Assembly (NCBI RefSeq): GCF_016025255.1
Contig: NZ_CP065592.1
Location: 353,122-417,121 of the forward strand
DNA length: 64,000 nucleotides
Direction of reading: 5' to 3'
DNA from: Sphingosinicella flava
GTDB lineage: Bacteria > Pseudomonadota > Alphaproteobacteria > Sphingomonadales > Sphingomonadaceae
Part shown: positions 1 through 64,000 of the stretch, in pieces
How the letters are laid out: every line of letters begins with the position of its first letter
How positions within the stretch are numbered: position 1 is the first letter of the stretch
Position numbers and translations under genes: made by a program
The notes under the pieces: model-generated
Databases searched by the model: none
Seen by the model: only the letters and a program-made list of their open reading frames with translations
Told to the model about the DNA's origin: nothing

Positions 1-255
1 CCGCTCGAAAGGGGTTATGAACGCGGCGGCCCCTATGATCTTATCCTGATCGACGGCGCCGTGGAATTCGTGCCGGATGCCATCGTCGAACAATTGGACG
101 GCAATGGCCGCCTGGCGGCTGCGCTTATCGATGGCGGCGTGGCGCGCCTTTCGGTGGGCCGCAAGGCGGGCGGCGGTTTTGGAATGGTCTCGCTGTCCGA
201 CGCCGCTTCGGCCGTTCTTCCGGGCTTTGCAAAGCCGCGGGTCTTCAGTTTCTAA
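1..255 (+). CDS. pcm: Protein-L-isoaspartate O-methyltransferase, C-terminal part (5' truncated by window)
   Basis: The open frame runs in from the left edge and gives the last 84 residues. The segment reads DLILIDGAVE near its start, matching the strand-4 acidic motif of the PIMT Rossmann methyltransferase fold, and ends GFAKPRVFSF. PIMT repairs isoaspartyl residues in aged proteins using S-adenosylmethionine. The missing N-terminal part with the SAM glycine loop lies outside the window. The stop is 13 bases before the start of the TolC-family gene on the same strand, and pcm followed by an outer membrane channel gene is a common sphingomonad arrangement. The family call rests on the C-terminus and this synteny. 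Confidence 0.72.
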   Translation, partial: PLERGYERGGPYDLILIDGAVEFVPDAIVEQLDGNGRLAAALIDGGVARLSVGRKAGGGFGMVSLSDAASAVLPGFAKPRVFSF

Positions 256-268
256 GTGCGGAGTTGAC

Positions 269-1729
269 ATGATGCGGGGTGGTTTCTTGATGGCGGCAAG
301 CGCATTGGCGTTGGCGACCGGCGGCATTGCCAGTGCGGATACGCTTCGCGAGGCGCTGGTCCGGACCTACAATACCAATCCCACGCTGACCGGGCAGCGG
401 GCGCAGCTCCGCACGCTGGACGAGGGGGTCGCCATCGCCCGCGCGGCGGGGCGCCCGCAAGTCACGGCAAATGCGGGCTTCAATCAGGACATCACCAAGA
501 CCGGCGGCGGCACCGGCCGCAATCTCAATGCCAGCGTCGAATTGGGCTACCCCTTGTTCAACGGCGGATCGGTCCGCAACCAGATCCGGGCGGCCGATGA
601 GCGTGTGCTGGCCGGGCGCGCGACATTGCGGGCGACCGAAGGCGACATATTCACCGAGGCGGTCGGCGCCTATATGGACGTCATTCGCGACCGCTCCATC
701 GTCGAATTGAACCAGAATCAGGTGCGCGTGCTGGAAACCAACCTCCAGGCATCGCGTGATCGCTTCGAAGTAGGCGACCTGACCCGGACCGACGTGGCGC
801 AATCCGAAGCGCGCCTCGCTCTCGCCCGGAGCAACCTCGAGACGGCCGAGGGACAGTTGACGGCCAGCGAGGAAAATTACCGGCGGGTGATCGGCACAAT
901 GCCGGACGATCTTGCGCCGCCCCCGCCGCTACCGCCGCTGCCCATGACGGCCGACCAGGCGGTGGAAACCGCGCTCCAGAACAATTCCGATCTTGTCGCT
1001 GTCGCCGCGCAGATTCGCGCCGCTGGCCTTGACGTGCGCGTGGCGCAGGCCGGGCGCCTGCCCACCGTGTCGGCCGTGGCTTCGGGCCGGGCGACCAATT
1101 ATCTGGGAACCGCCGACGATCAATTTGGCGGCGGCAGCTCGGTCGACAACACCCAGACCGCCACGGGTGCGGGCGTGCAGGCGCGCATCCCACTCTACCA
1201 AGGCGGCCTTGTCGGCGCGCGCGTGCGGCAGAGCCAGGCGGTGCAAAGCCGCCTTCTGGAGCAAGGAGTCGAGATCGAACGCGCCGTGGTCGCCCAGACC
1301 CGTGCCGCCTTCGCCCGCTACCGGGCCGCGCTCGATACGATCGAATCGAACGAAATCGCCGTGTCGGCCAACAGCCTCGCGCTGGAGGGCACACGCGCCG
1401 AACAGACGGTCGGCACGCGCAATGTGCTCGACGTGCTGAATGCGGAGCAGGAATTGCTGAACAGCCAAGTCGCGCTCGTGACGGCGCGCCGGGATGCCTA
1501 TGTCGCGGGCTTCGCGCTTCTGAACGCAATGGGGCAGGCGGAAATCGAGGATCTCAACCTCGACGGCGGCACGGCGCTCTACGACCCAGTCGCCAATTAC
1601 GATCGCGTGTCTCGCCGCTGGTCGGACTGGTCGCAGGATGAAACGCCCACGCCGGTCGCCACGCGCACCGTGGTCGGCCCGGTCGATCCCGACGCCTCCA
1701 CAACGCCCGTGACTCCGCCCGCTCAATAA
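269..1729 (+). CDS. tolC: TolC family outer membrane efflux channel
   Basis: A 486-residue outer membrane factor that would form the trimeric exit duct of a tripartite efflux pump or type I secretion system. I chose the ATG at 269 (a second ATG follows directly) because it has a GGAG ribosome site and gives a proper signal peptide: a basic start, a hydrophobic core, and a likely cut after IASA, before DTLREAL. The mature protein has the two-fold repeat typical of the family, with the paired motifs YPLFNGGSVRNQI in the first half and IPLYQGGLVGARV in the second, joined by a proline-rich linker. An open frame extends upstream of the start but overlaps pcm and has no family similarity. The inner membrane and adaptor partners are not in the window. 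Confidence 0.9.
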   Translation: MMRGGFLMAASALALATGGIASADTLREALVRTYNTNPTLTGQRAQLRTLDEGVAIARAAGRPQVTANAGFNQDITKTGGGTGRNLNASVELGYPLFNGGSVRNQIRAADERVLAGRATLRATEGDIFTEAVGAYMDVIRDRSIVELNQNQVRVLETNLQASRDRFEVGDLTRTDVAQSEARLALARSNLETAEGQLTASEENYRRVIGTMPDDLAPPPPLPPLPMTADQAVETALQNNSDLVAVAAQIRAAGLDVRVAQAGRLPTVSAVASGRATNYLGTADDQFGGGSSVDNTQTATGAGVQARIPLYQGGLVGARVRQSQAVQSRLLEQGVEIERAVVAQTRAAFARYRAALDTIESNEIAVSANSLALEGTRAEQTVGTRNVLDVLNAEQELLNSQVALVTARRDAYVAGFALLNAMGQAEIEDLNLDGGTALYDPVANYDRVSRRWSDWSQDETPTPVATRTVVGPVDPDASTTPVTPPAQ

Positions 1730-1743
1730 GCGATAGTCCGTCC

Positions 1744-2139
1744 ATGGCAGACGTGAACAACGATCCATCCATGGAGGAGATTCTCGCCTCCATCAAAAAG
1801 GTGATCGCCGAGGAAGTACCGCCCCCTTCCTCAAGGGCGCGGGCGCGCCGCGTCGAGGCTGGGGAAGCGGAAGATGTGCTGGAACTCAACCAGCCTGCCG
1901 ATATTGGCGAGCCGCTTATGTCGGACAACGCCGCCCAGTCGAGCCGCCATGCGCTCAGCACTTTAAGCGAGATTGCCCAGCAAAATCCCCTTGCAGCGGT
2001 GGGTGAAGGGCCGTTGGAAGCGGTCGTCCGCGACATGCTCCGTCCATTGCTGAAGCAGTGGCTCGACGAACGGCTGCCCGAAATGGTCGAGGATATGGTG
2101 AAGCGCGAGATCGCGCGGATCACCGGCCGCGACATCTAA
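1744..2139 (+). CDS. popZ: DUF2497 / PopZ-like cell pole-organizing protein
   Basis: A 131-residue acidic protein. The N-terminus [20 protein letters not shown] carries the short conserved helix that opens alphaproteobacterial DUF2497/PopZ proteins. A low-complexity middle follows. The C-terminal helical region, with [20 protein letters not shown] and MVKREIARI, matches the PopZ oligomerisation segment. In Caulobacter PopZ builds the polar scaffold that anchors the chromosome origin through ParB. It lies 14 bases after the tolC stop and immediately upstream of valS, the usual order in this order of bacteria. The function here is inferred from family membership. Confidence 0.85.
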
Positions 2140-2180
2140 GCGGCTTGGCCCATGCCGGGGCTTCGTCTAACGGCACTTCC

Positions 2181-4889
2181 ATGACCGACCTTCCGAAAAC
2201 GTTCGACCCGGCCGAGATCGAGGCCCGCTGGTATCCTTATTGGGAAGAGAAAGGGCTGTTTCGTCCCGAACGGCCTGGCGCTGAACCGTGGACCCTGGTC
2301 AACCCGCCGCCCAACGTGACGGGCAGCCTCCATATCGGCCACGCGCTCGACAATACTTTGCAGGACATCCTCGTTCGCCACGCCCGCCTCAAGGGCAAGG
2401 ACGCGCGCTGGGTGGTCGGCACCGATCATGCCGGCATCGCGACGCAGATGGTGGTCGAGCGGCAGCTGAACGAACGTCAGCAGAAACGCACCGATTTCAC
2501 GCGCGAGGAATTCGTCGCGAAGGTGTGGGAGTGGAAGGAAGAGAGCGGCGGGGAGATTACCCGCCAGCTCCGCCGCCTCGGCTGCTCGATGGATTGGGCG
2601 GAAGAGCGCTTCACGATGGACGAGGGCTTTTCCAAGGCTGTCCTCAAGGTGTTCGTGGAGCTTTACAATCAAGGTCTGCTCTATCGCGACAAGCGCCTGG
2701 TGAATTGGGATCCGGGCCTCGGCACCGCCATCAGCGACCTGGAAGTCGAAACGCGCGAAGTGGCGGGGAAATTCTACCGGCTGCGCTATCCGCTCGAGGA
2801 TGGCAGCGGTTTCATCGAAGTCGCGACGACGCGTCCGGAAACGATGCTCGCCGATATGGCGGTCGCGGTCCATCCCGACGATGATCGCTACAAGGCGCTG
2901 ATCGGCAAGCAGGTGCGGCTGCCGATCACCGGCCGCCTGATCCCGATCGTCGCCGACGAACATGCCGATCCGGAACTCGGGAGCGGCGCGGTGAAGATCA
3001 CCCCGGGTCACGATTTCAACGATTTCGAAGTCGGCAAGCGGGCAGGGATCAAGCCCGCCGACATGCTCAACATGCTGGATGCCAAGGCGCGCGTGATCCA
3101 GACCAGCGCCGGAGGCATTCCCGACGAGTTGCGGGGTCTGCCCGCCAACGACCAGAAGGCCGAGCAGGACGCCCGCCGCCTGGTGGTCCTGCGCTTGAAG
3201 GAGGGCGGCTTCCTCGTCCCGCATGTCGACAAGGACGGGGTCGAGCACGACGCCGAACCCCGCACGATCCAGACCCCGTTCGGCGACCGTTCGGGGGTGG
3301 TGATCGAGCCGTGGCTGACCGACCAATGGTATGTCGATGCCGCAACGCTCGCCAAGCCGGCGATCGAGGCTGTCCGATCGGGCGCGACCAAGATTGTGCC
3401 GAAGAGCTGGGAAAAAACCTATTTCCACTGGATGGAAAATATCCAGCCCTGGTGCGTCTCTCGCCAGCTTTGGTGGGGGCATCAGATTCCGGCGTGGTAT
3501 GACGACCAGGGCAAAGTCTATGTCGCCGAAACGGAAGCGGAAGCGCAAGCCGAGGCGGGCGAAGGCGTCACGCTCCGCCGCGATCCCGACGTCCTCGACA
3601 CTTGGTTCTCCTCGGCGCTCTGGCCGTTCGCCACGCTCGGCTGGCCGGAGAACACCGATCCTACCCTTGGCGGACGCTATCCCAACGATGTGCTGATCTC
3701 CGGCTTCGACATTCTGTTCTTCTGGGATGCGCGGATGATGATGCAGGGTTTGCACTTCATGAAGGAAGTGCCGTTCAAGACCTTGTATCTCCACGGCCTT
3801 GTCCGCGCGGCGGACGGGCAGAAGATGTCCAAATCCAAGGGCAATACGGTCGATCCGCTGGGCCTGATCGACAAATATGGCGCCGATGCGCTGCGCTTCT
3901 TCATGGCTGCGATGGAAAGCCAGGGCCGCGACATCAAGATGGATGAGAAGCGCATCGAGGGCTATCGCAATTTCGCGACGAAGCTGTGGAATGCCGCGCG
4001 CTTCTGCCAGTCGAACGGCATCGGCGCGAGTGCGCATCTCGAGCCGCCCGCCGCGACCCTCGCCGTCAATCGCTGGATCATCGCGGAGACGGTGGCCACC
4101 GTTCAGGCTCTCGATATCGCGCTCGCCGAGCTGCGCTTCGACGAGGCGGCGAACACCATTTATCAGTTCGTCTGGAGCCGCTTCTGCGATTGGTATCTGG
4201 AACTCATCAAGCCGGTGCTGCAGGGCGAGGGAGCGGAAGGCGCCGATGAGACCCGCGCGGTTGCGGGTTGGGCGCTCGACCAGATCCTGGTCATGCTCCA
4301 CCCCTTCATGCCCTTCATCACCGAAGAGCTTTGGTCGAAGATGGGGCCGCGCGACCATGACCTGATCGTCGCGCAATGGTCGATGGCCGACGCCCGCGCC
4401 ATTGATCCGGAAGCGGCAAAGGAAATCGACTGGCTGATCCGGCTGGTGAGCGAAATTCGTGCCGCACGGACGGAGTTGAACGTGCCGCCGGGAAAGGAGA
4501 TATTCCTGCAGATCTCTGACTTGAACAATGAAGCGACACGAGAGCGACTTGAGGGAAATCAGGCGGCCCTAAAGCGGCTGGCGCGAACGCAGTATACGCC
4601 GTTTATTCATGGTGATCTTGCTACAGGTGGATCAATTCAAGTGATCGTTGATCAAGACGTTTTTGTCATGCCCCTCCAGGGTGTCGTCGACCTCGAAGCC
4701 GAGCGTGCCCGCCTCGCTAAGGCCATTGCGGTGGCGGAGAAGGAGCGGGATAGCCTTGCTGGACGCCTGTCCAATCCGGCCTTCGTCGAAAAGGCGAAGC
4801 CGGAAGCGGTGGAAAAGGCCCGCGCCGATCATGCGGATAAGGCGGCAGAAGCGGAGCGCCTTGCCGCGGCGTTGGCGCGACTAGGTTGA
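2181..4889 (+). CDS. valS: Valine--tRNA ligase
   Basis: A 902-residue class Ia aminoacyl-tRNA synthetase that charges tRNA-Val. The HIGH signature is literal ([11 protein letters not shown], about residue 50) and KMSKS is in [13 protein letters not shown] (about residue 550). Between them is the CP1 editing insertion with its [10 protein letters not shown] motif. The last 65 residues are a lysine/glutamate/alanine-rich coiled coil, as in other ValRS, which contacts the tRNA. The ATG at 2181 matches the usual family start [14 protein letters not shown]; the frame is open further upstream but overlaps popZ. Codon use shifts to AT-rich synonymous choices between about 4510 and 4680 although the reading frame stays intact. 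Confidence 0.97.
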
Positions 4890-4904
4890 GTTCAGGAGTA
4901 CTGA

Positions 4905-9078
<4,174 letters not shown>

Positions 9079-9079
<1 letters not shown>

Positions 9080-9642
9080 TGCGAACCGCGCCTGGCGAGA
9101 CCGTGATCGAAACCGATCGGCTGATCCTGCGGAATTGGCGGGACGGCGATGCCGAATCGTTCGACCGCCATTGCAATAATGCGAATGTGATGCGTTGGCT
9201 GGGGGGCGTGCAAAGCCGGACAGTCTATGATGAGGTGGCGGCGCGCCTGACCCGCTGGCAAGAGGAGCGCGGCTTCACCTTCTGGGTCGTGGAACGCAAG
9301 GCCGACGCCGCCTTTCTCGGCTTTTGCGGCATCAAGATTGCCGACGGCATGGACAGCAGCGTCACGGGTTGCCCCGAAATCGGCTGGCGCCTGAGGGAGG
9401 ATGCCTGGGGGCAGGGTTACGCCCGGGAAGCGGCCAGCGCGGCACTTGCCTTCGCCTTCGGACCGCTGGGCGCCCAAAAGGTCGTGGCATTGACCGTCAA
9501 TGGCAATGAAGCGAGCTGGGGCCTCATGCTTCGCCTCGGCATGACACGGCGCGCCGACCTTGATTATATCGATCCGCGCTGGCCCGAAAGCATGAACCCC
9601 GTCATCGTCTACGAAATGGAGAGAGATGGATGGAAGGGGTGA
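9079..9642 (+). CDS. GNAT family N-acetyltransferase (RimJ/RimL-like)
   Basis: A 187-residue acetyltransferase. The opening ETDRLILRNWRDGDAESF is the hallmark start of the RimJ/RimL subgroup (Acetyltransf_3), and the acetyl-CoA loop region EIGWRLREDAWGQGYAREAA lies near residue 110. It should transfer an acetyl group from acetyl-CoA to an amine, possibly on a protein N-terminus; the acceptor cannot be read from the sequence. The ATG overlaps the previous stop by one base, and the gene overlaps the downstream carbonic anhydrase gene by 13 bases, so the three genes are probably co-translated. Confidence 0.9.
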
Positions 9643-10184
9643 GTATCATACCATTCGGCGGAAAGGCGCCGCGCATCCACCCCACGGCCTTCGTCGCGCC
9701 GGGCGTCAGGTTGATCGGCGATGTCGAAATTGGGCCGGAAGCATCCATCTGGTATAATTGCGTGATCCGCGCCGATGTGAACCGCATTCGCATCGGCGCC
9801 CGCACCAATGTTCAGGACGGCACGGTCATCCATTGCGATTCTCCCAAGCCCGGGCAGCCGGACGGACATCCGACAATCATCGGCGATGATGTGCTGATCG
9901 GTCACATGGCGATGGTGCATGGCTGTATCCTGCACGACCGCGCCTTCGTCGGCCTTGGCGCCATCGTCATGGACGGCTGCACGATCGAAAGCAGTGGCAT
10001 GCTGGCGGCGGGCGGGATGCTGACGCCGGGCCGGACGATACCGGCAAGGCAGCTTTGGGCGGGACGGCCGGCCCGGCACCTCCGCGATATTCCAGAAGAT
10101 GGGCTGCAGGCCCAGCAAGCGGGCGTCGCCCATTATGTCGCACTGGCCCGGAGGCATGCCGAAGCGGTCGCAGCGTCCGTCTAA
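9630..10184 (+). CDS. Gamma carbonic anhydrase family protein (left-handed beta helix)
   Basis: A 184-residue hexapeptide-repeat protein of the YrdA/PaaY type. Repeats such as VRLIGDVEIGPEASIWYNC run through residues 20 to 150. The three metal-ligand histidines are in the family contexts TVIHCD, IGHMAM and MVHGC, so zinc or iron binding and reversible CO2 hydration are possible. Many members have weak or unknown activity. The start is an ATG inside the end of the acetyltransferase gene. It is the last gene of the hemB-proximal plus-strand run. Confidence 0.9.
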   Translation: MEGVSIIPFGGKAPRIHPTAFVAPGVRLIGDVEIGPEASIWYNCVIRADVNRIRIGARTNVQDGTVIHCDSPKPGQPDGHPTIIGDDVLIGHMAMVHGCILHDRAFVGLGAIVMDGCTIESSGMLAAGGMLTPGRTIPARQLWAGRPARHLRDIPEDGLQAQQAGVAHYVALARRHAEAVAASV

Positions 10185-10193
10185 ACGCTCTTA

Positions 10194-10691
10194 TCAGGGT
10201 GCGATGCGGGCGCGCAGACGATCGATGGCATCCTGTTGTGCCGTCGCCAGGGCTCCGGCCTTCTCCGCAGCATCGACGATCGTCCGGAAATCGTCCGGAT
10301 TGGTCGGCAGCGCGGATCGCTGGACAGCCAGCCGGTCGAGCAAGGCAAGTGCTTCCACCGTCTGCGCGCGCGCGGCTTCCAGGCGGGATATCGCTTGTTG
10401 CGCCGCGATCCAGCTTTCGCTGCCCGATGCACCCGCTTGCGCCGCCGCGCGCTCTGCCGCGGGCATTGCATTATCGAAGGCGCGCTGCCCAGCTCCGGCG
10501 CGGGCAACCAGCGCGCCCGCCTCCTGCCGCAGGGCAGGATCGCTCATGACCGTTGGGGCAGGTTTTTCCGGTGGATTGTCCCCCAGGCTTTCGACGGGAC
10601 GGGGCGCAAGGGAGGGGAAATTTCCCTGCGATGCGCAAGCGGACGTGAAAAGAGCCAAAGCGAGGGGGGTGAAGCGGCGGGGAAAGTGCAT
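10194..10691 (-). CDS. Putative lipoprotein, helical
   Basis: A 165-residue protein starting MHFPRRFTPLALALFTSAC, a typical lipoprotein signal with cysteine at the lipobox end (TSAC). The mature part is alanine-rich and mostly helical, with many arginine/glutamate heptad-like stretches (QQAISRLEAARAQTVEALAL), suggesting a coiled coil in the periplasm. No enzymatic motif is visible and I do not recognise the family. An upstream ATG at 10721 would add ten residues before the signal and is less likely. It converges on the carbonic anhydrase gene with a 9-base gap and lies back to back with tRNA-Arg. Confidence 0.7.
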   Translation of the reverse strand: MHFPRRFTPLALALFTSACASQGNFPSLAPRPVESLGDNPPEKPAPTVMSDPALRQEAGALVARAGAGQRAFDNAMPAAERAAAQAGASGSESWIAAQQAISRLEAARAQTVEALALLDRLAVQRSALPTNPDDFRTIVDAAEKAGALATAQQDAIDRLRARIAP

Positions 10692-10773
10692 TGTTTTTCC
10701 GTAGAGCGCGCGGCTTTTCACAGCAACAGGGTTGCGCCCCGGAAATCTTCCCCCTATGTGCCCGTCCTACCGC

Positions 10774-10850
10774 GCGCCCGTAGCTCAGCTGGATAGAGCA
10801 TCAGACTACGAATCTGAGGGTCGGACGTTCGAATCGTTCCGGGCGCGCCA
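10774..10850 (+). tRNA. tRNA-Arg (ACG anticodon)
   Basis: The 77 bases fold as a cloverleaf. The acceptor stem GCGCCCG pairs with CGGGCGC. The D-arm contains AGCTCAGCTGGATAGAGC. The anticodon arm CAGACTACGAATCTG has ACG in the loop, the T-arm has GTTCGAATC, and an encoded CCA closes the gene. ACG would be edited to ICG by TadA to read CGU, CGC and CGA. It lies between the divergent lipoprotein gene and pgl. Confidence 0.97.
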
Positions 10851-10944
10851 TTTTCCTCCATCGCTGGCAAAGATCGTCTTTTTGTGACGACAAGGCCTAT
10901 CGGCCTCTGCCATAGGGCGCGCGAAATCGAATGGAGAAGGCACG

Positions 10945-11655
10945 ATGACCGAGATCGAGTGGTGGGATTTCGACGGCGCGAAGGATCTGGCCGAGCAGGT
11001 GGCGGGTGACATCGCTTTCGTGATCGAAAGCGCCATCGAGGCGCATGGCGGCGCGCGGATCGCGGTGCCGGGGGGCTCCACTCCAGACCTGATCTACAAG
11101 GCTTTGCTCGCCAAAGATATCGATTGGGAAAAGGTCACGCTCATCCCCACGGACGACCGGCTGGTGAGCCTCGACGATCCCTCCAGCAATTATGCCAAGC
11201 TTAGCCGGTTTTTCGGCGCCAAGGGTGCGGAAATCATCTCCCTGGTCGATGAATCGGCAATCGGCGATTACAAGCAGGCTGGGCGCCTTGGCGATGCGCG
11301 CCTCGCGTTGATCGACTGGCCGCTCGACCTCGTCTGTCTCGGCATGGGCGCGGACGGGCATACCGCCTCCATCTTCCCGGGCCCCGATTTCGACAATGCC
11401 CTGACCGGCCCGCGCGAACGTCGTGCCGTCGGCGTGCGGCCCGATCCGATGCCGGCTAATGCGCCCTACGATCGGGTGACATTGACCGCCGCCGCTTTGT
11501 CTTCCGCCCGTACGATCATGATCGTCATCACTGGCGATGAGAAGAAGCGGGTTCTCGAAACGGCGATCGAGGATGGACCCCTGTCGTCCAAGCCCATCGG
11601 CCGCCTGCTCGCCGACATCGAGACGCCGGTCGATATCTTCTGGTGCGCTGACTGA
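10945..11655 (+). CDS. pgl: 6-phosphogluconolactonase
   Basis: A 236-residue member of the glucosamine/galactosamine-6-phosphate isomerase-like fold, in the lactonase branch. The motifs are RIAVPGGSTPDLIYK (phosphate loop), TLIPTDDRLVS, and the signature VCLGMGADGHTASIFPG, with the catalytic histidine in DGHTAS. It hydrolyses 6-phosphogluconolactone in the oxidative pentose phosphate or Entner-Doudoroff route. The ATG has a good GGAGAAGG ribosome site. The usual partners zwf and edd are not adjacent in the window. Confidence 0.93.
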   Translation: MTEIEWWDFDGAKDLAEQVAGDIAFVIESAIEAHGGARIAVPGGSTPDLIYKALLAKDIDWEKVTLIPTDDRLVSLDDPSSNYAKLSRFFGAKGAEIISLVDESAIGDYKQAGRLGDARLALIDWPLDLVCLGMGADGHTASIFPGPDFDNALTGPRERRAVGVRPDPMPANAPYDRVTLTAAALSSARTIMIVITGDEKKRVLETAIEDGPLSSKPIGRLLADIETPVDIFWCAD

Positions 11656-11681
11656 CTTTCACTTGAGACGTCAGGCCGGAC

Positions 11682-12935
11682 TTAAAGAAGCTCGGTTAGT
11701 TCCATTTCCTCGAGCAGCGCCCCGCGCGCGGCTTCGACCGCTTCGCGCAGATCGCGGGTTTTGAGGTCGGCGGGAACGATCCTTTCCGGCCAGGCGCGCG
11801 TGATTACGTCCGAAATCCGGTCGAGCTTGGCTTCATTCATGATGAAGCGCGGATCGACGGCAAGCGGATCGGCGGCGACGCGCAGGCGCAGGCATGCGGG
11901 GCCCCCGCCGTTGGCCATCGATTGCCGCACGTCGACGACAAGGAGCTTGCGGATCGGCCCATTGCCCGCCGCCATTGTCTGCAGCCAAGACCAGACGGAC
12001 GGCGTTTCGCGCGCTTCTTCCGGCAGGATCAGCGCCATGCCCCCTTCAGGCAAGGTCACCAGCTGCGCGTTGAAGAGATAGCTCTTGACGGCATCGGCGA
12101 GGCTGACCGCGCTTGCCGGAACCTCGACGATCTCCACTTCCGGCATAAGGCGGCAGAGGTCGGCATAAAAGACGTCGCGCTCTTCGAACGCCCTCTCATG
12201 CGCGAACAGCACATGCTCGTTCGCCACCGCGACGACATCGTTGTGAAACGCGCCCGCTGCAATCGCCTCTTCTGACTGCGCTACGAAGAGAGTCCGCTGG
12301 GGATCAAGGCCGTGGAGCCGCGCGACAGCCCGGCTCGCCTCGACATGCTGGCGCGCGGGAAAGGCGCCGCCACGCTTGCCGTAGACGAAGACCTCGACGC
12401 CTGGCTGGGGATGGCCGGTGCACAGGCGCATGTGATTGGCCGCGCCCTCGTCGCCGAAAGTCGGCGGCACCGGCGCATGGACGCGGAAATGGGCGCCGTC
12501 GGCGAAAGCGAGGCGGAGCTGGGCGAGCGTGTCGGGCCATTCATGGCTGCGATGCGCCATCGTGCGCAGGTTGGCGACGGTCAGGTGGCAGCGCCCATCC
12601 GCCGTATCCGGCGCGGGGGAGACGGTCGCCGCATTGGCGGCCCACATGGCCGACGCCGAATAAGCGGCGGCGCGGACCGTGTCCGGCGCCTCGTCCGCTG
12701 TCGTTCCCAAGTCGCTCAGCCATTCGTGATTGGGGCGGGGGAGGGGCACGAAGGCCCCTTGCGCGAGGCCCAGGCGGAGATTGTGGCGCATCTTCTCAAC
12801 CCCCTGCAGCGCCGCCGCGCGCGGGTGCGAGACCAGCCCCGCATTGCGCGACGAGGCAAGATTGCCGAGACTAAGCCCGGCATAATTGTGGCTGGGGCCA
12901 ATGATGCCGTCGAAATTGATCTCCTGCAGGGGCAT
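11682..12935 (-). CDS. astB: N-succinylarginine dihydrolase
   Basis: A 417-residue enzyme that converts N2-succinylarginine to succinylornithine, CO2 and two ammonia, the second step of the arginine succinyltransferase (AST) pathway. The N-terminus has the family motif FDGIIGPSHNYAGLSLGN. Catalytic positions are visible as the histidine in GAFHNDVVAVAN and the nucleophilic cysteine in GGGPACLRLRVA. It is slightly shorter than the enterobacterial enzyme (about 445). It begins two bases after the astA stop on the same strand, so the M20 hydrolase, astA and astB form one tight operon. Confidence 0.95.
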   Translation of the reverse strand: MPLQEINFDGIIGPSHNYAGLSLGNLASSRNAGLVSHPRAAALQGVEKMRHNLRLGLAQGAFVPLPRPNHEWLSDLGTTADEAPDTVRAAAYSASAMWAANAATVSPAPDTADGRCHLTVANLRTMAHRSHEWPDTLAQLRLAFADGAHFRVHAPVPPTFGDEGAANHMRLCTGHPQPGVEVFVYGKRGGAFPARQHVEASRAVARLHGLDPQRTLFVAQSEEAIAAGAFHNDVVAVANEHVLFAHERAFEERDVFYADLCRLMPEVEIVEVPASAVSLADAVKSYLFNAQLVTLPEGGMALILPEEARETPSVWSWLQTMAAGNGPIRKLLVVDVRQSMANGGGPACLRLRVAADPLAVDPRFIMNEAKLDRISDVITRAWPERIVPADLKTRDLREAVEAARGALLEEMELTELL

Positions 12936-12937
12936 CG

Positions 12938-13957
12938 TCAGCGTCCAATCGCGAAGAGAGTGTCGCCCTCGCGGATTTCCAGCAGTTCCGCGCTTTGCGG
13001 ATCGAGCCGCACCCTGTCGCCTTCCTCGAAACTCAGATAGCCGTAACAGGCGCGGAAATTATTGAGGTGTCCCGTGGAGAGCATCAATTGCTCCCCATCC
13101 CAATCCTCGAGCGTCCCTACGAAGCGATATTGCTTGGCATCCCGAATGGTGCGGACTTGATCCGTCTGCGCGATCATCGTGGGGCCGCCATCGAAGATAT
13201 CGATATAGGATTCGAAGGCGAAGCCCTCCCGCTCCAACATCTTCATCGCGGCGCGCCCGGACGGGTGAGGAATGCCCATGACGGATCGTGCGGTTTCCGG
13301 AAGCATGGCCGTGTAGATCGGAGTCTTTGGCATCAGGTCGGCGATGAATTGGGTTCCGTGCATGGCGTTGAATTCATCGGCTTCCTGAAAATTCATGCCG
13401 AAAAATTTTCCGGCGATCGCATCCCAAAAGGCGGAGCCGCCCGCTTCGTCGATCACCCCGCGCAATTCAGCGATGAGACGGGGCCCGAAGCGGGCCCGGT
13501 GCTGGCGAATGAAGAGGTAGCGGCTGCGCGCCAGAAGAAGGCCGAGGCCGCCGGCCCGCTCACCCGGATGAAGGAACAATCCGCCGACTTCCGAAGAACT
13601 TTCAAGATCGGTAACGAGGTTCAGCATTTCGGCGCGGAAAGTCCGTCCAAGCTCCTTGGACGTTTGCGTCAGCGTGGTGATGCGGTAGCTGTAAAAGGGT
13701 TGCTTGGTACCCACCTGGCCGAAAATCTGGCACGTGCCCCGGATCTGACCGGTATCTTTATTCTCCAATACCATCATGAAGCAGTCATCGCTCTGCGTAT
13801 CGGCTTCGCGCGCGAAAGCCTCTTCCGATCGGACCAGTTTTTCGACCAGCGCCCCGCGGTCCGGGGGCAAATTCGTAAATCCTCCTCCGGTCAGCTTCGC
13901 CATCTCGTAGACGGCCTGGAAATCGTCATTGGTGACGGGACGGATTCGAAAGCTCAC
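12938..13957 (-). CDS. astA: Arginine N-succinyltransferase
   Basis: A 339-residue enzyme that transfers succinyl from succinyl-CoA to arginine, the first AST step. Family motifs include an N-terminal GNAT-like start (RIRPVTNDDFQAVYEMA), TGGGFTNLP, and GLFLHPGERAGGLGLLL for CoA binding. I chose a GTG start at 13957 because it overlaps the upstream stop as GTGA and gives the family length; the frame open further upstream encodes unrelated sequence. Catabolic arginine use for nitrogen is the likely role. The remaining AST genes (astC, astD, astE) are not in the window. Confidence 0.93.
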   Translation of the reverse strand: MSFRIRPVTNDDFQAVYEMAKLTGGGFTNLPPDRGALVEKLVRSEEAFAREADTQSDDCFMMVLENKDTGQIRGTCQIFGQVGTKQPFYSYRITTLTQTSKELGRTFRAEMLNLVTDLESSSEVGGLFLHPGERAGGLGLLLARSRYLFIRQHRARFGPRLIAELRGVIDEAGGSAFWDAIAGKFFGMNFQEADEFNAMHGTQFIADLMPKTPIYTAMLPETARSVMGIPHPSGRAAMKMLEREGFAFESYIDIFDGGPTMIAQTDQVRTIRDAKQYRFVGTLEDWDGEQLMLSTGHLNNFRACYGYLSFEEGDRVRLDPQSAELLEIREGDTLFAIGR

Positions 13958-15165
13958 GCAAAGGCTCCGGTGACGAGGCGCAGGATGGACAAAGCAGACA
14001 GCCGGGCGCGTTCGGCGAGGCTGTCGACGATCAGATATTCCTGATCGGAATGAATGGCACCACCCCGTACGCCCATCGTGTCCACGACCGGGACACCGCA
14101 GGCGGCGATATTGTTGCCGTCGCACACGCCGCCCGACGCGCGCCAGCTTATGTCCTGCCCCAGATCGAGGCCGCAGCGGCGGACAAGGCCAAACAATTTT
14201 TCCGCCTCTGCATCCATGGGCTTTGGCGGACGCGCGAAGCCGCCATGGACATGGATGCGGACGTCATGTTCCGCCCCAACCATGGCGATAGCGGCTTCCA
14301 GCGCGGATTGGGCGCGCTTTTGATCTTCGAGAGTCTGGGGGCGCATGTTCACCCGTAGCACCGCATGATCGGGCACGACATTGTTCGGGCTGCCGCCCTC
14401 GATCTTCGCTGGATTGACGGACAGGCCCACTGCTTTTGTTTTGGCGAGCCGCAAGGTGAGGTCCGCCGCCGCGACGATGGCGTTGCGGCCGTCCTCGGGA
14501 TTGCGGCCGGCATGGGCGCTTTTGCCCTGAATATGGATGGAGAAATTGCCGCTACCCGGGCGCGCTCCCGCCAGCGTCCCGTCCGGCAAGGCGGCGGGCT
14601 CGTAGGTGAAGGCGGCGCGCTTGCCCCGCGCGGCCGCGGCGATGAGGGCGGCTGAGCCTGGAGACCCCACCTCCTCGTCGCTGTTGATGACGACTTCATA
14701 GCCGAAGGCACGCGCTTCCGGCGCCGCTTCGACGGCTTTGAGAGCGGCGAGCAGAACGGCGATACCGCCCTTCATATCGGCCACGCCCGGGCCGCCAAGC
14801 ACGCCTTCCTCGCGCCACGTCAGCTCCTGAAATGGATGGTCGATGCCGAACACCGTGTCCATGTGGCCAGTGAAGAGCAACTGGCAGGGCGCGTCGGGAC
14901 GGACGATCAGATGGAGGTTCTGCCCGTGCTGGACCGCCCGGAGCGCGCCTGTCCCATCCATCGTATCGACAGGCGCCGCATCGCGCAGGTGCAACTCGCC
15001 GGGAAGGTCCGAAAACTCGTCGGCCAATACTGCCGCCAGCGTCGCGAGGCCGAGCAGGTTCGACGATCCGCTATTGATCGCCGCCCACCGTTCGACCTTG
15101 TCGAGCAACGGCCCGGCGGCGGCGCGCTCGACGGCTGCCGTCTCATGCTTCGATAGCCTCTCCAT
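13954..15165 (-). CDS. M20 family metallohydrolase (deacylase/carboxypeptidase-like) of the ast operon
   Basis: A 403-residue M20/ArgE-DapE-type zinc hydrolase. Metal ligands are seen in TGHMDTVF, GVADMKGG and the Glu pair NSDEEVGSPGS. A dimerisation domain follows (FSIHIQGKSAHAGRNPEDGR), and a last histidine ligand sits in GAIHSDQEY. It resembles glutamate carboxypeptidase/CPG2-like proteins. Its place directly before astA and astB, with a 4-base overlap, suggests it acts on an acylated amino acid in arginine breakdown, possibly replacing AstE (succinylglutamate desuccinylase), but that is inference. The ATG at 15165 is chosen because the sequence upstream is an intergenic repeat. Confidence 0.88.
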   Translation of the reverse strand: MERLSKHETAAVERAAAGPLLDKVERWAAINSGSSNLLGLATLAAVLADEFSDLPGELHLRDAAPVDTMDGTGALRAVQHGQNLHLIVRPDAPCQLLFTGHMDTVFGIDHPFQELTWREEGVLGGPGVADMKGGIAVLLAALKAVEAAPEARAFGYEVVINSDEEVGSPGSAALIAAAARGKRAAFTYEPAALPDGTLAGARPGSGNFSIHIQGKSAHAGRNPEDGRNAIVAAADLTLRLAKTKAVGLSVNPAKIEGGSPNNVVPDHAVLRVNMRPQTLEDQKRAQSALEAAIAMVGAEHDVRIHVHGGFARPPKPMDAEAEKLFGLVRRCGLDLGQDISWRASGGVCDGNNIAACGVPVVDTMGVRGGAIHSDQEYLIVDSLAERARLSALSILRLVTGAFA

Positions 15166-15206
15166 GAGCGGTGTGTAGCGGGGGAATGGCGCTGCTGCAA
15201 AGCCCA

Positions 15207-15308
15207 TCCCCTCGATGGGGAGGGGTTGGGGAGGGGTGATGCTGGGGAAGTAAGCCGCTCTACGCCGAATATCACCCCCACCCAACCCTCCCCCATCAAG
15301 GGGGAGGG
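15207..15308. repeat. Intergenic inverted repeat, GC-rich
   Basis: Two long purine/pyrimidine-rich arms face each other. The left arm at about 15207-15240 (cctcgatggggaggggttgg...) is nearly complementary to the right arm at about 15271-15308 (...ccaaccctcccccatcaagg), with about 30 bases between them. It sits between rppH and the M20 hydrolase start, both on the minus strand. Such mobile palindromic units are common between sphingomonad genes. It could also terminate rppH-independent transcription. No coding function is seen. Confidence 0.75.
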
Positions 15309-15313
15309 CTATT

Positions 15314-15781
15314 TCAAAGCCACTCTCGAAACGCCGCCAGCACATCCTCATACAGCTTCCGCTTGAACGGAACGATCATCGCCGGAAGCTCCTCCGGGTC
15401 CGCCCATTTCCAGGCGCGGAATTCCGGCTCGGCGGTTTCCAAATTCACGTCGCCATCCTCGCCCAGAAACCGGCACAAAAACCAGGTCTGCCGTTGCCCC
15501 CGACAGCGCCCGCCCCACAATTTGCCGATCAGGTCGTCGGGCAGATCGTAAAGCAGCTCCGCCGGCGCGCGTGCGATGATCTCGACAAGATGCGGGGCAA
15601 TCCCCGTTTCCTCCTCCAGCTCGCGCAGCGCTCCGGCTTCGGCGTCTTCGCCGTCATCCAGCCCGCCCTGCGGCATTTGCCAGGCTTCCAGCGTGCTATC
15701 CAGGCGCTGCGCGACGAACACCTGGCTCTCCCGATTGAGGAGCATCACGCCGGCGGCGGGGCGATAGGGGAGGTCGGTCAT
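15314..15781 (-). CDS. rppH: RNA pyrophosphohydrolase (Nudix)
   Basis: A 155-residue Nudix hydrolase of the RppH/IalA type. The Nudix box is complete: GGLDDGEDAEAGALRELEEE followed by TG. The protein begins YRPAAGVMLLN and contains WQMPQGGL before the box, both diagnostic of RppH/dinucleoside polyphosphate hydrolases. It removes pyrophosphate from mRNA 5' ends, opening them to RNase E decay. The length is normal. It is followed on the same strand by the intergenic repeat and the ast operon. Confidence 0.95.
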   Translation of the reverse strand: MTDLPYRPAAGVMLLNRESQVFVAQRLDSTLEAWQMPQGGLDDGEDAEAGALRELEEETGIAPHLVEIIARAPAELLYDLPDDLIGKLWGGRCRGQRQTWFLCRFLGEDGDVNLETAEPEFRAWKWADPEELPAMIVPFKRKLYEDVLAAFREWL

Positions 15782-15868
15782 GCGTGCGGCTTCCGTGGCG
15801 GTTTCAGACGGTTCCGCTTATCGCCCTCGGCGCCTGAATCAAGCGGCGCGATAAAAGCATCTTGAGCG

Positions 15869-15906
15869 TTGAAGCATCGTCCCTTGAGGCGTAGGGGACG
15901 CTTCAA
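15869..15906 (+). promoter_or_regulatory. Leader hairpin upstream of the oxidoreductase operon
   Basis: TTGAAG-cat-CGTCCC pairs with GGGACG-CTTCAA, a 12-bp stem with a 3-base bulge and an 11-base loop. It ends about 20 bases before the start codon of the alpha subunit gene. It may be a leader element or the operator of a regulator; no known riboswitch consensus is recognised. Confidence 0.4.
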
Positions 15907-15927
15907 AGACTATTCGAAGGATCGTAG

Positions 15928-17808
15928 ATGGCGACCGCCACCCATATCGTGACCCCCGAGGAAGCCGAACCGCACGGTCCGCTGGAGGCGGTCGTCGTCC
16001 GCTTCGCGGGCGACAGCGGCGACGGCATGCAGCTGACCGGCGGGCAATTCACGTTGTCCACCGCGCTTGCGGGCAATGACTTGGCGACGTTCCCAGATTT
16101 CCCGGCCGAAATTCGCGCGCCGCAGGGGACGACCTTTGGCGTGTCTGCATTCCAGATCAATTTCGGATCTTCGGCCATCGAAACCGCGGGCGATGCGCCC
16201 GACGTGCTGGTGGCGATGAATCCGGCGGCGCTGAAGGTGAATGTGAATGCGTTGAAGCCCGGCGGCCTCATCATCGCCGACGAGGGTGAGTTCGGCACAC
16301 GCAACCTCGCCAAGGCGGGTTACGACACCAATCCGCTGGAAGACGGTAGCCTCGTCAGGTGGCAGCTCATCAAGTTCAACATCTCGCAGCTCACCCTCGA
16401 TGCCGTGAAGCCGTTCGGCCTCGGCAACAAGGAGGCGCTCCGCTGCAAGAATATGTGGACGCTCGGCCTCGCGCTCTGGATGTTCGACCGCGACCGGCAA
16501 CCCATCGAGGATTGGCTCAAGTCCAAATTCGCCAAGGCGCCGGAATTGGCGGAAGCGAACATCGCGGCGCTGAACGCGGGCCATGCTTTCGGCGAGACGG
16601 CGGAAATCGGCGGCCCGCTGAAGCAGCATCATATCGATCCCGCGCCCGCCGAGCCGGGCCTTTACCGTACGATTACCGGTGCCGAGAGCATTTCCCTCGG
16701 CCTCGTCGCGGGCGCGCAACTTGCGGGCCTCAAGATGTTCTTCGGCGGCTATCCGATCACGCCAGCTTCCGCGATCCTGCACCATTTGTCGCGGCTCAAG
16801 GAATATGACGTCACGACCTTCCAGGCAGAGGACGAGATAGCGGCCATTGCCAGCGCGATCGGGGCGAGCTTCGCGGGTTCGCTCGGCGTCACCTCCTCGT
16901 CCGGCCCGGGCATCGCGCTCAAAACCGAGGCGATGGGCCTTGCGATCATCACCGAGCTTCCGCTCGTCATCGTCAACTCGCAGCGCGGGGGCCCCTCCAC
17001 CGGCCTGCCCACCAAGACCGAGCAGTCGGACCTTTATCAGGCCGTCTACGGCCGCAATGGCGACGCGCCGATGCCGGTCATCGCCGCCCGCTCGCCCGCC
17101 GACGCGTTCGATTGCGCGATCGAGGCGGTGCGGATCGCCACGCAATATATGACGCCGGTCATGCTGCTGACCGACGGCTATATCGCCAATGCCGCCGAGC
17201 CTTGGAAGGTGCCGGACATGACCGGCTATTCTCCCTTCCCGGTGACTTTCCACGAAGATCCTCCCGCCGAGCTCAAGAATGTCCGTGCCTATGCCCGGGA
17301 TCACAAACTGGCGCGCGTCTGGATCAAACCGGGTACGCCGGACCTCATGCACCGCATCGGCGGCATCGAGAAGAACCAGGTGACCGGCCATATCGACTAT
17401 GCGCCCGCCAACCACCAGGAGATGACGGACCTTCGCGCCGCCAAGGTCCTGGGCGTCGCCGACAGCATTCCGGAGCAGGGCGTGACGTTGGGTGAAGCGG
17501 GCAGCAAGCTTGCCGTTGTCGGCTGGGGCTCGACCTTCGGCCCGATCCACCAGGCCGTCCGCAGGGCGCGCAAGAAGGGTCTGGATGTATCTCACGTTCA
17601 CATCCGTCACATCTGGCCATTGCCGAAGAATCTCGGCGACCTTCTCGCCACTTACGACCGGATCATCATTCCGGAAATGAACAATGGGCAATTGAAGACC
17701 CTGCTCCGCGATCAATATCTGGTCGATGCGAAGCCGGTGCTGAAAGTGTCCGGCCAACCCTTCATGATCGCCGAGATCGAAGCGGCAATCGACGAGGCTT
17801 TGGCGTAA
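15928..17808 (+). CDS. korA: 2-oxoacid:acceptor (ferredoxin) oxidoreductase, alpha subunit (gamma-alpha fusion)
   Basis: A 626-residue subunit of the KorAB type. The N-terminal 190 residues are the gamma domain (VVRFAGDSGDGMQLTGGQF). The pyrimidine-binding domain follows (FFGGYPITPASAILHHLS, then GVTSSSGPGIALKTEAMGLA), and a C-terminal domain II starts near LAVVGWGSTFG. With the beta subunit it would decarboxylate 2-oxoglutarate or a related 2-oxoacid to the acyl-CoA, reducing ferredoxin. In aerobes KorAB runs beside, or in place of, the 2-oxoglutarate dehydrogenase complex. The ATG has an AAGGA site 8 bases upstream. The substrate is inferred from the family. Confidence 0.92.
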   Translation: MATATHIVTPEEAEPHGPLEAVVVRFAGDSGDGMQLTGGQFTLSTALAGNDLATFPDFPAEIRAPQGTTFGVSAFQINFGSSAIETAGDAPDVLVAMNPAALKVNVNALKPGGLIIADEGEFGTRNLAKAGYDTNPLEDGSLVRWQLIKFNISQLTLDAVKPFGLGNKEALRCKNMWTLGLALWMFDRDRQPIEDWLKSKFAKAPELAEANIAALNAGHAFGETAEIGGPLKQHHIDPAPAEPGLYRTITGAESISLGLVAGAQLAGLKMFFGGYPITPASAILHHLSRLKEYDVTTFQAEDEIAAIASAIGASFAGSLGVTSSSGPGIALKTEAMGLAIITELPLVIVNSQRGGPSTGLPTKTEQSDLYQAVYGRNGDAPMPVIAARSPADAFDCAIEAVRIATQYMTPVMLLTDGYIANAAEPWKVPDMTGYSPFPVTFHEDPPAELKNVRAYARDHKLARVWIKPGTPDLMHRIGGIEKNQVTGHIDYAPANHQEMTDLRAAKVLGVADSIPEQGVTLGEAGSKLAVVGWGSTFGPIHQAVRRARKKGLDVSHVHIRHIWPLPKNLGDLLATYDRIIIPEMNNGQLKTLLRDQYLVDAKPVLKVSGQPFMIAEIEAAIDEALA

Positions 17809-17817
17809 TAATGTGCT

Positions 17818-17860
17818 CCGGCGAAGGCCGGAGCCCAGTCTGGACACCGGCCTTCGCCGG
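17818..17860. repeat. Short intergenic palindromic repeat between the two oxidoreductase subunits
   Basis: Perfect 14-base arms ccggcgaaggccgg (17818-17831) and ccggccttcgccgg (17847-17860) flank a 15-base loop. This is the REP-like unit widespread in sphingomonad genomes. Here it sits inside an operon between the alpha and beta genes, where it could stabilise or attenuate the mRNA. Confidence 0.85.
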
Positions 17861-17874
17861 TGAACGAGGTTAGA

Positions 17875-18897
17875 ATGAACGAACTGACGAAACTCACGGC
17901 GAAGGATTTCGCGACCGATCAGGAAGTGCGCTGGTGTCCAGGCTGCGGCGATTATGCGGTATTGAAAGCCGTGCAGCGCACTATGCCCGAGCTTGGCGCG
18001 CGGCCAGAAAACACCGTGTTCATCTCCGGCATCGGCTGCTCGTCGCGCTTTCCTTACTATATGGAAACCTATGGCTTCCACACGATCCACGGCCGCGCGC
18101 CGGCGATCGCGACGGGGGTTAAGCTCGCCAATCCCGAGCTCGACGTGTGGATCATCACCGGCGACGGCGACGCGCTGTCGATCGGCGGCAACCACACGAT
18201 GCACGTGCTGCGCCGCAATCTCGATTGCCAGATCCTCTTGTTCAACAACGAGATTTACGGCCTCACCAAGGGGCAATATTCGCCGACCAGCCGCGCGGGC
18301 ACCCGCTCTCCCTCGACGCCTTATGGTTCGGTCGATCGCCCGGCCAACCCCTGTGCCTTTGCCTTGGGTTCCGGCGCCCGCTTCGTCGCGCGCGGCATCG
18401 ACGTCAGCAAATATCTCCCGGACGTGCTGAAGGCGGCCTATGCCCACAAGGGCGCGGCCTTCGTCGAAATCTATCAGAATTGCATCGTCTATAATGACGA
18501 CGTGTTCGCGCCCTTTACCGCGAAGGAAAATGCCGGAAAGCAGCTTTGGCTGAAGGCGGGCGAGCCGATGCTGTTCGATGGCGGCGCCAAGGGTATCGCG
18601 CTCGACATGGCGACCCTGAGCCTTAGAGTCGTCGAGATAGCGGACGGCGATTGGCAGGGTGCGGGCGTCCTCGTCCATAATCCGCAAAACAAGGCTCTCG
18701 CCCAGATGCTCGTCGACATGCCGTCCGATATTTTCCCGGTTGCACTCGGTGTCATCTTCGACAGCCCGGCGCCGACCTTCGAAAGCGCGGTGATCGACCA
18801 GAATAAGGCGGTTTCGACCGGCAAGACGCCGAACCTCCAGGCGCTCGTGTCGAAAGGGCAGAGCTGGATGGTCGAGAAAGAACCCCGGGCGGAATAA
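17875..18897 (+). CDS. korB: 2-oxoacid:ferredoxin oxidoreductase, beta subunit
   Basis: A 340-residue beta subunit that binds thiamine diphosphate and a [4Fe-4S] cluster. VRWCPGCGDYAVLKAV gives the first two cluster cysteines, and GIGCSSRFPYY gives a third. The ThDP motif is ITGDGDALSIGGNH, followed by NNEIYGLTKGQYSPTS. It forms the catalytic complex with the upstream alpha subunit. The ATG at 17875 is chosen for its GAGGT ribosome site; an in-frame GTG at 17860 lies in the palindromic repeat. The gap to the alpha gene is 66 bases and is filled by that repeat. Confidence 0.93.
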   Translation: MNELTKLTAKDFATDQEVRWCPGCGDYAVLKAVQRTMPELGARPENTVFISGIGCSSRFPYYMETYGFHTIHGRAPAIATGVKLANPELDVWIITGDGDALSIGGNHTMHVLRRNLDCQILLFNNEIYGLTKGQYSPTSRAGTRSPSTPYGSVDRPANPCAFALGSGARFVARGIDVSKYLPDVLKAAYAHKGAAFVEIYQNCIVYNDDVFAPFTAKENAGKQLWLKAGEPMLFDGGAKGIALDMATLSLRVVEIADGDWQGAGVLVHNPQNKALAQMLVDMPSDIFPVALGVIFDSPAPTFESAVIDQNKAVSTGKTPNLQALVSKGQSWMVEKEPRAE

Positions 18898-18905
18898 GCG
18901 CGCTT

Positions 18906-20282
18906 GTGACTGCCCCGGTCATCCTCTGGTTCCGCCAGGATTTGCGCCTGGCCGATCAACCCGCGCTCGTGGCGGCGGCGTCGGAAGGCCCGGTCATTCC
19001 GGTCTATATTCTCGACGACCAAGCGCCCCGCCATTGGCGGATGGGCGCGGCGCAGCGCTGGTGGCTGCATCATAGCCTTGCATCGCTGGACAAGGATCTG
19101 CGCCGCCATGGCAGCCATTTAGTCCTGCGCAAAGGTCTGGCGGCTGAGGAAATCGTCCGGATCGCGCGGGAGACCGGCGCTACGCGTATCCATGCCGTCC
19201 GCCATTACGAACCCTGGTGGCAGAAGGCGGAAGAGGGTGTCTCAAAAGCCTTTGACCTTTGTCTCCACGATGGCAATTGCCTGGCGCCGCCCGATACCAT
19301 CCGCACGGGATCGGGCGGACCCTACAAGATCTACACGCCCTTTTGGCGCGCACTTGCCGGGCGGATGCCGCCGCCGTCGCCACTGTTGGAGCCGCGCATC
19401 ACCACGCCGGACAAGTGGCCGGAAAGCGAAGAACTGGAAGATTGGGGATTGCTGCCCGTCCGGCCCAATTGGGCGAAAGGCTTCGACGCGGAATGGACCC
19501 CGGGTGAGGCGGGCGCAAAGGCCCGGCTCGACGCCTTCCTGTCTGGCGTGGACGATTATTCCGTAAGACGCGACCTGCCTTCGGTTGAAGGCACCAGCCG
19601 CCTTTCGCCGCATCTCCACTTCGGCGAAGTCTCTCCGGCTATCGTCTGGCACGCGCTCTCCCGCAAGGCGGATGCAGCCAAGTTCGTGAAGGAGCTTGCA
19701 TGGCGCGATTTCGCGCAAAACATGATGCTGGTCCTGCCGGGCATGGGCGACCGCAACGGACGGGAGGCGTTCGATCATTTCCCTTGGCGCACCGGTTCAG
19801 AAGCCGATGCCGATTTCGCCGCCTGGACGAAAGGCATGACGGGATATCCCATCGTCGACGCCGGAATGCGGCAGCTATGGGCGACGGGATGGATGCACAA
19901 TCGCGTTCGGATGATCGCGGCGAGTTTCCTCGTGAAGCATCTTCTGATCGATTGGCGGCGCGGTGCGCGTTGGTTCTGGGACACGCTGGTCGATGCCGAT
20001 TACGGCAATAACAGCCTCAATTGGCAATGGATCGCCGGGAGCGGTCTCGATTCCAATCCGTTCGGACGGATCATGGCGCCGCTCACCCAGTCGCCCAAAT
20101 TCGACGCAGGCGGCTATATCCGCCGTTGGGTTCCCGAATTGGCCGATGTGCCAGATGCGGCCATTCACGACCCTGAAGAATCGGGCCTCCTGTGCCCGGC
20201 TTATCCCGCCAAGCTGATCGGCCATCGCGAGGCGCGGGAGCGGGCGCTGGCGGCGCTTGGCAGGGCGCGGAACACGGCCTAG
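18906..20282 (+). CDS. phrB: Deoxyribodipyrimidine photolyase
   Basis: A 458-residue class I cyclobutane pyrimidine dimer photolyase. The N-terminal antenna domain begins ILWFRQDLRLADQPAL. The FAD domain shows EGTSRLSPHLHFGEVSP, YPIVDAGMRQLWATGWMHNR, and DADYGNNSLNWQWIAGSG, covering FAD contacts and the tryptophan electron chain. It splits UV-induced dimers with blue light. The start is a GTG 8 bases after the beta-subunit stop. The next gene starts 12 bases after this stop. Confidence 0.95.
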   Translation: MTAPVILWFRQDLRLADQPALVAAASEGPVIPVYILDDQAPRHWRMGAAQRWWLHHSLASLDKDLRRHGSHLVLRKGLAAEEIVRIARETGATRIHAVRHYEPWWQKAEEGVSKAFDLCLHDGNCLAPPDTIRTGSGGPYKIYTPFWRALAGRMPPPSPLLEPRITTPDKWPESEELEDWGLLPVRPNWAKGFDAEWTPGEAGAKARLDAFLSGVDDYSVRRDLPSVEGTSRLSPHLHFGEVSPAIVWHALSRKADAAKFVKELAWRDFAQNMMLVLPGMGDRNGREAFDHFPWRTGSEADADFAAWTKGMTGYPIVDAGMRQLWATGWMHNRVRMIAASFLVKHLLIDWRRGARWFWDTLVDADYGNNSLNWQWIAGSGLDSNPFGRIMAPLTQSPKFDAGGYIRRWVPELADVPDAAIHDPEESGLLCPAYPAKLIGHREARERALAALGRARNTA

Positions 20283-20294
20283 GAAGTGCGGCCC

Positions 20295-21554
20295 ATGGCC
20301 AGCCGCGGCAAGCATCTCACCCGGGCCGATCGTGCCTTTGCGACCGGCGGCGGGCTTTTCGCCCGTCTTTCCGGACGTGGTTTCGCGCGGATACTCGATC
20401 GCATAGACGCGGGGCTGGAGGAGGGCGGCATCGATGCCACGCTTCCCGACGGCAGCAAGCGCGTACTTGGCGGTCGGAAGCCGGGGCCGATGCCGGTCGT
20501 CCGCCTTCATAGCTGGAACGCGCTCGTCCGCCTTGTCACATCAGGGTCGGTGGGCTGGTACAAGGCCTGGGAATATGGCGAATGGTCCAGCCCCGATCCG
20601 GTGCCGCTCTTCGACCTTTTCATGCGCAATGGGGAAAGCCTGGGCGACGCCGCGCGTGCCAAGGGGTTTTGGCGCAGGGTGAACAAGGCGGCGCATCTTC
20701 TCCGCCGCAACAGCAAGGATCAGGCGCGGCGCAACATCGCGTTCCATTATGATCTCGGCAACGATTTCTACGCGGCCTGGCTGGACGAAACGATGACTTA
20801 TTCCAGCGCCCTGTTCGACGACTTCGCCGAACCGCTGGAAGCGGCGCAGGAGCGGAAGGTGCGCGCTTTGCTCGACCGGCTCGACTTGAAGCCGGGCCAG
20901 CGCCTGCTGGAAATCGGCTGCGGGTGGGGCGGGTTGATGGAGATCGCGGCGCAGGATTATGGCGTGGCGGTGGTTGGCATCACGCTTTCAGCGGAACAGA
21001 AAGCCTATGCCGATCACAGGCTTGCCACGGCGGGATTGGCGAACCTGGCGCGGGTGGAACTGACCGATTATCGTGATGTGGCAGGACAATTCGATGCCGT
21101 TGCCAGCGTCGAAATGGTGGAGGCGGTGGGGCAGGATTATTGGCCCGCTTACCTTCACGCCATCGCCAGGGCGCTGAAGCCCGGCGGCAAGGCGGCATTG
21201 CAGTTCATCTCGATCCGCCATGCACTGTTCGACAATTATGCTGCGAGCGCCGATTTCATCCAGACCTACATCTTCCCCGGCGGCCTCCTCATCGACGAGC
21301 CGCGTTTTCAAGCCTTGGCGGCGAAAGAAGGGCTGGTTTGGCAGGGCCGCACGGGTTTCGGCCTTCATTATGCCGAGACGTTGAAACGCTGGCACGCGCG
21401 CTACGGTGCCGCAGTGGCCGGAAAGCGGTTGCCGTCCGGCTTCGACGATCATTTCCACAATCTTTGGCGTTATTATCTCATGTATTGCGAAGGCGGTTTT
21501 CGCGGCGGCGGCATCGATGTGGCGCAGGTGACCTTGATAAAAAATGACGTGTAA
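20295..21554 (+). CDS. cfa: Cyclopropane-fatty-acyl-phospholipid synthase family protein
   Basis: A 419-residue SAM-dependent lipid methyltransferase. The CFA signature is present: HYDLGNDFYAAWLDETMTYS. The SAM loop is LEIGCGWGGLMEIAAQ, then ITLSAEQ. Toward the end are FIQTYIFPGG and the terminal HNLWRYYLMYCEGGFRGGG-like helix. It would add a methylene bridge, or a methyl or related group, to unsaturated acyl chains of membrane lipids. I prefer the ATG at 20295, with AGGAAG about ten bases upstream, over the GTG at 20286. The next gene overlaps its last 11 bases. The phr-cfa pairing resembles singlet-oxygen regulons of Rhodobacter. Confidence 0.92.
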   Translation: MASRGKHLTRADRAFATGGGLFARLSGRGFARILDRIDAGLEEGGIDATLPDGSKRVLGGRKPGPMPVVRLHSWNALVRLVTSGSVGWYKAWEYGEWSSPDPVPLFDLFMRNGESLGDAARAKGFWRRVNKAAHLLRRNSKDQARRNIAFHYDLGNDFYAAWLDETMTYSSALFDDFAEPLEAAQERKVRALLDRLDLKPGQRLLEIGCGWGGLMEIAAQDYGVAVVGITLSAEQKAYADHRLATAGLANLARVELTDYRDVAGQFDAVASVEMVEAVGQDYWPAYLHAIARALKPGGKAALQFISIRHALFDNYAASADFIQTYIFPGGLLIDEPRFQALAAKEGLVWQGRTGFGLHYAETLKRWHARYGAAVAGKRLPSGFDDHFHNLWRYYLMYCEGGFRGGGIDVAQVTLIKNDV

Positions 21555-22350
21555 AGGCGAGGCGACCATTTTCGATCCGCAATGTGATACGATTTTCTTT
21601 TTGCAGCCGCATTCCGACGACATCGCCTTGTCGTGCGGCGCGACGGCGGCCGGATTCGCTGCGGCGGGACGGGACACCCGCATCATCACCGTCTTCGTTG
21701 GGGAAACGGTACCCGAAATGGTCGGGCCTTTCGCCGAGTGGAAGCATTCGCGCTGGAGCCTCCACGATGTCGATGCCGTGCGCGAAACGCGTCGGCAGGA
21801 GGATATCGAAGCGGCGGCCGTGCTCGGTTGTGCGCTCCGCTGGCTGGGCTTGCCGGACGCCATTTATCGCGGCGATCGGTATAAGCGGGATGAGGAGCTT
21901 TTCGGCGAGCTGAGCGATGAGGAATTGGCGCTCGCCGATCATTTGGTGGAGGAACTGGAGGGACTGCCCGAATGGCGGCGGGACAGCATGGTCTTCGTGC
22001 CCTTGGGTATCGGCGCGCATGTCGACCATCAGATTCTGTTCGAAACCGGCGCGCTGCTGGCGGCCCGAGGTTATGCCGTGTTCGCCTATGAAGACACGCC
22101 CTACATCATTCATAGCCCGGAAGGGCGCGCCGCCCGCTTGGCGCAGGTTGGCGACGCGGTCGGGGAGCCTTTCTCCCATGGCGTTGCGGGCACGATGGAC
22201 GCAAAACTTGACGCGATTTCCCGTTACCGCTCGCAATTGCCGGTTATCTTTCGCTTTACGGATGATTATCGGGCAGCGGTGCAGCGTTATGCTTGCGAAG
22301 TGGGTAACGGCACGCCCGCCGAGCGCTTTTGGCCAGTGAGAAGCACATGA
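21544..22350 (+). CDS. PIG-L family deacetylase
   Basis: A 268-residue LmbE/PIG-L zinc-dependent deacetylase. The metal motif is QPHSDDIALSCG, a variant of the usual (A/H)HPDDE-type site, and the distal histidine lies in GIGAHVDHQILFE. Substrates of the family are N-acetylglucosamine-type sugars, often on lipids or small thiols; the target here is unknown. The 11-base overlap with the lipid methyltransferase gene suggests coupled expression and perhaps a shared lipid substrate. Confidence 0.85.
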   Translation: MTCKGEATIFDPQCDTIFFLQPHSDDIALSCGATAAGFAAAGRDTRIITVFVGETVPEMVGPFAEWKHSRWSLHDVDAVRETRRQEDIEAAAVLGCALRWLGLPDAIYRGDRYKRDEELFGELSDEELALADHLVEELEGLPEWRRDSMVFVPLGIGAHVDHQILFETGALLAARGYAVFAYEDTPYIIHSPEGRAARLAQVGDAVGEPFSHGVAGTMDAKLDAISRYRSQLPVIFRFTDDYRAAVQRYACEVGNGTPAERFWPVRST

Positions 22351-22402
22351 CCCCCGCTTACGTGACGTTGCGCGCCATTCCTGCAGGTGCAAAAGAACAG
22401 AC

Positions 22403-22867
22403 ATGGCGATCCCGAACAACTCTCCGGCAGATGAGGCATTCATAAGCTCATTCGACGCCGATTTTCCCTATGAGGATCCTGCCGCCGCAACGAAGCTCAT
22501 CCTGAAAGGCTGGCAGATATCGCTCAACGCGGCCTTTTTTGCGCTGCATGAAATATGCCGTCCGCCGCGCGGGGTTTCGGTTAGCAGGGAGAGGCAGCAG
22601 CATCTTTTGGATGAATGGGCTCGCCATTCCGACCACCCTTTGAAGGATTTATGCTCGCCTTGCGCGCAGGCCCTGATTGCTGGTCCACTTCTATCCTTCC
22701 AAGAAGGCGTCAGACTTATGCGGGGTATCGGCCAGTATGAGGGCCAGTATAATGCCTTGGCCGTCGTCTATTTCGCGTCCGATTGCTCGACGCCGGAGGG
22801 GGAGGGTCAACTGGAACAAACCCGCCAAGCTATTTATCGAAAATGGAATTCAAGCGGGGCGGTATAG
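22403..22867 (+). CDS. Hypothetical protein
   Basis: A 154-residue soluble protein I do not recognise. It begins MAIPNNSPADEAFISSFDAD, has no signal peptide or membrane segment, and has three cysteines in its middle (EICRPP and DLCSPC) plus one further on in SDCSTP. Motifs such as HEICRPPRG and FQEGVRLMRGIGQYEGQYNA suggest a helical fold. It follows the PIG-L gene by 52 bases on the same strand and may be the end of that operon. It converges on the SDR gene. Confidence 0.65.
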   Translation: MAIPNNSPADEAFISSFDADFPYEDPAAATKLILKGWQISLNAAFFALHEICRPPRGVSVSRERQQHLLDEWARHSDHPLKDLCSPCAQALIAGPLLSFQEGVRLMRGIGQYEGQYNALAVVYFASDCSTPEGEGQLEQTRQAIYRKWNSSGAV

Positions 22868-22876
22868 CGGCGAAGG

Positions 22877-23587
22877 TTAACCAAGTGCGAGACGATAGCC
22901 CGTCTCGAATCCCTTCCTCAGCATCGCGGCAACTGCTTCGCTCACCTCATTTGGCTGTTTAAGAGTCGAAGGATCTTCGCCGGGATAGGCCCTGGCGCGC
23001 ATCTGCGTGGCCGTCGCGCCCGGATCGAGAATGGCGACCTTCACTGGCGACAGGTTCTTCACTTCCTCGCCATAAGCCGAAACCAAGGTTTCCAGCGCGG
23101 CCTTGGACGCGCCATAAGCGCCCCAATAAGCGCGCGGATTTTGGCCGACGCTGGATGTGACGGCGATCAGGCGGCCCGCTTCGCTCCTGCGGAGCAGCGG
23201 ATCGAAGGACGCGATCAACGCCTGTTGTGCAATCAGGTTGAGGGTGAGAACCTTGTTCCATTCCTTGCCGTCGATGCTCGATACCGGCGTCAGCGTGCCG
23301 AGCATGGCGGCGTTCAGCATCAGAATGTCGAGCTTGCCCCAACGTTCGGCGACCGCCGCCGCGAGGCGGGCAATGCCATCTTTCTCCGTAAGGTCCATCG
23401 GCGCGATCGTCGCGCTGCCCCCGGCGGCGTGGATTCGCTCCTCCACCTCTTCCAGGTCCGCTGCCGTGCGGGCGGTCAGGAGGATATGGGCGCCCGCACG
23501 GGCAAGAGCTTCGGCCGTCGCCGCGCCGATCCCGCGGCTTGCGCCGGTGACGAGCGCGACCTGCCCTTCAAGAAACTGGGTGCTCAT
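22877..23587 (-). CDS. SDR family NAD(P)-dependent oxidoreductase
   Basis: A 236-residue classical short-chain dehydrogenase. The dinucleotide loop is TGASRGIGAATAEALA, the NNAG-like position is LNAAMLG, and the catalytic Ser and Tyr-x-x-x-Lys are in TSSVG and YGASKAAL. The substrate is unknown. It follows purF on the same strand by 26 bases, an arrangement seen in many sphingomonads, so it is probably in the purF operon. Confidence 0.93.
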   Translation of the reverse strand: MSTQFLEGQVALVTGASRGIGAATAEALARAGAHILLTARTAADLEEVEERIHAAGGSATIAPMDLTEKDGIARLAAAVAERWGKLDILMLNAAMLGTLTPVSSIDGKEWNKVLTLNLIAQQALIASFDPLLRRSEAGRLIAVTSSVGQNPRAYWGAYGASKAALETLVSAYGEEVKNLSPVKVAILDPGATATQMRARAYPGEDPSTLKQPNEVSEAVAAMLRKGFETGYRLALG

Positions 23588-23613
23588 TCGATATCTCCGG
23601 GGGCGAACGCGGA

Positions 23614-25065
23614 TCAGGCGTAGCTTGGGGTGAGGGCGGGCTGACCCGCTTCGGCCTCACCCTGATCGGTCAGGGTGGTGGGATAATCGCCGGTGAAGCA
23701 GGCGTCGCAATATTGCGGCTGCGCCGCCGCACGGCCATTCTCTCCAAGCGCCCGATAAAGGCCGTCCACGGATATGAAGGCAAGGCTGTCCGCATCGATG
23801 TAGCGGGCCATTTCCCCCAAATCCATGCGCGCGGCGAGGAGCTTGCCGCGTTCGGGCGTGTCGACGCCGTAGAAGCAGCTGTGCGCGGTGGGCGGAGAAG
23901 CGATCCGCATGTGAACCTCCGCCGCGCCCGCGTCGCGGAGCATCTGCACGATCTTGAGGCTGGTCGTCCCCCGCACGATCGAATCGTCGATGAGGACGAT
24001 GCGCTTTCCCTTGATGAGCGCGCTGTTGGCATTGTGCTTCAGCTTCACGCCCAGGTGGCGGACCTGGTCGCCCGGCTGGATGAAGGTGCGGCCGACATAG
24101 TGGGAGCGAATGATGCCGAGCTCGAACGGAATGCCCGATTCCTGGGCATAACCGATGGCAGCCGGCACGCCTGAATCCGGCACCGGCACGACATAGTCGG
24201 CGTCCACCGGCATTTCACGGGCGAGCTCCGCGCCGATTTCCTTTCGCACCGAATAGACCGAGGTTCCGTCCATGATGGAATCGGGCCGCGCGAAATAGAT
24301 ATGCTCGAAGATGCAGGGCCGGGGTGACCGCGCCTCGAACGGGCGCAGCGATTTGACGCCCGCTTCCGTGACCAGAACCAGCTCGCCCGGATCGACCGAG
24401 CGGATGAAGGTCGCGCCGACCACGTCGAGCGCCACGGTTTCCGAAGCGAAGATGATCGCATCCCCGAGCCGGCCCATGACAAGCGGCCGGATACCGAGCG
24501 GATCGCGGCAGGCGATCATGCCTTCGGCGGTGAGGCAGATGAGCGAATAGGCGCCTTCGACCTGCTTCAAGGCGTCGACGAAGCGGTCGACGAGCGCCGT
24601 ATAGCCGGACGTGGCGACGAGGTGGATGATGACTTCGGTATCGGACGTCGACTGGAAGATCGAGCCGCGCGCATTGAGTTCGCGCCGCAGCTTCATCGCG
24701 TTGGAGATATTGCCGTTATGGGCGACCGCGAAGCCGCCGGACGACAATTCGGCGAAGAGCGGCTGGACGTTGCGCAGCGCGGTCTCGCCGGTTGTCGAAT
24801 AGCGGACATGGCCGATCGCGGACGGACCGGCGAGATTGCGGATGATCTCGTCCTTGTCGAAATTGCCCGCGACATGGCCTTGTGCGCGATGGCTGTGGAA
24901 CAATCGCCCGTCATAGCTGGTGATGCCCGCCGCTTCCTGGCCGCGATGCTGAAGCGCGTGAAGGCCGAGCGCCACCACTGCCGAAGCGGTTTCCGCGCCC
25001 CAAATGCCGAAAATGCCGCATTCTTCACGCAATTTGTCGTCGTCGAAGGGATTGGTGGTCAGCAT
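23614..25065 (-). CDS. purF: Amidophosphoribosyltransferase
   Basis: A 483-residue enzyme that makes 5-phosphoribosylamine from PRPP and glutamine, the first step of purine synthesis. The N-terminal glutaminase nucleophile is the cysteine of REECGIFGIWG, preceded by a short propeptide (MLTTNPFDDDKLREE). The glutaminase domain has GHVRYSTTGETALRN and AHNGNISNA. The C-terminal phosphoribosyltransferase domain has VLIDDSIVRGTTS, the PRPP-binding loop. The start at 25065 gives the usual short propeptide; an upstream ATG at 25098 only adds 11 residues. It leads an operon with the SDR gene. Confidence 0.96.
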   Translation of the reverse strand: MLTTNPFDDDKLREECGIFGIWGAETASAVVALGLHALQHRGQEAAGITSYDGRLFHSHRAQGHVAGNFDKDEIIRNLAGPSAIGHVRYSTTGETALRNVQPLFAELSSGGFAVAHNGNISNAMKLRRELNARGSIFQSTSDTEVIIHLVATSGYTALVDRFVDALKQVEGAYSLICLTAEGMIACRDPLGIRPLVMGRLGDAIIFASETVALDVVGATFIRSVDPGELVLVTEAGVKSLRPFEARSPRPCIFEHIYFARPDSIMDGTSVYSVRKEIGAELAREMPVDADYVVPVPDSGVPAAIGYAQESGIPFELGIIRSHYVGRTFIQPGDQVRHLGVKLKHNANSALIKGKRIVLIDDSIVRGTTSLKIVQMLRDAGAAEVHMRIASPPTAHSCFYGVDTPERGKLLAARMDLGEMARYIDADSLAFISVDGLYRALGENGRAAAQPQYCDACFTGDYPTTLTDQGEAEAGQPALTPSYA

Positions 25066-25179
25066 GAAGCCCGTCCGTTGCCCGTTTCCGCCCGCCATAT
25101 AGGAAGCCCGGACGGCTTTGTCGCCCTATTGTCATAAAAGATGTGGAACCGAACCGCCATTCGCACCGCTTGGGCAGAC

Positions 25180-25725
25180 ATGCGATGGATAGAGTCCCGG
25201 AAAACCCTGCTCCTCTGTCTTTTCCTGCCACTTTTCGCCAGCGGCTGCCGCGAAGCGCCGGCTGGTTCGGAAAGCGAGCGCGAGGGTCGGCAAATGACGA
25301 GGCCACCGAAAACCAAGCCAGTACTCGGCGCCGACGGGGCACTCGCCGATCTGACCGGCTTATGGGAAGCTGGAACGGAAAGGGCGAAAAGCCAGATGTG
25401 CATCATTGAGGATGCAAAGGTCGGCGCCAGTTTCGCCGTCGTACTGCGCGGGCAGGGGGAGCGGAGCTGCAGCGGCGGCGGCACGTTGCGACGCGATGGC
25501 GCCACCGTCCATATCGTCATGGCGGGAGAATCGGACTGCGCTTTCGATGCCGCGGTCGCGGGCATGGATATCGTCTTCCCGCGCTCCGTCCCGGCGGGTT
25601 GCGCTTATTATTGCACCGCCGGAACCAGTTTCTCCGGCGCGCGCCTGTCTTTGGTCGCGCCGTCCATCGAGGACGCCCGCCGGGCCCGCGATCTCGTCGG
25701 GGAGCCTCTGTGCGGCACGCGTTGA
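25180..25725 (+). CDS. Putative lipoprotein
   Basis: A 181-residue protein whose N-terminus MRWIESRKTLLLCLFLPLFA continues to SGC, a standard lipoprotein signal. The mature part has a WEAGTERAKSQMCIIED segment and paired cysteines (SCSGGG, DCAF, GCAYYC), suggesting a small beta domain stabilised by disulfides in the periplasm. It resembles AprI/Inh-like or 'DUF' outer lipoproteins only in general shape, so no function is assigned. An ATG at 25141 would place 13 extra residues before the signal. It is divergent from purF. Confidence 0.65.
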   Translation: MRWIESRKTLLLCLFLPLFASGCREAPAGSESEREGRQMTRPPKTKPVLGADGALADLTGLWEAGTERAKSQMCIIEDAKVGASFAVVLRGQGERSCSGGGTLRRDGATVHIVMAGESDCAFDAAVAGMDIVFPRSVPAGCAYYCTAGTSFSGARLSLVAPSIEDARRARDLVGEPLCGTR

Positions 25726-25730
25726 GGCAG

Positions 25731-25753
25731 TTGACGTTGACGTGAACGTAAAG
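25731..25753 (+). promoter_or_regulatory. MerR/LiuR-type operator-promoter
   Basis: The sequence TTGACGTTGACGTGAACGTA followed by AAG is close to a perfect palindrome (its complement reads TTTACGTTCACGTCAACGTC...). It lies 13 bases before the MerR-family start codon. Repeated ACGT half sites spaced like this match operators of LiuR-type MerR regulators of acyl-CoA catabolism in proteobacteria. Autoregulation and control of the downstream acyl-CoA dehydrogenase are inferred. Confidence 0.7.
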
Positions 25754-25765
25754 TAGCAAGGCTTC

Positions 25766-26188
25766 ATGCCACAAACCGCGCTCCACTCCGACTTTCAATC
25801 GGCCGATGCCGCCAATCGCACTTATTCCATCACCGATCTTTGCGAGGAATTCGCCGTGACCGCGCGCGCGCTTCGCTTCTATGAGGATGAAGGGCTGATC
25901 GCGCCGGAACGGCAGGGGCTGTCCCGCGTCTACAGCTGGCGGGACCGTGCGCGCCTTGCCTGGATCCTGCGCGGCAAGCGCGTCGGCTTCAGCCTCGCCG
26001 ACATTCGCGAGATGATCGACCTCTACGATCGGGGCGACAACCGGCAGGAGCAGCGCCGGGTGACGATCGACAAGTGCAAGGCGCGCGTCGACCTCTTGAA
26101 GAAGCAGAAGGTCGATATCGATGCGACCATCCACGAGCTGGAAGGTTTCATCGATCTTGTCGAAGGCGCCGATCACCAAGCGAAATAA
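25766..26188 (+). CDS. MerR family transcriptional regulator (LiuR-like)
   Basis: A 140-residue regulator. The winged helix-turn-helix reads [20 protein letters not shown] then [10 protein letters not shown], near residues 20-50, as in MerR proteins. A dimerisation helix of about 50 residues follows ([20 protein letters not shown]). There is no metal-binding cysteine set, so it belongs to the branch that senses acyl-CoA compounds rather than metals. It sits 18 bases before an acyl-CoA dehydrogenase gene, its likely target, and downstream of a palindromic operator. Confidence 0.9.
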
Positions 26189-26206
26189 CAAGCATCAGGA
26201 GCCGAC

Positions 26207-28003
26207 ATGCCAATCTATTCCGCCCCCGTCCGCGACACGCGCTATGTTCTGGAGCATGTCGTGGGGCTCGACCGCTATTCGAATGTCCCTGGTTTCGAGA
26301 ATGCCACGCCGGATATGGTGGAGGCGGTACTGACCGAGGGTGCTCGCTTTTGCGAGGAAGTGGTCTTTCCGCTGAATCGCACCGGCGACGAAGAAGGCTG
26401 CACCCGGCATGAGGACGGCTCGGTCACGACGCCGAAGGGCTTCAAGGAAGCCTATAAGCAATTCGAGGAAGCGGGCTGGGGCACCTTGTCGGCACCGGTC
26501 GAATATGGCGGGCAGGGCCTGCCGCAGGTGATCGCGACCGCGTTCAGCGAATATCTGCTCTCCGCCAACCAGTCGTTCGAAATGTATCATGGCCTGACCG
26601 CCGGCGCGATCGCATCGATTCTCGTCAAGGGCTCGGACGAGCAGAAGGCCAAATATCTCCCGAAAATGATCGCCGGTGAATGGACGGGCACGATGAACCT
26701 CACCGAGCCGCATTGCGGCACCGATCTCGGCCTGCTCCGCACCAAGGCGGAGCCCCAGGACGACGGCAGCTACAAGATTACCGGCACGAAGATTTTCATT
26801 TCGTCGGGCGAGCATGACCTTTCCGACAACATCATCCATCTGGTCCTCGCCAAACGCGCCGGCGCGCCGGACAATGTGAAGGGCATTTCTCTCTTCATCG
26901 TCCCGAAATTCTTGGTGAACGACGATGGATCGCTTGGACCGCGCAACGGCGTCACCTGCGGGTCGATCGAACATAAGATGGGCATTCACGGCAACTCGAC
27001 CTGCGTCATGAATTATGACGGTGCGACCGGCTATCTGATCGGCGAGCCTGAAAAGGGCCTGGCGGCGATGTTCATCATGATGAACGCGGCGCGCCTGGGC
27101 GTCGGCCTGCAAGGCCTGGCGCAGGGCGAGGTCGCCTATCAGAATGCCGTCCAATATGCGAAGGACCGCCGTCAAGGGCGCGCGCTGGTGCCGGAATTGA
27201 GGGATGAAAGCGCCAGGGCGGACACCTTGCTCGTCCACCCGGATGTGCGCCGCATGCTGATGGAAATCCGGGCCTATAATGAGGGCGCCCGCGCGCTGAT
27301 CCTGTGGGGCGCGTTGCAGGTCGATCTCGCGCGCAAGGCGGCGACCGAAGAGGAGCGTCTTGCCGCCGACGACCTCATTTCCCTGATGACCCCGGTCATA
27401 AAAGGCTATGTGACCGACATCGGCTTCACGTCCACCGTGAACGCACAGCAGGTGTTCGGCGGCCATGGCTATATCCGCGAATGGGGCATGGAGCAGTTCG
27501 TCCGCGACGCCCGCATCGCCCAGATTTACGAAGGCACGAACGGCATTCAGGCAATGGATCTTGTCGGCCGCAAGCTCGGCAAGGATGGCGGCCGCGCGAT
27601 CCAGCAATTCTTCAAGATTGTCGCGACTGAGGTGGCGGATGCAAAGGCCAGCGACGCGACGAAGGATTTCGCCGCCGCGCTCGAAAAGGCCAATGGCGAT
27701 CTCCAGACTGCGACGATGTGGCTGATGCAGAACGGCATGGCGAACCCCAACAATGCGGGCGCCGCCGCTTATCCCTACATGACCCTGATGGGCATCGTGT
27801 CGCTGGGCCTCATGTGGCTCCGCATGCTGAAGGCGTCGAGTGAAATCCTCGCTTCCGGCACCGAGGACAGGGCTTTTCACGAAGCAAAGCAGGTCACCGC
27901 GCGTTTCTTCGCCGAGCGGATCATGCCGGATACCGGCGCCCTTCGCCGCAAGATCGAGGGCGGAGCGGAGAGCATCATGGCCCTGCCGGCCGAAGCGTTC
28001 TGA
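26207..28003 (+). CDS. Acyl-CoA dehydrogenase, large C-terminal-extended type
   Basis: A 598-residue flavoprotein with the extended C-terminus of the FadE5/DmdC branch. Visible parts are [20 protein letters not shown] (FAD and substrate binding), IFISSGEHD, and [12 protein letters not shown]. The region [16 protein letters not shown] then [14 protein letters not shown] holds the catalytic glutamate in YEGTN. It introduces a trans-2,3 double bond into an acyl-CoA and passes electrons to ETF. The MerR regulator upstream suggests induction by fatty or branched acyl-CoA. The exact chain length is not evident. Confidence 0.94.
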
Positions 28004-28008
28004 AAACC

Positions 28009-28032
28009 GGGAGCGGCCTTCGCGCCGCTCCC
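28009..28032 (+). terminator. Probable terminator after the acyl-CoA dehydrogenase gene
   Basis: Arms GGGAGCGGC and GCCGCTCCC form a 9-bp GC stem with a 6-base loop, 5 bases after the stop, followed by TTCATCATT. The T-tract is weak, but the position between convergent genes supports termination on either strand. Confidence 0.65.
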
Positions 28033-28047
28033 TTCATCATTCCGGGC

Positions 28048-29043
28048 TCAACGCCTCGTGAAGGTCCAGTTGACGCCATTGTCGCCGGACAGGGTGAAGC
28101 CATCGCCATTGCGGGCGAGGGTGTAGCGTTCATCCTCCTGCTTCACCTTTTCCAGGGCACCCTTGCCGCAGCGCTGGCGGGTATCGGCGACCGCGAAGAT
28201 CACCTTGTCGCCTTCCATCCGGACGTGCCCGAATTTTTCCTGATGGACCGGCGTGCATTTGCCCTGGCGCCGTTCCATGTCGGCGATCATGTGGAAAGTG
28301 CCGTCGGGCGCGACGTTGAGGGACATGGTCCGCTTCACCTGCACCGGCTTATAGGAATAGACGATGGTCGTGTTCGTCGCCGAGCCCGGGCCGAACGTGC
28401 CGCCAAGGTCGCTGCCGAAACCGGCCGTCGCGGCCGCCGCCTGGAATTTGATTTCCGGTCCCCAGACAAGTTCGCTCCCAAAGGATTGCTGCGACCAATT
28501 GCCACCGATCCCGGCATTCGCCACCGCTTGCGCGGCGTTCTGCGCATTGCCCATGCGGTAAGGCAGTCCGCCAAGATTGGTCGTCATCGTGGCATCGGCG
28601 GTTCTAACGAAAGCCGCCATTGGCGTGAGCCGTTCGCCGGATGCCACCGCTTCCATATTGTTGGCGAAGGCCAGAAGGTCGCCGCCGTCCGGGGTGTCGT
28701 TGGCGTTGACGTCCTTCCAGACCATAACGTGATAATCGCCTTTTTGCGGCACGACGATTTCATAGCGGCCGACGCCGTTTTCGATTGTCACCGGAACCGT
28801 CGCGTCCTTGGCGCACGTTTCCTGCGGCGTCAGGCACGCGATCGCTTTCGCGCCGTCGAGCGAGTGCCCATCAGGCGCCGTCACGGTGCCGGCGATCAGC
28901 AAAGCAGGGTCGACGTTGGGCGCCTCGGCCGTCGCTTCGCCTTCGGCCGCCGCATTCTGCGTATCCGCCCCGCCGCACCCGGACACGGCCATGAGCGCGG
29001 CGAGAGAATAAAGAGCGCCGAGCGGCCTTCCATTTGTCATCAT
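28048..29043 (-). CDS. Putative lipoprotein with carboxypeptidase-regulatory-like domain
   Basis: A 331-residue protein. The signal MMTNGRPLGALYSLAALMAV leads to SGC|GG, a lipobox. The first mature domain, near residues 48-120, reads ALLIAGTVTAPDGHSLDGAK and KGDYHVMVWKDVNANDTPDG, typical of a beta-sandwich such as SdrD/CarboxypepD_reg-like domains. The C-terminal 150 residues, with a conserved RQGKCTPVHQEKFG cysteine and a closing GDNGVNWTFTRR, form a separate domain I do not recognise. It would be anchored in the outer membrane facing the periplasm. It is divergent from the next gene across 182 bases. Confidence 0.7.
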   Translation of the reverse strand: MMTNGRPLGALYSLAALMAVSGCGGADTQNAAAEGEATAEAPNVDPALLIAGTVTAPDGHSLDGAKAIACLTPQETCAKDATVPVTIENGVGRYEIVVPQKGDYHVMVWKDVNANDTPDGGDLLAFANNMEAVASGERLTPMAAFVRTADATMTTNLGGLPYRMGNAQNAAQAVANAGIGGNWSQQSFGSELVWGPEIKFQAAAATAGFGSDLGGTFGPGSATNTTIVYSYKPVQVKRTMSLNVAPDGTFHMIADMERRQGKCTPVHQEKFGHVRMEGDKVIFAVADTRQRCGKGALEKVKQEDERYTLARNGDGFTLSGDNGVNWTFTRR

Positions 29044-29225
29044 GATTCCCCTTCGTCAGCCAATCTGCCGAATCCCGCCACGGCGTTAACATGACCGGCT
29101 GGGCGCCAACAAGGCGAGGCTTGAAGCAGGATGGGTTAAGCCCTTCGTTCGTGAAGTCCTTCCGGACAGTGATATATTGGCGGCCGATCCCGCCTGTTCT
29201 AGAGTGAAGCGACGGGAGGGCCGGC

Positions 29226-30302
29226 ATGTCGAATGAAAAGATGGAAGCCAATAAAGACGGGCGGCGGATCGGCAATCGCATCCTCATCGGTTTGATCGCC
29301 ATCGTCGTCCTTGGCGTGGCGGCGCTTTTCGCTTGGCCCAAGGACGGAGTACGTCCGGCCAGCCCCTCATCCATCGCCGCTCCCGAAGCCAGCATGGTCA
29401 ATGATATGCAGGCCGCCGACGATGCGCAGGCGATCGCGCCCGGCACGTTCGCCGAGTGGAGTGCCGAACGATATCCCGAAGCCGTCACGTTCAAAGCCGG
29501 CGAGTTGCGCGTCACCGTTACGGCCGTCTTGGACGAAGGCATGGCTGCCCCCGAAGTACGGGTGACCGCTCCGGGCATGAAAGACCATGTCATGAAAGGC
29601 GAATTGGCACAGCCGACGGCAACGCACCGCATTGGGGTCGGACGGCTCAATCCGCAAGCCCGGATCGATCATATCATCCTCGCCAGTTATTCGGGCGGCG
29701 CGCATTGCTGCACCAGGATCCAGGTCGCGGCCCCACTGGGCGAGGGGTTCACGACCGTCGACCTCGGCGAATGGGACGGGGCGGGGCTGAACGAATTCCC
29801 CAAGGATATATCGGGCGACGGCGTCGCCGACTTCGTTCTCTACGACAATGCCTTCCTCTACGCCTTCGCGCCTTATGCGTTCAGCGACGCGCCTCCGCTC
29901 GTCTACAATCTCGTCGGGACGAAATTCAGGGACGTGTCCAAGGCGCCCGCCTTTCGTCCCTTATTCGCCAAAAGCATGGCCAATAGCCGCGCGGACTGCA
30001 TCACGCCGCAGGACGATAATCCCCGCAATGGCGCCTGTGCCGCTTATGTCGCCAGCGCCGCCCGCGCCGGGCGCCTTGATCAGGCGTGGGGGGAAATGCT
30101 CACATCGTACGGCCAGAGTGAAGAATGGGATCTGCCGCCGAGCTGCAAGGTGAAGGCGGAGCCGTGCCCGGACGATCAGCAATTCGTCCAACCCAATTAT
30201 CCGGATGCCCTTTCTGATTTCCTTGTGAGCACCGGATACATCCCGGCGGGCACCCAGCTGCCGAACGTGCCACAGGAGGATAGCGAGACCGGCGGCGAAT
30301 GA
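29226..30302 (+). CDS. Hypothetical membrane-anchored periplasmic protein
   Basis: A 358-residue protein with one N-terminal membrane segment (ILIGLIAIVVLGVAALFAWP, residues about 19-38) and a long outside domain. SGGAHCCTRIQVAAPLGEGF and KDISGDGVADFVLYDNAFLY resemble FG-GAP/DxDxDG-like beta propeller repeats, suggesting calcium-binding or beta structure. Cysteines near the end (PPSCKVKAEPCPDD) may form a disulfide. A GGGAGGG-type ribosome site precedes the ATG. Function unknown. It converges with a membrane protein gene. Confidence 0.65.
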   Translation: MSNEKMEANKDGRRIGNRILIGLIAIVVLGVAALFAWPKDGVRPASPSSIAAPEASMVNDMQAADDAQAIAPGTFAEWSAERYPEAVTFKAGELRVTVTAVLDEGMAAPEVRVTAPGMKDHVMKGELAQPTATHRIGVGRLNPQARIDHIILASYSGGAHCCTRIQVAAPLGEGFTTVDLGEWDGAGLNEFPKDISGDGVADFVLYDNAFLYAFAPYAFSDAPPLVYNLVGTKFRDVSKAPAFRPLFAKSMANSRADCITPQDDNPRNGACAAYVASAARAGRLDQAWGEMLTSYGQSEEWDLPPSCKVKAEPCPDDQQFVQPNYPDALSDFLVSTGYIPAGTQLPNVPQEDSETGGE

Positions 30303-30337
30303 TGGGGGCCGGGACGAAAGCCCACCCCAATCATCGT

Positions 30338-31114
30338 TCAGACCAAGGCGGCGGACGGAAGGGCGCTACCGGGGTTGTCACCCTTCGCTAAGCGATAGAT
30401 GGCAATATAGGCCGCGCTGGACGCCAGCATCAGGAAAGCCATGACCGCGCCGTCGAACAGCAGCACGGCCCCCCTGGCTACGCTCGATTGCGGCAGCCAG
30501 TACAGGCTGATGCCGTAATGGATGGCGAAGAGCGGCAGCATCATGCCGACAATGGCGGCGATCGCCGCTCCTACTTTCCCTTTCATCGCGCGCCACGACC
30601 AGCGGAGGCTTGCCTCCCCGTCGCCCAGAAGGACACCGATCAGTGCCGGTGCGAACCGCATCTGAAAATACATGATCGTCATGAGGTAGAGTGCGATCCC
30701 CCCCAAGGAAATGATGCGCGGGTCGGGACCGAGCGGAGCCATCAGGATCGCGGCGATTTTCGTCAGGGCGACGCGGAAGGCCAAAGCAACCGGCATGAAC
30801 AGGAACAGCCCGCCGATCCAGAGCCCCTGTTTTTTGTCGAGGCGCAGCACGGAGCCGGCCCAAGAATCCGCGGCGAGCCTGAAGGAGGCCAGCAACCAGA
30901 TGAGGATGATGAGGAGCTTCCCGATCAGGAAAGTGGCGAGCAGGGCGCGATCCGCGTCTCGTCCCTTGATCCCGTCGAACACACCCATTTGCCAGAGAAG
31001 GAAGTCCGTGCCCGCCAGCGCCAAGGTGGCGGCGAGGAAGGGCAGAGGCCTCGCTGCCGCCACCTGCGCGGCCCGTCCCCAGGCCGCCCCGATCGTTGAA
31101 ATAACCCCGCTCAT
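30338..31114 (-). CDS. Integral membrane protein, unknown
   Basis: A 258-residue protein with about six hydrophobic segments (for example FLIGKLLIILIWLLASF, GLFLFMPVALAFRVAL, AAIAAIVGMMLPLFAIHYGI). It resembles the 'glycerophosphoryl diester phosphodiesterase membrane domain' or YIP-like proteins in layout, but no signature is certain. It starts one base after the stop of the SdpI-like gene, so it is the third gene of the sdpR-sdpI-like operon. Confidence 0.65.
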   Translation of the reverse strand: MSGVISTIGAAWGRAAQVAAARPLPFLAATLALAGTDFLLWQMGVFDGIKGRDADRALLATFLIGKLLIILIWLLASFRLAADSWAGSVLRLDKKQGLWIGGLFLFMPVALAFRVALTKIAAILMAPLGPDPRIISLGGIALYLMTIMYFQMRFAPALIGVLLGDGEASLRWSWRAMKGKVGAAIAAIVGMMLPLFAIHYGISLYWLPQSSVARGAVLLFDGAVMAFLMLASSAAYIAIYRLAKGDNPGSALPSAALV

Positions 31115-31115
31115 T

Positions 31116-31772
31116 CTATCCCTCCCGTCGTGAAGTGGTGGCGCCGAGCCACAAGGCGTGGCCGGTCGCGAGAAAAAGTTCGATCAGCATGAGGCCCATG
31201 ACGATGGCCATGGGCTTGCTGTCCTTGGGCGCAAATGCGGCAAGCAGCAGCGCCAGGAGGCCAGTCGCGAACAGCCGGATGGCCGAAGCCCGATGCACGC
31301 GTCTCCACACATCGTTGCGGCTCGCGAAAATGGGCAGGGCGATGCCGTTGAACCATGCGGGGCGGCTTTTCGGCAGCTGGTCCGCCCTTAGGATCAGCAG
31401 CGCGCCGACCACGACAGCATAGATATGGTCGCGGTTGAGGTCGAAACCCGCCGCGCTTGCCAGACCGACAATCTGAAGCGTGAGGGCGAGGAGCAGCCCG
31501 CCGATCCAGCTGGTCGCGAAGACACCGCCCGCTCGAATGAGGTTGCGCCGCCATTTCCTGACACGTGCCGCCTGTTCATAAGCGATCATCAGGACGAAGG
31601 TGACAAGGCTGGACCGCAGCGCCGCCTCCGTCATCGGCACGTCGATAGGAACACCGCGCCGCATCGCCGGAAATGGGTGGTCAGGCCCGAAATAAAGAAT
31701 GGATATCGCCGCGAGCGCCAGGATGCATCCGAATAGGACGCGCGCGATCAGCCGCGTTTGTCGAAGGACCAT
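31116..31772 (-). CDS. SdpI-like multi-pass membrane protein
   Basis: A 218-residue protein with six predicted membrane segments. The central stretch LPKSRPAWFNGIALPIFASR then NDVWRRVHR matches the SdpI family core (the 'N-x-W/F-x-GIR-P...S-x-x-VW-x-x-x-HR' pattern), although the family arginine after GI is alanine here. In Bacillus SdpI is the immunity protein and signal sensor for the SDP toxin. Its start overlaps the upstream ArsR/SdpR-like gene by 25 bases, the same gene order as sdpRI. The immunity role is inference; many Gram-negative members have unknown roles. Confidence 0.72.
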   Translation of the reverse strand: MVLRQTRLIARVLFGCILALAAISILYFGPDHPFPAMRRGVPIDVPMTEAALRSSLVTFVLMIAYEQAARVRKWRRNLIRAGGVFATSWIGGLLLALTLQIVGLASAAGFDLNRDHIYAVVVGALLILRADQLPKSRPAWFNGIALPIFASRNDVWRRVHRASAIRLFATGLLALLLAAFAPKDSKPMAIVMGLMLIELFLATGHALWLGATTSRREG

Positions 31773-32050
31773 GTGCCCCCCCGAGCATCTTTCGGCTCGC
31801 GAGACACGCGCTGCATCAGGCCGAACAGCGCTTCTTCCAAAAGCGATAGATTGAGGCTGTAGACGATCTGGGTGCCGCGCCGCTCGGCAAGGATCAGGCC
31901 GGCGTCCTTGAGCGCGGCGAAGTGGCCCGACATGGTCGGTTTGGTCAGCTGGAAATGATCGGCAAGCTCACCCGCTGTCTTGTCGCCGTCCTTCAGGAGG
32001 GCGAGGATGTCGCGGCGCACCGGATTAGAAAGAGCGGAAAAAACGTCCAT
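31748..32050 (-). CDS. ArsR family regulator, SdpR-like autorepressor
   Basis: A 100-residue winged-helix repressor. MDVFSALSNPVRRDILALLK then DGDKTAGELADHFQLTKPTM matches the SdpR subgroup, including the GD-x-TAGE-IA motif and the SKPT-x-S/G-x-H recognition helix. No metal-binding cysteines are present. In Bacillus SdpR represses its own operon until SdpI sequesters it at the membrane. Here it is the first gene of a three-gene minus-strand operon. The C-terminal tail REPKDARGGTWSFDKRG is longer than in Bacillus. Confidence 0.88.
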   Translation of the reverse strand: MDVFSALSNPVRRDILALLKDGDKTAGELADHFQLTKPTMSGHFAALKDAGLILAERRGTQIVYSLNLSLLEEALFGLMQRVSREPKDARGGTWSFDKRG

Positions 32051-32108
32051 CGATCACCTTCGAATGATTCCTAATTAGGAAATAATCGAATTACGATGGC
32101 GGTCAACG

Positions 32109-32843
32109 TTAAATTTGGAAGAGAGCGTAAGGCTTTCCGGTTTCCGCCTGCACCACGAATTGCGCGCAATTGTAGACTGGGACGCCGCGCGGCGTCGCCC
32201 CCTTGAAGCTGCCACGATGGGCATGGCCGTGAATCGCCATTTTCACATTGTCGAAGCGGTCGATGGCGTTGGCGAGGCGGGAGGAGCCGAGGAAGGGAAA
32301 GATTTCCGGCGGCTCGCCTTCGATGGTCTCGGGGATCGGAGAATAATGAAGGATGGCGACGCAGCGCTCCGTCCTGAGCGACCGCAGGGCATTTTCCAAT
32401 TTCCGCGCCTCGTTGCGTGATTCATCGACGAAAACCTTGATCGCTTCCTCGCCAAATGCGCCGAGTTCTCCGCGCCCGAAGCCCCCGATGAACCCCTTGA
32501 CGCCCGCGAAGCCGACATCTGCGATCACTGCCGCCTGCTCATCCAATATCTTCATGCCGGCTTGGTGGAGGATTTCGGCGACCTTTCCCGGCTGGCCGCA
32601 TTCATAGTCGTGATTGCCGAGCACGCCGACGATCGGGACGCCGCAATGACGCATGTCTTCGGCCAGGATTTCAGCCTCGCTCGTTTTGCCGAAATTCGTG
32701 AGATCGCCGCACAAGGCCACCACGTCGGCCTTTCCCGCCATCTCTTCGAACAGGGCGCGGTAGCGGTTGTGGCTCTCCTCGTTGACATGAAGGTCGCCGA
32801 TCGCGGCGAGGGTGATCGCTTTAGTGGTGCTTTGGTCGTTCAT
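32109..32843 (-). CDS. Metallophosphoesterase
   Basis: A 244-residue calcineurin-like phosphoesterase. The five dimetal motifs are present: AAIGDLHV, LCGDLTNFG, LGNHDYE, a middle histidine in AILHYSPIP, and GHAHRGSF. The substrate could be a phosphoester, cyclic nucleotide or nucleic acid end. The ATG at 32843 lies inside the 3' end of the nucleotidyltransferase-like gene (23-base overlap), so the two proteins are probably made together. The upstream in-frame start at 32870 lacks family similarity. Confidence 0.92.
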   Translation of the reverse strand: MNDQSTTKAITLAAIGDLHVNEESHNRYRALFEEMAGKADVVALCGDLTNFGKTSEAEILAEDMRHCGVPIVGVLGNHDYECGQPGKVAEILHQAGMKILDEQAAVIADVGFAGVKGFIGGFGRGELGAFGEEAIKVFVDESRNEARKLENALRSLRTERCVAILHYSPIPETIEGEPPEIFPFLGSSRLANAIDRFDNVKMAIHGHAHRGSFKGATPRGVPVYNCAQFVVQAETGKPYALFQI

Positions 32844-33615
32844 GCTTCTCGTCGATCCCCTTACCCACAACGTCGGCGAAGCCCCACTCGCTGATGTCGA
32901 TCACGAAATCGCGAGGAGAAAGAAGACGGCCCCGGCATATCTTGACCCCCGCCGCAGGGAGTTCAGCCTGCGCCTTCACCCGATCGATTAATTCGTCGAA
33001 CAACCAGCGTGGAATAAGATCGCGCTCCGTGGGGTAGATGAAACGGAAGTTCAGCACCTGGATGAGAAGGACTTCCCAATAGAGTTCCATAGCGGACAGC
33101 AGCCAGCGCCAATCGATTTCCGAATGCTGCTTCAATATGGTGTGCGCTACGTCAGCGCCGTCATAGCGATAACGGGTCTGCAGAAAGATTTTCGACAGCA
33201 CGAATTCGGTCGGCGGCGTGATGCGGACCGTGGTGCCATAGACCTGTGCCTCGTGGACCCGGGCGAACCATTCGTCGGTGATCGGGATGCTGGCGGACGA
33301 GATGTTGAAGATGACGTCGAAGAAATTGTCGCCTTTCCAGACCTTGCCGATCCAGCGTTCGTCCTCGACCTCGATTTCATAACCCCGCGCCTTGAAGAAG
33401 GCGAGGATCTTGGGCGCGTCGGACGGTTTGCAGAAGACGTCGAGATCCTTGGTCGGCCGCACGATGCCGGTGAAGCAGCTCAGCGCATATGTGCCTGACA
33501 GCAGGAAAGGAATGCCCGATTCCTTCAACAGCGCCAGGCTGTCGCGATAGAAATCCACGGCTTCGGGCGGAGGCTCGAAATGCGCCGTGTCGAGGATTTG
33601 CAGGGTGTCGCTCAT
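32821..33615 (-). CDS. Nucleotidyltransferase-like protein
   Basis: A 264-residue protein. FLLSGTYALSCFTGIVRPTK then DLDVFCKP is the polymerase-beta nucleotidyltransferase signature, with the G-S/T loop and the D-x-D metal pair; a third acidic position may be FDVIF. This is the layout of MNT/AbiE-like or DUF6036 proteins, which transfer nucleotides to RNA, protein or antibiotics. The C-terminal half is helical. It is co-transcribed with a metallophosphoesterase. The target is unknown. The ATG at 33615 is chosen because the preceding in-frame sequence overlaps the msrB leader region and is not conserved-looking. Confidence 0.75.
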   Translation of the reverse strand: MSDTLQILDTAHFEPPPEAVDFYRDSLALLKESGIPFLLSGTYALSCFTGIVRPTKDLDVFCKPSDAPKILAFFKARGYEIEVEDERWIGKVWKGDNFFDVIFNISSASIPITDEWFARVHEAQVYGTTVRITPPTEFVLSKIFLQTRYRYDGADVAHTILKQHSEIDWRWLLSAMELYWEVLLIQVLNFRFIYPTERDLIPRWLFDELIDRVKAQAELPAAGVKICRGRLLSPRDFVIDISEWGFADVVGKGIDEKHERPKHH

Positions 33616-33697
33616 TGGACAGCCGTAACGGCGGGCAGGGCGATTGCGTTCCCCGCGCTCATCCCTATCTCGCAGGGAGAGAATGAGGAGAGACAGG

Positions 33698-34153
33698 ATG
33701 ACCCAATCCGCATCGGGATATGACGTGACGCCCCTGACGCCAGGCGTGCGCGACCGGCTGGCAGCGGATTTGAGCCCCGATGAACGGCAGGTCATCCTGG
33801 AGCATGGGACCGAGCGTCCTTTTTGCGGGACGCTGCTCAACAACAAGTCGGGCGGCGTTTATGCCTGCCGCCTGTGCGGGCTGCCGCTGTTCAAATCCGG
33901 CACCAAGTTCGAATCCGGCACAGGGTGGCCGAGCTTCACCGAGCCTTTCGATGCCGATCACATCCGCGAGATCGAAGATCGCGGCTACGGCATGGTGCGG
34001 GTCGAGATACGTTGCGCCCGCTGCGACGGGCATCTCGGCCACGTCTTCCCGGATGGTCCGCCACCCACCGGCCTGCGCTATTGCCTCAATTCCATCGCCA
34101 TGGAATTTTACGAGGATGAGGCGGACATTCCGGACCGGCTGGGATCAGAGTAA
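33698..34153 (+). CDS. msrB: Peptide-methionine (R)-S-oxide reductase
   Basis: A 151-residue MsrB that repairs methionine-R-sulfoxide. Zinc cysteine pairs are in YACRLCGLPLF and RCARCDGHLGH. GTGWPSF is the substrate motif and the catalytic cysteine is in GLRYCLNSIAM. RERP/RPFCGTLL gives the resolving-cysteine region. The ATG at 33698 is preceded by a strong GAGGAGAGACAGG site. Its end overlaps the convergent ATP-grasp gene by 9 bases. Confidence 0.96.
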   Translation: MTQSASGYDVTPLTPGVRDRLAADLSPDERQVILEHGTERPFCGTLLNNKSGGVYACRLCGLPLFKSGTKFESGTGWPSFTEPFDADHIREIEDRGYGMVRVEIRCARCDGHLGHVFPDGPPPTGLRYCLNSIAMEFYEDEADIPDRLGSE

Positions 34154-34996
34154 GCTCTTCACCGCCGCCGCGAACCGGGCGGGAGCATCAGGATCGTAGC
34201 CCAGATAGAGGTCCGGCTCGATCAGTTCGAGTTCGATGAGGGCAGGCTTGCCGTCTAGCCCGCGCACCAAATCGACCCGGGCGTAGAGCAAATCCTCCTC
34301 GACGGCGGCGAGAATTTGCTCGGCGGCCTCCATTTCATCGCCATCCGGCTGGTGCGCGGTAATGATCCCGTCATATTCCGGCTGGACGCGGAAGTCGCCG
34401 GGCTGCGGGCGCTTACGGATGGCGTGGCTGAACCGCCCGCCGAAATAGAGGAGGGAGACTTCCCCCTCCGTTTCGATGGAGGGAAGATAGGGCTGGATCA
34501 TCGCGCGGCCGCTGGGCCCCGCATCGAACGGCTGTCCCGGCGACCAGCGGATGGTGCGCCATGCCCCGCCGGATATTTGCGGCTTCAGAACCAACTTGTC
34601 CGAACCGAAAGCGGCAGTTGCGTTCAAGAGTGAAGCTTCATCCAAGCGGTCCTCGAAATGCGTCGGCACGACTGGGGCGCCATGCCGAGCAAGGCGATCG
34701 AGATACAGCTTGTCGGTATTCCAACGCAGAACGGAGGCGGGATTACCCAGACGGACGCCCGCTTCTACCCAGGTATCGACCTGATCGAGCCAGGCTTCGT
34801 CCGTTTGATGATATCCCCAGACGAGCAGCGGGAGAACGAGGGATGCGCCCGTCAAGCTGCCGGTTTCGGTCCAACTCCGCGCTTCTACCGTTGCGCCTGC
34901 CGCTTCAAGCGGCGCCTGCATCCGCGCCATCACCTCTTGCCAGCGCCCGCTGGCCCAGGTGTCGCCTATGGCCGGCGTAAGAATCACAATCTTCAT
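34145..34996 (-). CDS. ATP-grasp domain protein
   Basis: A 283-residue protein with the ATP-grasp fold of the RimK/glutathione-synthetase-like group. Visible elements are an N-terminal Rossmann-like segment (MKIVILTPAIGD), the lysine motif KLVLKPQISGGAWRT, the gripping sequence MIQPYLPSIETEGEVSLLYF, and the metal site ELELIEPDLYL. It would join a carboxylate to an amine using ATP. The substrate is unknown; 'hypothetical ATP-grasp' proteins of this kind are widespread in sphingomonads and pseudomonads. It is convergent with msrB. Confidence 0.87.
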   Translation of the reverse strand: MKIVILTPAIGDTWASGRWQEVMARMQAPLEAAGATVEARSWTETGSLTGASLVLPLLVWGYHQTDEAWLDQVDTWVEAGVRLGNPASVLRWNTDKLYLDRLARHGAPVVPTHFEDRLDEASLLNATAAFGSDKLVLKPQISGGAWRTIRWSPGQPFDAGPSGRAMIQPYLPSIETEGEVSLLYFGGRFSHAIRKRPQPGDFRVQPEYDGIITAHQPDGDEMEAAEQILAAVEEDLLYARVDLVRGLDGKPALIELELIEPDLYLGYDPDAPARFAAAVKSLL

Positions 34997-35067
34997 TCAA
35001 AGCCCCCGGACATCAGTGATGGGGCTAGATATGTAGATGTCCCCACGATCTGGAAAGCGGCGCGAAT

Positions 35068-35098
35068 GCCATTTGGCGTAAAGATCATGTCAAATGGC
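35068..35098 (-). terminator. Possible terminator downstream of cysK
   Basis: Arms GCCATTTG and CAAATGGC flank a 15-base loop about 33 bases after the cysK stop. No T-run follows on the minus strand, so this may instead be an operator for the downstream ATP-grasp gene. Confidence 0.3.
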
Positions 35099-35130
35099 CA
35101 GATGGGGGTATGGCACCTCTCTAGCCTTAT

Positions 35131-36048
35131 CTATTCCGGCAGAAATTCGGGCACCGAGAGATAACGCTCGCCGGTGTCGTAGTTGAAGCCCAGCACGCGC
35201 TTGCCTTCGCCGATTTCGGCGAGCTTCTGGCGAATGGCGGCGAGGGTGGCGCCTGACGAGATGCCGACCAGCATCCCTTCCTCGCGCGCGGCGCGGCGGG
35301 CCATGTCCTTGGCGTCATTGGGATCGACTTGGATCGTACCGTTCAGAAGATCGGTGTGGAGGTTCGCGGGAATGAACCCCGCGCCAATTCCTTGAATCGG
35401 GTGCGGACCGGGCTGGCCGCCGGAAATGACCGGGGACAAGGTCGGCTCGACCGCGAACACCTGAAGGCTTGGCCATTCCTTTTTCAGCACGGAAGCGCAG
35501 GCGGTGATGTGGCCGCCCGTGCCGACACCGGTGATCAGCAGGTCGATCGGAGTATCGCGAAAGTCGTTCAGGATTTCCTGGGCGGTCGTGCGGACGTGGA
35601 CATCGATGTTGGCGGGATTTTCGAACTGCTGCGGCATCCACGATCCTTCGATTTCCGCCAGCAATTCATGCGCGCGCTCGATGGCGCCCTTCATGCCCTT
35701 TTCCCTGGGCGTAAGATCGAAGGTGGCGCCATAAGCCAGCATCAGGCGCCGCCGTTCGATGCTCATGCTCTCGGGCATGACGAGGATCAGTGTGTACCCC
35801 TTTACCGCCGCGACCATGGCGAGGCCGATGCCGGTATTGCCGCTGGTGGGCTCGACGATCGTGCCGCCAGGCTTCAAAGCGCCCGATCTCTCGGCCTCTT
35901 CGATCATCGACAAAGCGATGCGGTCCTTGATCGATCCGCCCGGATTGGCACGTTCCGATTTCACCCAGACCTCTGCGGGGCCGAATAGGCGGTTGATGCG
36001 AATATGCGGCGTATTGCCGACGGTTTCGAGAATGCTGGCGGCTTTCAT
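35131..36048 (-). CDS. cysK: Cysteine synthase A (O-acetylserine sulfhydrylase)
   Basis: A 305-residue PLP enzyme making cysteine from O-acetylserine and sulfide. The PLP lysine is in [14 protein letters not shown], the substrate loop is [12 protein letters not shown], and the phosphate-binding loop is [16 protein letters not shown]. The length is normal for CysK. Its ATG overlaps the MFS stop as ATGA, so cysK is translationally coupled to the exporter, an arrangement worth noting because cysteine export can balance synthesis. Confidence 0.95.
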
Positions 36049-37382
36049 GGCTGTCCTTTCTCGGCTTTCGGGTCGAGGCCCGCGACCATCGCTGGAATTG
36101 GGAAGTCCGGACGGTCCTTTCCAGAGGCTTCGGCAAGAATGTCTTCATCCGGGGCGACGAAGCGATCGGCCTTGCGCAAGCTGGGAAAGGCCCAGGCGAA
36201 GAGACCGGTCACGAGCACGGACAAGGCGCCGCCGCCGACCACGGCGAGCACCGGTCCGAAGGCGGCGCCTGCGAGTCCTGCGCGAAACTCGCCAAGCTCG
36301 TTGGAAGCGGAAATGAAGAGACCCGACACCGCCGACACGCGCCCGCGCATCGCATCCGGCGTGTGAAGCTGGATGAGCGAGGAGCGGACGTAGACGCTCA
36401 CCATATCGGCAGCGCCCAGCACGACAAGGCTGGCGAGCGACAGCCACATGATGCGGCTTTCCCCGAATACCATCGTCGCGATGCCGAACAGGCCGACGCA
36501 CAGAAACATCTTAGCGCCGACATGACGCTTCAAGGGACGGCGTGCCAGGACGGCAGCAGTAAGCGCTGCGCCGACCGCCGGTGCCGCACGAAGCGCGCCC
36601 AGCCCTTCCGATCCGACGTGCAGGATGTCGCGGGCATAGACCGGCAGCATCGCCGTCGCGCCGCCCAGCAGGACGGCGAACAGGTCGAGCGTAATGGCGC
36701 CCAGCACGATTTTGTTATCGCGGACATAGGCGATGCCTTCGATCACCGCGCGCAAAGGATGCGATTGCCCGGCATTGCCGCGTGGAATGGGCCGGATGAC
36801 GAGCATCGCGCCGACCGCGATGGCGAAGAGGGCCGCCGAAGACTCGTAAGGCAGGGCGCGGGAGAGTGCATAGGCTCCGCCGCCTAGCAGCGGCCCCGCC
36901 ACCGCGCCCGCTTGCCAGGCGATGGAATTGAGCGCGATGGCGCTCGGCAGCAATTCCTTCGGCACCAGATTGGGCGCGAACGAGGAAAGGGCTGGTCCCG
37001 CAAATGCACGCCCGACTCCAAGCGCGATGGCTACGGCGAACAAGGGCATGAGCGACATGGAATCGGTCCACACCATGGCGGCGAGAAGGATAGAGCAGAC
37101 GAATTCCAGCGTCAGGCTGGCCCGCACGATCCAGCGCCGGTCCACCCTGTCTGCGACATATCCCGCGACGAGCGTCAGCAGGAACAGAGGCAGAAATTGC
37201 GCCAGACCGACCATGCCGAGCCAGAATGAGGCTTCGGCGATGCTCATCGTTTCCCGCGCGATGTCGTAGACATGGATGCCGATGACGACGACGAGCATCG
37301 TGCTGGCGATGGTGGAGGCGAGCCGCGCCGCCCAGAAGGCCCGATAATCGCGATATTGGAAAGGGGAATTGGCGGCAGGCAT
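36045..37382 (-). CDS. MFS transporter (enterobactin exporter-like)
   Basis: A 445-residue major facilitator with about 12 membrane segments, starting [20 protein letters not shown], a typical MFS_3/EntS-like opening. The loop between segments 2 and 3 contains [19 protein letters not shown], the standard GxxADRxxRR motif A. It probably exports a small molecule. The ATG at 37382 is preferred; the frame is open a little upstream. Its stop overlaps cysK by 4 bases, so the pair is an operon. Confidence 0.87.
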
Positions 37383-37622
37383 GCTTCGGCACGTAAGGCC
37401 AACGATGGCTGATCGCAACCAACCCGCACTGGACGGGCCAGTAGAAAAATCCGGGTTATAGACCCGCTCTTTCTGGCAAATCGCAATCAGATTGTGGCGG
37501 CTTTGCCATTGCTCGCTCGCATGTCCCGTATGGGAACGAAATAGTTAATATTTGCATTGAGTTATGGGATCAAACGATGCTCTGTGGCATAAGGGATGCT
37601 GCATTGGGAAAGGACAGGGCGC

Positions 37623-37901
37623 ATGCGCAACGGGACATATGCTCCAGCGACGCTGACCCATCGGGAAATTGAGATTCTCGCGATGATCGCCAATGGTCTC
37701 TCGGCGAAAGAAGCCGCGCAGTCGATCGGCATCGCGCCGCGGACCGTGGAGCGGCATGTCGAAAATGTGCGCATGAAAATGCGCGCGCGCAACCGCGTTC
37801 ACATGGTGACCTGCGCCGTCGGTCAAGGGATGCTCACCGTGGAGCCGGCAGGGCATGCGATCGCGATCGAGCAGATGCAACAGGAACTGGATTTTCATTG
37901 A
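37623..37901 (+). CDS. Small LuxR-type helix-turn-helix regulator
   Basis: A 92-residue protein that is almost only a GerE/LuxR DNA-binding domain: LTHREIEILAMIANGLSAKE followed by AAQSIGIAPRTVERHVENVR. There is no receiver or autoinducer domain, as in stand-alone regulators. The start at 37623 has GGACAGG at a good distance; an ATG at 37596 would add nine residues. The upstream region is AT-rich relative to its surroundings (about 37520-37570). The target genes are unknown. Confidence 0.85.
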   Translation: MRNGTYAPATLTHREIEILAMIANGLSAKEAAQSIGIAPRTVERHVENVRMKMRARNRVHMVTCAVGQGMLTVEPAGHAIAIEQMQQELDFH

Positions 37902-38116
37902 ACGGGCGCAAAGCAGCCTTGCGGCACTCCATAGCCGGGCAGTGATGGCATAATTCAAAAAGCGCATTCGGCTGCCGTCATCGGCAGGATCTCGACGATC
38001 ATGCCGCTAGCCTGAAGGTCTTTCGTTTCAACTTCCCTCGCGTACAACTCATGAGCGGCGATGGCCAGGCCAGCAGGCTCATGACGGACAGGCCGCGTTT
38101 CGCGGCCGCGGCACCA

Positions 38117-38881
38117 TCAAGGATAGAGACTCGCGAGGCGTCCAAGGGATGGTGAATGAGTGAGGTCGAGGTGCAGGGGGGTCACCGAGACATAACCGTC
38201 GGCCACCGCCTCCAGGTCCGTCGAATGGCCGGGCGTTTCCACCATTGGCCCCAATCCGAACCAGAAATAATCGTAGCCGCGCGGATCGGTGCGCTGAACG
38301 AGGCGCAGGCGGCCGTAATCGCGCAGCCCTTGCCGAACCACCCGCACCCCCCGGACCTGGCCGGGCGGCAATGCGGGGAAATTGACGTTGATAAGCGTGC
38401 GCGGCGCCATGGGCTCGGCGAGCAAAGGGCGGAGAACGCCTTCGCACCATTCCTCCGCGGCGGCGAAAGGAACGGTATCGCCCATGCCTTCGCGGGCATA
38501 GACCTGGCTAAGGGCAATAGAGGGAATGCCAGCCAAGGCGCCTTCCATGGCCGCGGACACCGTGCCGGAATAGGTAACATCCTCGCCCAGATTGGCACCG
38601 CGATTGACGCCGGAAAGAATGAGACTGGGCGGATCGTCCTTCATGACGTGGGCGATGGCCATCATCACGCTATCCGTCGGAGTGCCGGTGACGCAGAAAC
38701 GCCGCTCGCCCAGCTTGCGCAAGCGGACGGGCGTGGTGAGGGTCAGGCTATGCCCTGCGCCCGATTGCTCCTCCGCCGGAGCGACGATCCAGATGTCGTC
38801 GGAAAATCGCCGCGCGATCCGTTCCAGCACCTTCAATCCGCTCGCATTCACGCCGTCGTCGTTGGTGAGGAGTATCCGCAT
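38117..38881 (-). CDS. surE: 5'-nucleotidase SurE
   Basis: A 254-residue metal-dependent nucleotidase. The family start MRILLTNDDGVNASGLKVLE holds the Asp pair of the active site. SLTLTTPVRLR and LSGVNRGANLGEDVTYSGTV then SAAMEG are the other signatures. It removes phosphate from nucleoside monophosphates and is often linked with pcm in proteobacteria, although here they are 38 kb apart. The long in-frame extension upstream overlaps the next gene and is not coding. Confidence 0.95.
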   Translation of the reverse strand: MRILLTNDDGVNASGLKVLERIARRFSDDIWIVAPAEEQSGAGHSLTLTTPVRLRKLGERRFCVTGTPTDSVMMAIAHVMKDDPPSLILSGVNRGANLGEDVTYSGTVSAAMEGALAGIPSIALSQVYAREGMGDTVPFAAAEEWCEGVLRPLLAEPMAPRTLINVNFPALPPGQVRGVRVVRQGLRDYGRLRLVQRTDPRGYDYFWFGLGPMVETPGHSTDLEAVADGYVSVTPLHLDLTHSPSLGRLASLYP

Positions 38882-38974
38882 GGATAAAGCTATGGCCCTG
38901 GCTCCAAGTCTTAGCAACCGGCAACCATCCCCGATCCAACCGCGTTCAAGAACCGGCAGAACAAGGAGAATGCG

Positions 38975-39415
38975 ATGCAAGTCCCGCACAACAGTTTCGT
39001 GCTGGTTGCCGATGGGCAGAAGATGCTTTTTTTCCGGAATGAGGGGGACAGCGATTATCCCAACCTGACCGTTGAAACGAAAACGGTGCAGGACAATCCT
39101 CCCGATCGCGAGCAATCGACCGATGCCCCTGGACGCTCCTCGAGCGCCGTCGGCTTTGCCCGCAGTGCGATGGAGGAAACCGACTTTCACCAGCTTGAGG
39201 AAGACCGGTTCGCGGCTGAAGCGGCCGCAATGCTGAAGCAGCGGGCGCTTCAGAACGAATATGAATCGCTGATCATTGTCGCTCCGCCGCGAACGCTCGG
39301 CGAAATGCGCAAACATTATCATAAGGAGGTCGAGAAACGGCTGATCGGGGAGATCCCCAAGGATCTGACCGGCCACCCAGTCTCCGATATTGAACGAATC
39401 ATTTCTGAAAGCTGA
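38975..39415 (+). CDS. Host attachment family protein
   Basis: A 146-residue protein of the 'host attachment' (Host_attach/baeRF-like) family. It opens with FVLVADGQKMLFFRNEGD, has the central sequence GFARSAMEETDFHQLEEDRF, and SLIIVAPPRTLGEMRKHYHK near the end, which are the defining blocks. The name comes from a rhizobial locus affecting plant attachment, but the fold is related to the peptide chain release factor domain, so a ribosome-linked role is possible. AGGAGAA precedes the ATG. Confidence 0.88.
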   Translation: MQVPHNSFVLVADGQKMLFFRNEGDSDYPNLTVETKTVQDNPPDREQSTDAPGRSSSAVGFARSAMEETDFHQLEEDRFAAEAAAMLKQRALQNEYESLIIVAPPRTLGEMRKHYHKEVEKRLIGEIPKDLTGHPVSDIERIISES

Positions 39416-39436
39416 TCGGATTATTCGATGGGCAGG

Positions 39437-39468
39437 GGCCGGCCCCTTCGCGGCGATAGGGGCCGGCC
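39437..39468 (+). terminator. Terminator after the host attachment gene
   Basis: GGCCGGCCCCT pairs with AGGGGCCGGCC (11 bp, perfect) around a 10-base loop, followed by TTAATCTCTT. It starts 21 bases after the stop. Confidence 0.8.
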
Positions 39469-39631
39469 TTAATCTCTTCAAACAAATTCAGCAGCTTATG
39501 TTCACCTTGTGCTGGCTATATCGCGACGGTATAGGCCCGCGAGGCGAGCGCCAACAGGCTCGGTTCACCGGGGGTGGCGCAAGCGCTGACGGACTGCGGC
39601 CATTTTGGCCGCGAGGTGAGTGGAGGGGTTG

Positions 39632-40084
39632 ATGGCTACGGCTTTGAACGAATCGTTCGACCCGGAATTCAGTGCGGACATGCCCGCAGGCTACCGGCCG
39701 GAACCGGGCGAAGAATTCATGAATCCCCGGCAGCTTGCATATTTCCGCGCGAAATTGCTCGACTGGAAGGAAGCGATCGTCCGGGAATCGCGCGACACGA
39801 TGGCTTCGCTGAAGAGCGGGCCGATCCAGGAAGCCGACATGACGGACCGCGCGTCGAGCGAGACCGATTGGTCGATCGAGCTTCGCACCCGCGATCGCCA
39901 GCGCAAGCTCATTTCCAAGATCGACGCGGCCCTGCGCCGGATCGAGCAAGGCGAATATGGCTATTGCGAAGTCACCGGCGAGCCGATTTCTCTTGCCCGT
40001 CTGGAAGCCCGCCCGATCGCGACCATGACGGTCGAGGCGCAGGAACGCCACGAAAAGAACGAACGCGTTTCCCGCGACGATTGA
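39632..40084 (+). CDS. dksA: RNA polymerase-binding transcription factor DksA
   Basis: A 150-residue DksA that works with ppGpp at the RNA polymerase secondary channel. A coiled coil occupies residues about 35-105 (FRAKLLDWKEAIVRESRDTM), followed by YGYCEVTGEPISLARLEARP. As in other alphaproteobacterial DksA, only one of the four zinc-finger cysteines remains, replaced by CEVTGEP...ARPIAT, so it should fold without zinc. The ATG at 39632 has GGAGGGG upstream; an in-frame GTG at 39620 is less likely. Confidence 0.95.
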   Translation: MATALNESFDPEFSADMPAGYRPEPGEEFMNPRQLAYFRAKLLDWKEAIVRESRDTMASLKSGPIQEADMTDRASSETDWSIELRTRDRQRKLISKIDAALRRIEQGEYGYCEVTGEPISLARLEARPIATMTVEAQERHEKNERVSRDD

Positions 40085-40104
40085 TCGCCGGGTTCGGCTG
40101 CGCC

Positions 40105-40140
40105 TTCATCATGTTCCGGCGCAGGCCGGAACATGATGAA
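40105..40140. terminator. Bidirectional terminator between dksA and DUF465 gene
   Basis: Perfect 15-bp arms TTCATCATGTTCCGG and CCGGAACATGATGAA surround a 6-base loop, followed on the plus strand by TCTTGCTTTT. It lies between convergent genes and its core resembles the sphingomonad palindromic repeats. Confidence 0.85.
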
Positions 40141-40148
40141 TCTTGCTT

Positions 40149-40313
40149 TTAGTGCAAGCCGTTAATCTCTTCCTTCACCTTCAATTTCTGCTTCTTCAAT
40201 TGCGAGACCAGGGTCATGTCGGGGAGGGGGCGATGCTCCTCCGTTTCGATGCGGGCATCAAGGTCGGCATGCTTCGCCTGAAGTGCCGAGATATGCGCAT
40301 TGGCCATTCCCAT
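40149..40313 (-). CDS. DUF465 (YdcH family) small protein
   Basis: A 54-residue helical protein, too short for many gene finders. Translated from the ATG at 40313 it reads MGMANAHISALQAKHADLDA, then RIETEEHRPLPDMTLVSQLK and KQKLKVKEEINGLH. The pattern 'L-x-x-KHx-LD-x-x-I...LK-x-x-KL-x-x-K-D/E-EI' is DUF465. AGGAGA lies directly upstream. Function unknown; these are usually abundant cytosolic coiled coils. A paralogue lies divergently 150 bases away. Confidence 0.88.
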   Translation of the reverse strand: MGMANAHISALQAKHADLDARIETEEHRPLPDMTLVSQLKKQKLKVKEEINGLH

Positions 40314-40465
40314 GATCTCCTCTTCTTGGTGACGGATTTGACGCTAGACTCGCTTTCTTGCTTTTGTCTTTCCCCTTTAGACGATTGCCCGATAATCTGC
40401 GACGTGCCGTTGATCGGAGCACCATCATGTGCGCGCATGGCGAAGTGTGTTTGAAGGGGGCCAGG

Positions 40466-40675
40466 ATGACCAACCAGGATCAGCAGCCGGATCTCGCCGC
40501 AAAGGTTGCCCGGCTGCAGATCGAGCATCGCGACCTCGACGCGGCGATCGTCGCGCTGGCCGCGACAGCGACGCCGGACCTTCTTCAAATCGCGCGCCTC
40601 AAGAAGCGTAAGCTGCGTTTGAAGGATGAGATCAAAACGGTTCAGGACATGATGATTCCCGACATCATCGCCTGA
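40466..40675 (+). CDS. DUF465 family small protein, second copy
   Basis: A 69-residue paralogue of the neighbouring minus-strand gene: VARLQIEHRDLDAAIVALAA, then PDLLQIARLKKRKLRLKDEI shows the same LD-x-x-I and LKKRKL-x-LKDEI pattern. The start at 40466 follows GGGGGCCAGG; longer in-frame starts run through the divergent promoter region. Two divergent DUF465 genes suggest an old duplication. Function unknown. Confidence 0.88.
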   Translation: MTNQDQQPDLAAKVARLQIEHRDLDAAIVALAATATPDLLQIARLKKRKLRLKDEIKTVQDMMIPDIIA

Positions 40676-40765
40676 TCGTCATGGTTCATGCCCCTTTAAA
40701 GGCCAGCCCTTTCCCGCGCGCAATTACCGTTCCCGCCGGGTCCGCTTTATGGCAAAAGGCCCGCC

Positions 40766-41224
40766 ATGTTCGATGCCGCCCATAGTCGGATCACGCCCAA
40801 GCTGGTCGACTCGCTTTATGCGGACGCAATGCGCTTGGCGGACGAGGCGCGTACCTATTTCGATCGGGAGGGGCGCGAGGACCGGATGGCGCTCGATCCG
40901 CTAATCCGCGTCGGATTTTCCTGCGAGTCGCTGAAGGTCACGACGCGGCTGATGCACGTTATCGCCTGGCTGTTGAATCAGCGCGCGGTGGAGGCGGGAG
41001 AGATGAGCGCCGACGATGCGGCCCGGCCCGAGCGGCGGCTTGGCGAGGCGCCGGAAAGCGAAACGGAACTGCTGCCCCTGCTGCCCGCCGCGGCGCGCCG
41101 CATCGTCGATGCGAGCATCGATCTTCACGCGCGCGTTCAGCGTCTCGATGAAGGGACGGGCGGTGACGAGCCGCAGCCGAGCCCCGCTCGCAGCCTTTTG
41201 AGCCGGCTCCAGCGCTCTCTCTGA
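40766..41224 (+). CDS. DUF1465 family protein (RcdA-like)
   Basis: A 152-residue helical protein. LYADAMRLADEARTYFDREG and SCESLKVTTRLMHVIAWLLN are the conserved helices of DUF1465. The Caulobacter CtrA-degradation adaptor RcdA belongs to this family, so a role as a ClpXP adaptor in cell-cycle proteolysis is possible. The C-terminus (PSPARSLLSRLQRSL) could be the flexible tail. No partner gene is adjacent; the next gene is an alcohol dehydrogenase. Confidence 0.83.
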   Translation: MFDAAHSRITPKLVDSLYADAMRLADEARTYFDREGREDRMALDPLIRVGFSCESLKVTTRLMHVIAWLLNQRAVEAGEMSADDAARPERRLGEAPESETELLPLLPAAARRIVDASIDLHARVQRLDEGTGGDEPQPSPARSLLSRLQRSL

Positions 41225-41277
41225 CTTCGGTGTCCGGACGTCTGGACAGATGTCTATCTCCGATTAGCATTGCGGCC

Positions 41278-42423
41278 ATGAAGGCGTTCGATTTCCATTA
41301 TGGCCCGCGCCTGATCGCGGGAGCGGGCGCGACGGAGCGGATTGGCGCTTTGCTACCCCAAGGCCGCTGTCTTTTCGTGACGGACGCGCAGGTTCTTAAT
41401 CTGGGCCTTGCTGACGCGGCTCTCGCCAGCCTCGCCGCGCAGGGGATGGAAGCCGTGATCTTCGATGCGGTAGAGGCCGATCCCTCGCTCGGCACTCTGG
41501 AAGCAGCCGTGGCACTGGGGCAGGAAATGGGCTGCACATCCGTTGTCGGCCTTGGCGGCGGCAGTCCGATGGATGTGGCGAAGCTCGCCGCCTATCTGCT
41601 GGCCACGGGCGAGGATCTCGACACGCTATGGGGTGTCGGCAGGGCGCTTGGAAAAAGGCTGCCGCTGATCCTGGTGCCGACTACCGCGGGCACCGGCTCG
41701 GAGGCCACGCCCGTCACCATCATCACCGTGGGCGATAACGAGAAGAGAGGCGTCAGCAGCGCTGCCCTGATCGCCGACCATGCGATCCTCGATGCGCAAT
41801 TGACACTCGGCTTGCCGCGCCACGTCACCGCCGCCACTGGCATCGACGCCATGGTTCATGCGATCGAGGCCTTCACCTCGGCCCGGCTCAAGAATCCCTT
41901 GTCCGACCTGCTCGCCAAGGACGCGCTGCGCCTGCTGTCCGCCAATCTGCTGATTGCTTGCGATGATCCCGCCAATATGGAGGCGCGGAGCGCGATGCTG
42001 GTTGGCGCCCATCTTGCCGGTGTCGCTTTCGCCAACGCGCCGGTCGCAGCGGTCCATGCGCTCGCCTATCCGCTCGGCGGGCATTTCCATGTCCCGCACG
42101 GCCTGTCGAACGCGCTGATGCTGCCCCACGTCCTCCGCCACAACATGGCGCATGCCTTGCCCCTGTACGCGGAGCTTGGCTGCCTGTTGGTCCCGGATGT
42201 GAGAGGGGAAGGGATGCAGGCCCAGGCGAGCGCGCTGATCGAAAGGATGGGCGCGCTCTCGGCGGCAAGCGGCCTTCCCCAACGCCTGTCCGAAGTCGGC
42301 GTCGGCGCCGATCACCTCGATATGCTGGCCCGGGAAGCGATGAAGCAGGAACGGCTGCTCATCAACAATCCCTGCCCGGTCGGCGAGGCCGATGCCCGCC
42401 GCCTTTACGAGGCGGCATTGTGA
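41278..42423 (+). CDS. Iron-containing alcohol dehydrogenase
   Basis: A 381-residue group III dehydrogenase. NAD-binding motifs are VVGLGGGSPMDVAKLAA and VPTTAGTGSEATPVTII. Iron ligands are the histidines in MVHAIEAF, AAVHALAYPLGGHFHVPHG. It oxidises a primary alcohol or similar substrate; the family is broad (maleylacetate reductase, butanol dehydrogenase), and the substrate cannot be fixed. The ATG at 41278 fits the family start; an in-frame GTG at 41230 is possible. It overlaps the thioesterase gene by 4 bases. Confidence 0.92.
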   Translation: MKAFDFHYGPRLIAGAGATERIGALLPQGRCLFVTDAQVLNLGLADAALASLAAQGMEAVIFDAVEADPSLGTLEAAVALGQEMGCTSVVGLGGGSPMDVAKLAAYLLATGEDLDTLWGVGRALGKRLPLILVPTTAGTGSEATPVTIITVGDNEKRGVSSAALIADHAILDAQLTLGLPRHVTAATGIDAMVHAIEAFTSARLKNPLSDLLAKDALRLLSANLLIACDDPANMEARSAMLVGAHLAGVAFANAPVAAVHALAYPLGGHFHVPHGLSNALMLPHVLRHNMAHALPLYAELGCLLVPDVRGEGMQAQASALIERMGALSAASGLPQRLSEVGVGADHLDMLAREAMKQERLLINNPCPVGEADARRLYEAAL

Positions 42424-42851
42424 GCCGGGAACCACTGAAGGGACGAGACGCTTACCGGGTATGGCGGGAAATCGGCACGCGTTGGGCGGATAATGACGCC
42501 TACGGCCACGTCAACAATGTCGTCTATTATGCCTGGTTCGACACGACGGTGAATGCCTGGCTGATCGAATCGGGCCTGCTCGATGTGGAGAAGGGCGATC
42601 CCATCGGTCTCGTGGTCGAAACCGGCTGCCGCTATGCCAAGCCGCTCGCCTATCCAGAGCCGGTCGATATCGGGCTGGCAATAGAGCATATCGGCCGCTC
42701 GAGCGTCCGTTACCGGCTCGGCGTTTTCCGCAAGGGCGATGACGAGGCGGCGGCCGAGGGGCATTTCGTGCATGTCTATGTCGAGCGCGACAGCCGCAAG
42801 CCCGCGCCTTTGCCGGATGCTTGGCGGCGGCAATTCGAAACTCTCGCCTGA
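42420..42851 (+). CDS. Acyl-CoA thioesterase (4HBT hotdog fold)
   Basis: A 143-residue hotdog thioesterase. The catalytic motif is RWADNDAYGHVNNVVYYAWF, with the active Asp of the 4-hydroxybenzoyl-CoA thioesterase class. The rest (VVETGCRYAKPLAYPEPVDI) is typical of the YbgC/FcbC group. It hydrolyses acyl-CoA. A GTG start overlaps the alcohol dehydrogenase stop (GTGA), so the two are coupled, maybe in clearing acyl/alcohol intermediates. Confidence 0.93.
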   Translation: MSREPLKGRDAYRVWREIGTRWADNDAYGHVNNVVYYAWFDTTVNAWLIESGLLDVEKGDPIGLVVETGCRYAKPLAYPEPVDIGLAIEHIGRSSVRYRLGVFRKGDDEAAAEGHFVHVYVERDSRKPAPLPDAWRRQFETLA

Positions 42852-42870
42852 TCGTCAGCTTTGGCGGGGC

Positions 42871-43833
42871 TTATCTGGCCTTCGCCGCCAATTCCCGCTT
42901 CGCCTCTTCATATTCGGCGCTGAGCTTGGCCACATAGCCGGCCGCGGGCATGATTTCCCGAATGGCGCCGATGCCCTGGCCCGACCCCCAAATATCCTTC
43001 CACGCCTTGGCACCGTCGGCCGCGCCGAAATCCATCGTCTTGAGATCGCCTTCCGGAAGAGCGTCCGGGTCGAGGCCCGCCGCGACGACTGATTGACGCA
43101 GGTAATTGCCGTGCACGCCCGTAAAGAGGCTGGAATAGACGATATCGTCCGCCCGGCCCTCCACAATCCCTTGCTTATAGGCGGGGACGGCGTTCGCTTC
43201 CTCCGTCGCGATGAAAGGCGAGCCGATATAGGCGAGGTCCGCGCCCATCGCCTGGGCTGCCAGGATGGCGCGGCCGTTGGCGATGGCGCCGGACAGGATC
43301 AGCGGCCCGTCGAACCAATCGCGTATCTCTTGGACCAGCGCAAAGGGCGACAGGCGTCCGGCATGCCCGCCCGCGCCCGCCGCGACCGCGATCAGGCCGT
43401 CCGCGCCCTTGTCCACCGCCTTGCGCGCGAAGCGGTCGTTGATGATGTCGTGCAGGGTGATGCCCCCCCAGCCGTGCACACCTTGGTTGACTTCTTCTAC
43501 CGCGCCCAATGACGTGATGACGATCGGCACCTTCCATTTGGCGCAGGTCGCCATGTCCTGTTCCAGCCGGGCGTTGGAACGGTGGACGATCTGGTTGACC
43601 GCGAAAGGGGCGGACGGCGCCTCCGGGTGATCCCGGTCCCAAGCCGCCAGCTCTTCGGTGATCCGGTGCAGCCATTCGTCGAGCAGGGATTGCGGACGGG
43701 CATTCAACGCCGGAAAAGACCCGACGATACCCGCCTTGCACTGCGCGATCACCAGATCGGGGTTGGAAATGATGAAGAGCGGCGATCCGATGACGGGCAG
43801 CCGGAGGCGATCGAATAACGCGGGCAAGGTCAT
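42871..43833 (-). CDS. NAD(P)H-dependent flavin oxidoreductase (nitronate monooxygenase-like)
   Basis: A 320-residue FMN-binding TIM barrel. LRLPVIGSPLFIISNPDLVI is the family opening, AVNQIVHRSN and VIAVAAGAGGHAGRLSPFAL-type sequences follow, and ILSGAIANGRAILAAQAMGA is the FMN phosphate loop. Members include nitronate monooxygenases and enoyl reductases; the specific reaction is not decided. It converges with the thioesterase gene and is divergent from the ZIP gene. Confidence 0.92.
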   Translation of the reverse strand: MTLPALFDRLRLPVIGSPLFIISNPDLVIAQCKAGIVGSFPALNARPQSLLDEWLHRITEELAAWDRDHPEAPSAPFAVNQIVHRSNARLEQDMATCAKWKVPIVITSLGAVEEVNQGVHGWGGITLHDIINDRFARKAVDKGADGLIAVAAGAGGHAGRLSPFALVQEIRDWFDGPLILSGAIANGRAILAAQAMGADLAYIGSPFIATEEANAVPAYKQGIVEGRADDIVYSSLFTGVHGNYLRQSVVAAGLDPDALPEGDLKTMDFGAADGAKAWKDIWGSGQGIGAIREIMPAAGYVAKLSAEYEEAKRELAAKAR

Positions 43834-43979
43834 GCCCTTCCCTTAACGTAAACTGTGCGAGCCGCAAGTTCCCGGCGGCGCCCCCACATGGGAACCCGCC
43901 GGAAGGCCAAACGTAGGAGGGCGATCATGAGACGGCATATGACGATCGAGATGGGGAGCCCGAAAGCAAGAGCCGCGCG

Positions 43980-44762
43980 GTGACGTCGCTCGTTCTCATC
44001 GGTTTCCTCGCCAGCCTGGCGGCGGGCCTTGCCACGTTTCTCGGTGCCTTGCCGATCCTGGGCATGGGGCCCTCGGACGAGAAGCGGCAAAGCCTGCTGC
44101 TTGGCTTTGCCGCAGGCGTGATGCTGGCTGCGTCCTTTTTCTCCCTAATCATCCCGGGGATCGGCCAGGCGCAGGCGATGGGTTTCGATCTGGGCGCGGC
44201 CGTCGGCGTCGTCATGGCGGCGGTCCTGCTGGGCGGCGTATCGCTCGCCCTTCTCAACGCCTACATGCCCTCGCTCGATCAGTTCGGGCTCGGCCCGCGC
44301 GGCATGGCCGAAACGCGCTTCCGGCGGGTCTGGCTGTTCGTCGCTGCGATCACGCTTCACAATTTTCCGGAAGGCATGGCGGTCGGCGTCAGCTTCGGCG
44401 GCGGCGACATGGCGGCGGGCATGGCGACGACGATCGGTATCGGCCTGCAAAACATGCCGGAGGGGCTGGCCGTGGCGGGCGCGGTCTCCAGCCTCGGCTA
44501 TTCGCGCCGCCGGGCGCTCGCGACAGCCTTGTTCTCCGGCCTTGTCGAGCCGGTCGCGGGCTTGATCGGCGCTGCCGCCGTGTCGCTCGCCTCCGCGCTC
44601 CTTCCCTGGGGCCTTGGCTTTGCCGCGGGAGCGATGATCTACATCGTCGCCCTGGAGATCATCCCTGACGTCCGCCGCCAGGTCAGCAGCCGCAAGCCCG
44701 CCATGATCAGCCTGGCGATCGGGCTGGTCACGATGATGACCCTGGACATCGGACTTGGCTGA
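43980..44762 (+). CDS. ZIP family metal transporter
   Basis: A 260-residue zinc/iron permease with eight membrane segments. The paired metal motifs are HNFPEGMAVGVSFGGG and GLQNMPEGLAVAGAV, the latter of the GufA/ZupT type. It takes up divalent cations, probably zinc. The start is a GTG at 43980, set by the first membrane segment (VLIGFLASLAAGLATFLGAL). No Zur-like box was identified upstream. Confidence 0.93.
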   Translation: MTSLVLIGFLASLAAGLATFLGALPILGMGPSDEKRQSLLLGFAAGVMLAASFFSLIIPGIGQAQAMGFDLGAAVGVVMAAVLLGGVSLALLNAYMPSLDQFGLGPRGMAETRFRRVWLFVAAITLHNFPEGMAVGVSFGGGDMAAGMATTIGIGLQNMPEGLAVAGAVSSLGYSRRRALATALFSGLVEPVAGLIGAAAVSLASALLPWGLGFAAGAMIYIVALEIIPDVRRQVSSRKPAMISLAIGLVTMMTLDIGLG

Positions 44763-44765
44763 CCC

Positions 44766-45248
44766 TTATTCGACGGCGTTTCCGGCCATGTTCGACGCTA
44801 CCGCTTCATTCCCGGCCTCAACCATTCCGGTTTCGCCGTCCATCAACAGGGTGGTCGTGATGATCTGTCCGCGGCTGCTGGTCGATTGCACCTTTTCGCC
44901 CGGTGTCAGCGGCCCCCCATAGGGCCAGCATTCGCGGGGCTGCCCGGTCCAGTCGAAACAAAGCTGGCCGTTGGACACCGACCAGCGCCCGGTCATATCG
45001 AGCCCGCCGTCGCCCGTCATATGCGCCGTGCCGTCGCGGTGGTGAGTCACCAGCAGGGTACGGCCATCGGCCAGCTGCACCCGTGCCGTGCGGCCCGAAA
45101 GCCCTTCCACGATCTCCGGATCGGAGCGTGCCGGCGCTTGGGAAGCCATGTTAGCTTGAATGTTGTTCGTCGCCGCAGCTTGGGGGTTGCGATTGCAGCT
45201 TGCCAGCAGGACGAATGCTAGTGCCGCTCCATGATATGCCGTCCGCAT
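44766..45248 (-). CDS. Putative lipoprotein
   Basis: A 160-residue protein. MRTAYHGAALAFVLLASC is a lipoprotein signal with cysteine 18. The mature part has a low-complexity Asn/Ala linker, then a small domain (LADGRTLLVTHHRDGTAHMT, RWSVSNGQLCFDWTGQPREC), resembling the minimal beta-domain seen in other sphingomonad lipoproteins of unknown function. It converges on the ZIP gene with a 3-base gap. Confidence 0.7.
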   Translation of the reverse strand: MRTAYHGAALAFVLLASCNRNPQAAATNNIQANMASQAPARSDPEIVEGLSGRTARVQLADGRTLLVTHHRDGTAHMTGDGGLDMTGRWSVSNGQLCFDWTGQPRECWPYGGPLTPGEKVQSTSSRGQIITTTLLMDGETGMVEAGNEAVASNMAGNAVE

Positions 45249-45459
45249 TGCGTTCCTCCATATCTTGTTGACCTGTAACCTTATTATGCACCTAGATGGT
45301 TCGCATCGCCATCGGGCCTGAAAGAGCGTTCCGAAACGGGACGCGAACCATCGGCCTTTGCTTCACCGCAAAAAGAAGTGTCATGGTTTGCGAAATCGCA
45401 AGGCGCGGCCTCCTGTCATCATCGAAACTGATTTTCTATTTGAAAACAGGGAGGAAGGG

Positions 45460-46515
45460 ATGTTCGAGCTTCGCGCCCCCAGTCTGATTCTCGGCGGCAT
45501 CGGTCGGACTGCGCAGGGCCGGACTCGAACGATCTGCGTGACAGGGGGCGCGGGGTTCCTGGGCTCCCATCTTTGCACTTTCCTTGTCGAAAGCGGCCAC
45601 CGCGTCTTCGCGCTCGACAATTTTCACACCGGCAGACGCGCCAATGTGGAACATCTGTTATGTTCCGGACAATTTTCTTTGGTGCAGCATGACATCGTCG
45701 CTCCGCTGCCCGACGATCTTCCGGCCTTCGATGAAATCTACAATCTCGCCTGCCCGGCCTCGCCCGTTCATTATCAGTCCGATCCGCTCGCGACGCTCGA
45801 CATATGTTCGCGCGGGACGCGGAACTGCCTGGAACGGGCGGTGCGGGATCGTGCCCGCATCTTCCATGCCTCGACTTCCGAAATTTACGGCGATCCGGAC
45901 ATTCATCCGCAACCCGAAAGCTATTGGGGAAACGTCAATACGCTCGGCCCGCGCGCCTGTTACGATGAAGGCAAGCGCTTCTCCGAAACGTTGATGTACG
46001 AATATGCCCGCCGCCACGGCATCGCGACGCGGATGGCGCGGATCTTCAACACCTACGGCCCGCGCATGCAGCCGGACGACGGCCGCGTGGTTTCGAACTT
46101 CGTCATTCAGGCCCTGAAAGGCGAGGATATCACCGTTTATGGCGACGGATCGCAAACCCGATCCTTCTGCTATGTCGACGACCTGATCGAAGGAATAATC
46201 GGCCTCATGGCGTCGGACGAGCCGATCGAAGGCGCCGTGAATATCGGCAATCCGGTCGAGATCAGCGTCCGGACGCTGGCGGAAATCATCATAGAAATGA
46301 CCGGTTCCGCATCGCGCATCGTCTATCGGGATTTGCCGCAGGACGATCCCCGCCGCCGCAGGCCCGATATCGGCCGGGCTGGAACGGTCCTTGGGTGGGC
46401 GCCGAAAATCGCGCTTTGCGCGGGCCTTGAATGCACGATCGACTATTTCGCCGAGCAGATCGAAAGCGGCGGTCTGGAGCGTGGGATGGCCGAACGCGGT
46501 TTCGCTGCAGCCTGA
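45460..46515 (+). CDS. UDP-glucuronate decarboxylase / NAD-dependent epimerase
   Basis: A 351-residue extended SDR. ICVTGGAGFLGSHLCTFLVE is the NAD loop, ACYDEGKRFSETLMYEYARR carries the catalytic Tyr-x-x-x-Lys, and MQPDDGRVVSNFVIQALKGE with QTRSFCYVDDLIEG are signatures of UDP-xylose synthase (UXS). It would convert UDP-glucuronate to UDP-xylose and CO2. The ATG at 45460 is set by GGGAGGAAGGG. It opens the polysaccharide gene cluster; an RmlB-like epimerase function cannot be fully excluded. Confidence 0.88.
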   Translation: MFELRAPSLILGGIGRTAQGRTRTICVTGGAGFLGSHLCTFLVESGHRVFALDNFHTGRRANVEHLLCSGQFSLVQHDIVAPLPDDLPAFDEIYNLACPASPVHYQSDPLATLDICSRGTRNCLERAVRDRARIFHASTSEIYGDPDIHPQPESYWGNVNTLGPRACYDEGKRFSETLMYEYARRHGIATRMARIFNTYGPRMQPDDGRVVSNFVIQALKGEDITVYGDGSQTRSFCYVDDLIEGIIGLMASDEPIEGAVNIGNPVEISVRTLAEIIIEMTGSASRIVYRDLPQDDPRRRRPDIGRAGTVLGWAPKIALCAGLECTIDYFAEQIESGGLERGMAERGFAAA

Positions 46516-46528
46516 TGGGAAAGAGGCG

Positions 46529-47995
46529 ATGAGCTTTCCCTTCAGCCTGACGGACGGGCTTATCGCCGCCTTCGTGGCGATTCAGCTTCTCTATTTCGGC
46601 AGCTTCATCGTCGACTTCTACCTGTTCAGCCGCCCGATCAATTGGGTGGATGTCCGCGAGGCCGATCACCTTGGCCATGACGAGCTTCCCTACATCGTCC
46701 TCTTCTACCCCGTCCTGCGCGAACTTGAGGAAACCATGCGCACGACCTTCACGTCGCTGACGGATCTCGATTATCCCGTCGACCGATACCGTGTCATCGC
46801 GATCCCCAATGCCGACGATATCCAAACGGTCGCCAGCCTTAGGCGCCTGACGCGAGAATTCTCCTTCCTGGAAGTGATAGAGGTTCCGCCCACCGGCGAT
46901 CCGGGCTGGGCGCCGGTCTGGCGATCCTGGGATGCCAACCCCCACGCTTATTGGTGGCATCACGGACCGCGCGCTTATGACCGGGCGCTGCCGCCCAAGA
47001 AGACCCGCCAGCTTATCTACGCTTTCTACCGCACAGCCGAGGAGAGAGCAGGGAAGGGGGACTTCCTCGTCAACTACATCGACGCGGACAGCGCCCCCCC
47101 GCGCGATCATTTCAAGGCGGCGGCGGCCGGCATGCTCCATTACGACGTCCTGCAAGCCACCAACATCGCGGGTAACCTCAACGACACGATGGCGGCCACC
47201 TGGCACAGTTTCGACCATATGGTCTGGGACGGCTGCAAATACCCGCATTTGTCGGCCAATGGCACCCATCCTTATTGGGTGCTGGGCAAGGGCTTGTTCT
47301 TCAAGGCTTCGGACCTGATCGAGCTGGGCGGTTTCCATCCCTGGATCACCATCGAGGATCCGGAGGTCGGCATGCGGATGTGGAAGAACGGCCGCACCCT
47401 CGGCATCATCGCCAATCCGCTGATCGAGGAAGTGCCCTATACGATCGGTCATGGCATCACCCAGCGCAAAAGATGGGTATGCGGCTTCTTCCAAAGCCTT
47501 GCCGTTCCGCTCGACCATATGGGCTTTACCTTTCAGGAGCGGGTGAAAGCCTGGATGAATTTCCTACCCTGCATGTCGCTGTGGCTCAACGCCGTGGGTC
47601 TTCCCGCCGGCATATGGGCAGTCGCCGAATATGCGGCGGGCACGCCGGCTTTGCCCATTTGGGCGACCGGGCTCGCCTTGCTCAACCTTGCCCTGTTCTT
47701 CGGCTCATTGATGTTAATCTATTGGAACACCTGGAAACGCACCGCTTTCGTCCTGAAGCGCCGCCGCGACCGCATCCAGTACATGATCCGGGTCAACCCG
47801 CTGTCGATCATGATCTTCTGGCTGATCTGGCTGATCCCCCTTTGGATCGGCTGGCGCATGTATCGGCGCGATGAGGGACTCGTCTGGGAACGCACGGTCA
47901 AGATCAATGCCAATGAAGAATTGGTGCGCGAAGTCCATGGCGCGGGCCCAGCGGATAATGCTCCGTTTCGCCGCGCGATCTTGTCTGTCAACTGA
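46529..47995 (+). CDS. Membrane glycosyltransferase family 2, cellulose-synthase-like
   Basis: A 488-residue processive-type GT2. An N-terminal membrane segment (LIAAFVAIQLLYFGSFIVDF) precedes the catalytic domain. Acidic residues lie in IPNADDIQTV and NYIDADSAPPRDHF. The acceptor motif ITQRKRWVCGFFQSL is the (Q/R)xxRW signature of polymerising enzymes. C-terminal membrane segments follow (PIWATGLALLNLALFFGSLM and SIMIFWLIWLIPLWIGWRM). It would build or export a polysaccharide backbone. It is 13 bases after the UXS gene. Confidence 0.87.
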   Translation: MSFPFSLTDGLIAAFVAIQLLYFGSFIVDFYLFSRPINWVDVREADHLGHDELPYIVLFYPVLRELEETMRTTFTSLTDLDYPVDRYRVIAIPNADDIQTVASLRRLTREFSFLEVIEVPPTGDPGWAPVWRSWDANPHAYWWHHGPRAYDRALPPKKTRQLIYAFYRTAEERAGKGDFLVNYIDADSAPPRDHFKAAAAGMLHYDVLQATNIAGNLNDTMAATWHSFDHMVWDGCKYPHLSANGTHPYWVLGKGLFFKASDLIELGGFHPWITIEDPEVGMRMWKNGRTLGIIANPLIEEVPYTIGHGITQRKRWVCGFFQSLAVPLDHMGFTFQERVKAWMNFLPCMSLWLNAVGLPAGIWAVAEYAAGTPALPIWATGLALLNLALFFGSLMLIYWNTWKRTAFVLKRRRDRIQYMIRVNPLSIMIFWLIWLIPLWIGWRMYRRDEGLVWERTVKINANEELVREVHGAGPADNAPFRRAILSVN

Positions 47996-48009
47996 AAGGA
48001 AGAGATGCG

Positions 48010-49143
48010 ATGATGGGTCATGTGCTGATCACGGGCGGCGCCGGCTTTATCGGATCCCACCTTGCCGACACCCTGCTGGACCGCGGCTTCGAAGTCACCA
48101 TACTCGACTGCCTGCTGCCTCAGGTCCATGGCGATGCGGAAGTCGATGCGGATGGATGGCCCACCTATCTCAATCCGGCGGTGCGGCGCATCCGGGGCGA
48201 CATATTGGACGATGGCGTGTTCGAAGCCGCGCTTGGTGGCGTCACCCATCTCTGCCATCTGGCCGCGTCGGTCGGCGTCGGCCAAAGCATGACCAACATC
48301 GTCGATTATACCCGCAACAACGCCTTGGGCGCGGCGGTGATCCTGGAAACCCTCTCCCGCGTGTCTCACACGGTGCGGCGCATCGCGGTCGCTTCCTCCA
48401 TGTCCATTTACGGCGAGGGAGCCTATCGCGGGGCGAACGGCGTCCTCACATCTCCTCCTGCCCGCACCCACGAGCAATTGGCGCGGCGGGAATGGGAGCT
48501 GTCGCTGAACGGCGAAATGCTTGCACCCGTTGCGACCGGCGAGGACAAGCCCCTCCACCCGACCTCGATCTATGCGATCAACAAGCGCGATCATGAAGAA
48601 ATGTTTCTGTCCGTGGGCCGCGCGCTGGGCATCCCCACGGTCGCTTTGCGCCTGTTCAACGTCTATGGATCCCGGCAGGCGCTCAGCAATCCTTATACCG
48701 GGGTCGCGGCCATCTTCATCTCCCGCCTGCTCAACGACCAGCCGCCGCTCATTTTCGAGGACGGGGAGCAGAGGCGCGATTTCGTCCATGTCCATGATGT
48801 CGCCAATGCCTTCGCGGCCGCGCTGGCCAGCGACCTCGCGCTGTGGGACGTGTTCAACGTCGGCAGCGGCCGGTCCATTTCCGTGAACGGCATCGCCTTC
48901 ACGCTGTCGCGGCTCCTGCGCAAGAATATCGCGCCGGAGATATTGGGCAAATATCGCGTCGGCGACATCCGGCATTGCTTCGCCGATATCGGGAAGCTCG
49001 AACAGGCATTCGGCGTCCGGCCTCAGCGCAGCTTCGATGAAGGGATGGATGAGCTGATCGAATGGGTTCGCATGGCCAAACCGCCGGAGGACCGGGGCGA
49101 AGCCTGCCTGCGCGAACTGACCGGCAGCCGTCTTGTCATCTAA
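48010..49143 (+). CDS. NAD-dependent sugar-nucleotide epimerase/dehydratase
   Basis: A 377-residue extended SDR: VLITGGAGFIGSHLADTLLD, VASSMSIYGEGAY, and SIYAINKRDHEEMFLSVGRA with Tyr-x-x-x-Lys. It resembles GDP/UDP-sugar 4-epimerases and dTDP-glucose-type dehydratases; the region LRLFNVYGSRQALSNPYTGV is the usual substrate loop. It probably supplies another nucleotide sugar for the GT2. GGAAGAG precedes the ATG. It ends 6 bases before the convergent GH10 stop. Confidence 0.87.
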   Translation: MMGHVLITGGAGFIGSHLADTLLDRGFEVTILDCLLPQVHGDAEVDADGWPTYLNPAVRRIRGDILDDGVFEAALGGVTHLCHLAASVGVGQSMTNIVDYTRNNALGAAVILETLSRVSHTVRRIAVASSMSIYGEGAYRGANGVLTSPPARTHEQLARREWELSLNGEMLAPVATGEDKPLHPTSIYAINKRDHEEMFLSVGRALGIPTVALRLFNVYGSRQALSNPYTGVAAIFISRLLNDQPPLIFEDGEQRRDFVHVHDVANAFAAALASDLALWDVFNVGSGRSISVNGIAFTLSRLLRKNIAPEILGKYRVGDIRHCFADIGKLEQAFGVRPQRSFDEGMDELIEWVRMAKPPEDRGEACLRELTGSRLVI

Positions 49144-49149
49144 GCGACT

Positions 49150-50274
49150 TCACGCCTGCAGGAAGGCATCCCGCAAGGCATAATACATGTCCTTGCGCTC
49201 CAGCCGCGCATCGTAGGGAAGGCCGCGATTGATCTTGTGCGCACGGTCGGGCGAGGGGAGGCCCTTCGATTGGTCTTCCAGCCAGCTGTGCCGGTCGCTG
49301 AGGCCCCAGGTGACGATGCCGGTGACGGCCGGTTCGTCCAATGCCACTTCCACGAACGACCGCGCCTCTGCGGCGACCCTTTTGTCGCGCAGGGGGAGGG
49401 GGGCGCCCTTGTCATGCTCCTTCACGTCGAGTTCGGTGATGACGATATCGACTCCGAAACCGCGCAATTCTTTCAGGAAATTCCGCACAACATGCGGCTT
49501 GAACGGCCCCTTCGACAGATCGAGATGGGCCTGCACGCCGACGCCATCCAGCGGGACGCCGTCTCTTTTCAATCGCTCCACCAGCTTCAGGAACAAAGTC
49601 CGCCGATCCTCCTCGACGGGATTGTCGTAGTCGAAGCCATATTCGTTGATGAACAGCTTGGATTTCCGGTCCCAGCGTCGCGCCTCGCGCATCGCGCGCT
49701 CGATATAGCTTGGTCCGAACGCCTTGTAGAAAATCGTGGTGCGCAGGCCATCGATACCGCGCTCGCTGTCGATCGGCTCGTTCACCACGTCCCATTCGTG
49801 GATCTTGCCTTCATAGCGCGGCAGCACTTCCTTGAAGAACGTCTGAACAAGGCCCCAATCCTTGGTCCTGGCGAGCTGCCTCAGCGCCCATTTCGGCGTT
49901 GTCTGCTCCCATAGCAGCGAATGGCCGCGCACGTGGAGATCGTGCTTTTGCGCCAGCGCGACCAGGCTGTCGGCATGCTCGAACCACCAGCTGTCCTTGT
50001 GATAGCGGAAGCTGTTCCAGTTGAAATGAATCTCCGGCGTCAGCGACGAACATTCGTGCAGCACCGCATCGCGCAACTCGGGATCCGCGTCGAGCTGGTC
50101 CATCCGGATCGCCGCGCCGAAGAAACGGCCCTTGCGGCGCGCGGCCTGCGCCAGCGAGGGCGCCGGATCGGTCTTGAACGAAGCCGCCATGGCTTCTTGA
50201 AACGCCTGGCCGCCCGCGATGGGCGCAGCCGCCATCGCACTAAGAAAATGTCTGCGCGAAACGTGAAAAGACAC
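49150..50274 (-). CDS. Endo-1,4-beta-xylanase, glycoside hydrolase family 10
   Basis: A 374-residue GH10 enzyme with a Tat signal (SRRHFLSAMAAAPIAGGQAF). The acid/base glutamate is E166 in EWDVVNEPID and the nucleophile E281 in IVITELDVKEHD. The family substrate-binding segments HVRGHSLLWEQTTPKW, INEYGFDYDN and GIVTWGLSDRHSWLED are complete, so it should be active on xylan or a related beta-1,4 glycan. It faces the polysaccharide synthesis genes tail to tail. It could trim the product made by them, or just degrade plant xylan. Confidence 0.93.
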   Translation of the reverse strand: MSFHVSRRHFLSAMAAAPIAGGQAFQEAMAASFKTDPAPSLAQAARRKGRFFGAAIRMDQLDADPELRDAVLHECSSLTPEIHFNWNSFRYHKDSWWFEHADSLVALAQKHDLHVRGHSLLWEQTTPKWALRQLARTKDWGLVQTFFKEVLPRYEGKIHEWDVVNEPIDSERGIDGLRTTIFYKAFGPSYIERAMREARRWDRKSKLFINEYGFDYDNPVEEDRRTLFLKLVERLKRDGVPLDGVGVQAHLDLSKGPFKPHVVRNFLKELRGFGVDIVITELDVKEHDKGAPLPLRDKRVAAEARSFVEVALDEPAVTGIVTWGLSDRHSWLEDQSKGLPSPDRAHKINRGLPYDARLERKDMYYALRDAFLQA

Positions 50275-50642
50275 GTGCCACCCCGCTATTGCCCTGCGCG
50301 GTGGATGCCGGATCGAGGTTAACGAATGCTCACCCCGCAGCGCCCCACCGCGCTCCTTCTGCCCAAGGCGGTTTCTACAGAGGGAAAAGCCGACATTTCA
50401 ACATCTTGTACGGGGCGAGCCGGCAAAAGTTGGGGATAATGCCTGGTTTCTGGCTAAAATCGGCGCCCGCACTGTGCCGCATGCTATCGATCCCCACGCT
50501 TATGCCATTGGCGGAGGATGGAATGGAGGAACGTCCTACGGGTTTTTCGCCATAGTCCAGGCTGCGGTGATGGAGGATAATCAGCCCCTAAAACAACGCC
50601 TTTCAAGGGGGAGGAAAGGGCCGAACGAATAAGGGTCGAACC
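50275..50642. other. Intergenic region without recognised gene
   Basis: This 368-base divergent gap between the GH10 gene and the outer-membrane barrel gene must contain two promoters. I see no tRNA, no convincing ORF longer than about 88 codons with a coding look, and no clear riboswitch. One AT-rich stretch (around 50430-50460) and a start-proximal AACGAATAAGG at 50624 are the only notable features. Confidence 0.5.
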
Positions 50643-51440
50643 ATGCTGAACCGCATCGCGCGCAACGTCCTCCTCCTTGCTTCCGTTGCGCTTCCGTCCG
50701 GCGCTTGGGCGCAAGGTTTCGTTATGGAACGAGGTGAGGGCCGCGTGATCGTCACCGGCATCTATTCACACAGCAGCAAGCAGTTCGATGATGACGGTGA
50801 CGTCATCGACATCATGGATTACCGCCAGGCGCAAATCTACCTGAACGGCGAATATGGCCTGACCGACGATCTCACCCTGCTCCTCACCCCCAGCTTTCGC
50901 GACATCAGCATTGACGACCGGCCGGAGCGCGACGAAACCGGGTTTCAATTCGTCGACATCGGCGCCCGCTACCGCGTCGCGCATATCGGCAACACGCATT
51001 TCTCGGTGCAGGCAAAGGTCCGCATTCCCGCCGACACCTTCCGCGACGAACTGGCGCAGGTCAGCATCGAAGGCACGGCTTACGATTTCCGCGGCCAAAT
51101 CGGCCACGGATTCCAGATGGGCGGAAAAGATGCCTTCATCATCGGCGACGCCGGCTACACCGTCCGCGAAGACGATCCGCCCAACGAAATCCACGCCGAC
51201 GTCATCTTCGGCTACCGCCCCGCTCCCCGCGTTCTGCTCCTCGCCAACCTCTATAACACCTTCTCGGACGGCGAAGGGCGCAACGGCTTCCCCGATTACC
51301 GCTACCACAACCTGTTCCTGAGCGGCGTCTACGACATCAACGACACAGTGTCCCTGCATCTCGGCGGTCTGATGACCGTCGATGGCGAAAATGCCCTGCG
51401 CGAGCGAGGGTTGCTGCTAGGCGCTTGGCTGCATTTTTGA
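50643..51440 (+). CDS. Outer membrane beta-barrel protein, MetA-pathway-like/unknown
   Basis: A 265-residue protein with a signal peptide (MLNRIARNVLLLASVALPSG then AWA|QGF). The mature part alternates short hydrophobic strands with turns rich in Asp and Gly (GRVIVTGIYSHSSKQFDDDG, QIYLNGEYGLTDDLTLLLTP), and ends with the aromatic LLLGAWLHF expected of an outer membrane barrel. It could be the export pore for the neighbouring polysaccharide cluster or an unrelated porin; the family is not identified. It is on the plus strand, divergent from the xylanase gene. Confidence 0.75.
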   Translation: MLNRIARNVLLLASVALPSGAWAQGFVMERGEGRVIVTGIYSHSSKQFDDDGDVIDIMDYRQAQIYLNGEYGLTDDLTLLLTPSFRDISIDDRPERDETGFQFVDIGARYRVAHIGNTHFSVQAKVRIPADTFRDELAQVSIEGTAYDFRGQIGHGFQMGGKDAFIIGDAGYTVREDDPPNEIHADVIFGYRPAPRVLLLANLYNTFSDGEGRNGFPDYRYHNLFLSGVYDINDTVSLHLGGLMTVDGENALRERGLLLGAWLHF

Positions 51441-51487
51441 TCGGATGCCATGATGCTGCCGATCCTCAATTTATAAATATGGGAAGG

Positions 51488-51532
51488 TGGTGGACGCACT
51501 AGGGCTCGAACATAGGACCCGCTGATTAAGAG
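51488..51532 (-). pseudogene. tRNA-Lys(CTT) 3'-half remnant (attachment site)
   Basis: Read on the minus strand this 45-base piece gives the anticodon loop CTCTTAA, the 3' anticodon stem TCAGC, a GGGTCC variable region, the T-loop GTTCGAGC and an acceptor end TGCGTCC-A-CCA. The 5' half (D-arm and 5' acceptor) is absent and the 5' anticodon stem does not pair. There is one T-stem mismatch. This is the typical footprint left by an integrase that uses a tRNA 3' end; orientation predicts the island to the right, with an intact tRNA-Lys beyond the window. Confidence 0.8.
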
Positions 51533-51606
51533 CTGGCCATAAGCTCTTGTTATTACTAGTTATTCTGCGTCATTTCGCATCTTGGGGAACGCGAAAACGT
51601 ATCTTC

Positions 51607-51620
51607 GACCCGCTGATTCC
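51607..51620 (+). repeat. Left direct repeat (putative attL core)
   Basis: GACCCGCTGATTCC, identical to 58628-58641. Its first 12 bases also occur in the tRNA-Lys remnant (51516-51527). It lies between the tRNA remnant and hipB, in a 475-base gap (51441-51915) that otherwise contains only the tRNA remnant and a small inverted repeat at 51528-51548. Confidence 0.65.
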
Positions 51621-51887
51621 GAGGCGTATTACTTCAGGCCTATTCATGCAAGTTTGGGCGCCCGGGACCCCCGTGATACCCACACGGAAGATCGTCAAAT
51701 TTCTGGGTATCAGAGCGTAGAGGGTAATGGCGGTGTGATCTGTCTACCGGCCGAGCCACAGCTTCATATCGATCGCAATTGCGTGCGTCAGGAAAATTCC
51801 TGATCGGTAACATCTTTGGTTTAGCATCACCTGATTGAATGAAATTTACCGATCGGGAATATTGGCCTTGCATCGGCATGAAAATGT

Positions 51888-51916
51888 TGATAATGTCCCG
51901 TTCGGGAAAATTATCA
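51888..51916 (+). promoter_or_regulatory. Palindromic HipB operator
   Basis: TGATAAT-GT-CCCG-TT-CGGG-AAA-ATTATCA: the 7-base outer arms and 4-base inner arms are perfect. It overlaps the hipB start codon. A partial half-site CGATCGGGAAT precedes it at about 51850. A repressor dimer here, HipB itself, would shut off the operon. Confidence 0.75.
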
Positions 51917-52122
51917 TGCTTGATACGACTACCGTAGGGAAAATCGTCCGCGAGGAACGTAAGGCACTGGGACTGCGTCAGGCAGAGCTTGCCGCTGCCA
52001 GCGGTGTTGGCGTGCGCTTCCTTGTGGACTTGGAACGAGGCAAGCCGACTGTCCAGCTTGGTCGTGTTCTCGCAGTGCTGGCGGCGCTGGGGTGCTCGCT
52101 CGATATTCGGCGGCCGCAATGA
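51916..52122 (+). CDS. hipB: HipB-type XRE antitoxin
   Basis: A 68-residue Cro/C1-type helix-turn-helix protein (VGKIVREERKALGLRQAELA then AASGVGVRFLVDLERGKPTV), the usual size for compact HipB/y4mF antitoxins. The ATG at 51916 sits in the palindromic operator. Its stop overlaps the hipA start as ATGA, the classic antitoxin-toxin layout. It should neutralise HipA and autoregulate the operon. Confidence 0.9.
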   Translation: MLDTTTVGKIVREERKALGLRQAELAAASGVGVRFLVDLERGKPTVQLGRVLAVLAALGCSLDIRRPQ

Positions 52123-53396
52123 GCGGGCCGATCCTCGACAATCTTGTCGTTTGGTGGGGACAGCGCATTACGGGGACGCTTTCGATCGATCGGGGCGGCG
52201 CGATGCATTTCACCTATGTTGCCGATTGGCTGGCTGATCCCGACGCGCCTTCATTGTCGCGCGCGATGCCCAAACGCGAAGCCGAATATGACGATGCGAT
52301 CTGCAAGGCGGTCTTTGGCGGTCTGCTCCCCGAAGAAGCGCAGCGCACCGCGATTGCCCGCGCGCTCGGTGTTTCGCCCGACAACCCCTTTCGCTTGCTG
52401 GCGGCGCTGGGTGGCGATGTCGCGGGTGCGCTCGCGTTTCTTCCCACAGGTGAGATTCCACCAGAGGCGACGACTGGCGACCCGGAACCCTTGGACGATG
52501 CAGCGCTTGCCGGTTTGATCGCCCGGTTGCCGCGCGTGCCGATGCTTGCCGGGGAAGGGGGTGCACGTCTCAGCCTCGCCGGAGCGCAATCCAAGCTCCC
52601 GGTTGTGCTTGTCGGCGGCAAGATCGCCGTTCCCTTACCCGGTCAGCCTTCAACCCATCTGATCAAGCCTGAGCCTGACCGGTTTTCCGGTCTTGCCGCG
52701 AATGAGGCTCTCTGCCTCGCCCTTGCGCGCGCCGTCGGCCTTGATGCCGTTGATGCCGAATGGAGGCAGGTCAACGGGCGGCCCTATCTGCTTGTGACCC
52801 GCTACGATCGTGTGGCAGCGGATGGCGAAGTCCGGCGGTTGCATCAAGAGGATTTTGCGCAGGCGCTTGGTGTTCCATCGAACCGCAAATATGCGGCTGA
52901 AGGCGGGCCGGTGTTTCGCGACTGCTTCGCCCTGCTGCGTGAGGCGGCGGCACGTCCGGCGCTTGAGGTGCTGAAGCTGGTCGATGCCGCCATCTTCAAT
53001 GTTATCATCGGCAATGCCGACGCCCATGCGAAGAACTTCAGCCTGCTGCGGCAGGAGGACCGGGGCGGTCCTATTGTCCTCGCTCCGCTCTATGACTTGG
53101 TCGGCACGGTGATCTGGCCCGAGCTGTCTTCACGCTTCGCGATGACGTTCGGCGGAGCCGCGACGTTGGAGCAGTTGGAGGCCAAGCATTTCGATCGGTT
53201 CGCAGCCGATGCGGGCGTCGCAGCGCCCTTCGTGCGGCGTCGGGCATCGCAACTGGCGGAAGCCGTGGCCGATACAATCGGGCGTGACTTGAACGTTCCG
53301 GGGCTTGATGATCCCGAACTCATAGCGGCACAGGCGAACGTTATTCAGGATCGTGCTCAGCGTTTCACGCTCAAGGCAAGTGTGCGCGATCGATAG
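52119..53396 (+). CDS. hipA: HipA-type serine/threonine kinase toxin
   Basis: A 425-residue HipA kinase. The autophosphorylation loop is LSLAGAQSKL (residues 151-160, serine 152 as the regulatory site), the ATP lysine is in THLIKP (183), the catalytic loop NADAHAKNFSLL carries D301, and LAPLYDLV carries the metal aspartate D326. HipA phosphorylates glutamyl-tRNA synthetase and related tRNA synthetases in known cases, stopping translation and producing persistence. The toxin looks intact. Confidence 0.93.
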   Translation: MSGPILDNLVVWWGQRITGTLSIDRGGAMHFTYVADWLADPDAPSLSRAMPKREAEYDDAICKAVFGGLLPEEAQRTAIARALGVSPDNPFRLLAALGGDVAGALAFLPTGEIPPEATTGDPEPLDDAALAGLIARLPRVPMLAGEGGARLSLAGAQSKLPVVLVGGKIAVPLPGQPSTHLIKPEPDRFSGLAANEALCLALARAVGLDAVDAEWRQVNGRPYLLVTRYDRVAADGEVRRLHQEDFAQALGVPSNRKYAAEGGPVFRDCFALLREAAARPALEVLKLVDAAIFNVIIGNADAHAKNFSLLRQEDRGGPIVLAPLYDLVGTVIWPELSSRFAMTFGGAATLEQLEAKHFDRFAADAGVAAPFVRRRASQLAEAVADTIGRDLNVPGLDDPELIAAQANVIQDRAQRFTLKASVRDR

Positions 53397-53598
53397 ACGA
53401 CGCGCAATCGCGTGAGACTGAAAAACCCAGAATCAGTGTCGCGCCGTCTGGTCCGCGTATCGACGTAGAGCCTCGATCTAAAGCACCCCCCGGGTTGCGG
53501 GTGGCATAGTCAAATCGCATCGTGCTGAACTTTCCCGATGCAGGCCCTTCGGACACTGGGAATTTCTTTGAGATTGGCCGATTTCCGTGATTATTGAA

Positions 53599-53619
53599 GT
53601 GTCATCGAAAGGATGACAC
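53599..53619 (+). promoter_or_regulatory. Hairpin at the integrase ribosome-binding site
   Basis: GTGTCATC-gaaag-GATGACAC is a perfect 8-bp stem with a 5-base loop, ending directly before the ATG at 53620. The Shine-Dalgarno AAAGGA is partly in the loop and partly in the stem, so folding should restrict integrase translation; it could also be a protein operator. Confidence 0.6.
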
Positions 53620-54777
53620 ATGCCGGTAAAGGCCCTGACCAACAAGACGCTCGAAGCTCTGAAACCGAATGCGAAGCGCTATGAGGTCCATGACCTCTTG
53701 TGCCCCGGCATGAGCGTCCGAGTTTCAGCGCAGGGGCAAAAGGTCTTCTCGGTCAAGTTTCGATATGGCCTCAATCAGAAGCGCATGAAGCTCGGCGTCT
53801 ATCCCCGCATTACATTGGCCACGGCCCGTGAGAAAGCGATGGATATCTTGCGGCAGGTTGATGAAGGCATCGATCCGACCAAGCGTCGCCGCACGCCTAA
53901 TATGAAGGTCGAAGCCGTTTGCGGGGAATTCATCCGTCTTCACGCGCAGGCCCGCAACAAAAGCTGGCGCGAGGCCGAGCGCATCTTGGTACGGGAATTC
54001 GTCGGCACCTTCGGGCAGCGTGATATCCGCGAGATCAAGCGGTTCGACGTTTTGGAAATCATGGATGCCGCCGTCGCGCGCGGATCGACCTATCAGGCTA
54101 ACCGCATCCTCTCGAACATCCGCAAACTCTTCAATTGGTGTGTTGAACGCGGCATCGTCGAGATCAGCCCCATCAACGGCCTCAAAGCCCCGACCAAGGA
54201 GGAGTCGCGTGATAGGGTGTTGGAAGATGACGAAATCGTACGCCTGCTGCGCGCGTGCCGCAATGACGTCTACCCCTTCCGCCAGTTCGTACCGATCCTG
54301 CTGGCGACCGCGCAACGCCGGGGAGAGTTGGCTGAAATGCGCTGGAGCGAGGTTGATCTTACCGCCAAGCAGTGGGTCATTCCGGCCGATCGATCCAAGA
54401 ACGGCAAGCCGCATGTCGTGCCGCTCAGTCCCTATGCACTCGACGTCTTGAACGAGGTGCCGCGCTTTCTCGACTGCGATTATGTGTTCACCACGACCCG
54501 GAATTCGCCGGTCAGCGGCTTTTCGAAGATGCTACGCCGCCTGTCCGAAGGTTCGCAGACATCAGACTGGCGATTGCACGATTTGAGGCGGACCGCCGCA
54601 TCAGGCATGGCGAGGGCGGGCGTTGCCCCGCATGTCGTCGAAAAGGTGCTGAACCACATCAGCGGCACAATTTCCGGTGTGGCCGCCGTCTACAATCGCT
54701 ATGCCTATGATGCCGAGAAGCGGGAGGCATTGGACGATTGGGGGCGGGTTCTTGAGCAACTCGGAAAGCATGAATGA
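53620..54777 (+). CDS. int: Tyrosine-type site-specific integrase (P4 family, DUF4102 N-terminus)
   Basis: A 385-residue integrase. The N-terminal arm-binding domain (ALTNKTLEALKPNAKRYEVH, LGVYPRITLATAREKA) is DUF4102. A SAM-like core-binding domain follows, then the catalytic domain with R233 (LLATAQRRGELAEMRW), H320 and R323 (LHDLRRTAASG), H346 (VLNHISG) and Y358 (AAVYNRYAYDAEKR). P4-type integrases usually insert into tRNA genes, agreeing with the tRNA-Lys remnant 2.1 kb to the left. The gene overlaps the next by 8 bases. Confidence 0.95.
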   Translation: MPVKALTNKTLEALKPNAKRYEVHDLLCPGMSVRVSAQGQKVFSVKFRYGLNQKRMKLGVYPRITLATAREKAMDILRQVDEGIDPTKRRRTPNMKVEAVCGEFIRLHAQARNKSWREAERILVREFVGTFGQRDIREIKRFDVLEIMDAAVARGSTYQANRILSNIRKLFNWCVERGIVEISPINGLKAPTKEESRDRVLEDDEIVRLLRACRNDVYPFRQFVPILLATAQRRGELAEMRWSEVDLTAKQWVIPADRSKNGKPHVVPLSPYALDVLNEVPRFLDCDYVFTTTRNSPVSGFSKMLRRLSEGSQTSDWRLHDLRRTAASGMARAGVAPHVVEKVLNHISGTISGVAAVYNRYAYDAEKREALDDWGRVLEQLGKHE

Positions 54778-55399
54778 ATTTGACGACGCCTTCATGGCGA
54801 AATTACGCGGGACGTTGCGAATTGCGGGCCGCGCACATGACGAACGAATAAAGCGGCTCCAAACGCGATTGCAGGAGGTCGGCCGTCATTATCGGCACGT
54901 CATAGCAACCACACCGTCCGATCTTCCAAATGCGCCGATGAACAAGAGCCTGACGCAACGGGCCAGCTGGCTTGAAACGCAGGTCATCAATCCCTTGAAA
55001 CGCCTTGCCGAAGCGCTCGAACCAGCACAGCGGTCAATGTTCTCGACATGGCCGGAGGATTCGAAGCCGCCGCTCATCCCTGACTTCGACACGCTACATG
55101 CCCAACTGGAAGAGTTGGCCGTTTTTGCTGATTATCTACATGGTTGCCTTCGCTATCAGCAGTCAGAGGATGCAGGGCACAGTCAGGAAATCCGGGCGAT
55201 GCTGGTCTATGATATCGTCCGCGCTCTGGTAGAGTTTGTACCTGAAGTGCCGCCAAGTCGGGGCACATACGATGCCGTGGACAAACGCTATATCGGCAGT
55301 TTCCCCGAAGCCGTGATCGCCATCTATCACGAAATCACCGACGCCTATGACGAGCGTCTCGACCGGCTCTTAGCCCAATTTTCCTCAGGCCCAATCTAG
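54770..55399 (+). CDS. Hypothetical protein coupled to the integrase
   Basis: A 209-residue helical protein (QTRLQEVGRHYRHVIATTPS, HAQLEELAVFADYLHGCLRY). No known domain is seen. The ATG overlaps the integrase stop, so the two are made together; a recombination directionality or element-specific role is possible but not shown. It has many charged residues, no signal peptide and no membrane segment. Confidence 0.7.
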   Translation: MNEFDDAFMAKLRGTLRIAGRAHDERIKRLQTRLQEVGRHYRHVIATTPSDLPNAPMNKSLTQRASWLETQVINPLKRLAEALEPAQRSMFSTWPEDSKPPLIPDFDTLHAQLEELAVFADYLHGCLRYQQSEDAGHSQEIRAMLVYDIVRALVEFVPEVPPSRGTYDAVDKRYIGSFPEAVIAIYHEITDAYDERLDRLLAQFSSGPI

Positions 55400-55474
55400 C
55401 CGCTGCACATTGCAGCAGAAATCCGCGCGCAGCGCACATCGAGCCCTGTAGTATCTCTTCGCCGTCTGGGAATA

Positions 55475-55503
55475 TTTCGTTGCCGTCAATCACGACAACG
55501 AAA
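55475..55503 (+). promoter_or_regulatory. Inverted repeat upstream of the AlpA-like gene
   Basis: TTTCGTTG and CAACGAAA (8-base perfect arms, 13-base spacer) lie 11 bases before the start codon. The spacing and position fit an operator for the AlpA-like regulator or a phage-type repressor. Confidence 0.5.
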
Positions 55504-55513
55504 GGAAATTCAC

Positions 55514-55723
55514 ATGACGGCACCACCATCAAACAAGATATTGTTAACGCGGAGCGACCTGCCGCGTCTCGGACTCAACCTCTCGCCATCGACTTTGCTG
55601 CGGCTCGAAGCCGCCGGACAGTTCCCCAAGCGGGTTCGCATCGGCGCACACTCGGTCGCGTGGCTGGCGTCGGAAATTCATGCGCACATAGAAGCGCTCG
55701 CCGCCGATCGGGAGGCAGGGTGA
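55514..55723 (+). CDS. AlpA-like helix-turn-helix regulator/excisionase
   Basis: A 69-residue protein of the AlpA/MerR-like small HTH group: LTRSDLPRLGLNLSPSTLLR then LEAAGQFPKRVRIGAHSVAW. In P4-like satellites AlpA-type proteins switch on integrase/excision. The start has AAAGGAAATTC. The stop overlaps the next ATG (TGATG), making a three-gene coupled set with the small protein and the PrimPol gene. Confidence 0.88.
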   Translation: MTAPPSNKILLTRSDLPRLGLNLSPSTLLRLEAAGQFPKRVRIGAHSVAWLASEIHAHIEALAADREAG

Positions 55724-55989
55724 TGGGCAAGCGAAGCAAGAAGCGCGAAGCGGTGCAAGCTCCTCAGGCAACCGAGCTCGATATTGAATTCAAGGTCACG
55801 ATACAGGAGGTCCATTGCCGAACCGGCACCTTGTGCGACAAGCGCTCGCAAACCTTTTCATTTTCGCTGGACCATGACTTCGAGAAGGCGGCCGACTGGT
55901 TGAAATCCGAGGCCGCTTACACCGTGTTCGACGACCTGAGCGGTGAAATCGCAGCATTCCTCGACGCGGCATTGGAGGATACGCAATGA
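55723..55989 (+). CDS. Small hypothetical protein of the element
   Basis: An 88-residue protein starting MGKRSKKREAVQAPQATELD with basic first residues, then an acidic, mixed domain (FSFSLDHDFEKAADWLKSEA). No known family. It overlaps the AlpA stop by one base and the primase start by 4, so it is embedded in the replication operon. Confidence 0.72.
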   Translation: MGKRSKKREAVQAPQATELDIEFKVTIQEVHCRTGTLCDKRSQTFSFSLDHDFEKAADWLKSEAAYTVFDDLSGEIAAFLDAALEDTQ

Positions 55990-57776
55990 GCGCGTTCTCG
56001 GCGAATGCCAGTGAAAAGGCGATCATTCGATGTCGATTTGATCGCCGCGCCAGCTTTCGGGGGCTGATGAAATGGTTCGCCGGGCAGGGCATACCTGTCC
56101 TGCCGATCCACGGCGTCATCGATGGTCGCTGCACCTGTGGCGACAATCAATGTTCAAGCCCCGGTAAGCATCCGATCAGTTCTCTGGTGCCGCACGGTGT
56201 AAAGGACGCAACGACCGATCAGAAAACGATCCGGCGCTGGCATCGCAAGCACCCGGACATGAACTATGCGGTGGCCACCGATGGGCTGACCGTGATCGAT
56301 TGCGACAGCAGGGAGGCGTGGCAAGCCTTTCGCGCTGAATGCGATCCGCCGCCAACATTGCTCGTGAAAACGGCCAGAGGGTTCCATTGCTATCTCCGGG
56401 GGGAAATGTCTCCCCGGATCGGCATTCGGACCAAACTGGACATCAAGAGCAAGGCAAACAGCTATGTCGTCGGGCCGGGTTCACGGCACCTATCCGGTGC
56501 GATCTATGCGGTGTGGGAGGATGAGCCCATCGCGGATTTGCCGGATAACATCTCCAGCATTACGGCTGAACGTTCTCAAGAGGAAACCGTCAGTGACAAC
56601 GCCCTGATCCCAAAAGGTCAGCGCAACACCATACTGACAGGCTGGGCGGGATATTTGCGGCGTCTGGGCGCGCCACGAAAGGCCATATTGGCGACCTTGC
56701 GAGCGGCAAATGACGTTCTTTCCGACGACCCGTTGCCGGACAGCGAACTGCGATCCATCGCGCGCAGCATCTCCAAGAAGCCCGGCAAGGAATGGCCAAC
56801 CGTCATTCCCTTCTCGGACATACCAGAGGAGGAACTAGATTGGATATGGTATCCCTATATCTGCGCCGGGACCGTGGGGCTGCTCGACGGCGATCCGGGT
56901 GAAGGCAAGAGCCAGCTGTGCGTCTGGGTTTGTGCCCGCGTCAGTAGGGGCGATCTGCTGCCCAACGGCGATCCCATTCCGCCTGCCAACTGTTTCCTGT
57001 TCAATTTCGAAGACCTGCCCGGTGCGGTGATCCGAAAACGGCTGGAGGCAAACGGAGCGGACCTGTCGCGGGTGTTCATACAGTCGCGCCGCTTTCAGTT
57101 GACGCAGGAGATGGTCGATTGGCTGGAAGCCCAGATTGCGAAGCATCAACCTCGGCTGGTGTTCTTGGACCCGATACAGGCTTTCATGTCGGGTGTGGAC
57201 GCCAGCAACAACATTGAGGTCCGAGGCTTCATGGAAAAGCTGGTCGAGATCGCCGAACGGCAGCGGTGCGCGATCATCACCGTCCGACATTTCGGCAAAG
57301 GCCCGCAAGACAGGGCAATGAAGAAGGGTATCGGTGCGACGGACTTTGTAGGCATTGCCCGCAGTCAATGGGGCCTTGCGAGGCGCAGAGACGGCGTGCG
57401 CGGCTTTGTCGTTTTCCACTTCAAGGCAAACTCGGAGAAGGGGCAGGCCATGCTCTTTACCATGGGCGATGCCGATGGACGCAAAGGCGAGCAGCCGAAA
57501 ATTGCCTTTGACCGCTTCGAGGACATCGATGCCGACACGTTCTTTTCCGAACCTACAGCAAAACGTGGGCCGGTCCAGAACGAGCAGGAAGACGCCAAGG
57601 GCTATTTGTCCGAACGCCTCGCAGACGGTCCTAAGCCGGTTAAGGCGCTCAAAACGGACGCTGAGGCACGAGGGATAGGGTCTTCGACGCTGAACCGGGC
57701 TGCCGACGCTTTGGACGTCATCAAGGCCAAGGGAGAAGATGGCCGGTGGTACTGGTCACTGCCGTCTAAGGATTGA
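55986..57776 (+). CDS. Bifunctional PrimPol - RepA-like ATPase (replication protein)
   Basis: A 596-residue protein of two halves. Residues about 25-190 are a bifunctional primase/polymerase (PrimPol): SSPGKHPISSL, the metal pair D105/D107 in VIDCDS, and H134 in TARGFHCYLRG. Residues about 285-500 are a RecA-like hexameric ATPase (AAA_25/RepA type) with Walker A GDPGEGKS (302-309) and Walker B LVFLDP (391-396), and a conserved VRHFGKG segment. A C-terminal winged helix-like tail follows. This would prime and unwind the excised element for its own replication. Confidence 0.88.
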   Translation: MSAFSANASEKAIIRCRFDRRASFRGLMKWFAGQGIPVLPIHGVIDGRCTCGDNQCSSPGKHPISSLVPHGVKDATTDQKTIRRWHRKHPDMNYAVATDGLTVIDCDSREAWQAFRAECDPPPTLLVKTARGFHCYLRGEMSPRIGIRTKLDIKSKANSYVVGPGSRHLSGAIYAVWEDEPIADLPDNISSITAERSQEETVSDNALIPKGQRNTILTGWAGYLRRLGAPRKAILATLRAANDVLSDDPLPDSELRSIARSISKKPGKEWPTVIPFSDIPEEELDWIWYPYICAGTVGLLDGDPGEGKSQLCVWVCARVSRGDLLPNGDPIPPANCFLFNFEDLPGAVIRKRLEANGADLSRVFIQSRRFQLTQEMVDWLEAQIAKHQPRLVFLDPIQAFMSGVDASNNIEVRGFMEKLVEIAERQRCAIITVRHFGKGPQDRAMKKGIGATDFVGIARSQWGLARRRDGVRGFVVFHFKANSEKGQAMLFTMGDADGRKGEQPKIAFDRFEDIDADTFFSEPTAKRGPVQNEQEDAKGYLSERLADGPKPVKALKTDAEARGIGSSTLNRAADALDVIKAKGEDGRWYWSLPSKD

Positions 57777-57907
57777 TCTACTTTCCAAGATTCCAAGTTT
57801 TCATGCCGGGGTGCGCGCAAATCGATTTCACGCGATTACGTGCGGCCCCGGCATTGTTTTTTGCGTCATTGTCGGCGGTGAAAACATGGAAACTTGGAAA
57901 GTGGGTG

Positions 57908-58201
57908 TCACACTGCGGGGGTGGATGATAGGGCCTTGCGGGCTTCCTCCAGCGCCTTCGATCCCGGCGTCCACTGCCACGGCTGCCGGGCGACGTGATC
58001 CTTGCCCAATGTCGGATAGAGCTTGGTCTGCTTCGCAGCGAGGCGCAGCAGCATCCGCGCATCTCGCGGGGACATCTTCATTTCGCGGGAAAGCTGATCG
58101 AGCGTGACCATGTTCGGATTGTCCTTGTCGCTGGTCGCCTTCTTGCTTGTATCAAGTTGCGGCTTTGCAGCCGGGGCGGGGGCGTTCGTCGTAGTGGTCA
58201 T
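57908..58201 (-). CDS. Small hypothetical protein, possible DNA-binding
   Basis: A 97-residue minus-strand gene inside the element. It has an alanine/proline-rich start (MTTTTNAPAPAAKPQLDTSK), then a domain with LDQLSREMKMSPRDARMLLR and DHVARQPWQWTPGSKALEEA, which looks like a short winged helix such as those in histone-like or transcriptional regulators. The minus orientation contrasts with the plus-strand replication operon. Function unknown. Confidence 0.65.
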   Translation of the reverse strand: MTTTTNAPAPAAKPQLDTSKKATSDKDNPNMVTLDQLSREMKMSPRDARMLLRLAAKQTKLYPTLGKDHVARQPWQWTPGSKALEEARKALSSTPAV

Positions 58202-58272
58202 TGTCGTTCACTCCTTGGTTGTTGAACGACATTTCCATTAAGATGGGTTCGGAAGGCGTGTCAGGAGAAATC

Positions 58273-58500
58273 CTAGAAATTCCAGTCGATTTCCATGAGC
58301 GGGATCGAGAACGACGCTTTCCCATCGGTGAAGAAATATTCGTCGTCATCGCTGCCGATCTCGAATGTGTATCGGTGCCCGTCCACGTCGATATGAATGA
58401 TCTCGTCGGGCGTGTGGATCACGTCGATCATCGCGCCGGGGAATAACGCCTGCGCGTGGGATAATAGATGCGACCAGTCGAGCCGCTCGTCGTTGGACAT
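58273..58500 (-). CDS. Small acidic hypothetical protein
   Basis: A 75-residue acidic protein (MIDVIHTPDEIIHIDVDGHR, EIGSDDDEYFFTDGKASFSI). It ends 71 bases before the minus-strand neighbour's start region and is the last gene before the right direct repeat. A DNA-mimic or regulatory role would fit the acidity, but that is speculation. GAGGCC precedes the ATG. Confidence 0.55.
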   Translation of the reverse strand: MSNDERLDWSHLLSHAQALFPGAMIDVIHTPDEIIHIDVDGHRYTFEIGSDDDEYFFTDGKASFSIPLMEIDWNF

Positions 58501-58573
58501 GATGGCCTCCTTTCGTTGACCATCTTCCCAATAAGATCATGGGTGCTTCGAAGTCAGGAAAAATCCCGCGCAA

Positions 58574-58641
58574 GGCCCGCTGATTTCCCCGCGACTGCCG
58601 GTGCGCAAATTCGCGCCATGCGGTCAGGACCCGCTGATTCC
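58574..58641 (+). repeat. Right direct repeats (putative attR core and variant copy)
   Basis: GGCCCGCTGATT (58574-58585) is a one-base variant and GACCCGCTGATTCC (58628-58641) an exact copy of the left repeat at 51607. Together with the tRNA-derived GACCCGCTGATT at 51516 this gives four copies at the two ends of the element, consistent with stacked insertions at the same site. Confidence 0.6.
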
Positions 58642-58693
58642 AAAACAGGCTATCGGCGTTTCGAGATGCGCAGAAATCGGAGTCTCAGGTGGG

Positions 58694-59313
58694 TTACCGG
58701 CTTTCGCCGGGCATCCACCGGAAACCAGAAGGATCAGCAAGGACGCGCAGCTGGTCGAGATATAGCGTCTTCGCCGCATATTCTGCTTCCCGCAGGCGTC
58801 TCACCGTATCGATGCGATTGCCTCCACGCGGGCGCGGATGACCACCCGACCCGCACAGGCGGCTCCGCAGCTTGGCGGCCTTGCGGCGGGCGCGGGAGAG
58901 TTCATTCATGCCCTGCACCGTATAGCTGAGGCGTTGCGCCTCTCGAGAACCGAACCGGCCTCCGGCATAGTAGATCACTTCGCAGCGTCGTGCCGTGACC
59001 GGGCAGATGAAGTAGCAACGGTGGCCCCCGAACGGTGATGCCACCATTTCGACGGCGACATGCTGATTGATGGCACCATTTGGCATATCACCGCTGATCG
59101 TCATGACGCCGCCCCGTTCGATGTCGCTCAAATCGATGCGCAGGCGCGCACTGGCAGTGCTGAGGCGCCGATTGAGCAGTGTACCGTGTCGCACATGCAT
59201 TCGCCGGGGCGAACAACGCCCAGCCGCCGCAATATGCGAATGTCGAGTGCCAGCGTTTGCTCGACGTTGCCGATATGCGTTGAACGCCGCGCGCCTGATC
59301 CGATGCCGCCCAT
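58694..59313 (-). pseudogene. 'MGGIGSG' family gene broken by a frameshift
   Basis: On the minus strand the ATG at 59313 opens MGGIGSGARRSTHIGNVEQT then LALDIRILRRLGVVRPGE, a start well known in mobile-island proteins (often annotated as hypothetical or zinc-finger-like). That frame stops near 59128, while the continuation RIDLSDIERGGVMTI, then CYFICPVTARRCEVIYYAGG, and REAQRLSYTVQGMNELSRAR, runs in another frame to 58694. So a frameshift near 59130-59170 splits the gene. The distal zinc-knuckle cysteines of intact relatives are partly lost (FGSREAQRLSY), pointing to decay. Confidence 0.72.
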
Positions 59314-59454
59314 GAAAATCTCCTGCGTCTTGGACAGCATCATACATCGAGACCAGCGCCGTCTCAGGCCCAACCTCCGGCTCTCCGGACGGCGGCTCTG
59401 TGCCTCTCAAGCTGGCTTTTCAACGAAATACTGTGGCTTGGGGTAGGTCCGGCC

Positions 59455-59658
59455 TCAGTCCAGTAGCCGCCCCGGCGTCACGCCCAAGGCAGTGGCGAGC
59501 TTGTCTACCACGGTAATCGTCGGGTTGCGCGCGCCACGCTCAAGGTCGCTGATATAGGTCCGGTGCAAGCCAGCCTCGTCCGCGAACGCTTCCTGCGACC
59601 AACCCTTTTCCTGCCGCAGCAGACGCAGATTTCTCGCAAGACGTTCCCTAATATCCAT
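59455..59658 (-). CDS. XRE family controller-type regulator
   Basis: A 67-residue Cro/C1 helix-turn-helix protein (RLARNLRLLRQEKGWSQEAF then ADEAGLHRTYISDLERGARN), the size and look of restriction-modification controller (C) proteins. The ATG at 59658 gives only the HTH domain; longer in-frame starts add unlike sequence. It lies between the island border and the type III-like restriction operon, with a palindrome just upstream, so timing control of the endonuclease is plausible. Confidence 0.85.
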   Translation of the reverse strand: MDIRERLARNLRLLRQEKGWSQEAFADEAGLHRTYISDLERGARNPTITVVDKLATALGVTPGRLLD

Positions 59659-59690
59659 CGCTGCGACATGGACCGCCATGTAGCCAATCA

Positions 59691-59700
59691 GTCTACAGAC
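59691..59700 (-). promoter_or_regulatory. Palindromic operator upstream of the XRE regulator
   Basis: GTCTACAGAC, a perfect 10-base palindrome 32 bases upstream of the start, flanked by GATT repeats (GATTGTCTGTAGACTGATTG on the minus strand). It resembles C-protein boxes built on GACT/AGTC half-sites. Confidence 0.5.
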
Positions 59701-59798
59701 AATCGGTGACAATTCACTTTGCCAGACCGCCGCCACTTTCTTATCGATGTCACTGATCGACTACATAGAGAGGTGGCTATGCATCGCCAAACAGACCA

Positions 59799-60068
59799 AT
59801 GCCGCTAGGTACGCTTCATACCGTTGAGGGTATTGTGCGCCGGGAACCGCGCCGGTTCATCCTTGCAGTTCATGGCGGCGGAGAATGGGAGCTTGAGCCG
59901 GACCGTCACGTCGTGCGCCACGTCGATTGCGCGGTCGTGATAGAAGGGGTCCGAACCGGCTTCAACCGCCTAGAGGTTGTGCGGATCAAGCGCGAGGGGG
60001 ATGAGTGGCCGCCGAGCCAGAGCTGGACGGCTTGGTTCAACCGCTGGAGAAAACGGCGGGACGGCTAG
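59799..60068 (+). CDS. DUF5818-like small protein
   Basis: An 89-residue protein: TLHTVEGIVRREPRRFILAV then HGGGEWELEPDRHVVRHVDC and VVIEGVRTGFNRLEVVRI. This is the beta-rich DUF5818 pattern common in sphingomonads, with a tail rich in tryptophan and arginine (SWTAWFNRWRKRRDG). It lies divergent from the XRE gene and convergent with the restriction gene. Function unknown. Confidence 0.75.
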   Translation: MPLGTLHTVEGIVRREPRRFILAVHGGGEWELEPDRHVVRHVDCAVVIEGVRTGFNRLEVVRIKREGDEWPPSQSWTAWFNRWRKRRDG

Positions 60069-60072
60069 CGTT

Positions 60073-63000
60073 CTAGGCGCCGTTTGCCACTAACTTGCAT
60101 AGATAGGCGTCGCGCCCGCTGTCCATGAACAGCACGTTGCGCGCCTCCAAATCGGCCTTGGTCACGCCCGATCCGAGATTCAGTAAATTCCCGAACGCGG
60201 TTTCCGACAGGATGAACGCGCTCAGCTCGAGCTGATCATCGCCGAGTTGCGCCTCGATGTCCTTAATCGTCGTATGAAGCGCAAATTTGGGATCACCGAG
60301 GTCGAGATTACGAATGCCCTTGGGATCAACGAAGCTGAGCCATTGCCGCCCGGTCGCATCATCCACCAGCCACAACAGAAAATCAGGATAGAAATTGCCT
60401 GCGAGCGCGAACCCGAGGCCTTTCGACTTCGTGTCGGCATTGCGCAGCAGATAGAGACTGCGATTACCTATTGCCTGCTTTCCCGCCGCCGATTCATAGA
60501 ACGCCTGGAGGTCCTCAACGAATTTCACCTCGCTAGGCGCGTCGAAGGCGATCGGCCTCATTTTCAGCGGCAGCTCTTTGCCATGTTCGGGCGAGAGCAG
60601 GGGATAATAGAGATGCCTGCCAAAGCTAATCGCTACCATGTTCGCAGCGTGCCATTTGCTCGCTTTGCCAATGTCGCCGGCGGCCACGATGGCCTTCAGC
60701 TCCTCCAGCCGCTTGCGATAGGCTTCGCCGTCATCGCTATCGTCAACGTCGATCTGGTAAAGCTTGAGCATCGAACCGTGATCGGCGGTAATTTCCGCCA
60801 CATCATAGAATTGCCCTTCATATCCGGCCTTCAGGCTCTGATAAAAGCGATTGGTGTAGTCCGTCAGCAATCGGATCAGGATCGACTGCTGTTTCAACAC
60901 ATCGCCAAAACCGCTGACCGCCAGCTCGGCTTTCGGGGCAAAGAGCGTATACCAATCATCCTGCCCGGTGCAGAAATCGATCAGCCGCTTCCGGTCAAGA
61001 CGCAGATTACTCCAGCTCTTGAGGAGTTTGTATTCCTGCACCGCCAGAAAGATCTGGTCCCAGTCGAATATCGCTATCGCTTGGCGGTCGAGCTTGCCGG
61101 AGTGGCGCGCCTCGCCCTTCTCGACAATCTTGCCTTTATCCTGTGAGTTAAGTGCCTCGACACGGGGATACAGATCGAGCGTGATATGCGGCGTCTTGAT
61201 CTTTCCCGCGAAGTCGGCGGGCACTTCATACAGCCAAGGATAATGGGTCCGCTTGAAACCCTTCGCCTGATTGTCCTTATAGCCGTCGCGGAGTTTGAGC
61301 GTCTTGAGGTTTTTGTCCGTGGGCAAGTTCGCCTTGGTCGGAAAGTCGATCTGGATCATTTCGTCGCTGGGCGTAATGCCTTCTTCGATCAGATAATCCT
61401 TGAAGGTCGCCATATAATCAGCGCGGACACCGAAGATGTTCAGCGTTTCCAGCTTGTCGAGATAAGCTCCCTTGGGCCATTCATGGGGCACGGAACGCTT
61501 GAGCGACATATTGCGGCCTTTGAGGCGCACCCCGCGCCCGAAGAGCTGGATGATCTGAGACCCTTCGCCTCGCCCCATGTTGAGCAAGCCCATTGTCGCA
61601 ACCCGCCAGCTTGACCAGCCTTCGGTGAATTTGCGCGAGCCGATCAGGACGGTCATCTTGCTGTCCGGCCGGTTGATCGTCTGAAACAAGCCTGCGCCGA
61701 AATCGTCGGTTTCGCTGTCAAAAGGCTCTTCGCCCTCATCAGCGGTTTTGAAGAAACCGCTATCGTCGCCGATGCTGATCAGGCCGAAGGGTTCGGACGT
61801 GCCCACCCGCAGCGCCAGCTCGCCCTTGCTGCCCTTCAGGTTGACGAGCTTCAGGCGCTGGCGAGAACCGGCGTTGAACATCCTCCGCAGTATGTCGCCG
61901 TAGACCGAATCCGCGTCCTGCCCAAGTAGCGGCGTGAACCGACCTTCGAAGATGCTCCGGCCCTTGGTGTCGAGCAGTTGGGCGTGATCGGCGATCAGTT
62001 CGGTGATCCATACTTTCATCTGCGCGTCGTCGTTCAGGAAACGGCCAAGGAATCGCAGCACCGTTAGGATGTCGCTATCCTCGCCCGCGACCGTGTTGCC
62101 AACGAACACCCACAGGGGCCTTTCGATATTGAAATCGGCGATCGCGTCGCCTTTGGTCTCCCATAGCAGGAGCTGCTGATAGAAACTCAAAAGGCAGGCC
62201 GTGAAGTAAAGCGCGCGGACTTGCTCGTCCGCATCGTCGGCAAGGTTCAGGATCAGGGATTCCTTGCCGTAACCATCAGCATAGAAGAACTTGTAGCTGT
62301 AATCGAACAGGATCGCCTTGGCGTAGGTTTCTCGGACGGCATCCAGCTTGGCCCGGCGCTGCTCGGCGGTCGTGAGTGCGATCGAATCCCGCTGGGGCTG
62401 TGTCAGCGACCTGAGGCTTGTCGTTTCAAACTTCAGCCGGGCTTTGCGCTTAAGGATATCCTCTTCGGCCTTTTCGACGGTAAAGCCCTTGGCCACGGCC
62501 TGCGAGAAGGTTGCTGAATATTCGAAGGCAAAGCCCTTGCTCACCAGCGCTTCGCGCCGCGCCATCCATGCGCCGCCCGCGCTGCCGGTGCCGCGATGCC
62601 CTTCATCGACGAGCACCAGATTGTCGCCTTCGAACGCATCGACCGCGACGGTTTTGTCCCCCATCTCGTCGCCGAGCTTGTTGATGTCGATCACTTCGAT
62701 CGTGCCAGGGAAGTCGGGTGCTCGGTTCTTGTCGAACAGGCGATGGAAGGAAAAGCCCGACAGTGACAACTCGTCGAGATGTTGGCGCGATAGCCCTTCA
62801 TTGGGGGTCAGCAGGATGATCTTGTCAGGGAAGGCCTTGCCGCCCTTGGCCCGAAAATAATACAGGTATTGCTTGATGTTGACGTGCAGGAGCAGGGTCT
62901 TGCCGCTGCCGGTCGCACTCCAAAATGCGATCTTGGAAAGGTCGGCCTCCACATAGTCACGGAAGGGTTCGGCGCCATTTTCGGCGCGATAGCGCTCCAG

Positions 63001-63396
63001 CTCGTCGTTCAGTCCGGTGAGCAGCTCGTCGCGACGGTTGAAATACCAGTCGAGATAGATTTCGCTGAAAAGCAGGCTCAAATATTGGAAATATTTCATC
63101 GTCAGCACGCTGCCCTCGACGGCATTGCGCTTGTGGGTGATAGCCTGCCAGTGGCTGACGATGTTCAGGTCATAGCGGCGTAGCTCGGCCGCATCGATCC
63201 GATCGACATCGAACAAGTTTCGAGTCAGTTCGTGGAAGAAACCCGTCTGGCCGTCATCGTCCACGCCTTCATGGCGCGGGTCAGCCAGCCGGCCCTTGAG
63301 CGCGGCAAGCCCGTCTCCCTTGAAGAAGCCAAGCATCCAGCGATTGAGCACCAGCTCCTGATGAAAGGTGCGGCGAGGACGTGGGGCGCGAGCCAT
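60073..63396 (-). CDS. res: Type III-like restriction enzyme subunit (DEAD/DEAH helicase-nuclease)
   Basis: A 1107-residue SF2 helicase-nuclease. Walker A is SATGSGKTLLL (161-167), Walker B/DEAH variant is LVDEGHRGT (264-267), and motif VI is QLFGRGVRLKG. Near the C-terminus NFYPDFLLWL (D1005) and SFVDPKG (D1024, K1026) form a PD-(D/E)xK nuclease site. It needs the methyltransferase for site recognition. The start overlaps the mod stop (TGATGG). The lack of a separate specificity gene fits type III. Confidence 0.92.
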   Translation of the reverse strand: MARAPRPRRTFHQELVLNRWMLGFFKGDGLAALKGRLADPRHEGVDDDGQTGFFHELTRNLFDVDRIDAAELRRYDLNIVSHWQAITHKRNAVEGSVLTMKYFQYLSLLFSEIYLDWYFNRRDELLTGLNDELERYRAENGAEPFRDYVEADLSKIAFWSATGSGKTLLLHVNIKQYLYYFRAKGGKAFPDKIILLTPNEGLSRQHLDELSLSGFSFHRLFDKNRAPDFPGTIEVIDINKLGDEMGDKTVAVDAFEGDNLVLVDEGHRGTGSAGGAWMARREALVSKGFAFEYSATFSQAVAKGFTVEKAEEDILKRKARLKFETTSLRSLTQPQRDSIALTTAEQRRAKLDAVRETYAKAILFDYSYKFFYADGYGKESLILNLADDADEQVRALYFTACLLSFYQQLLLWETKGDAIADFNIERPLWVFVGNTVAGEDSDILTVLRFLGRFLNDDAQMKVWITELIADHAQLLDTKGRSIFEGRFTPLLGQDADSVYGDILRRMFNAGSRQRLKLVNLKGSKGELALRVGTSEPFGLISIGDDSGFFKTADEGEEPFDSETDDFGAGLFQTINRPDSKMTVLIGSRKFTEGWSSWRVATMGLLNMGRGEGSQIIQLFGRGVRLKGRNMSLKRSVPHEWPKGAYLDKLETLNIFGVRADYMATFKDYLIEEGITPSDEMIQIDFPTKANLPTDKNLKTLKLRDGYKDNQAKGFKRTHYPWLYEVPADFAGKIKTPHITLDLYPRVEALNSQDKGKIVEKGEARHSGKLDRQAIAIFDWDQIFLAVQEYKLLKSWSNLRLDRKRLIDFCTGQDDWYTLFAPKAELAVSGFGDVLKQQSILIRLLTDYTNRFYQSLKAGYEGQFYDVAEITADHGSMLKLYQIDVDDSDDGEAYRKRLEELKAIVAAGDIGKASKWHAANMVAISFGRHLYYPLLSPEHGKELPLKMRPIAFDAPSEVKFVEDLQAFYESAAGKQAIGNRSLYLLRNADTKSKGLGFALAGNFYPDFLLWLVDDATGRQWLSFVDPKGIRNLDLGDPKFALHTTIKDIEAQLGDDQLELSAFILSETAFGNLLNLGSGVTKADLEARNVLFMDSGRDAYLCKLVANGA

Positions 63397-64000
63397 CAGG
63401 CGTCACCCGTCTCAAACATCGCTTCCAAAAATGCCGGTTCGATCTGACGGAGCTTGAGCGTCTTGGTGACCTCACCATCCTCTGCGCTGCTGGTCAGCAC
63501 GGACGGGATGTTATGATCGCCGTTGATGTAGACCACTTCATATTCGCTATCGGCGGGGTTGATCGCCAGCTTGTCGCACAGCTTGGCGAGGCCCTCATAA
63601 TCGAGCGTGTCGCAATCGCGCCAAAGAACGAGCGTGCGTTCGCCGGTCGGCAGCGTGCCCTCTACCGCGACGAAGCCCTGCTTGAGTTGGATATCGATAT
63701 GCCGGACGGTGAGGCCGATCAGATAGTTGAACGTCTCGACAAGATCGATCTTGGTCGGGGCATAGGCACCCGCGCTGTCCACAGCGATATTGAGCGTATA
63801 ATCGAATGGTTTGCGCAAATCCTCGACCGACAGGATAGAACCACGCGCCTCGACATCCAGCATATAGCGAATGAGATAGTCATCGCGGGCACCAGACGTA
63901 ACCGCGTCGAGCAATCCGGTCTGAGCGTCGTCGCGCTTCAGGTTCAGATTGTTGAGCGTGTCCTCATAGCTTTCAATCTTCAGCACCTTGAAGGCGTGGC
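63396..64000 (-). CDS. mod: Type III-like DNA methyltransferase (Mod), C-terminal part
   Basis: The frame enters from the right edge reading HAFKVLKIESYEDTLNNLNL and ends MFETGDA. The length seen is about 201 residues. This is the C-terminal, helix- and beta-rich region of the Mod subunits that pair with such helicase-nucleases; the catalytic methyltransferase motifs must lie beyond base 64000. It overlaps the res start by one base, so mod and res form one operon transcribed leftward. The call depends on the partner and on the KIESYEDTLNNL block. Confidence 0.82.
   Translation of the reverse strand, partial: HAFKVLKIESYEDTLNNLNLKRDDAQTGLLDAVTSGARDDYLIRYMLDVEARGSILSVEDLRKPFDYTLNIAVDSAGAYAPTKIDLVETFNYLIGLTVRHIDIQLKQGFVAVEGTLPTGERTLVLWRDCDTLDYEGLAKLCDKLAINPADSEYEVVYINGDHNIPSVLTSSAEDGEVTKTLKLRQIEPAFLEAMFETGDA

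Follow-up and report, generated by a model that had tools for sequence, protein, structure and literature searches.

Gene content of the locus

The right part of the window (the whole stretch of 64,000 nucleotides that was analysed) carries a HipBA module, an integrase gene with an overlapping ORF, AlpA and PrimPol, followed by two small ORFs, a type III restriction-modification pair and, beyond the window, a DrmD-like helicase. The genes are as follows.

51916..52122, plus strand: HipB-like HTH antitoxin in the left cargo slot (HTH_3, 1.1e-11)
52119..53396, plus strand: HipA toxin (HipA_C 2.2e-48, Couple_hipA 2.8e-22; TIGR03071 above cut-off)
53620..54777, plus strand: tyrosine integrase with arm-binding, core-binding and catalytic domains (PF13356, PF22022, PF00589)
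54770..55399, plus strand: ORF overlapping int by 8 nt, found in many, not all, relatives; Pfam match sub-threshold only
55514..55723, plus strand: AlpA-type regulator/excisionase (PF05930, 2.9e-09; PHROG 2790)
55723..55989, plus strand: 88-aa ORF with a 45% match in the relative G048
55986..57776, plus strand: PrimPol–PriCT_1–AAA_25 replication protein (Pfam PF09250, PF08708, PF13481)
57908..58201, minus strand: orf97, conserved in relatives
58273..58500, minus strand: orf75, conserved in relatives
58694..59373, minus strand: GIGSG-type gene
59455..59736, minus strand: HTH protein, control-protein-like (PADLOC Control_protein, 1.1e-21)
59799..60068, plus strand: DUF5818 protein (4.4e-14)
60073..63396, minus strand: type III restriction enzyme, res (PADLOC REase_III, residues 9-1103, E 0)
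63396..64000 in the window, running to window-equivalent 66587, minus strand: type III methyltransferase gene, mod

To the right of mod lie the DrmD-like SNF2 helicase gene, two further ORFs and an intact tRNA-Lys gene. HipB, HipA, the tyrosine integrase, AlpA and PrimPol with its ATPase domain, all named in the original prediction, are recognised by Pfam, and the tRNA-Lys-targeted, satellite-like character that it ascribed to an element with int, AlpA, PrimPol and HipBA is borne out; a Pfam scan of 17 element proteins gave no capsid or terminase family, nor any of the relaxase or conjugation families by which an ICE or IME is recognised. The HTH antitoxin stands immediately upstream of the two-domain HipA, as is characteristic of HipBA pairs, and res and mod, located side by side, match their type III restriction-modification counterparts over the full length (PADLOC, NCBIfam). 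DrmD is the best match of the helicase, at 673 bits below the curated cut-off of 950, and PADLOC named none of the other scanned proteins as Drm, so the helicase is not assigned to a DISARM system. Profile searches gave no family for the 88-aa ORF. The GIGSG-type gene is frame-shifted in the window compared with its relatives, so this copy may be decaying.

A phage or plasmid origin of the integrase was rejected. No match came from a pattern-based scan of viral_contigs, a method limited to close relatives, and the phage and plasmid records all showed under 60% identity (best among the matches listed, 32% and 42%, respectively).

Ends and extent of the element

The sites relevant to integration are listed below.

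51488..51532, minus strand: attL, the left end, a displaced 3' part of tRNA-Lys(CTT), 45 bp with one mismatch to the intact gene
51607..51620, plus strand: second half-site copy, where the reported repeat first occurs, 91 bp inward of the left end
58574..58587, plus strand: half-site lying 54 bp to the left of the core of the internal module
58628..58648, plus strand: internal att-like core (the second copy of the reported repeat), composed of the half-site GACCCGCTGA, the 7-nt spacer TTCCAAA and a partial second arm
58710..58729, plus strand: arm-type motif at +82 in the internal module; the window's copy is weak, scoring 14 of 20

The intact tRNA-Lys(CTT) gene is found at window-equivalent 70903-70978, outside the window and 19.4 kb to the right of the remnant. 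As read from the sequence, the left end of the element is the displaced tRNA 3' part (51488) and the right end the intact tRNA (window-equivalent 70903). The match of remnant and intact gene, with one mismatch over 45 bp, puts the length of the element at about 19.4 kb. It is best explained as a non-conjugative, satellite-type element integrated in the tRNA-Lys(CTT) gene adjoining rodA. All the marks of a tRNA-targeted integrative element are present: an integrase and, at the two ends, a second copy of the tRNA 3' part and the regenerated tRNA gene. In a sister genome (G053) the left flank and the rodA side are the same as in the window, and a different island lies between its own remnant and the tRNA. 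The relatives in Sphingomonadales end at tRNA-Lys(CTT), tRNA-Lys(TTT) or tRNA-Thr(TGT) and have arm-type motifs in common. Int together with AlpA would recombine the two 45-bp repeats in the anticodon-loop region, whereupon the whole 19.4 kb would leave as a circle, which PrimPol could replicate; HipBA would guard the element against loss, and the type III restriction-modification/helicase block would defend the host.

A 7-kb element bounded by 14-bp direct repeats had originally been proposed here. The repeat itself is real: GACCCGCTGATTCC occurs exactly at both 51607 and 58628, and a genome-wide search allowing up to one mismatch gave no other exact copy and a single additional site, with a mismatch. 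The tRNA-Lys(CTT) 3' remnant is likewise present at 51488-51532 and has GACCCGCTGATT in common with the repeat, and these common bases point, as was suggested, to recognition by the integrase. In favour of the proposal, joining 51518 to 58630 would give half-sites flanking a core, with an attP-like look, and 12 bases of the repeat are common to the tRNA. However, the spacers are unlike (TTAAGAG and TTCCAAA), 58628 has no tRNA half, and in relatives orf97/orf75 and the GIGSG-type gene again flank the site on either side, the genes right of 58628 occurring there together with the left-hand ones. Complete relatives end at the tRNA, their duplicated tRNA halves lying outside the repeats, as in G245, where 46-bp halves stand 10.7 kb apart with the repeat pair inside them; this is an insertion junction without the 14-bp repeats, which the original prediction itself had named as contrary to it. 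A 7-kb element with the repeats as its attachment ends, the remainder up to the tRNA being a second element, is therefore very improbable; that boundary was rejected and the extent corrected from 7 to 19.4 kb. The length of the repeat was also dropped as evidence, since a 14-bp repeat is ordinary by length alone: the window has 30 different 14-mers with a second occurrence less than 8 kb away.

The 14-bp repeats would instead be integrase half-sites within the element: the left copy lies near its left end, the right copy in a conserved internal att-like module. The 10-mer CCCGCTGATT, counted over the window and 26 kb of further sequence, has four occurrences in the window, on one strand and always at this locus (51518, 51609, 58576 and 58630), and this clustering is not due to chance. 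The left copy is found at +91 in four relatives (L020, G449, G098, G460a), at +90 in L037 and inverted in L022, and is absent from the other relatives compared. The 54-bp spacing of the half-site left of the internal core is also found in G234, G245 and G417 (degenerate in the last).

The internal att-like module

The module is found in the window, in L020 and G324, and in 17/17 relatives that have both flanking genes at the locus. A separate count of the internal sites covered 17 loci and set G460b, G324 and G413 aside. The module was not found in three degenerate relatives (G898, G048, G083), and a 12-mer search of four loci with distant integrases (L031, L032, L033, L034) gave no copy besides the remnant or the tRNA, while in L036 and L041 the same search gave one two-mismatch place each. 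Most internal sites were first found by a half-site motif scan (that of G413 by reading the orf75-GIGSG stretch), so their number in that count carries no independent weight, unlike the arm at +82 and the sharp edges of the module.

With the arm motif defined from true right ends only, it lies at exactly +82 in 18/20 modules, oriented opposite to those at the true ends. The score of 14 in the window is reached by 6.75% of controls, and no arm motif within two mismatches was found there at either end or inside the element. The spacer of the module is unlike the crossover of the target in 20/20 cases. Homology stops sharply at the module edges, with unrelated cargo on both sides: of 32 core-crossing matches (in register and at least 45 nt long, G324 left out), 15 start at -4..0 and 15 stop at +102..+107. 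Breakpoints are also found elsewhere, at 58278/58279, at 58567/58568 and in the interval from the GIGSG to the HTH gene, for which reason a single fixed point of cargo exchange shared by every pair was rejected.

The half-site of the module is 96% identical to the tRNA of its own element, as against 25% in the upstream columns (18 sites, G460b and G324 left out). It follows the switch of target in 3/3 independent tRNA-Lys contrasts, which are too few for significance (p 0.25), and also in the tRNA-Phe relative G324, whose intact tRNA-Phe was not found in the about 36 kb examined. The fit is partial in G413, located at tRNA-Thr, where a count gave a tie of 10/12 between its own tRNA-Thr remnant and tRNA-Lys(TTT). 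G460b breaks the rule: it is located at tRNA-Thr, yet its site matches tRNA-Lys(CTT) better. Prediction of the target from the internal site was correct for G413 (tRNA-Thr, only semi-blind, same-genus relatives being already known at tRNA-Thr) and wrong for G460b (tRNA-Lys(CTT)).

Possible role of the module

Because the half-site follows the tRNA target and the 7-nt spacer does not, Int most likely binds the module but cannot recombine it with the tRNA sites. A 19.4-kb tRNA-Lys island whose repeats are internal Int half-sites, the module being most likely a control or architectural Int site, is the reading we favour, with a probability of about 0.72.

A self-specific recombination site, at which Int would join only copies of the module and so resolve multimers or swap cargo between elements, is less likely than such a control site and on the whole rather unlikely. 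The complete core-plus-arm layout with its constant spacing, a spacer free to vary among elements yet unlike the target's crossover, the sharp stop of homology next to unrelated cargo and a replication protein encoded by the element itself all speak for it; a site that is only bound would look nearly identical, however, no product of such recombination was seen, and breakpoints occur past the upstream motifs of orf97 and orf75 and between the GIGSG and HTH genes too. Tentatively, the module might then be an inverted attP-like second attachment system, with the same tRNA-derived half-site, its own crossover and recombination with itself only. If so, one integrase would have two separate recombination specificities co-evolving with the target tRNA, and the self-only recombination would serve multimer resolution of the replicating element or swaps of cargo blocks. 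Still less probable is that two tandem elements accreted at one tRNA gene, as in ICE/CIME accretion, and that the module is a relic attachment site from this event. Under accretion the tRNA match would come automatically, and tRNA-Lys is a hotspot where several integrases or att copies follow one another (G075c6, G028, G460); nevertheless, tRNA similarity beyond the half-site is kept in 0/18 sites (25% upstream), the arm motifs are reversed relative to those of the true ends, the geometry is constant across families, and the spacer is not the tRNA loop.

Here a mobile element keeps an internal look-alike of its own insertion site that mostly follows changes of target. A second, DNA-bound role of the integrase beyond integration, whether regulatory, in multimer resolution or in cargo exchange, is now directly testable. 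The toxin-antitoxin pair and the restriction system become cargo of one tRNA island family, which spans several families and genera of Sphingomonadales.

Relation to known elements

The closest anatomy described is that of the PICMI satellites of Vibrionaceae, small integrative elements with the order int, int-overlapping ORF, alpA, small ORF and primase, without capsid genes and with defence cargo past the primase (PMC10803314). Co-located int, alpA and primase genes are found here too; however, PICMI have a DUF3987/DUF5906 primase and reside at fis, whereas the island has only PF09250, PF08708 and PF13481 and lies in tRNA-Lys(CTT) adjoining rodA. Since primase type and site differ, the island is not classed as a PICMI despite the similar anatomy, fis integration being mandatory in the final PICMI model and optional in the first survey (PMC10803314). 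It is also larger, a helper phage is known for PICMI and none here, and the available part of the PICMI description makes no mention of an internal att-like module (PMC10803314). The Gram-negative HE-PICIs share an integration zone with integrase and AlpA, a separate replication zone, variable zones and an integrase clade that changes targets, but these targets are prophage late genes, and no captured phage late genes were recognised in the island (PMC10111431).

CGI48 of Shewanella is likewise a tRNA-located island maintained by a HipAB pair, there within a nested island of the composite, while here HipBA, with a putative role, occupies a cargo slot near the left end (PMC8978831). In KplE1, integrase autoregulation involves IntS and its excisionase partner TorI, the integrase exerting its regulatory effect at att-type sites (PMC2951348). 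The site used in that system is attL, which lies at the int promoter, whereas here it is a separate module 3.9 kb downstream of the int end.

Ends and extent of the element

The genome is a single contig of 2.42 Mb, of which the window covers G000:C1:353122-417121. The original prediction placed a ca. 7-kb element between two copies of a 14-bp repeat, GACCCGCTGATTCC. Exact copies are indeed present at 51607 and 58628, and a whole-genome search allowing one mismatch adds a single, mismatched place; length alone does not set the repeat apart, as the window contains 30 different 14-mers with a second copy less than 8 kb away. The 10-mer CCCGCTGATT, by contrast, has just four copies in the window (51518, 51609, 58576 and 58630), which share one strand; the first lies within a tRNA-Lys(CTT) 3' remnant (51488-51532), also correctly predicted. 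This remnant differs by one mismatch from the first 45 bases of the intact tRNA-Lys(CTT), located by a genome-wide pattern search and ARAGORN at 424024-424099 (70903-70978 in window numbering extended past the right edge) and followed by rodA. For an element in a minus-strand tRNA gene, just this arrangement would be expected, with the displaced 3' part to its left and the regenerated gene to its right. In G053, a genome of the same genus, window 45388-51440 is conserved at 75%, as is the tRNA-Lys/rodA side, and the island between the tRNA-Lys remnant and the intact gene is another one, whose integrase is only 25% identical; ca. 5 kb between its conserved flank and the remnant is absent from the window. 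The tRNA positions and this comparison therefore put the true ends at the remnant and the intact tRNA, not at the 14-bp repeats, giving an element of ca. 19.4 kb which crosses the right edge of the window.

The unrelated G053 island is 21 kb in size and occupies the same tRNA-Lys gene (loci L127/L128), which is a hotspot for competing elements. rodA adjoins this tRNA in 17 of the 30 loci fetched within the genus.

Gene content

HipB and HipA: element cargo
Tyrosine integrase (Int): three domains
int-overlapping ORF: ATG at 54770, 8-nt overlap with the end of int
AlpA: element gene
88-aa ORF: element gene
PrimPol-PriCT-AAA: element replication protein
orf97 and orf75: element genes
58694-59373, GIGSG-type gene: frame-shifted in the window at roughly one-third of its length, compared with intact relatives
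HTH gene: control-protein-like
DUF5818 gene: element gene
Type III res and mod: both full-length
DrmD-like SNF2 helicase: match below the DISARM cut-off
Two ORFs without assigned family: beside the helicase in the right-hand part

The predicted HipBA, integrase, AlpA and PrimPol-ATPase genes are all present, and the predicted lack of capsid and conjugation genes holds: Pfam assigned none of the 17 element proteins to a capsid, terminase, relaxase or conjugation family (the scan also took in two flanking-gene proteins, outside the 17). The GIGSG frameshift may reflect decay of this copy, or a sequencing error.

Relatives, targets and cargo slots

At E <= 1e-110 the integrase is found in 12 of 298 family genomes and 18 of 396 order genomes (source genome counted). 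A stricter cut-off of E <= 1e-120, applied to two other genera, gave 1 of 201 and 6 of 195 genomes, mostly already known. No relative came out of a pattern scan of viral contigs, and phages and plasmids carry the integrase below 60% identity only. Targets were assigned to relatives with both ends inside the fetched stretch (G898 and L030 by the right end): tRNA-Lys(CTT) (e.g., G245, G417, G449, G234, G398), tRNA-Lys(TTT) (G202, G108, G188, G088, G075c1, G799) and tRNA-Thr(TGT) (G460b, G898, L030). For each of the three targets, the true right ends have in common the arm-type motif TCTGATGCCCCANTGGKRCCCC (or near variants) and, next to the tRNA, bases resembling TAAGTCATTGAAAA; at the window's own right end the latter are present and the former only in degenerate form.

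Integrase genes are broken by a frame change, interruption or in-frame stop in L028 10001-11144 (G449), L051 (G188), L089 (G460b) and L061 (G048), so many copies are probably immobile. In G075 C6 (L084/L022) and G028 (L026), several integrases of this family follow one another next to tRNA-Lys att copies, which suggests tandem accretion; in L026 a distant HipBA (32%), encoded on the opposite strand, also separates an att copy from int.

Homology of G449 and L037 to the window ends at 51800-51801 and restarts at 53398-53403, thus HipBA fills a left slot that is differently filled in other elements; close HipBA is found in G098, L018 and G075c6. Further breakpoints, at 58278/58279 (G075c1, G460b, L029) and 58567/58568 (G098, L020, G449, G413), fall directly after copies of GTCAGGARAAATCC. 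A 14-bp motif, GTCAGGAAAAATCC, with near variants, lies at 51787, 58260 and 58553, the cargo-slot edges where homology to relatives stops, and may be part of the promoter of orf97 and orf75.

The internal att-like module

The 58628 repeat has orf97/orf75 on one side and the GIGSG gene on the other. The window and every one of the 17 relatives with both flanking genes in their locus have a site of this form, as do L020, where the contig stops short of GIGSG, and G324, where no GIGSG gene was found, giving 20 elements in 19 genomes; none was seen in three degenerate relatives (G898, G048, G083), the remaining loci having this region missing or past the contig end. Exact GACC[CT][AG]CTGAT occurs 55 times in 17 loci (427,442 bases), against a mean of 0.5 in shuffled sequence. 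Of these occurrences, 30 are attachment sites and 17 are internal sites; the remaining eight comprise four at the +91 left-end position, one inverted copy at a left end and three half-sites to the left of the internal core. Compared with the element's own tRNA (18 sites), the half-site (tRNA-alignment columns 27-38) agrees at 96%, the 26 columns before it (0-25) at 25%, and the seven crossover columns at 49%, column 38 being counted in both the half-site and crossover figures. The internal spacer equals the target's crossover in none of the 20.

Relative to the internal core, the 20-base arm motif, defined solely from true right ends, sits at exactly +82 in 18 of the 20 elements and at +81 in one, and is not there in G449; its mean score is 16.2 versus 12.0 in 10,000 control windows. 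The window's own internal arm scores 14, reached by 6.75% of control windows, and so rests on comparison with relatives. The internal arms point the opposite way to those at true ends, the module therefore resembling an inverted attP. An extra arm motif (score 18 or 19) lies at -120 to -122 in G449, G131, G098, G460b and G413.

Pairwise comparison of 19 elements, the pairs not being independent, gave 74 in-register DNA matches, 32 of which cross the core; 15 of the 32 start at -4 to 0 and 15 stop at +102 to +107. These edges delimit a module of about 105 bp between unrelated cargo. Homology is unbroken across it in several elements of the subgroup that includes the window's element (G417, G234, G088, G245). 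A cargo ORF stops exactly at the TGA inside the core at G188 site 8843, L022 site 18410 and L024 site 16181, and cargo hence directly abuts the module there.

Does the internal site follow the target?

The tRNA-Lys class switches at least three times on the integrase tree (starred branches), and in each of the three independent contrasts the internal site switches along (sign test p 0.25, the minimum possible with three). In G324, a tRNA-Phe relative with a 50% identical integrase, the internal site is CACCGACACGCGGAT, like its own tRNA-Phe remnant; the intact tRNA-Phe was not found in the ca. 36 kb examined. G413 combines a tRNA-Thr remnant (43/45) with an internal site that resembles tRNA-Thr; its half-site matches that remnant at 10/12, equal to the TTT score, the alternative 11/12 relying on a tRNA from a relative. 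Five of the six TTT elements match TTT better than CTT by a single base. Contrary to the rule, the internal site of G460b, located at tRNA-Thr with an interrupted integrase gene, is closer to tRNA-Lys(CTT), and the left half-site of G417 likewise deviates from its class. The link between internal site and target is thus strong, though imperfect.

Working model and comparison with known systems

The ends, gene content, conserved module and its partial co-variation with the target are documented in the sequences; in the model proposed, Int and AlpA would excise the whole 19.4 kb, PrimPol would replicate it, and the restriction block would serve in defence. HipBA would stabilise the element, in line with what PMC8978831 reports for HipAB of a Shewanella island. 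Int would bind the internal module yet be unable to recombine it with tRNA sites. The module may be a control site for Int, the safer reading because integrase regulation via att-type sites is known in KplE1 (PMC2951348); the bolder reading makes it a self-specific recombination site. No report of such a module was found in the literature searched, of partial coverage, which is weak evidence of novelty. The gene order is closely similar to that of PICMI satellites, and the element would work like one; however, it is not classed as such, because its primase type and integration site differ from those of the PICMI model (PMC10803314).
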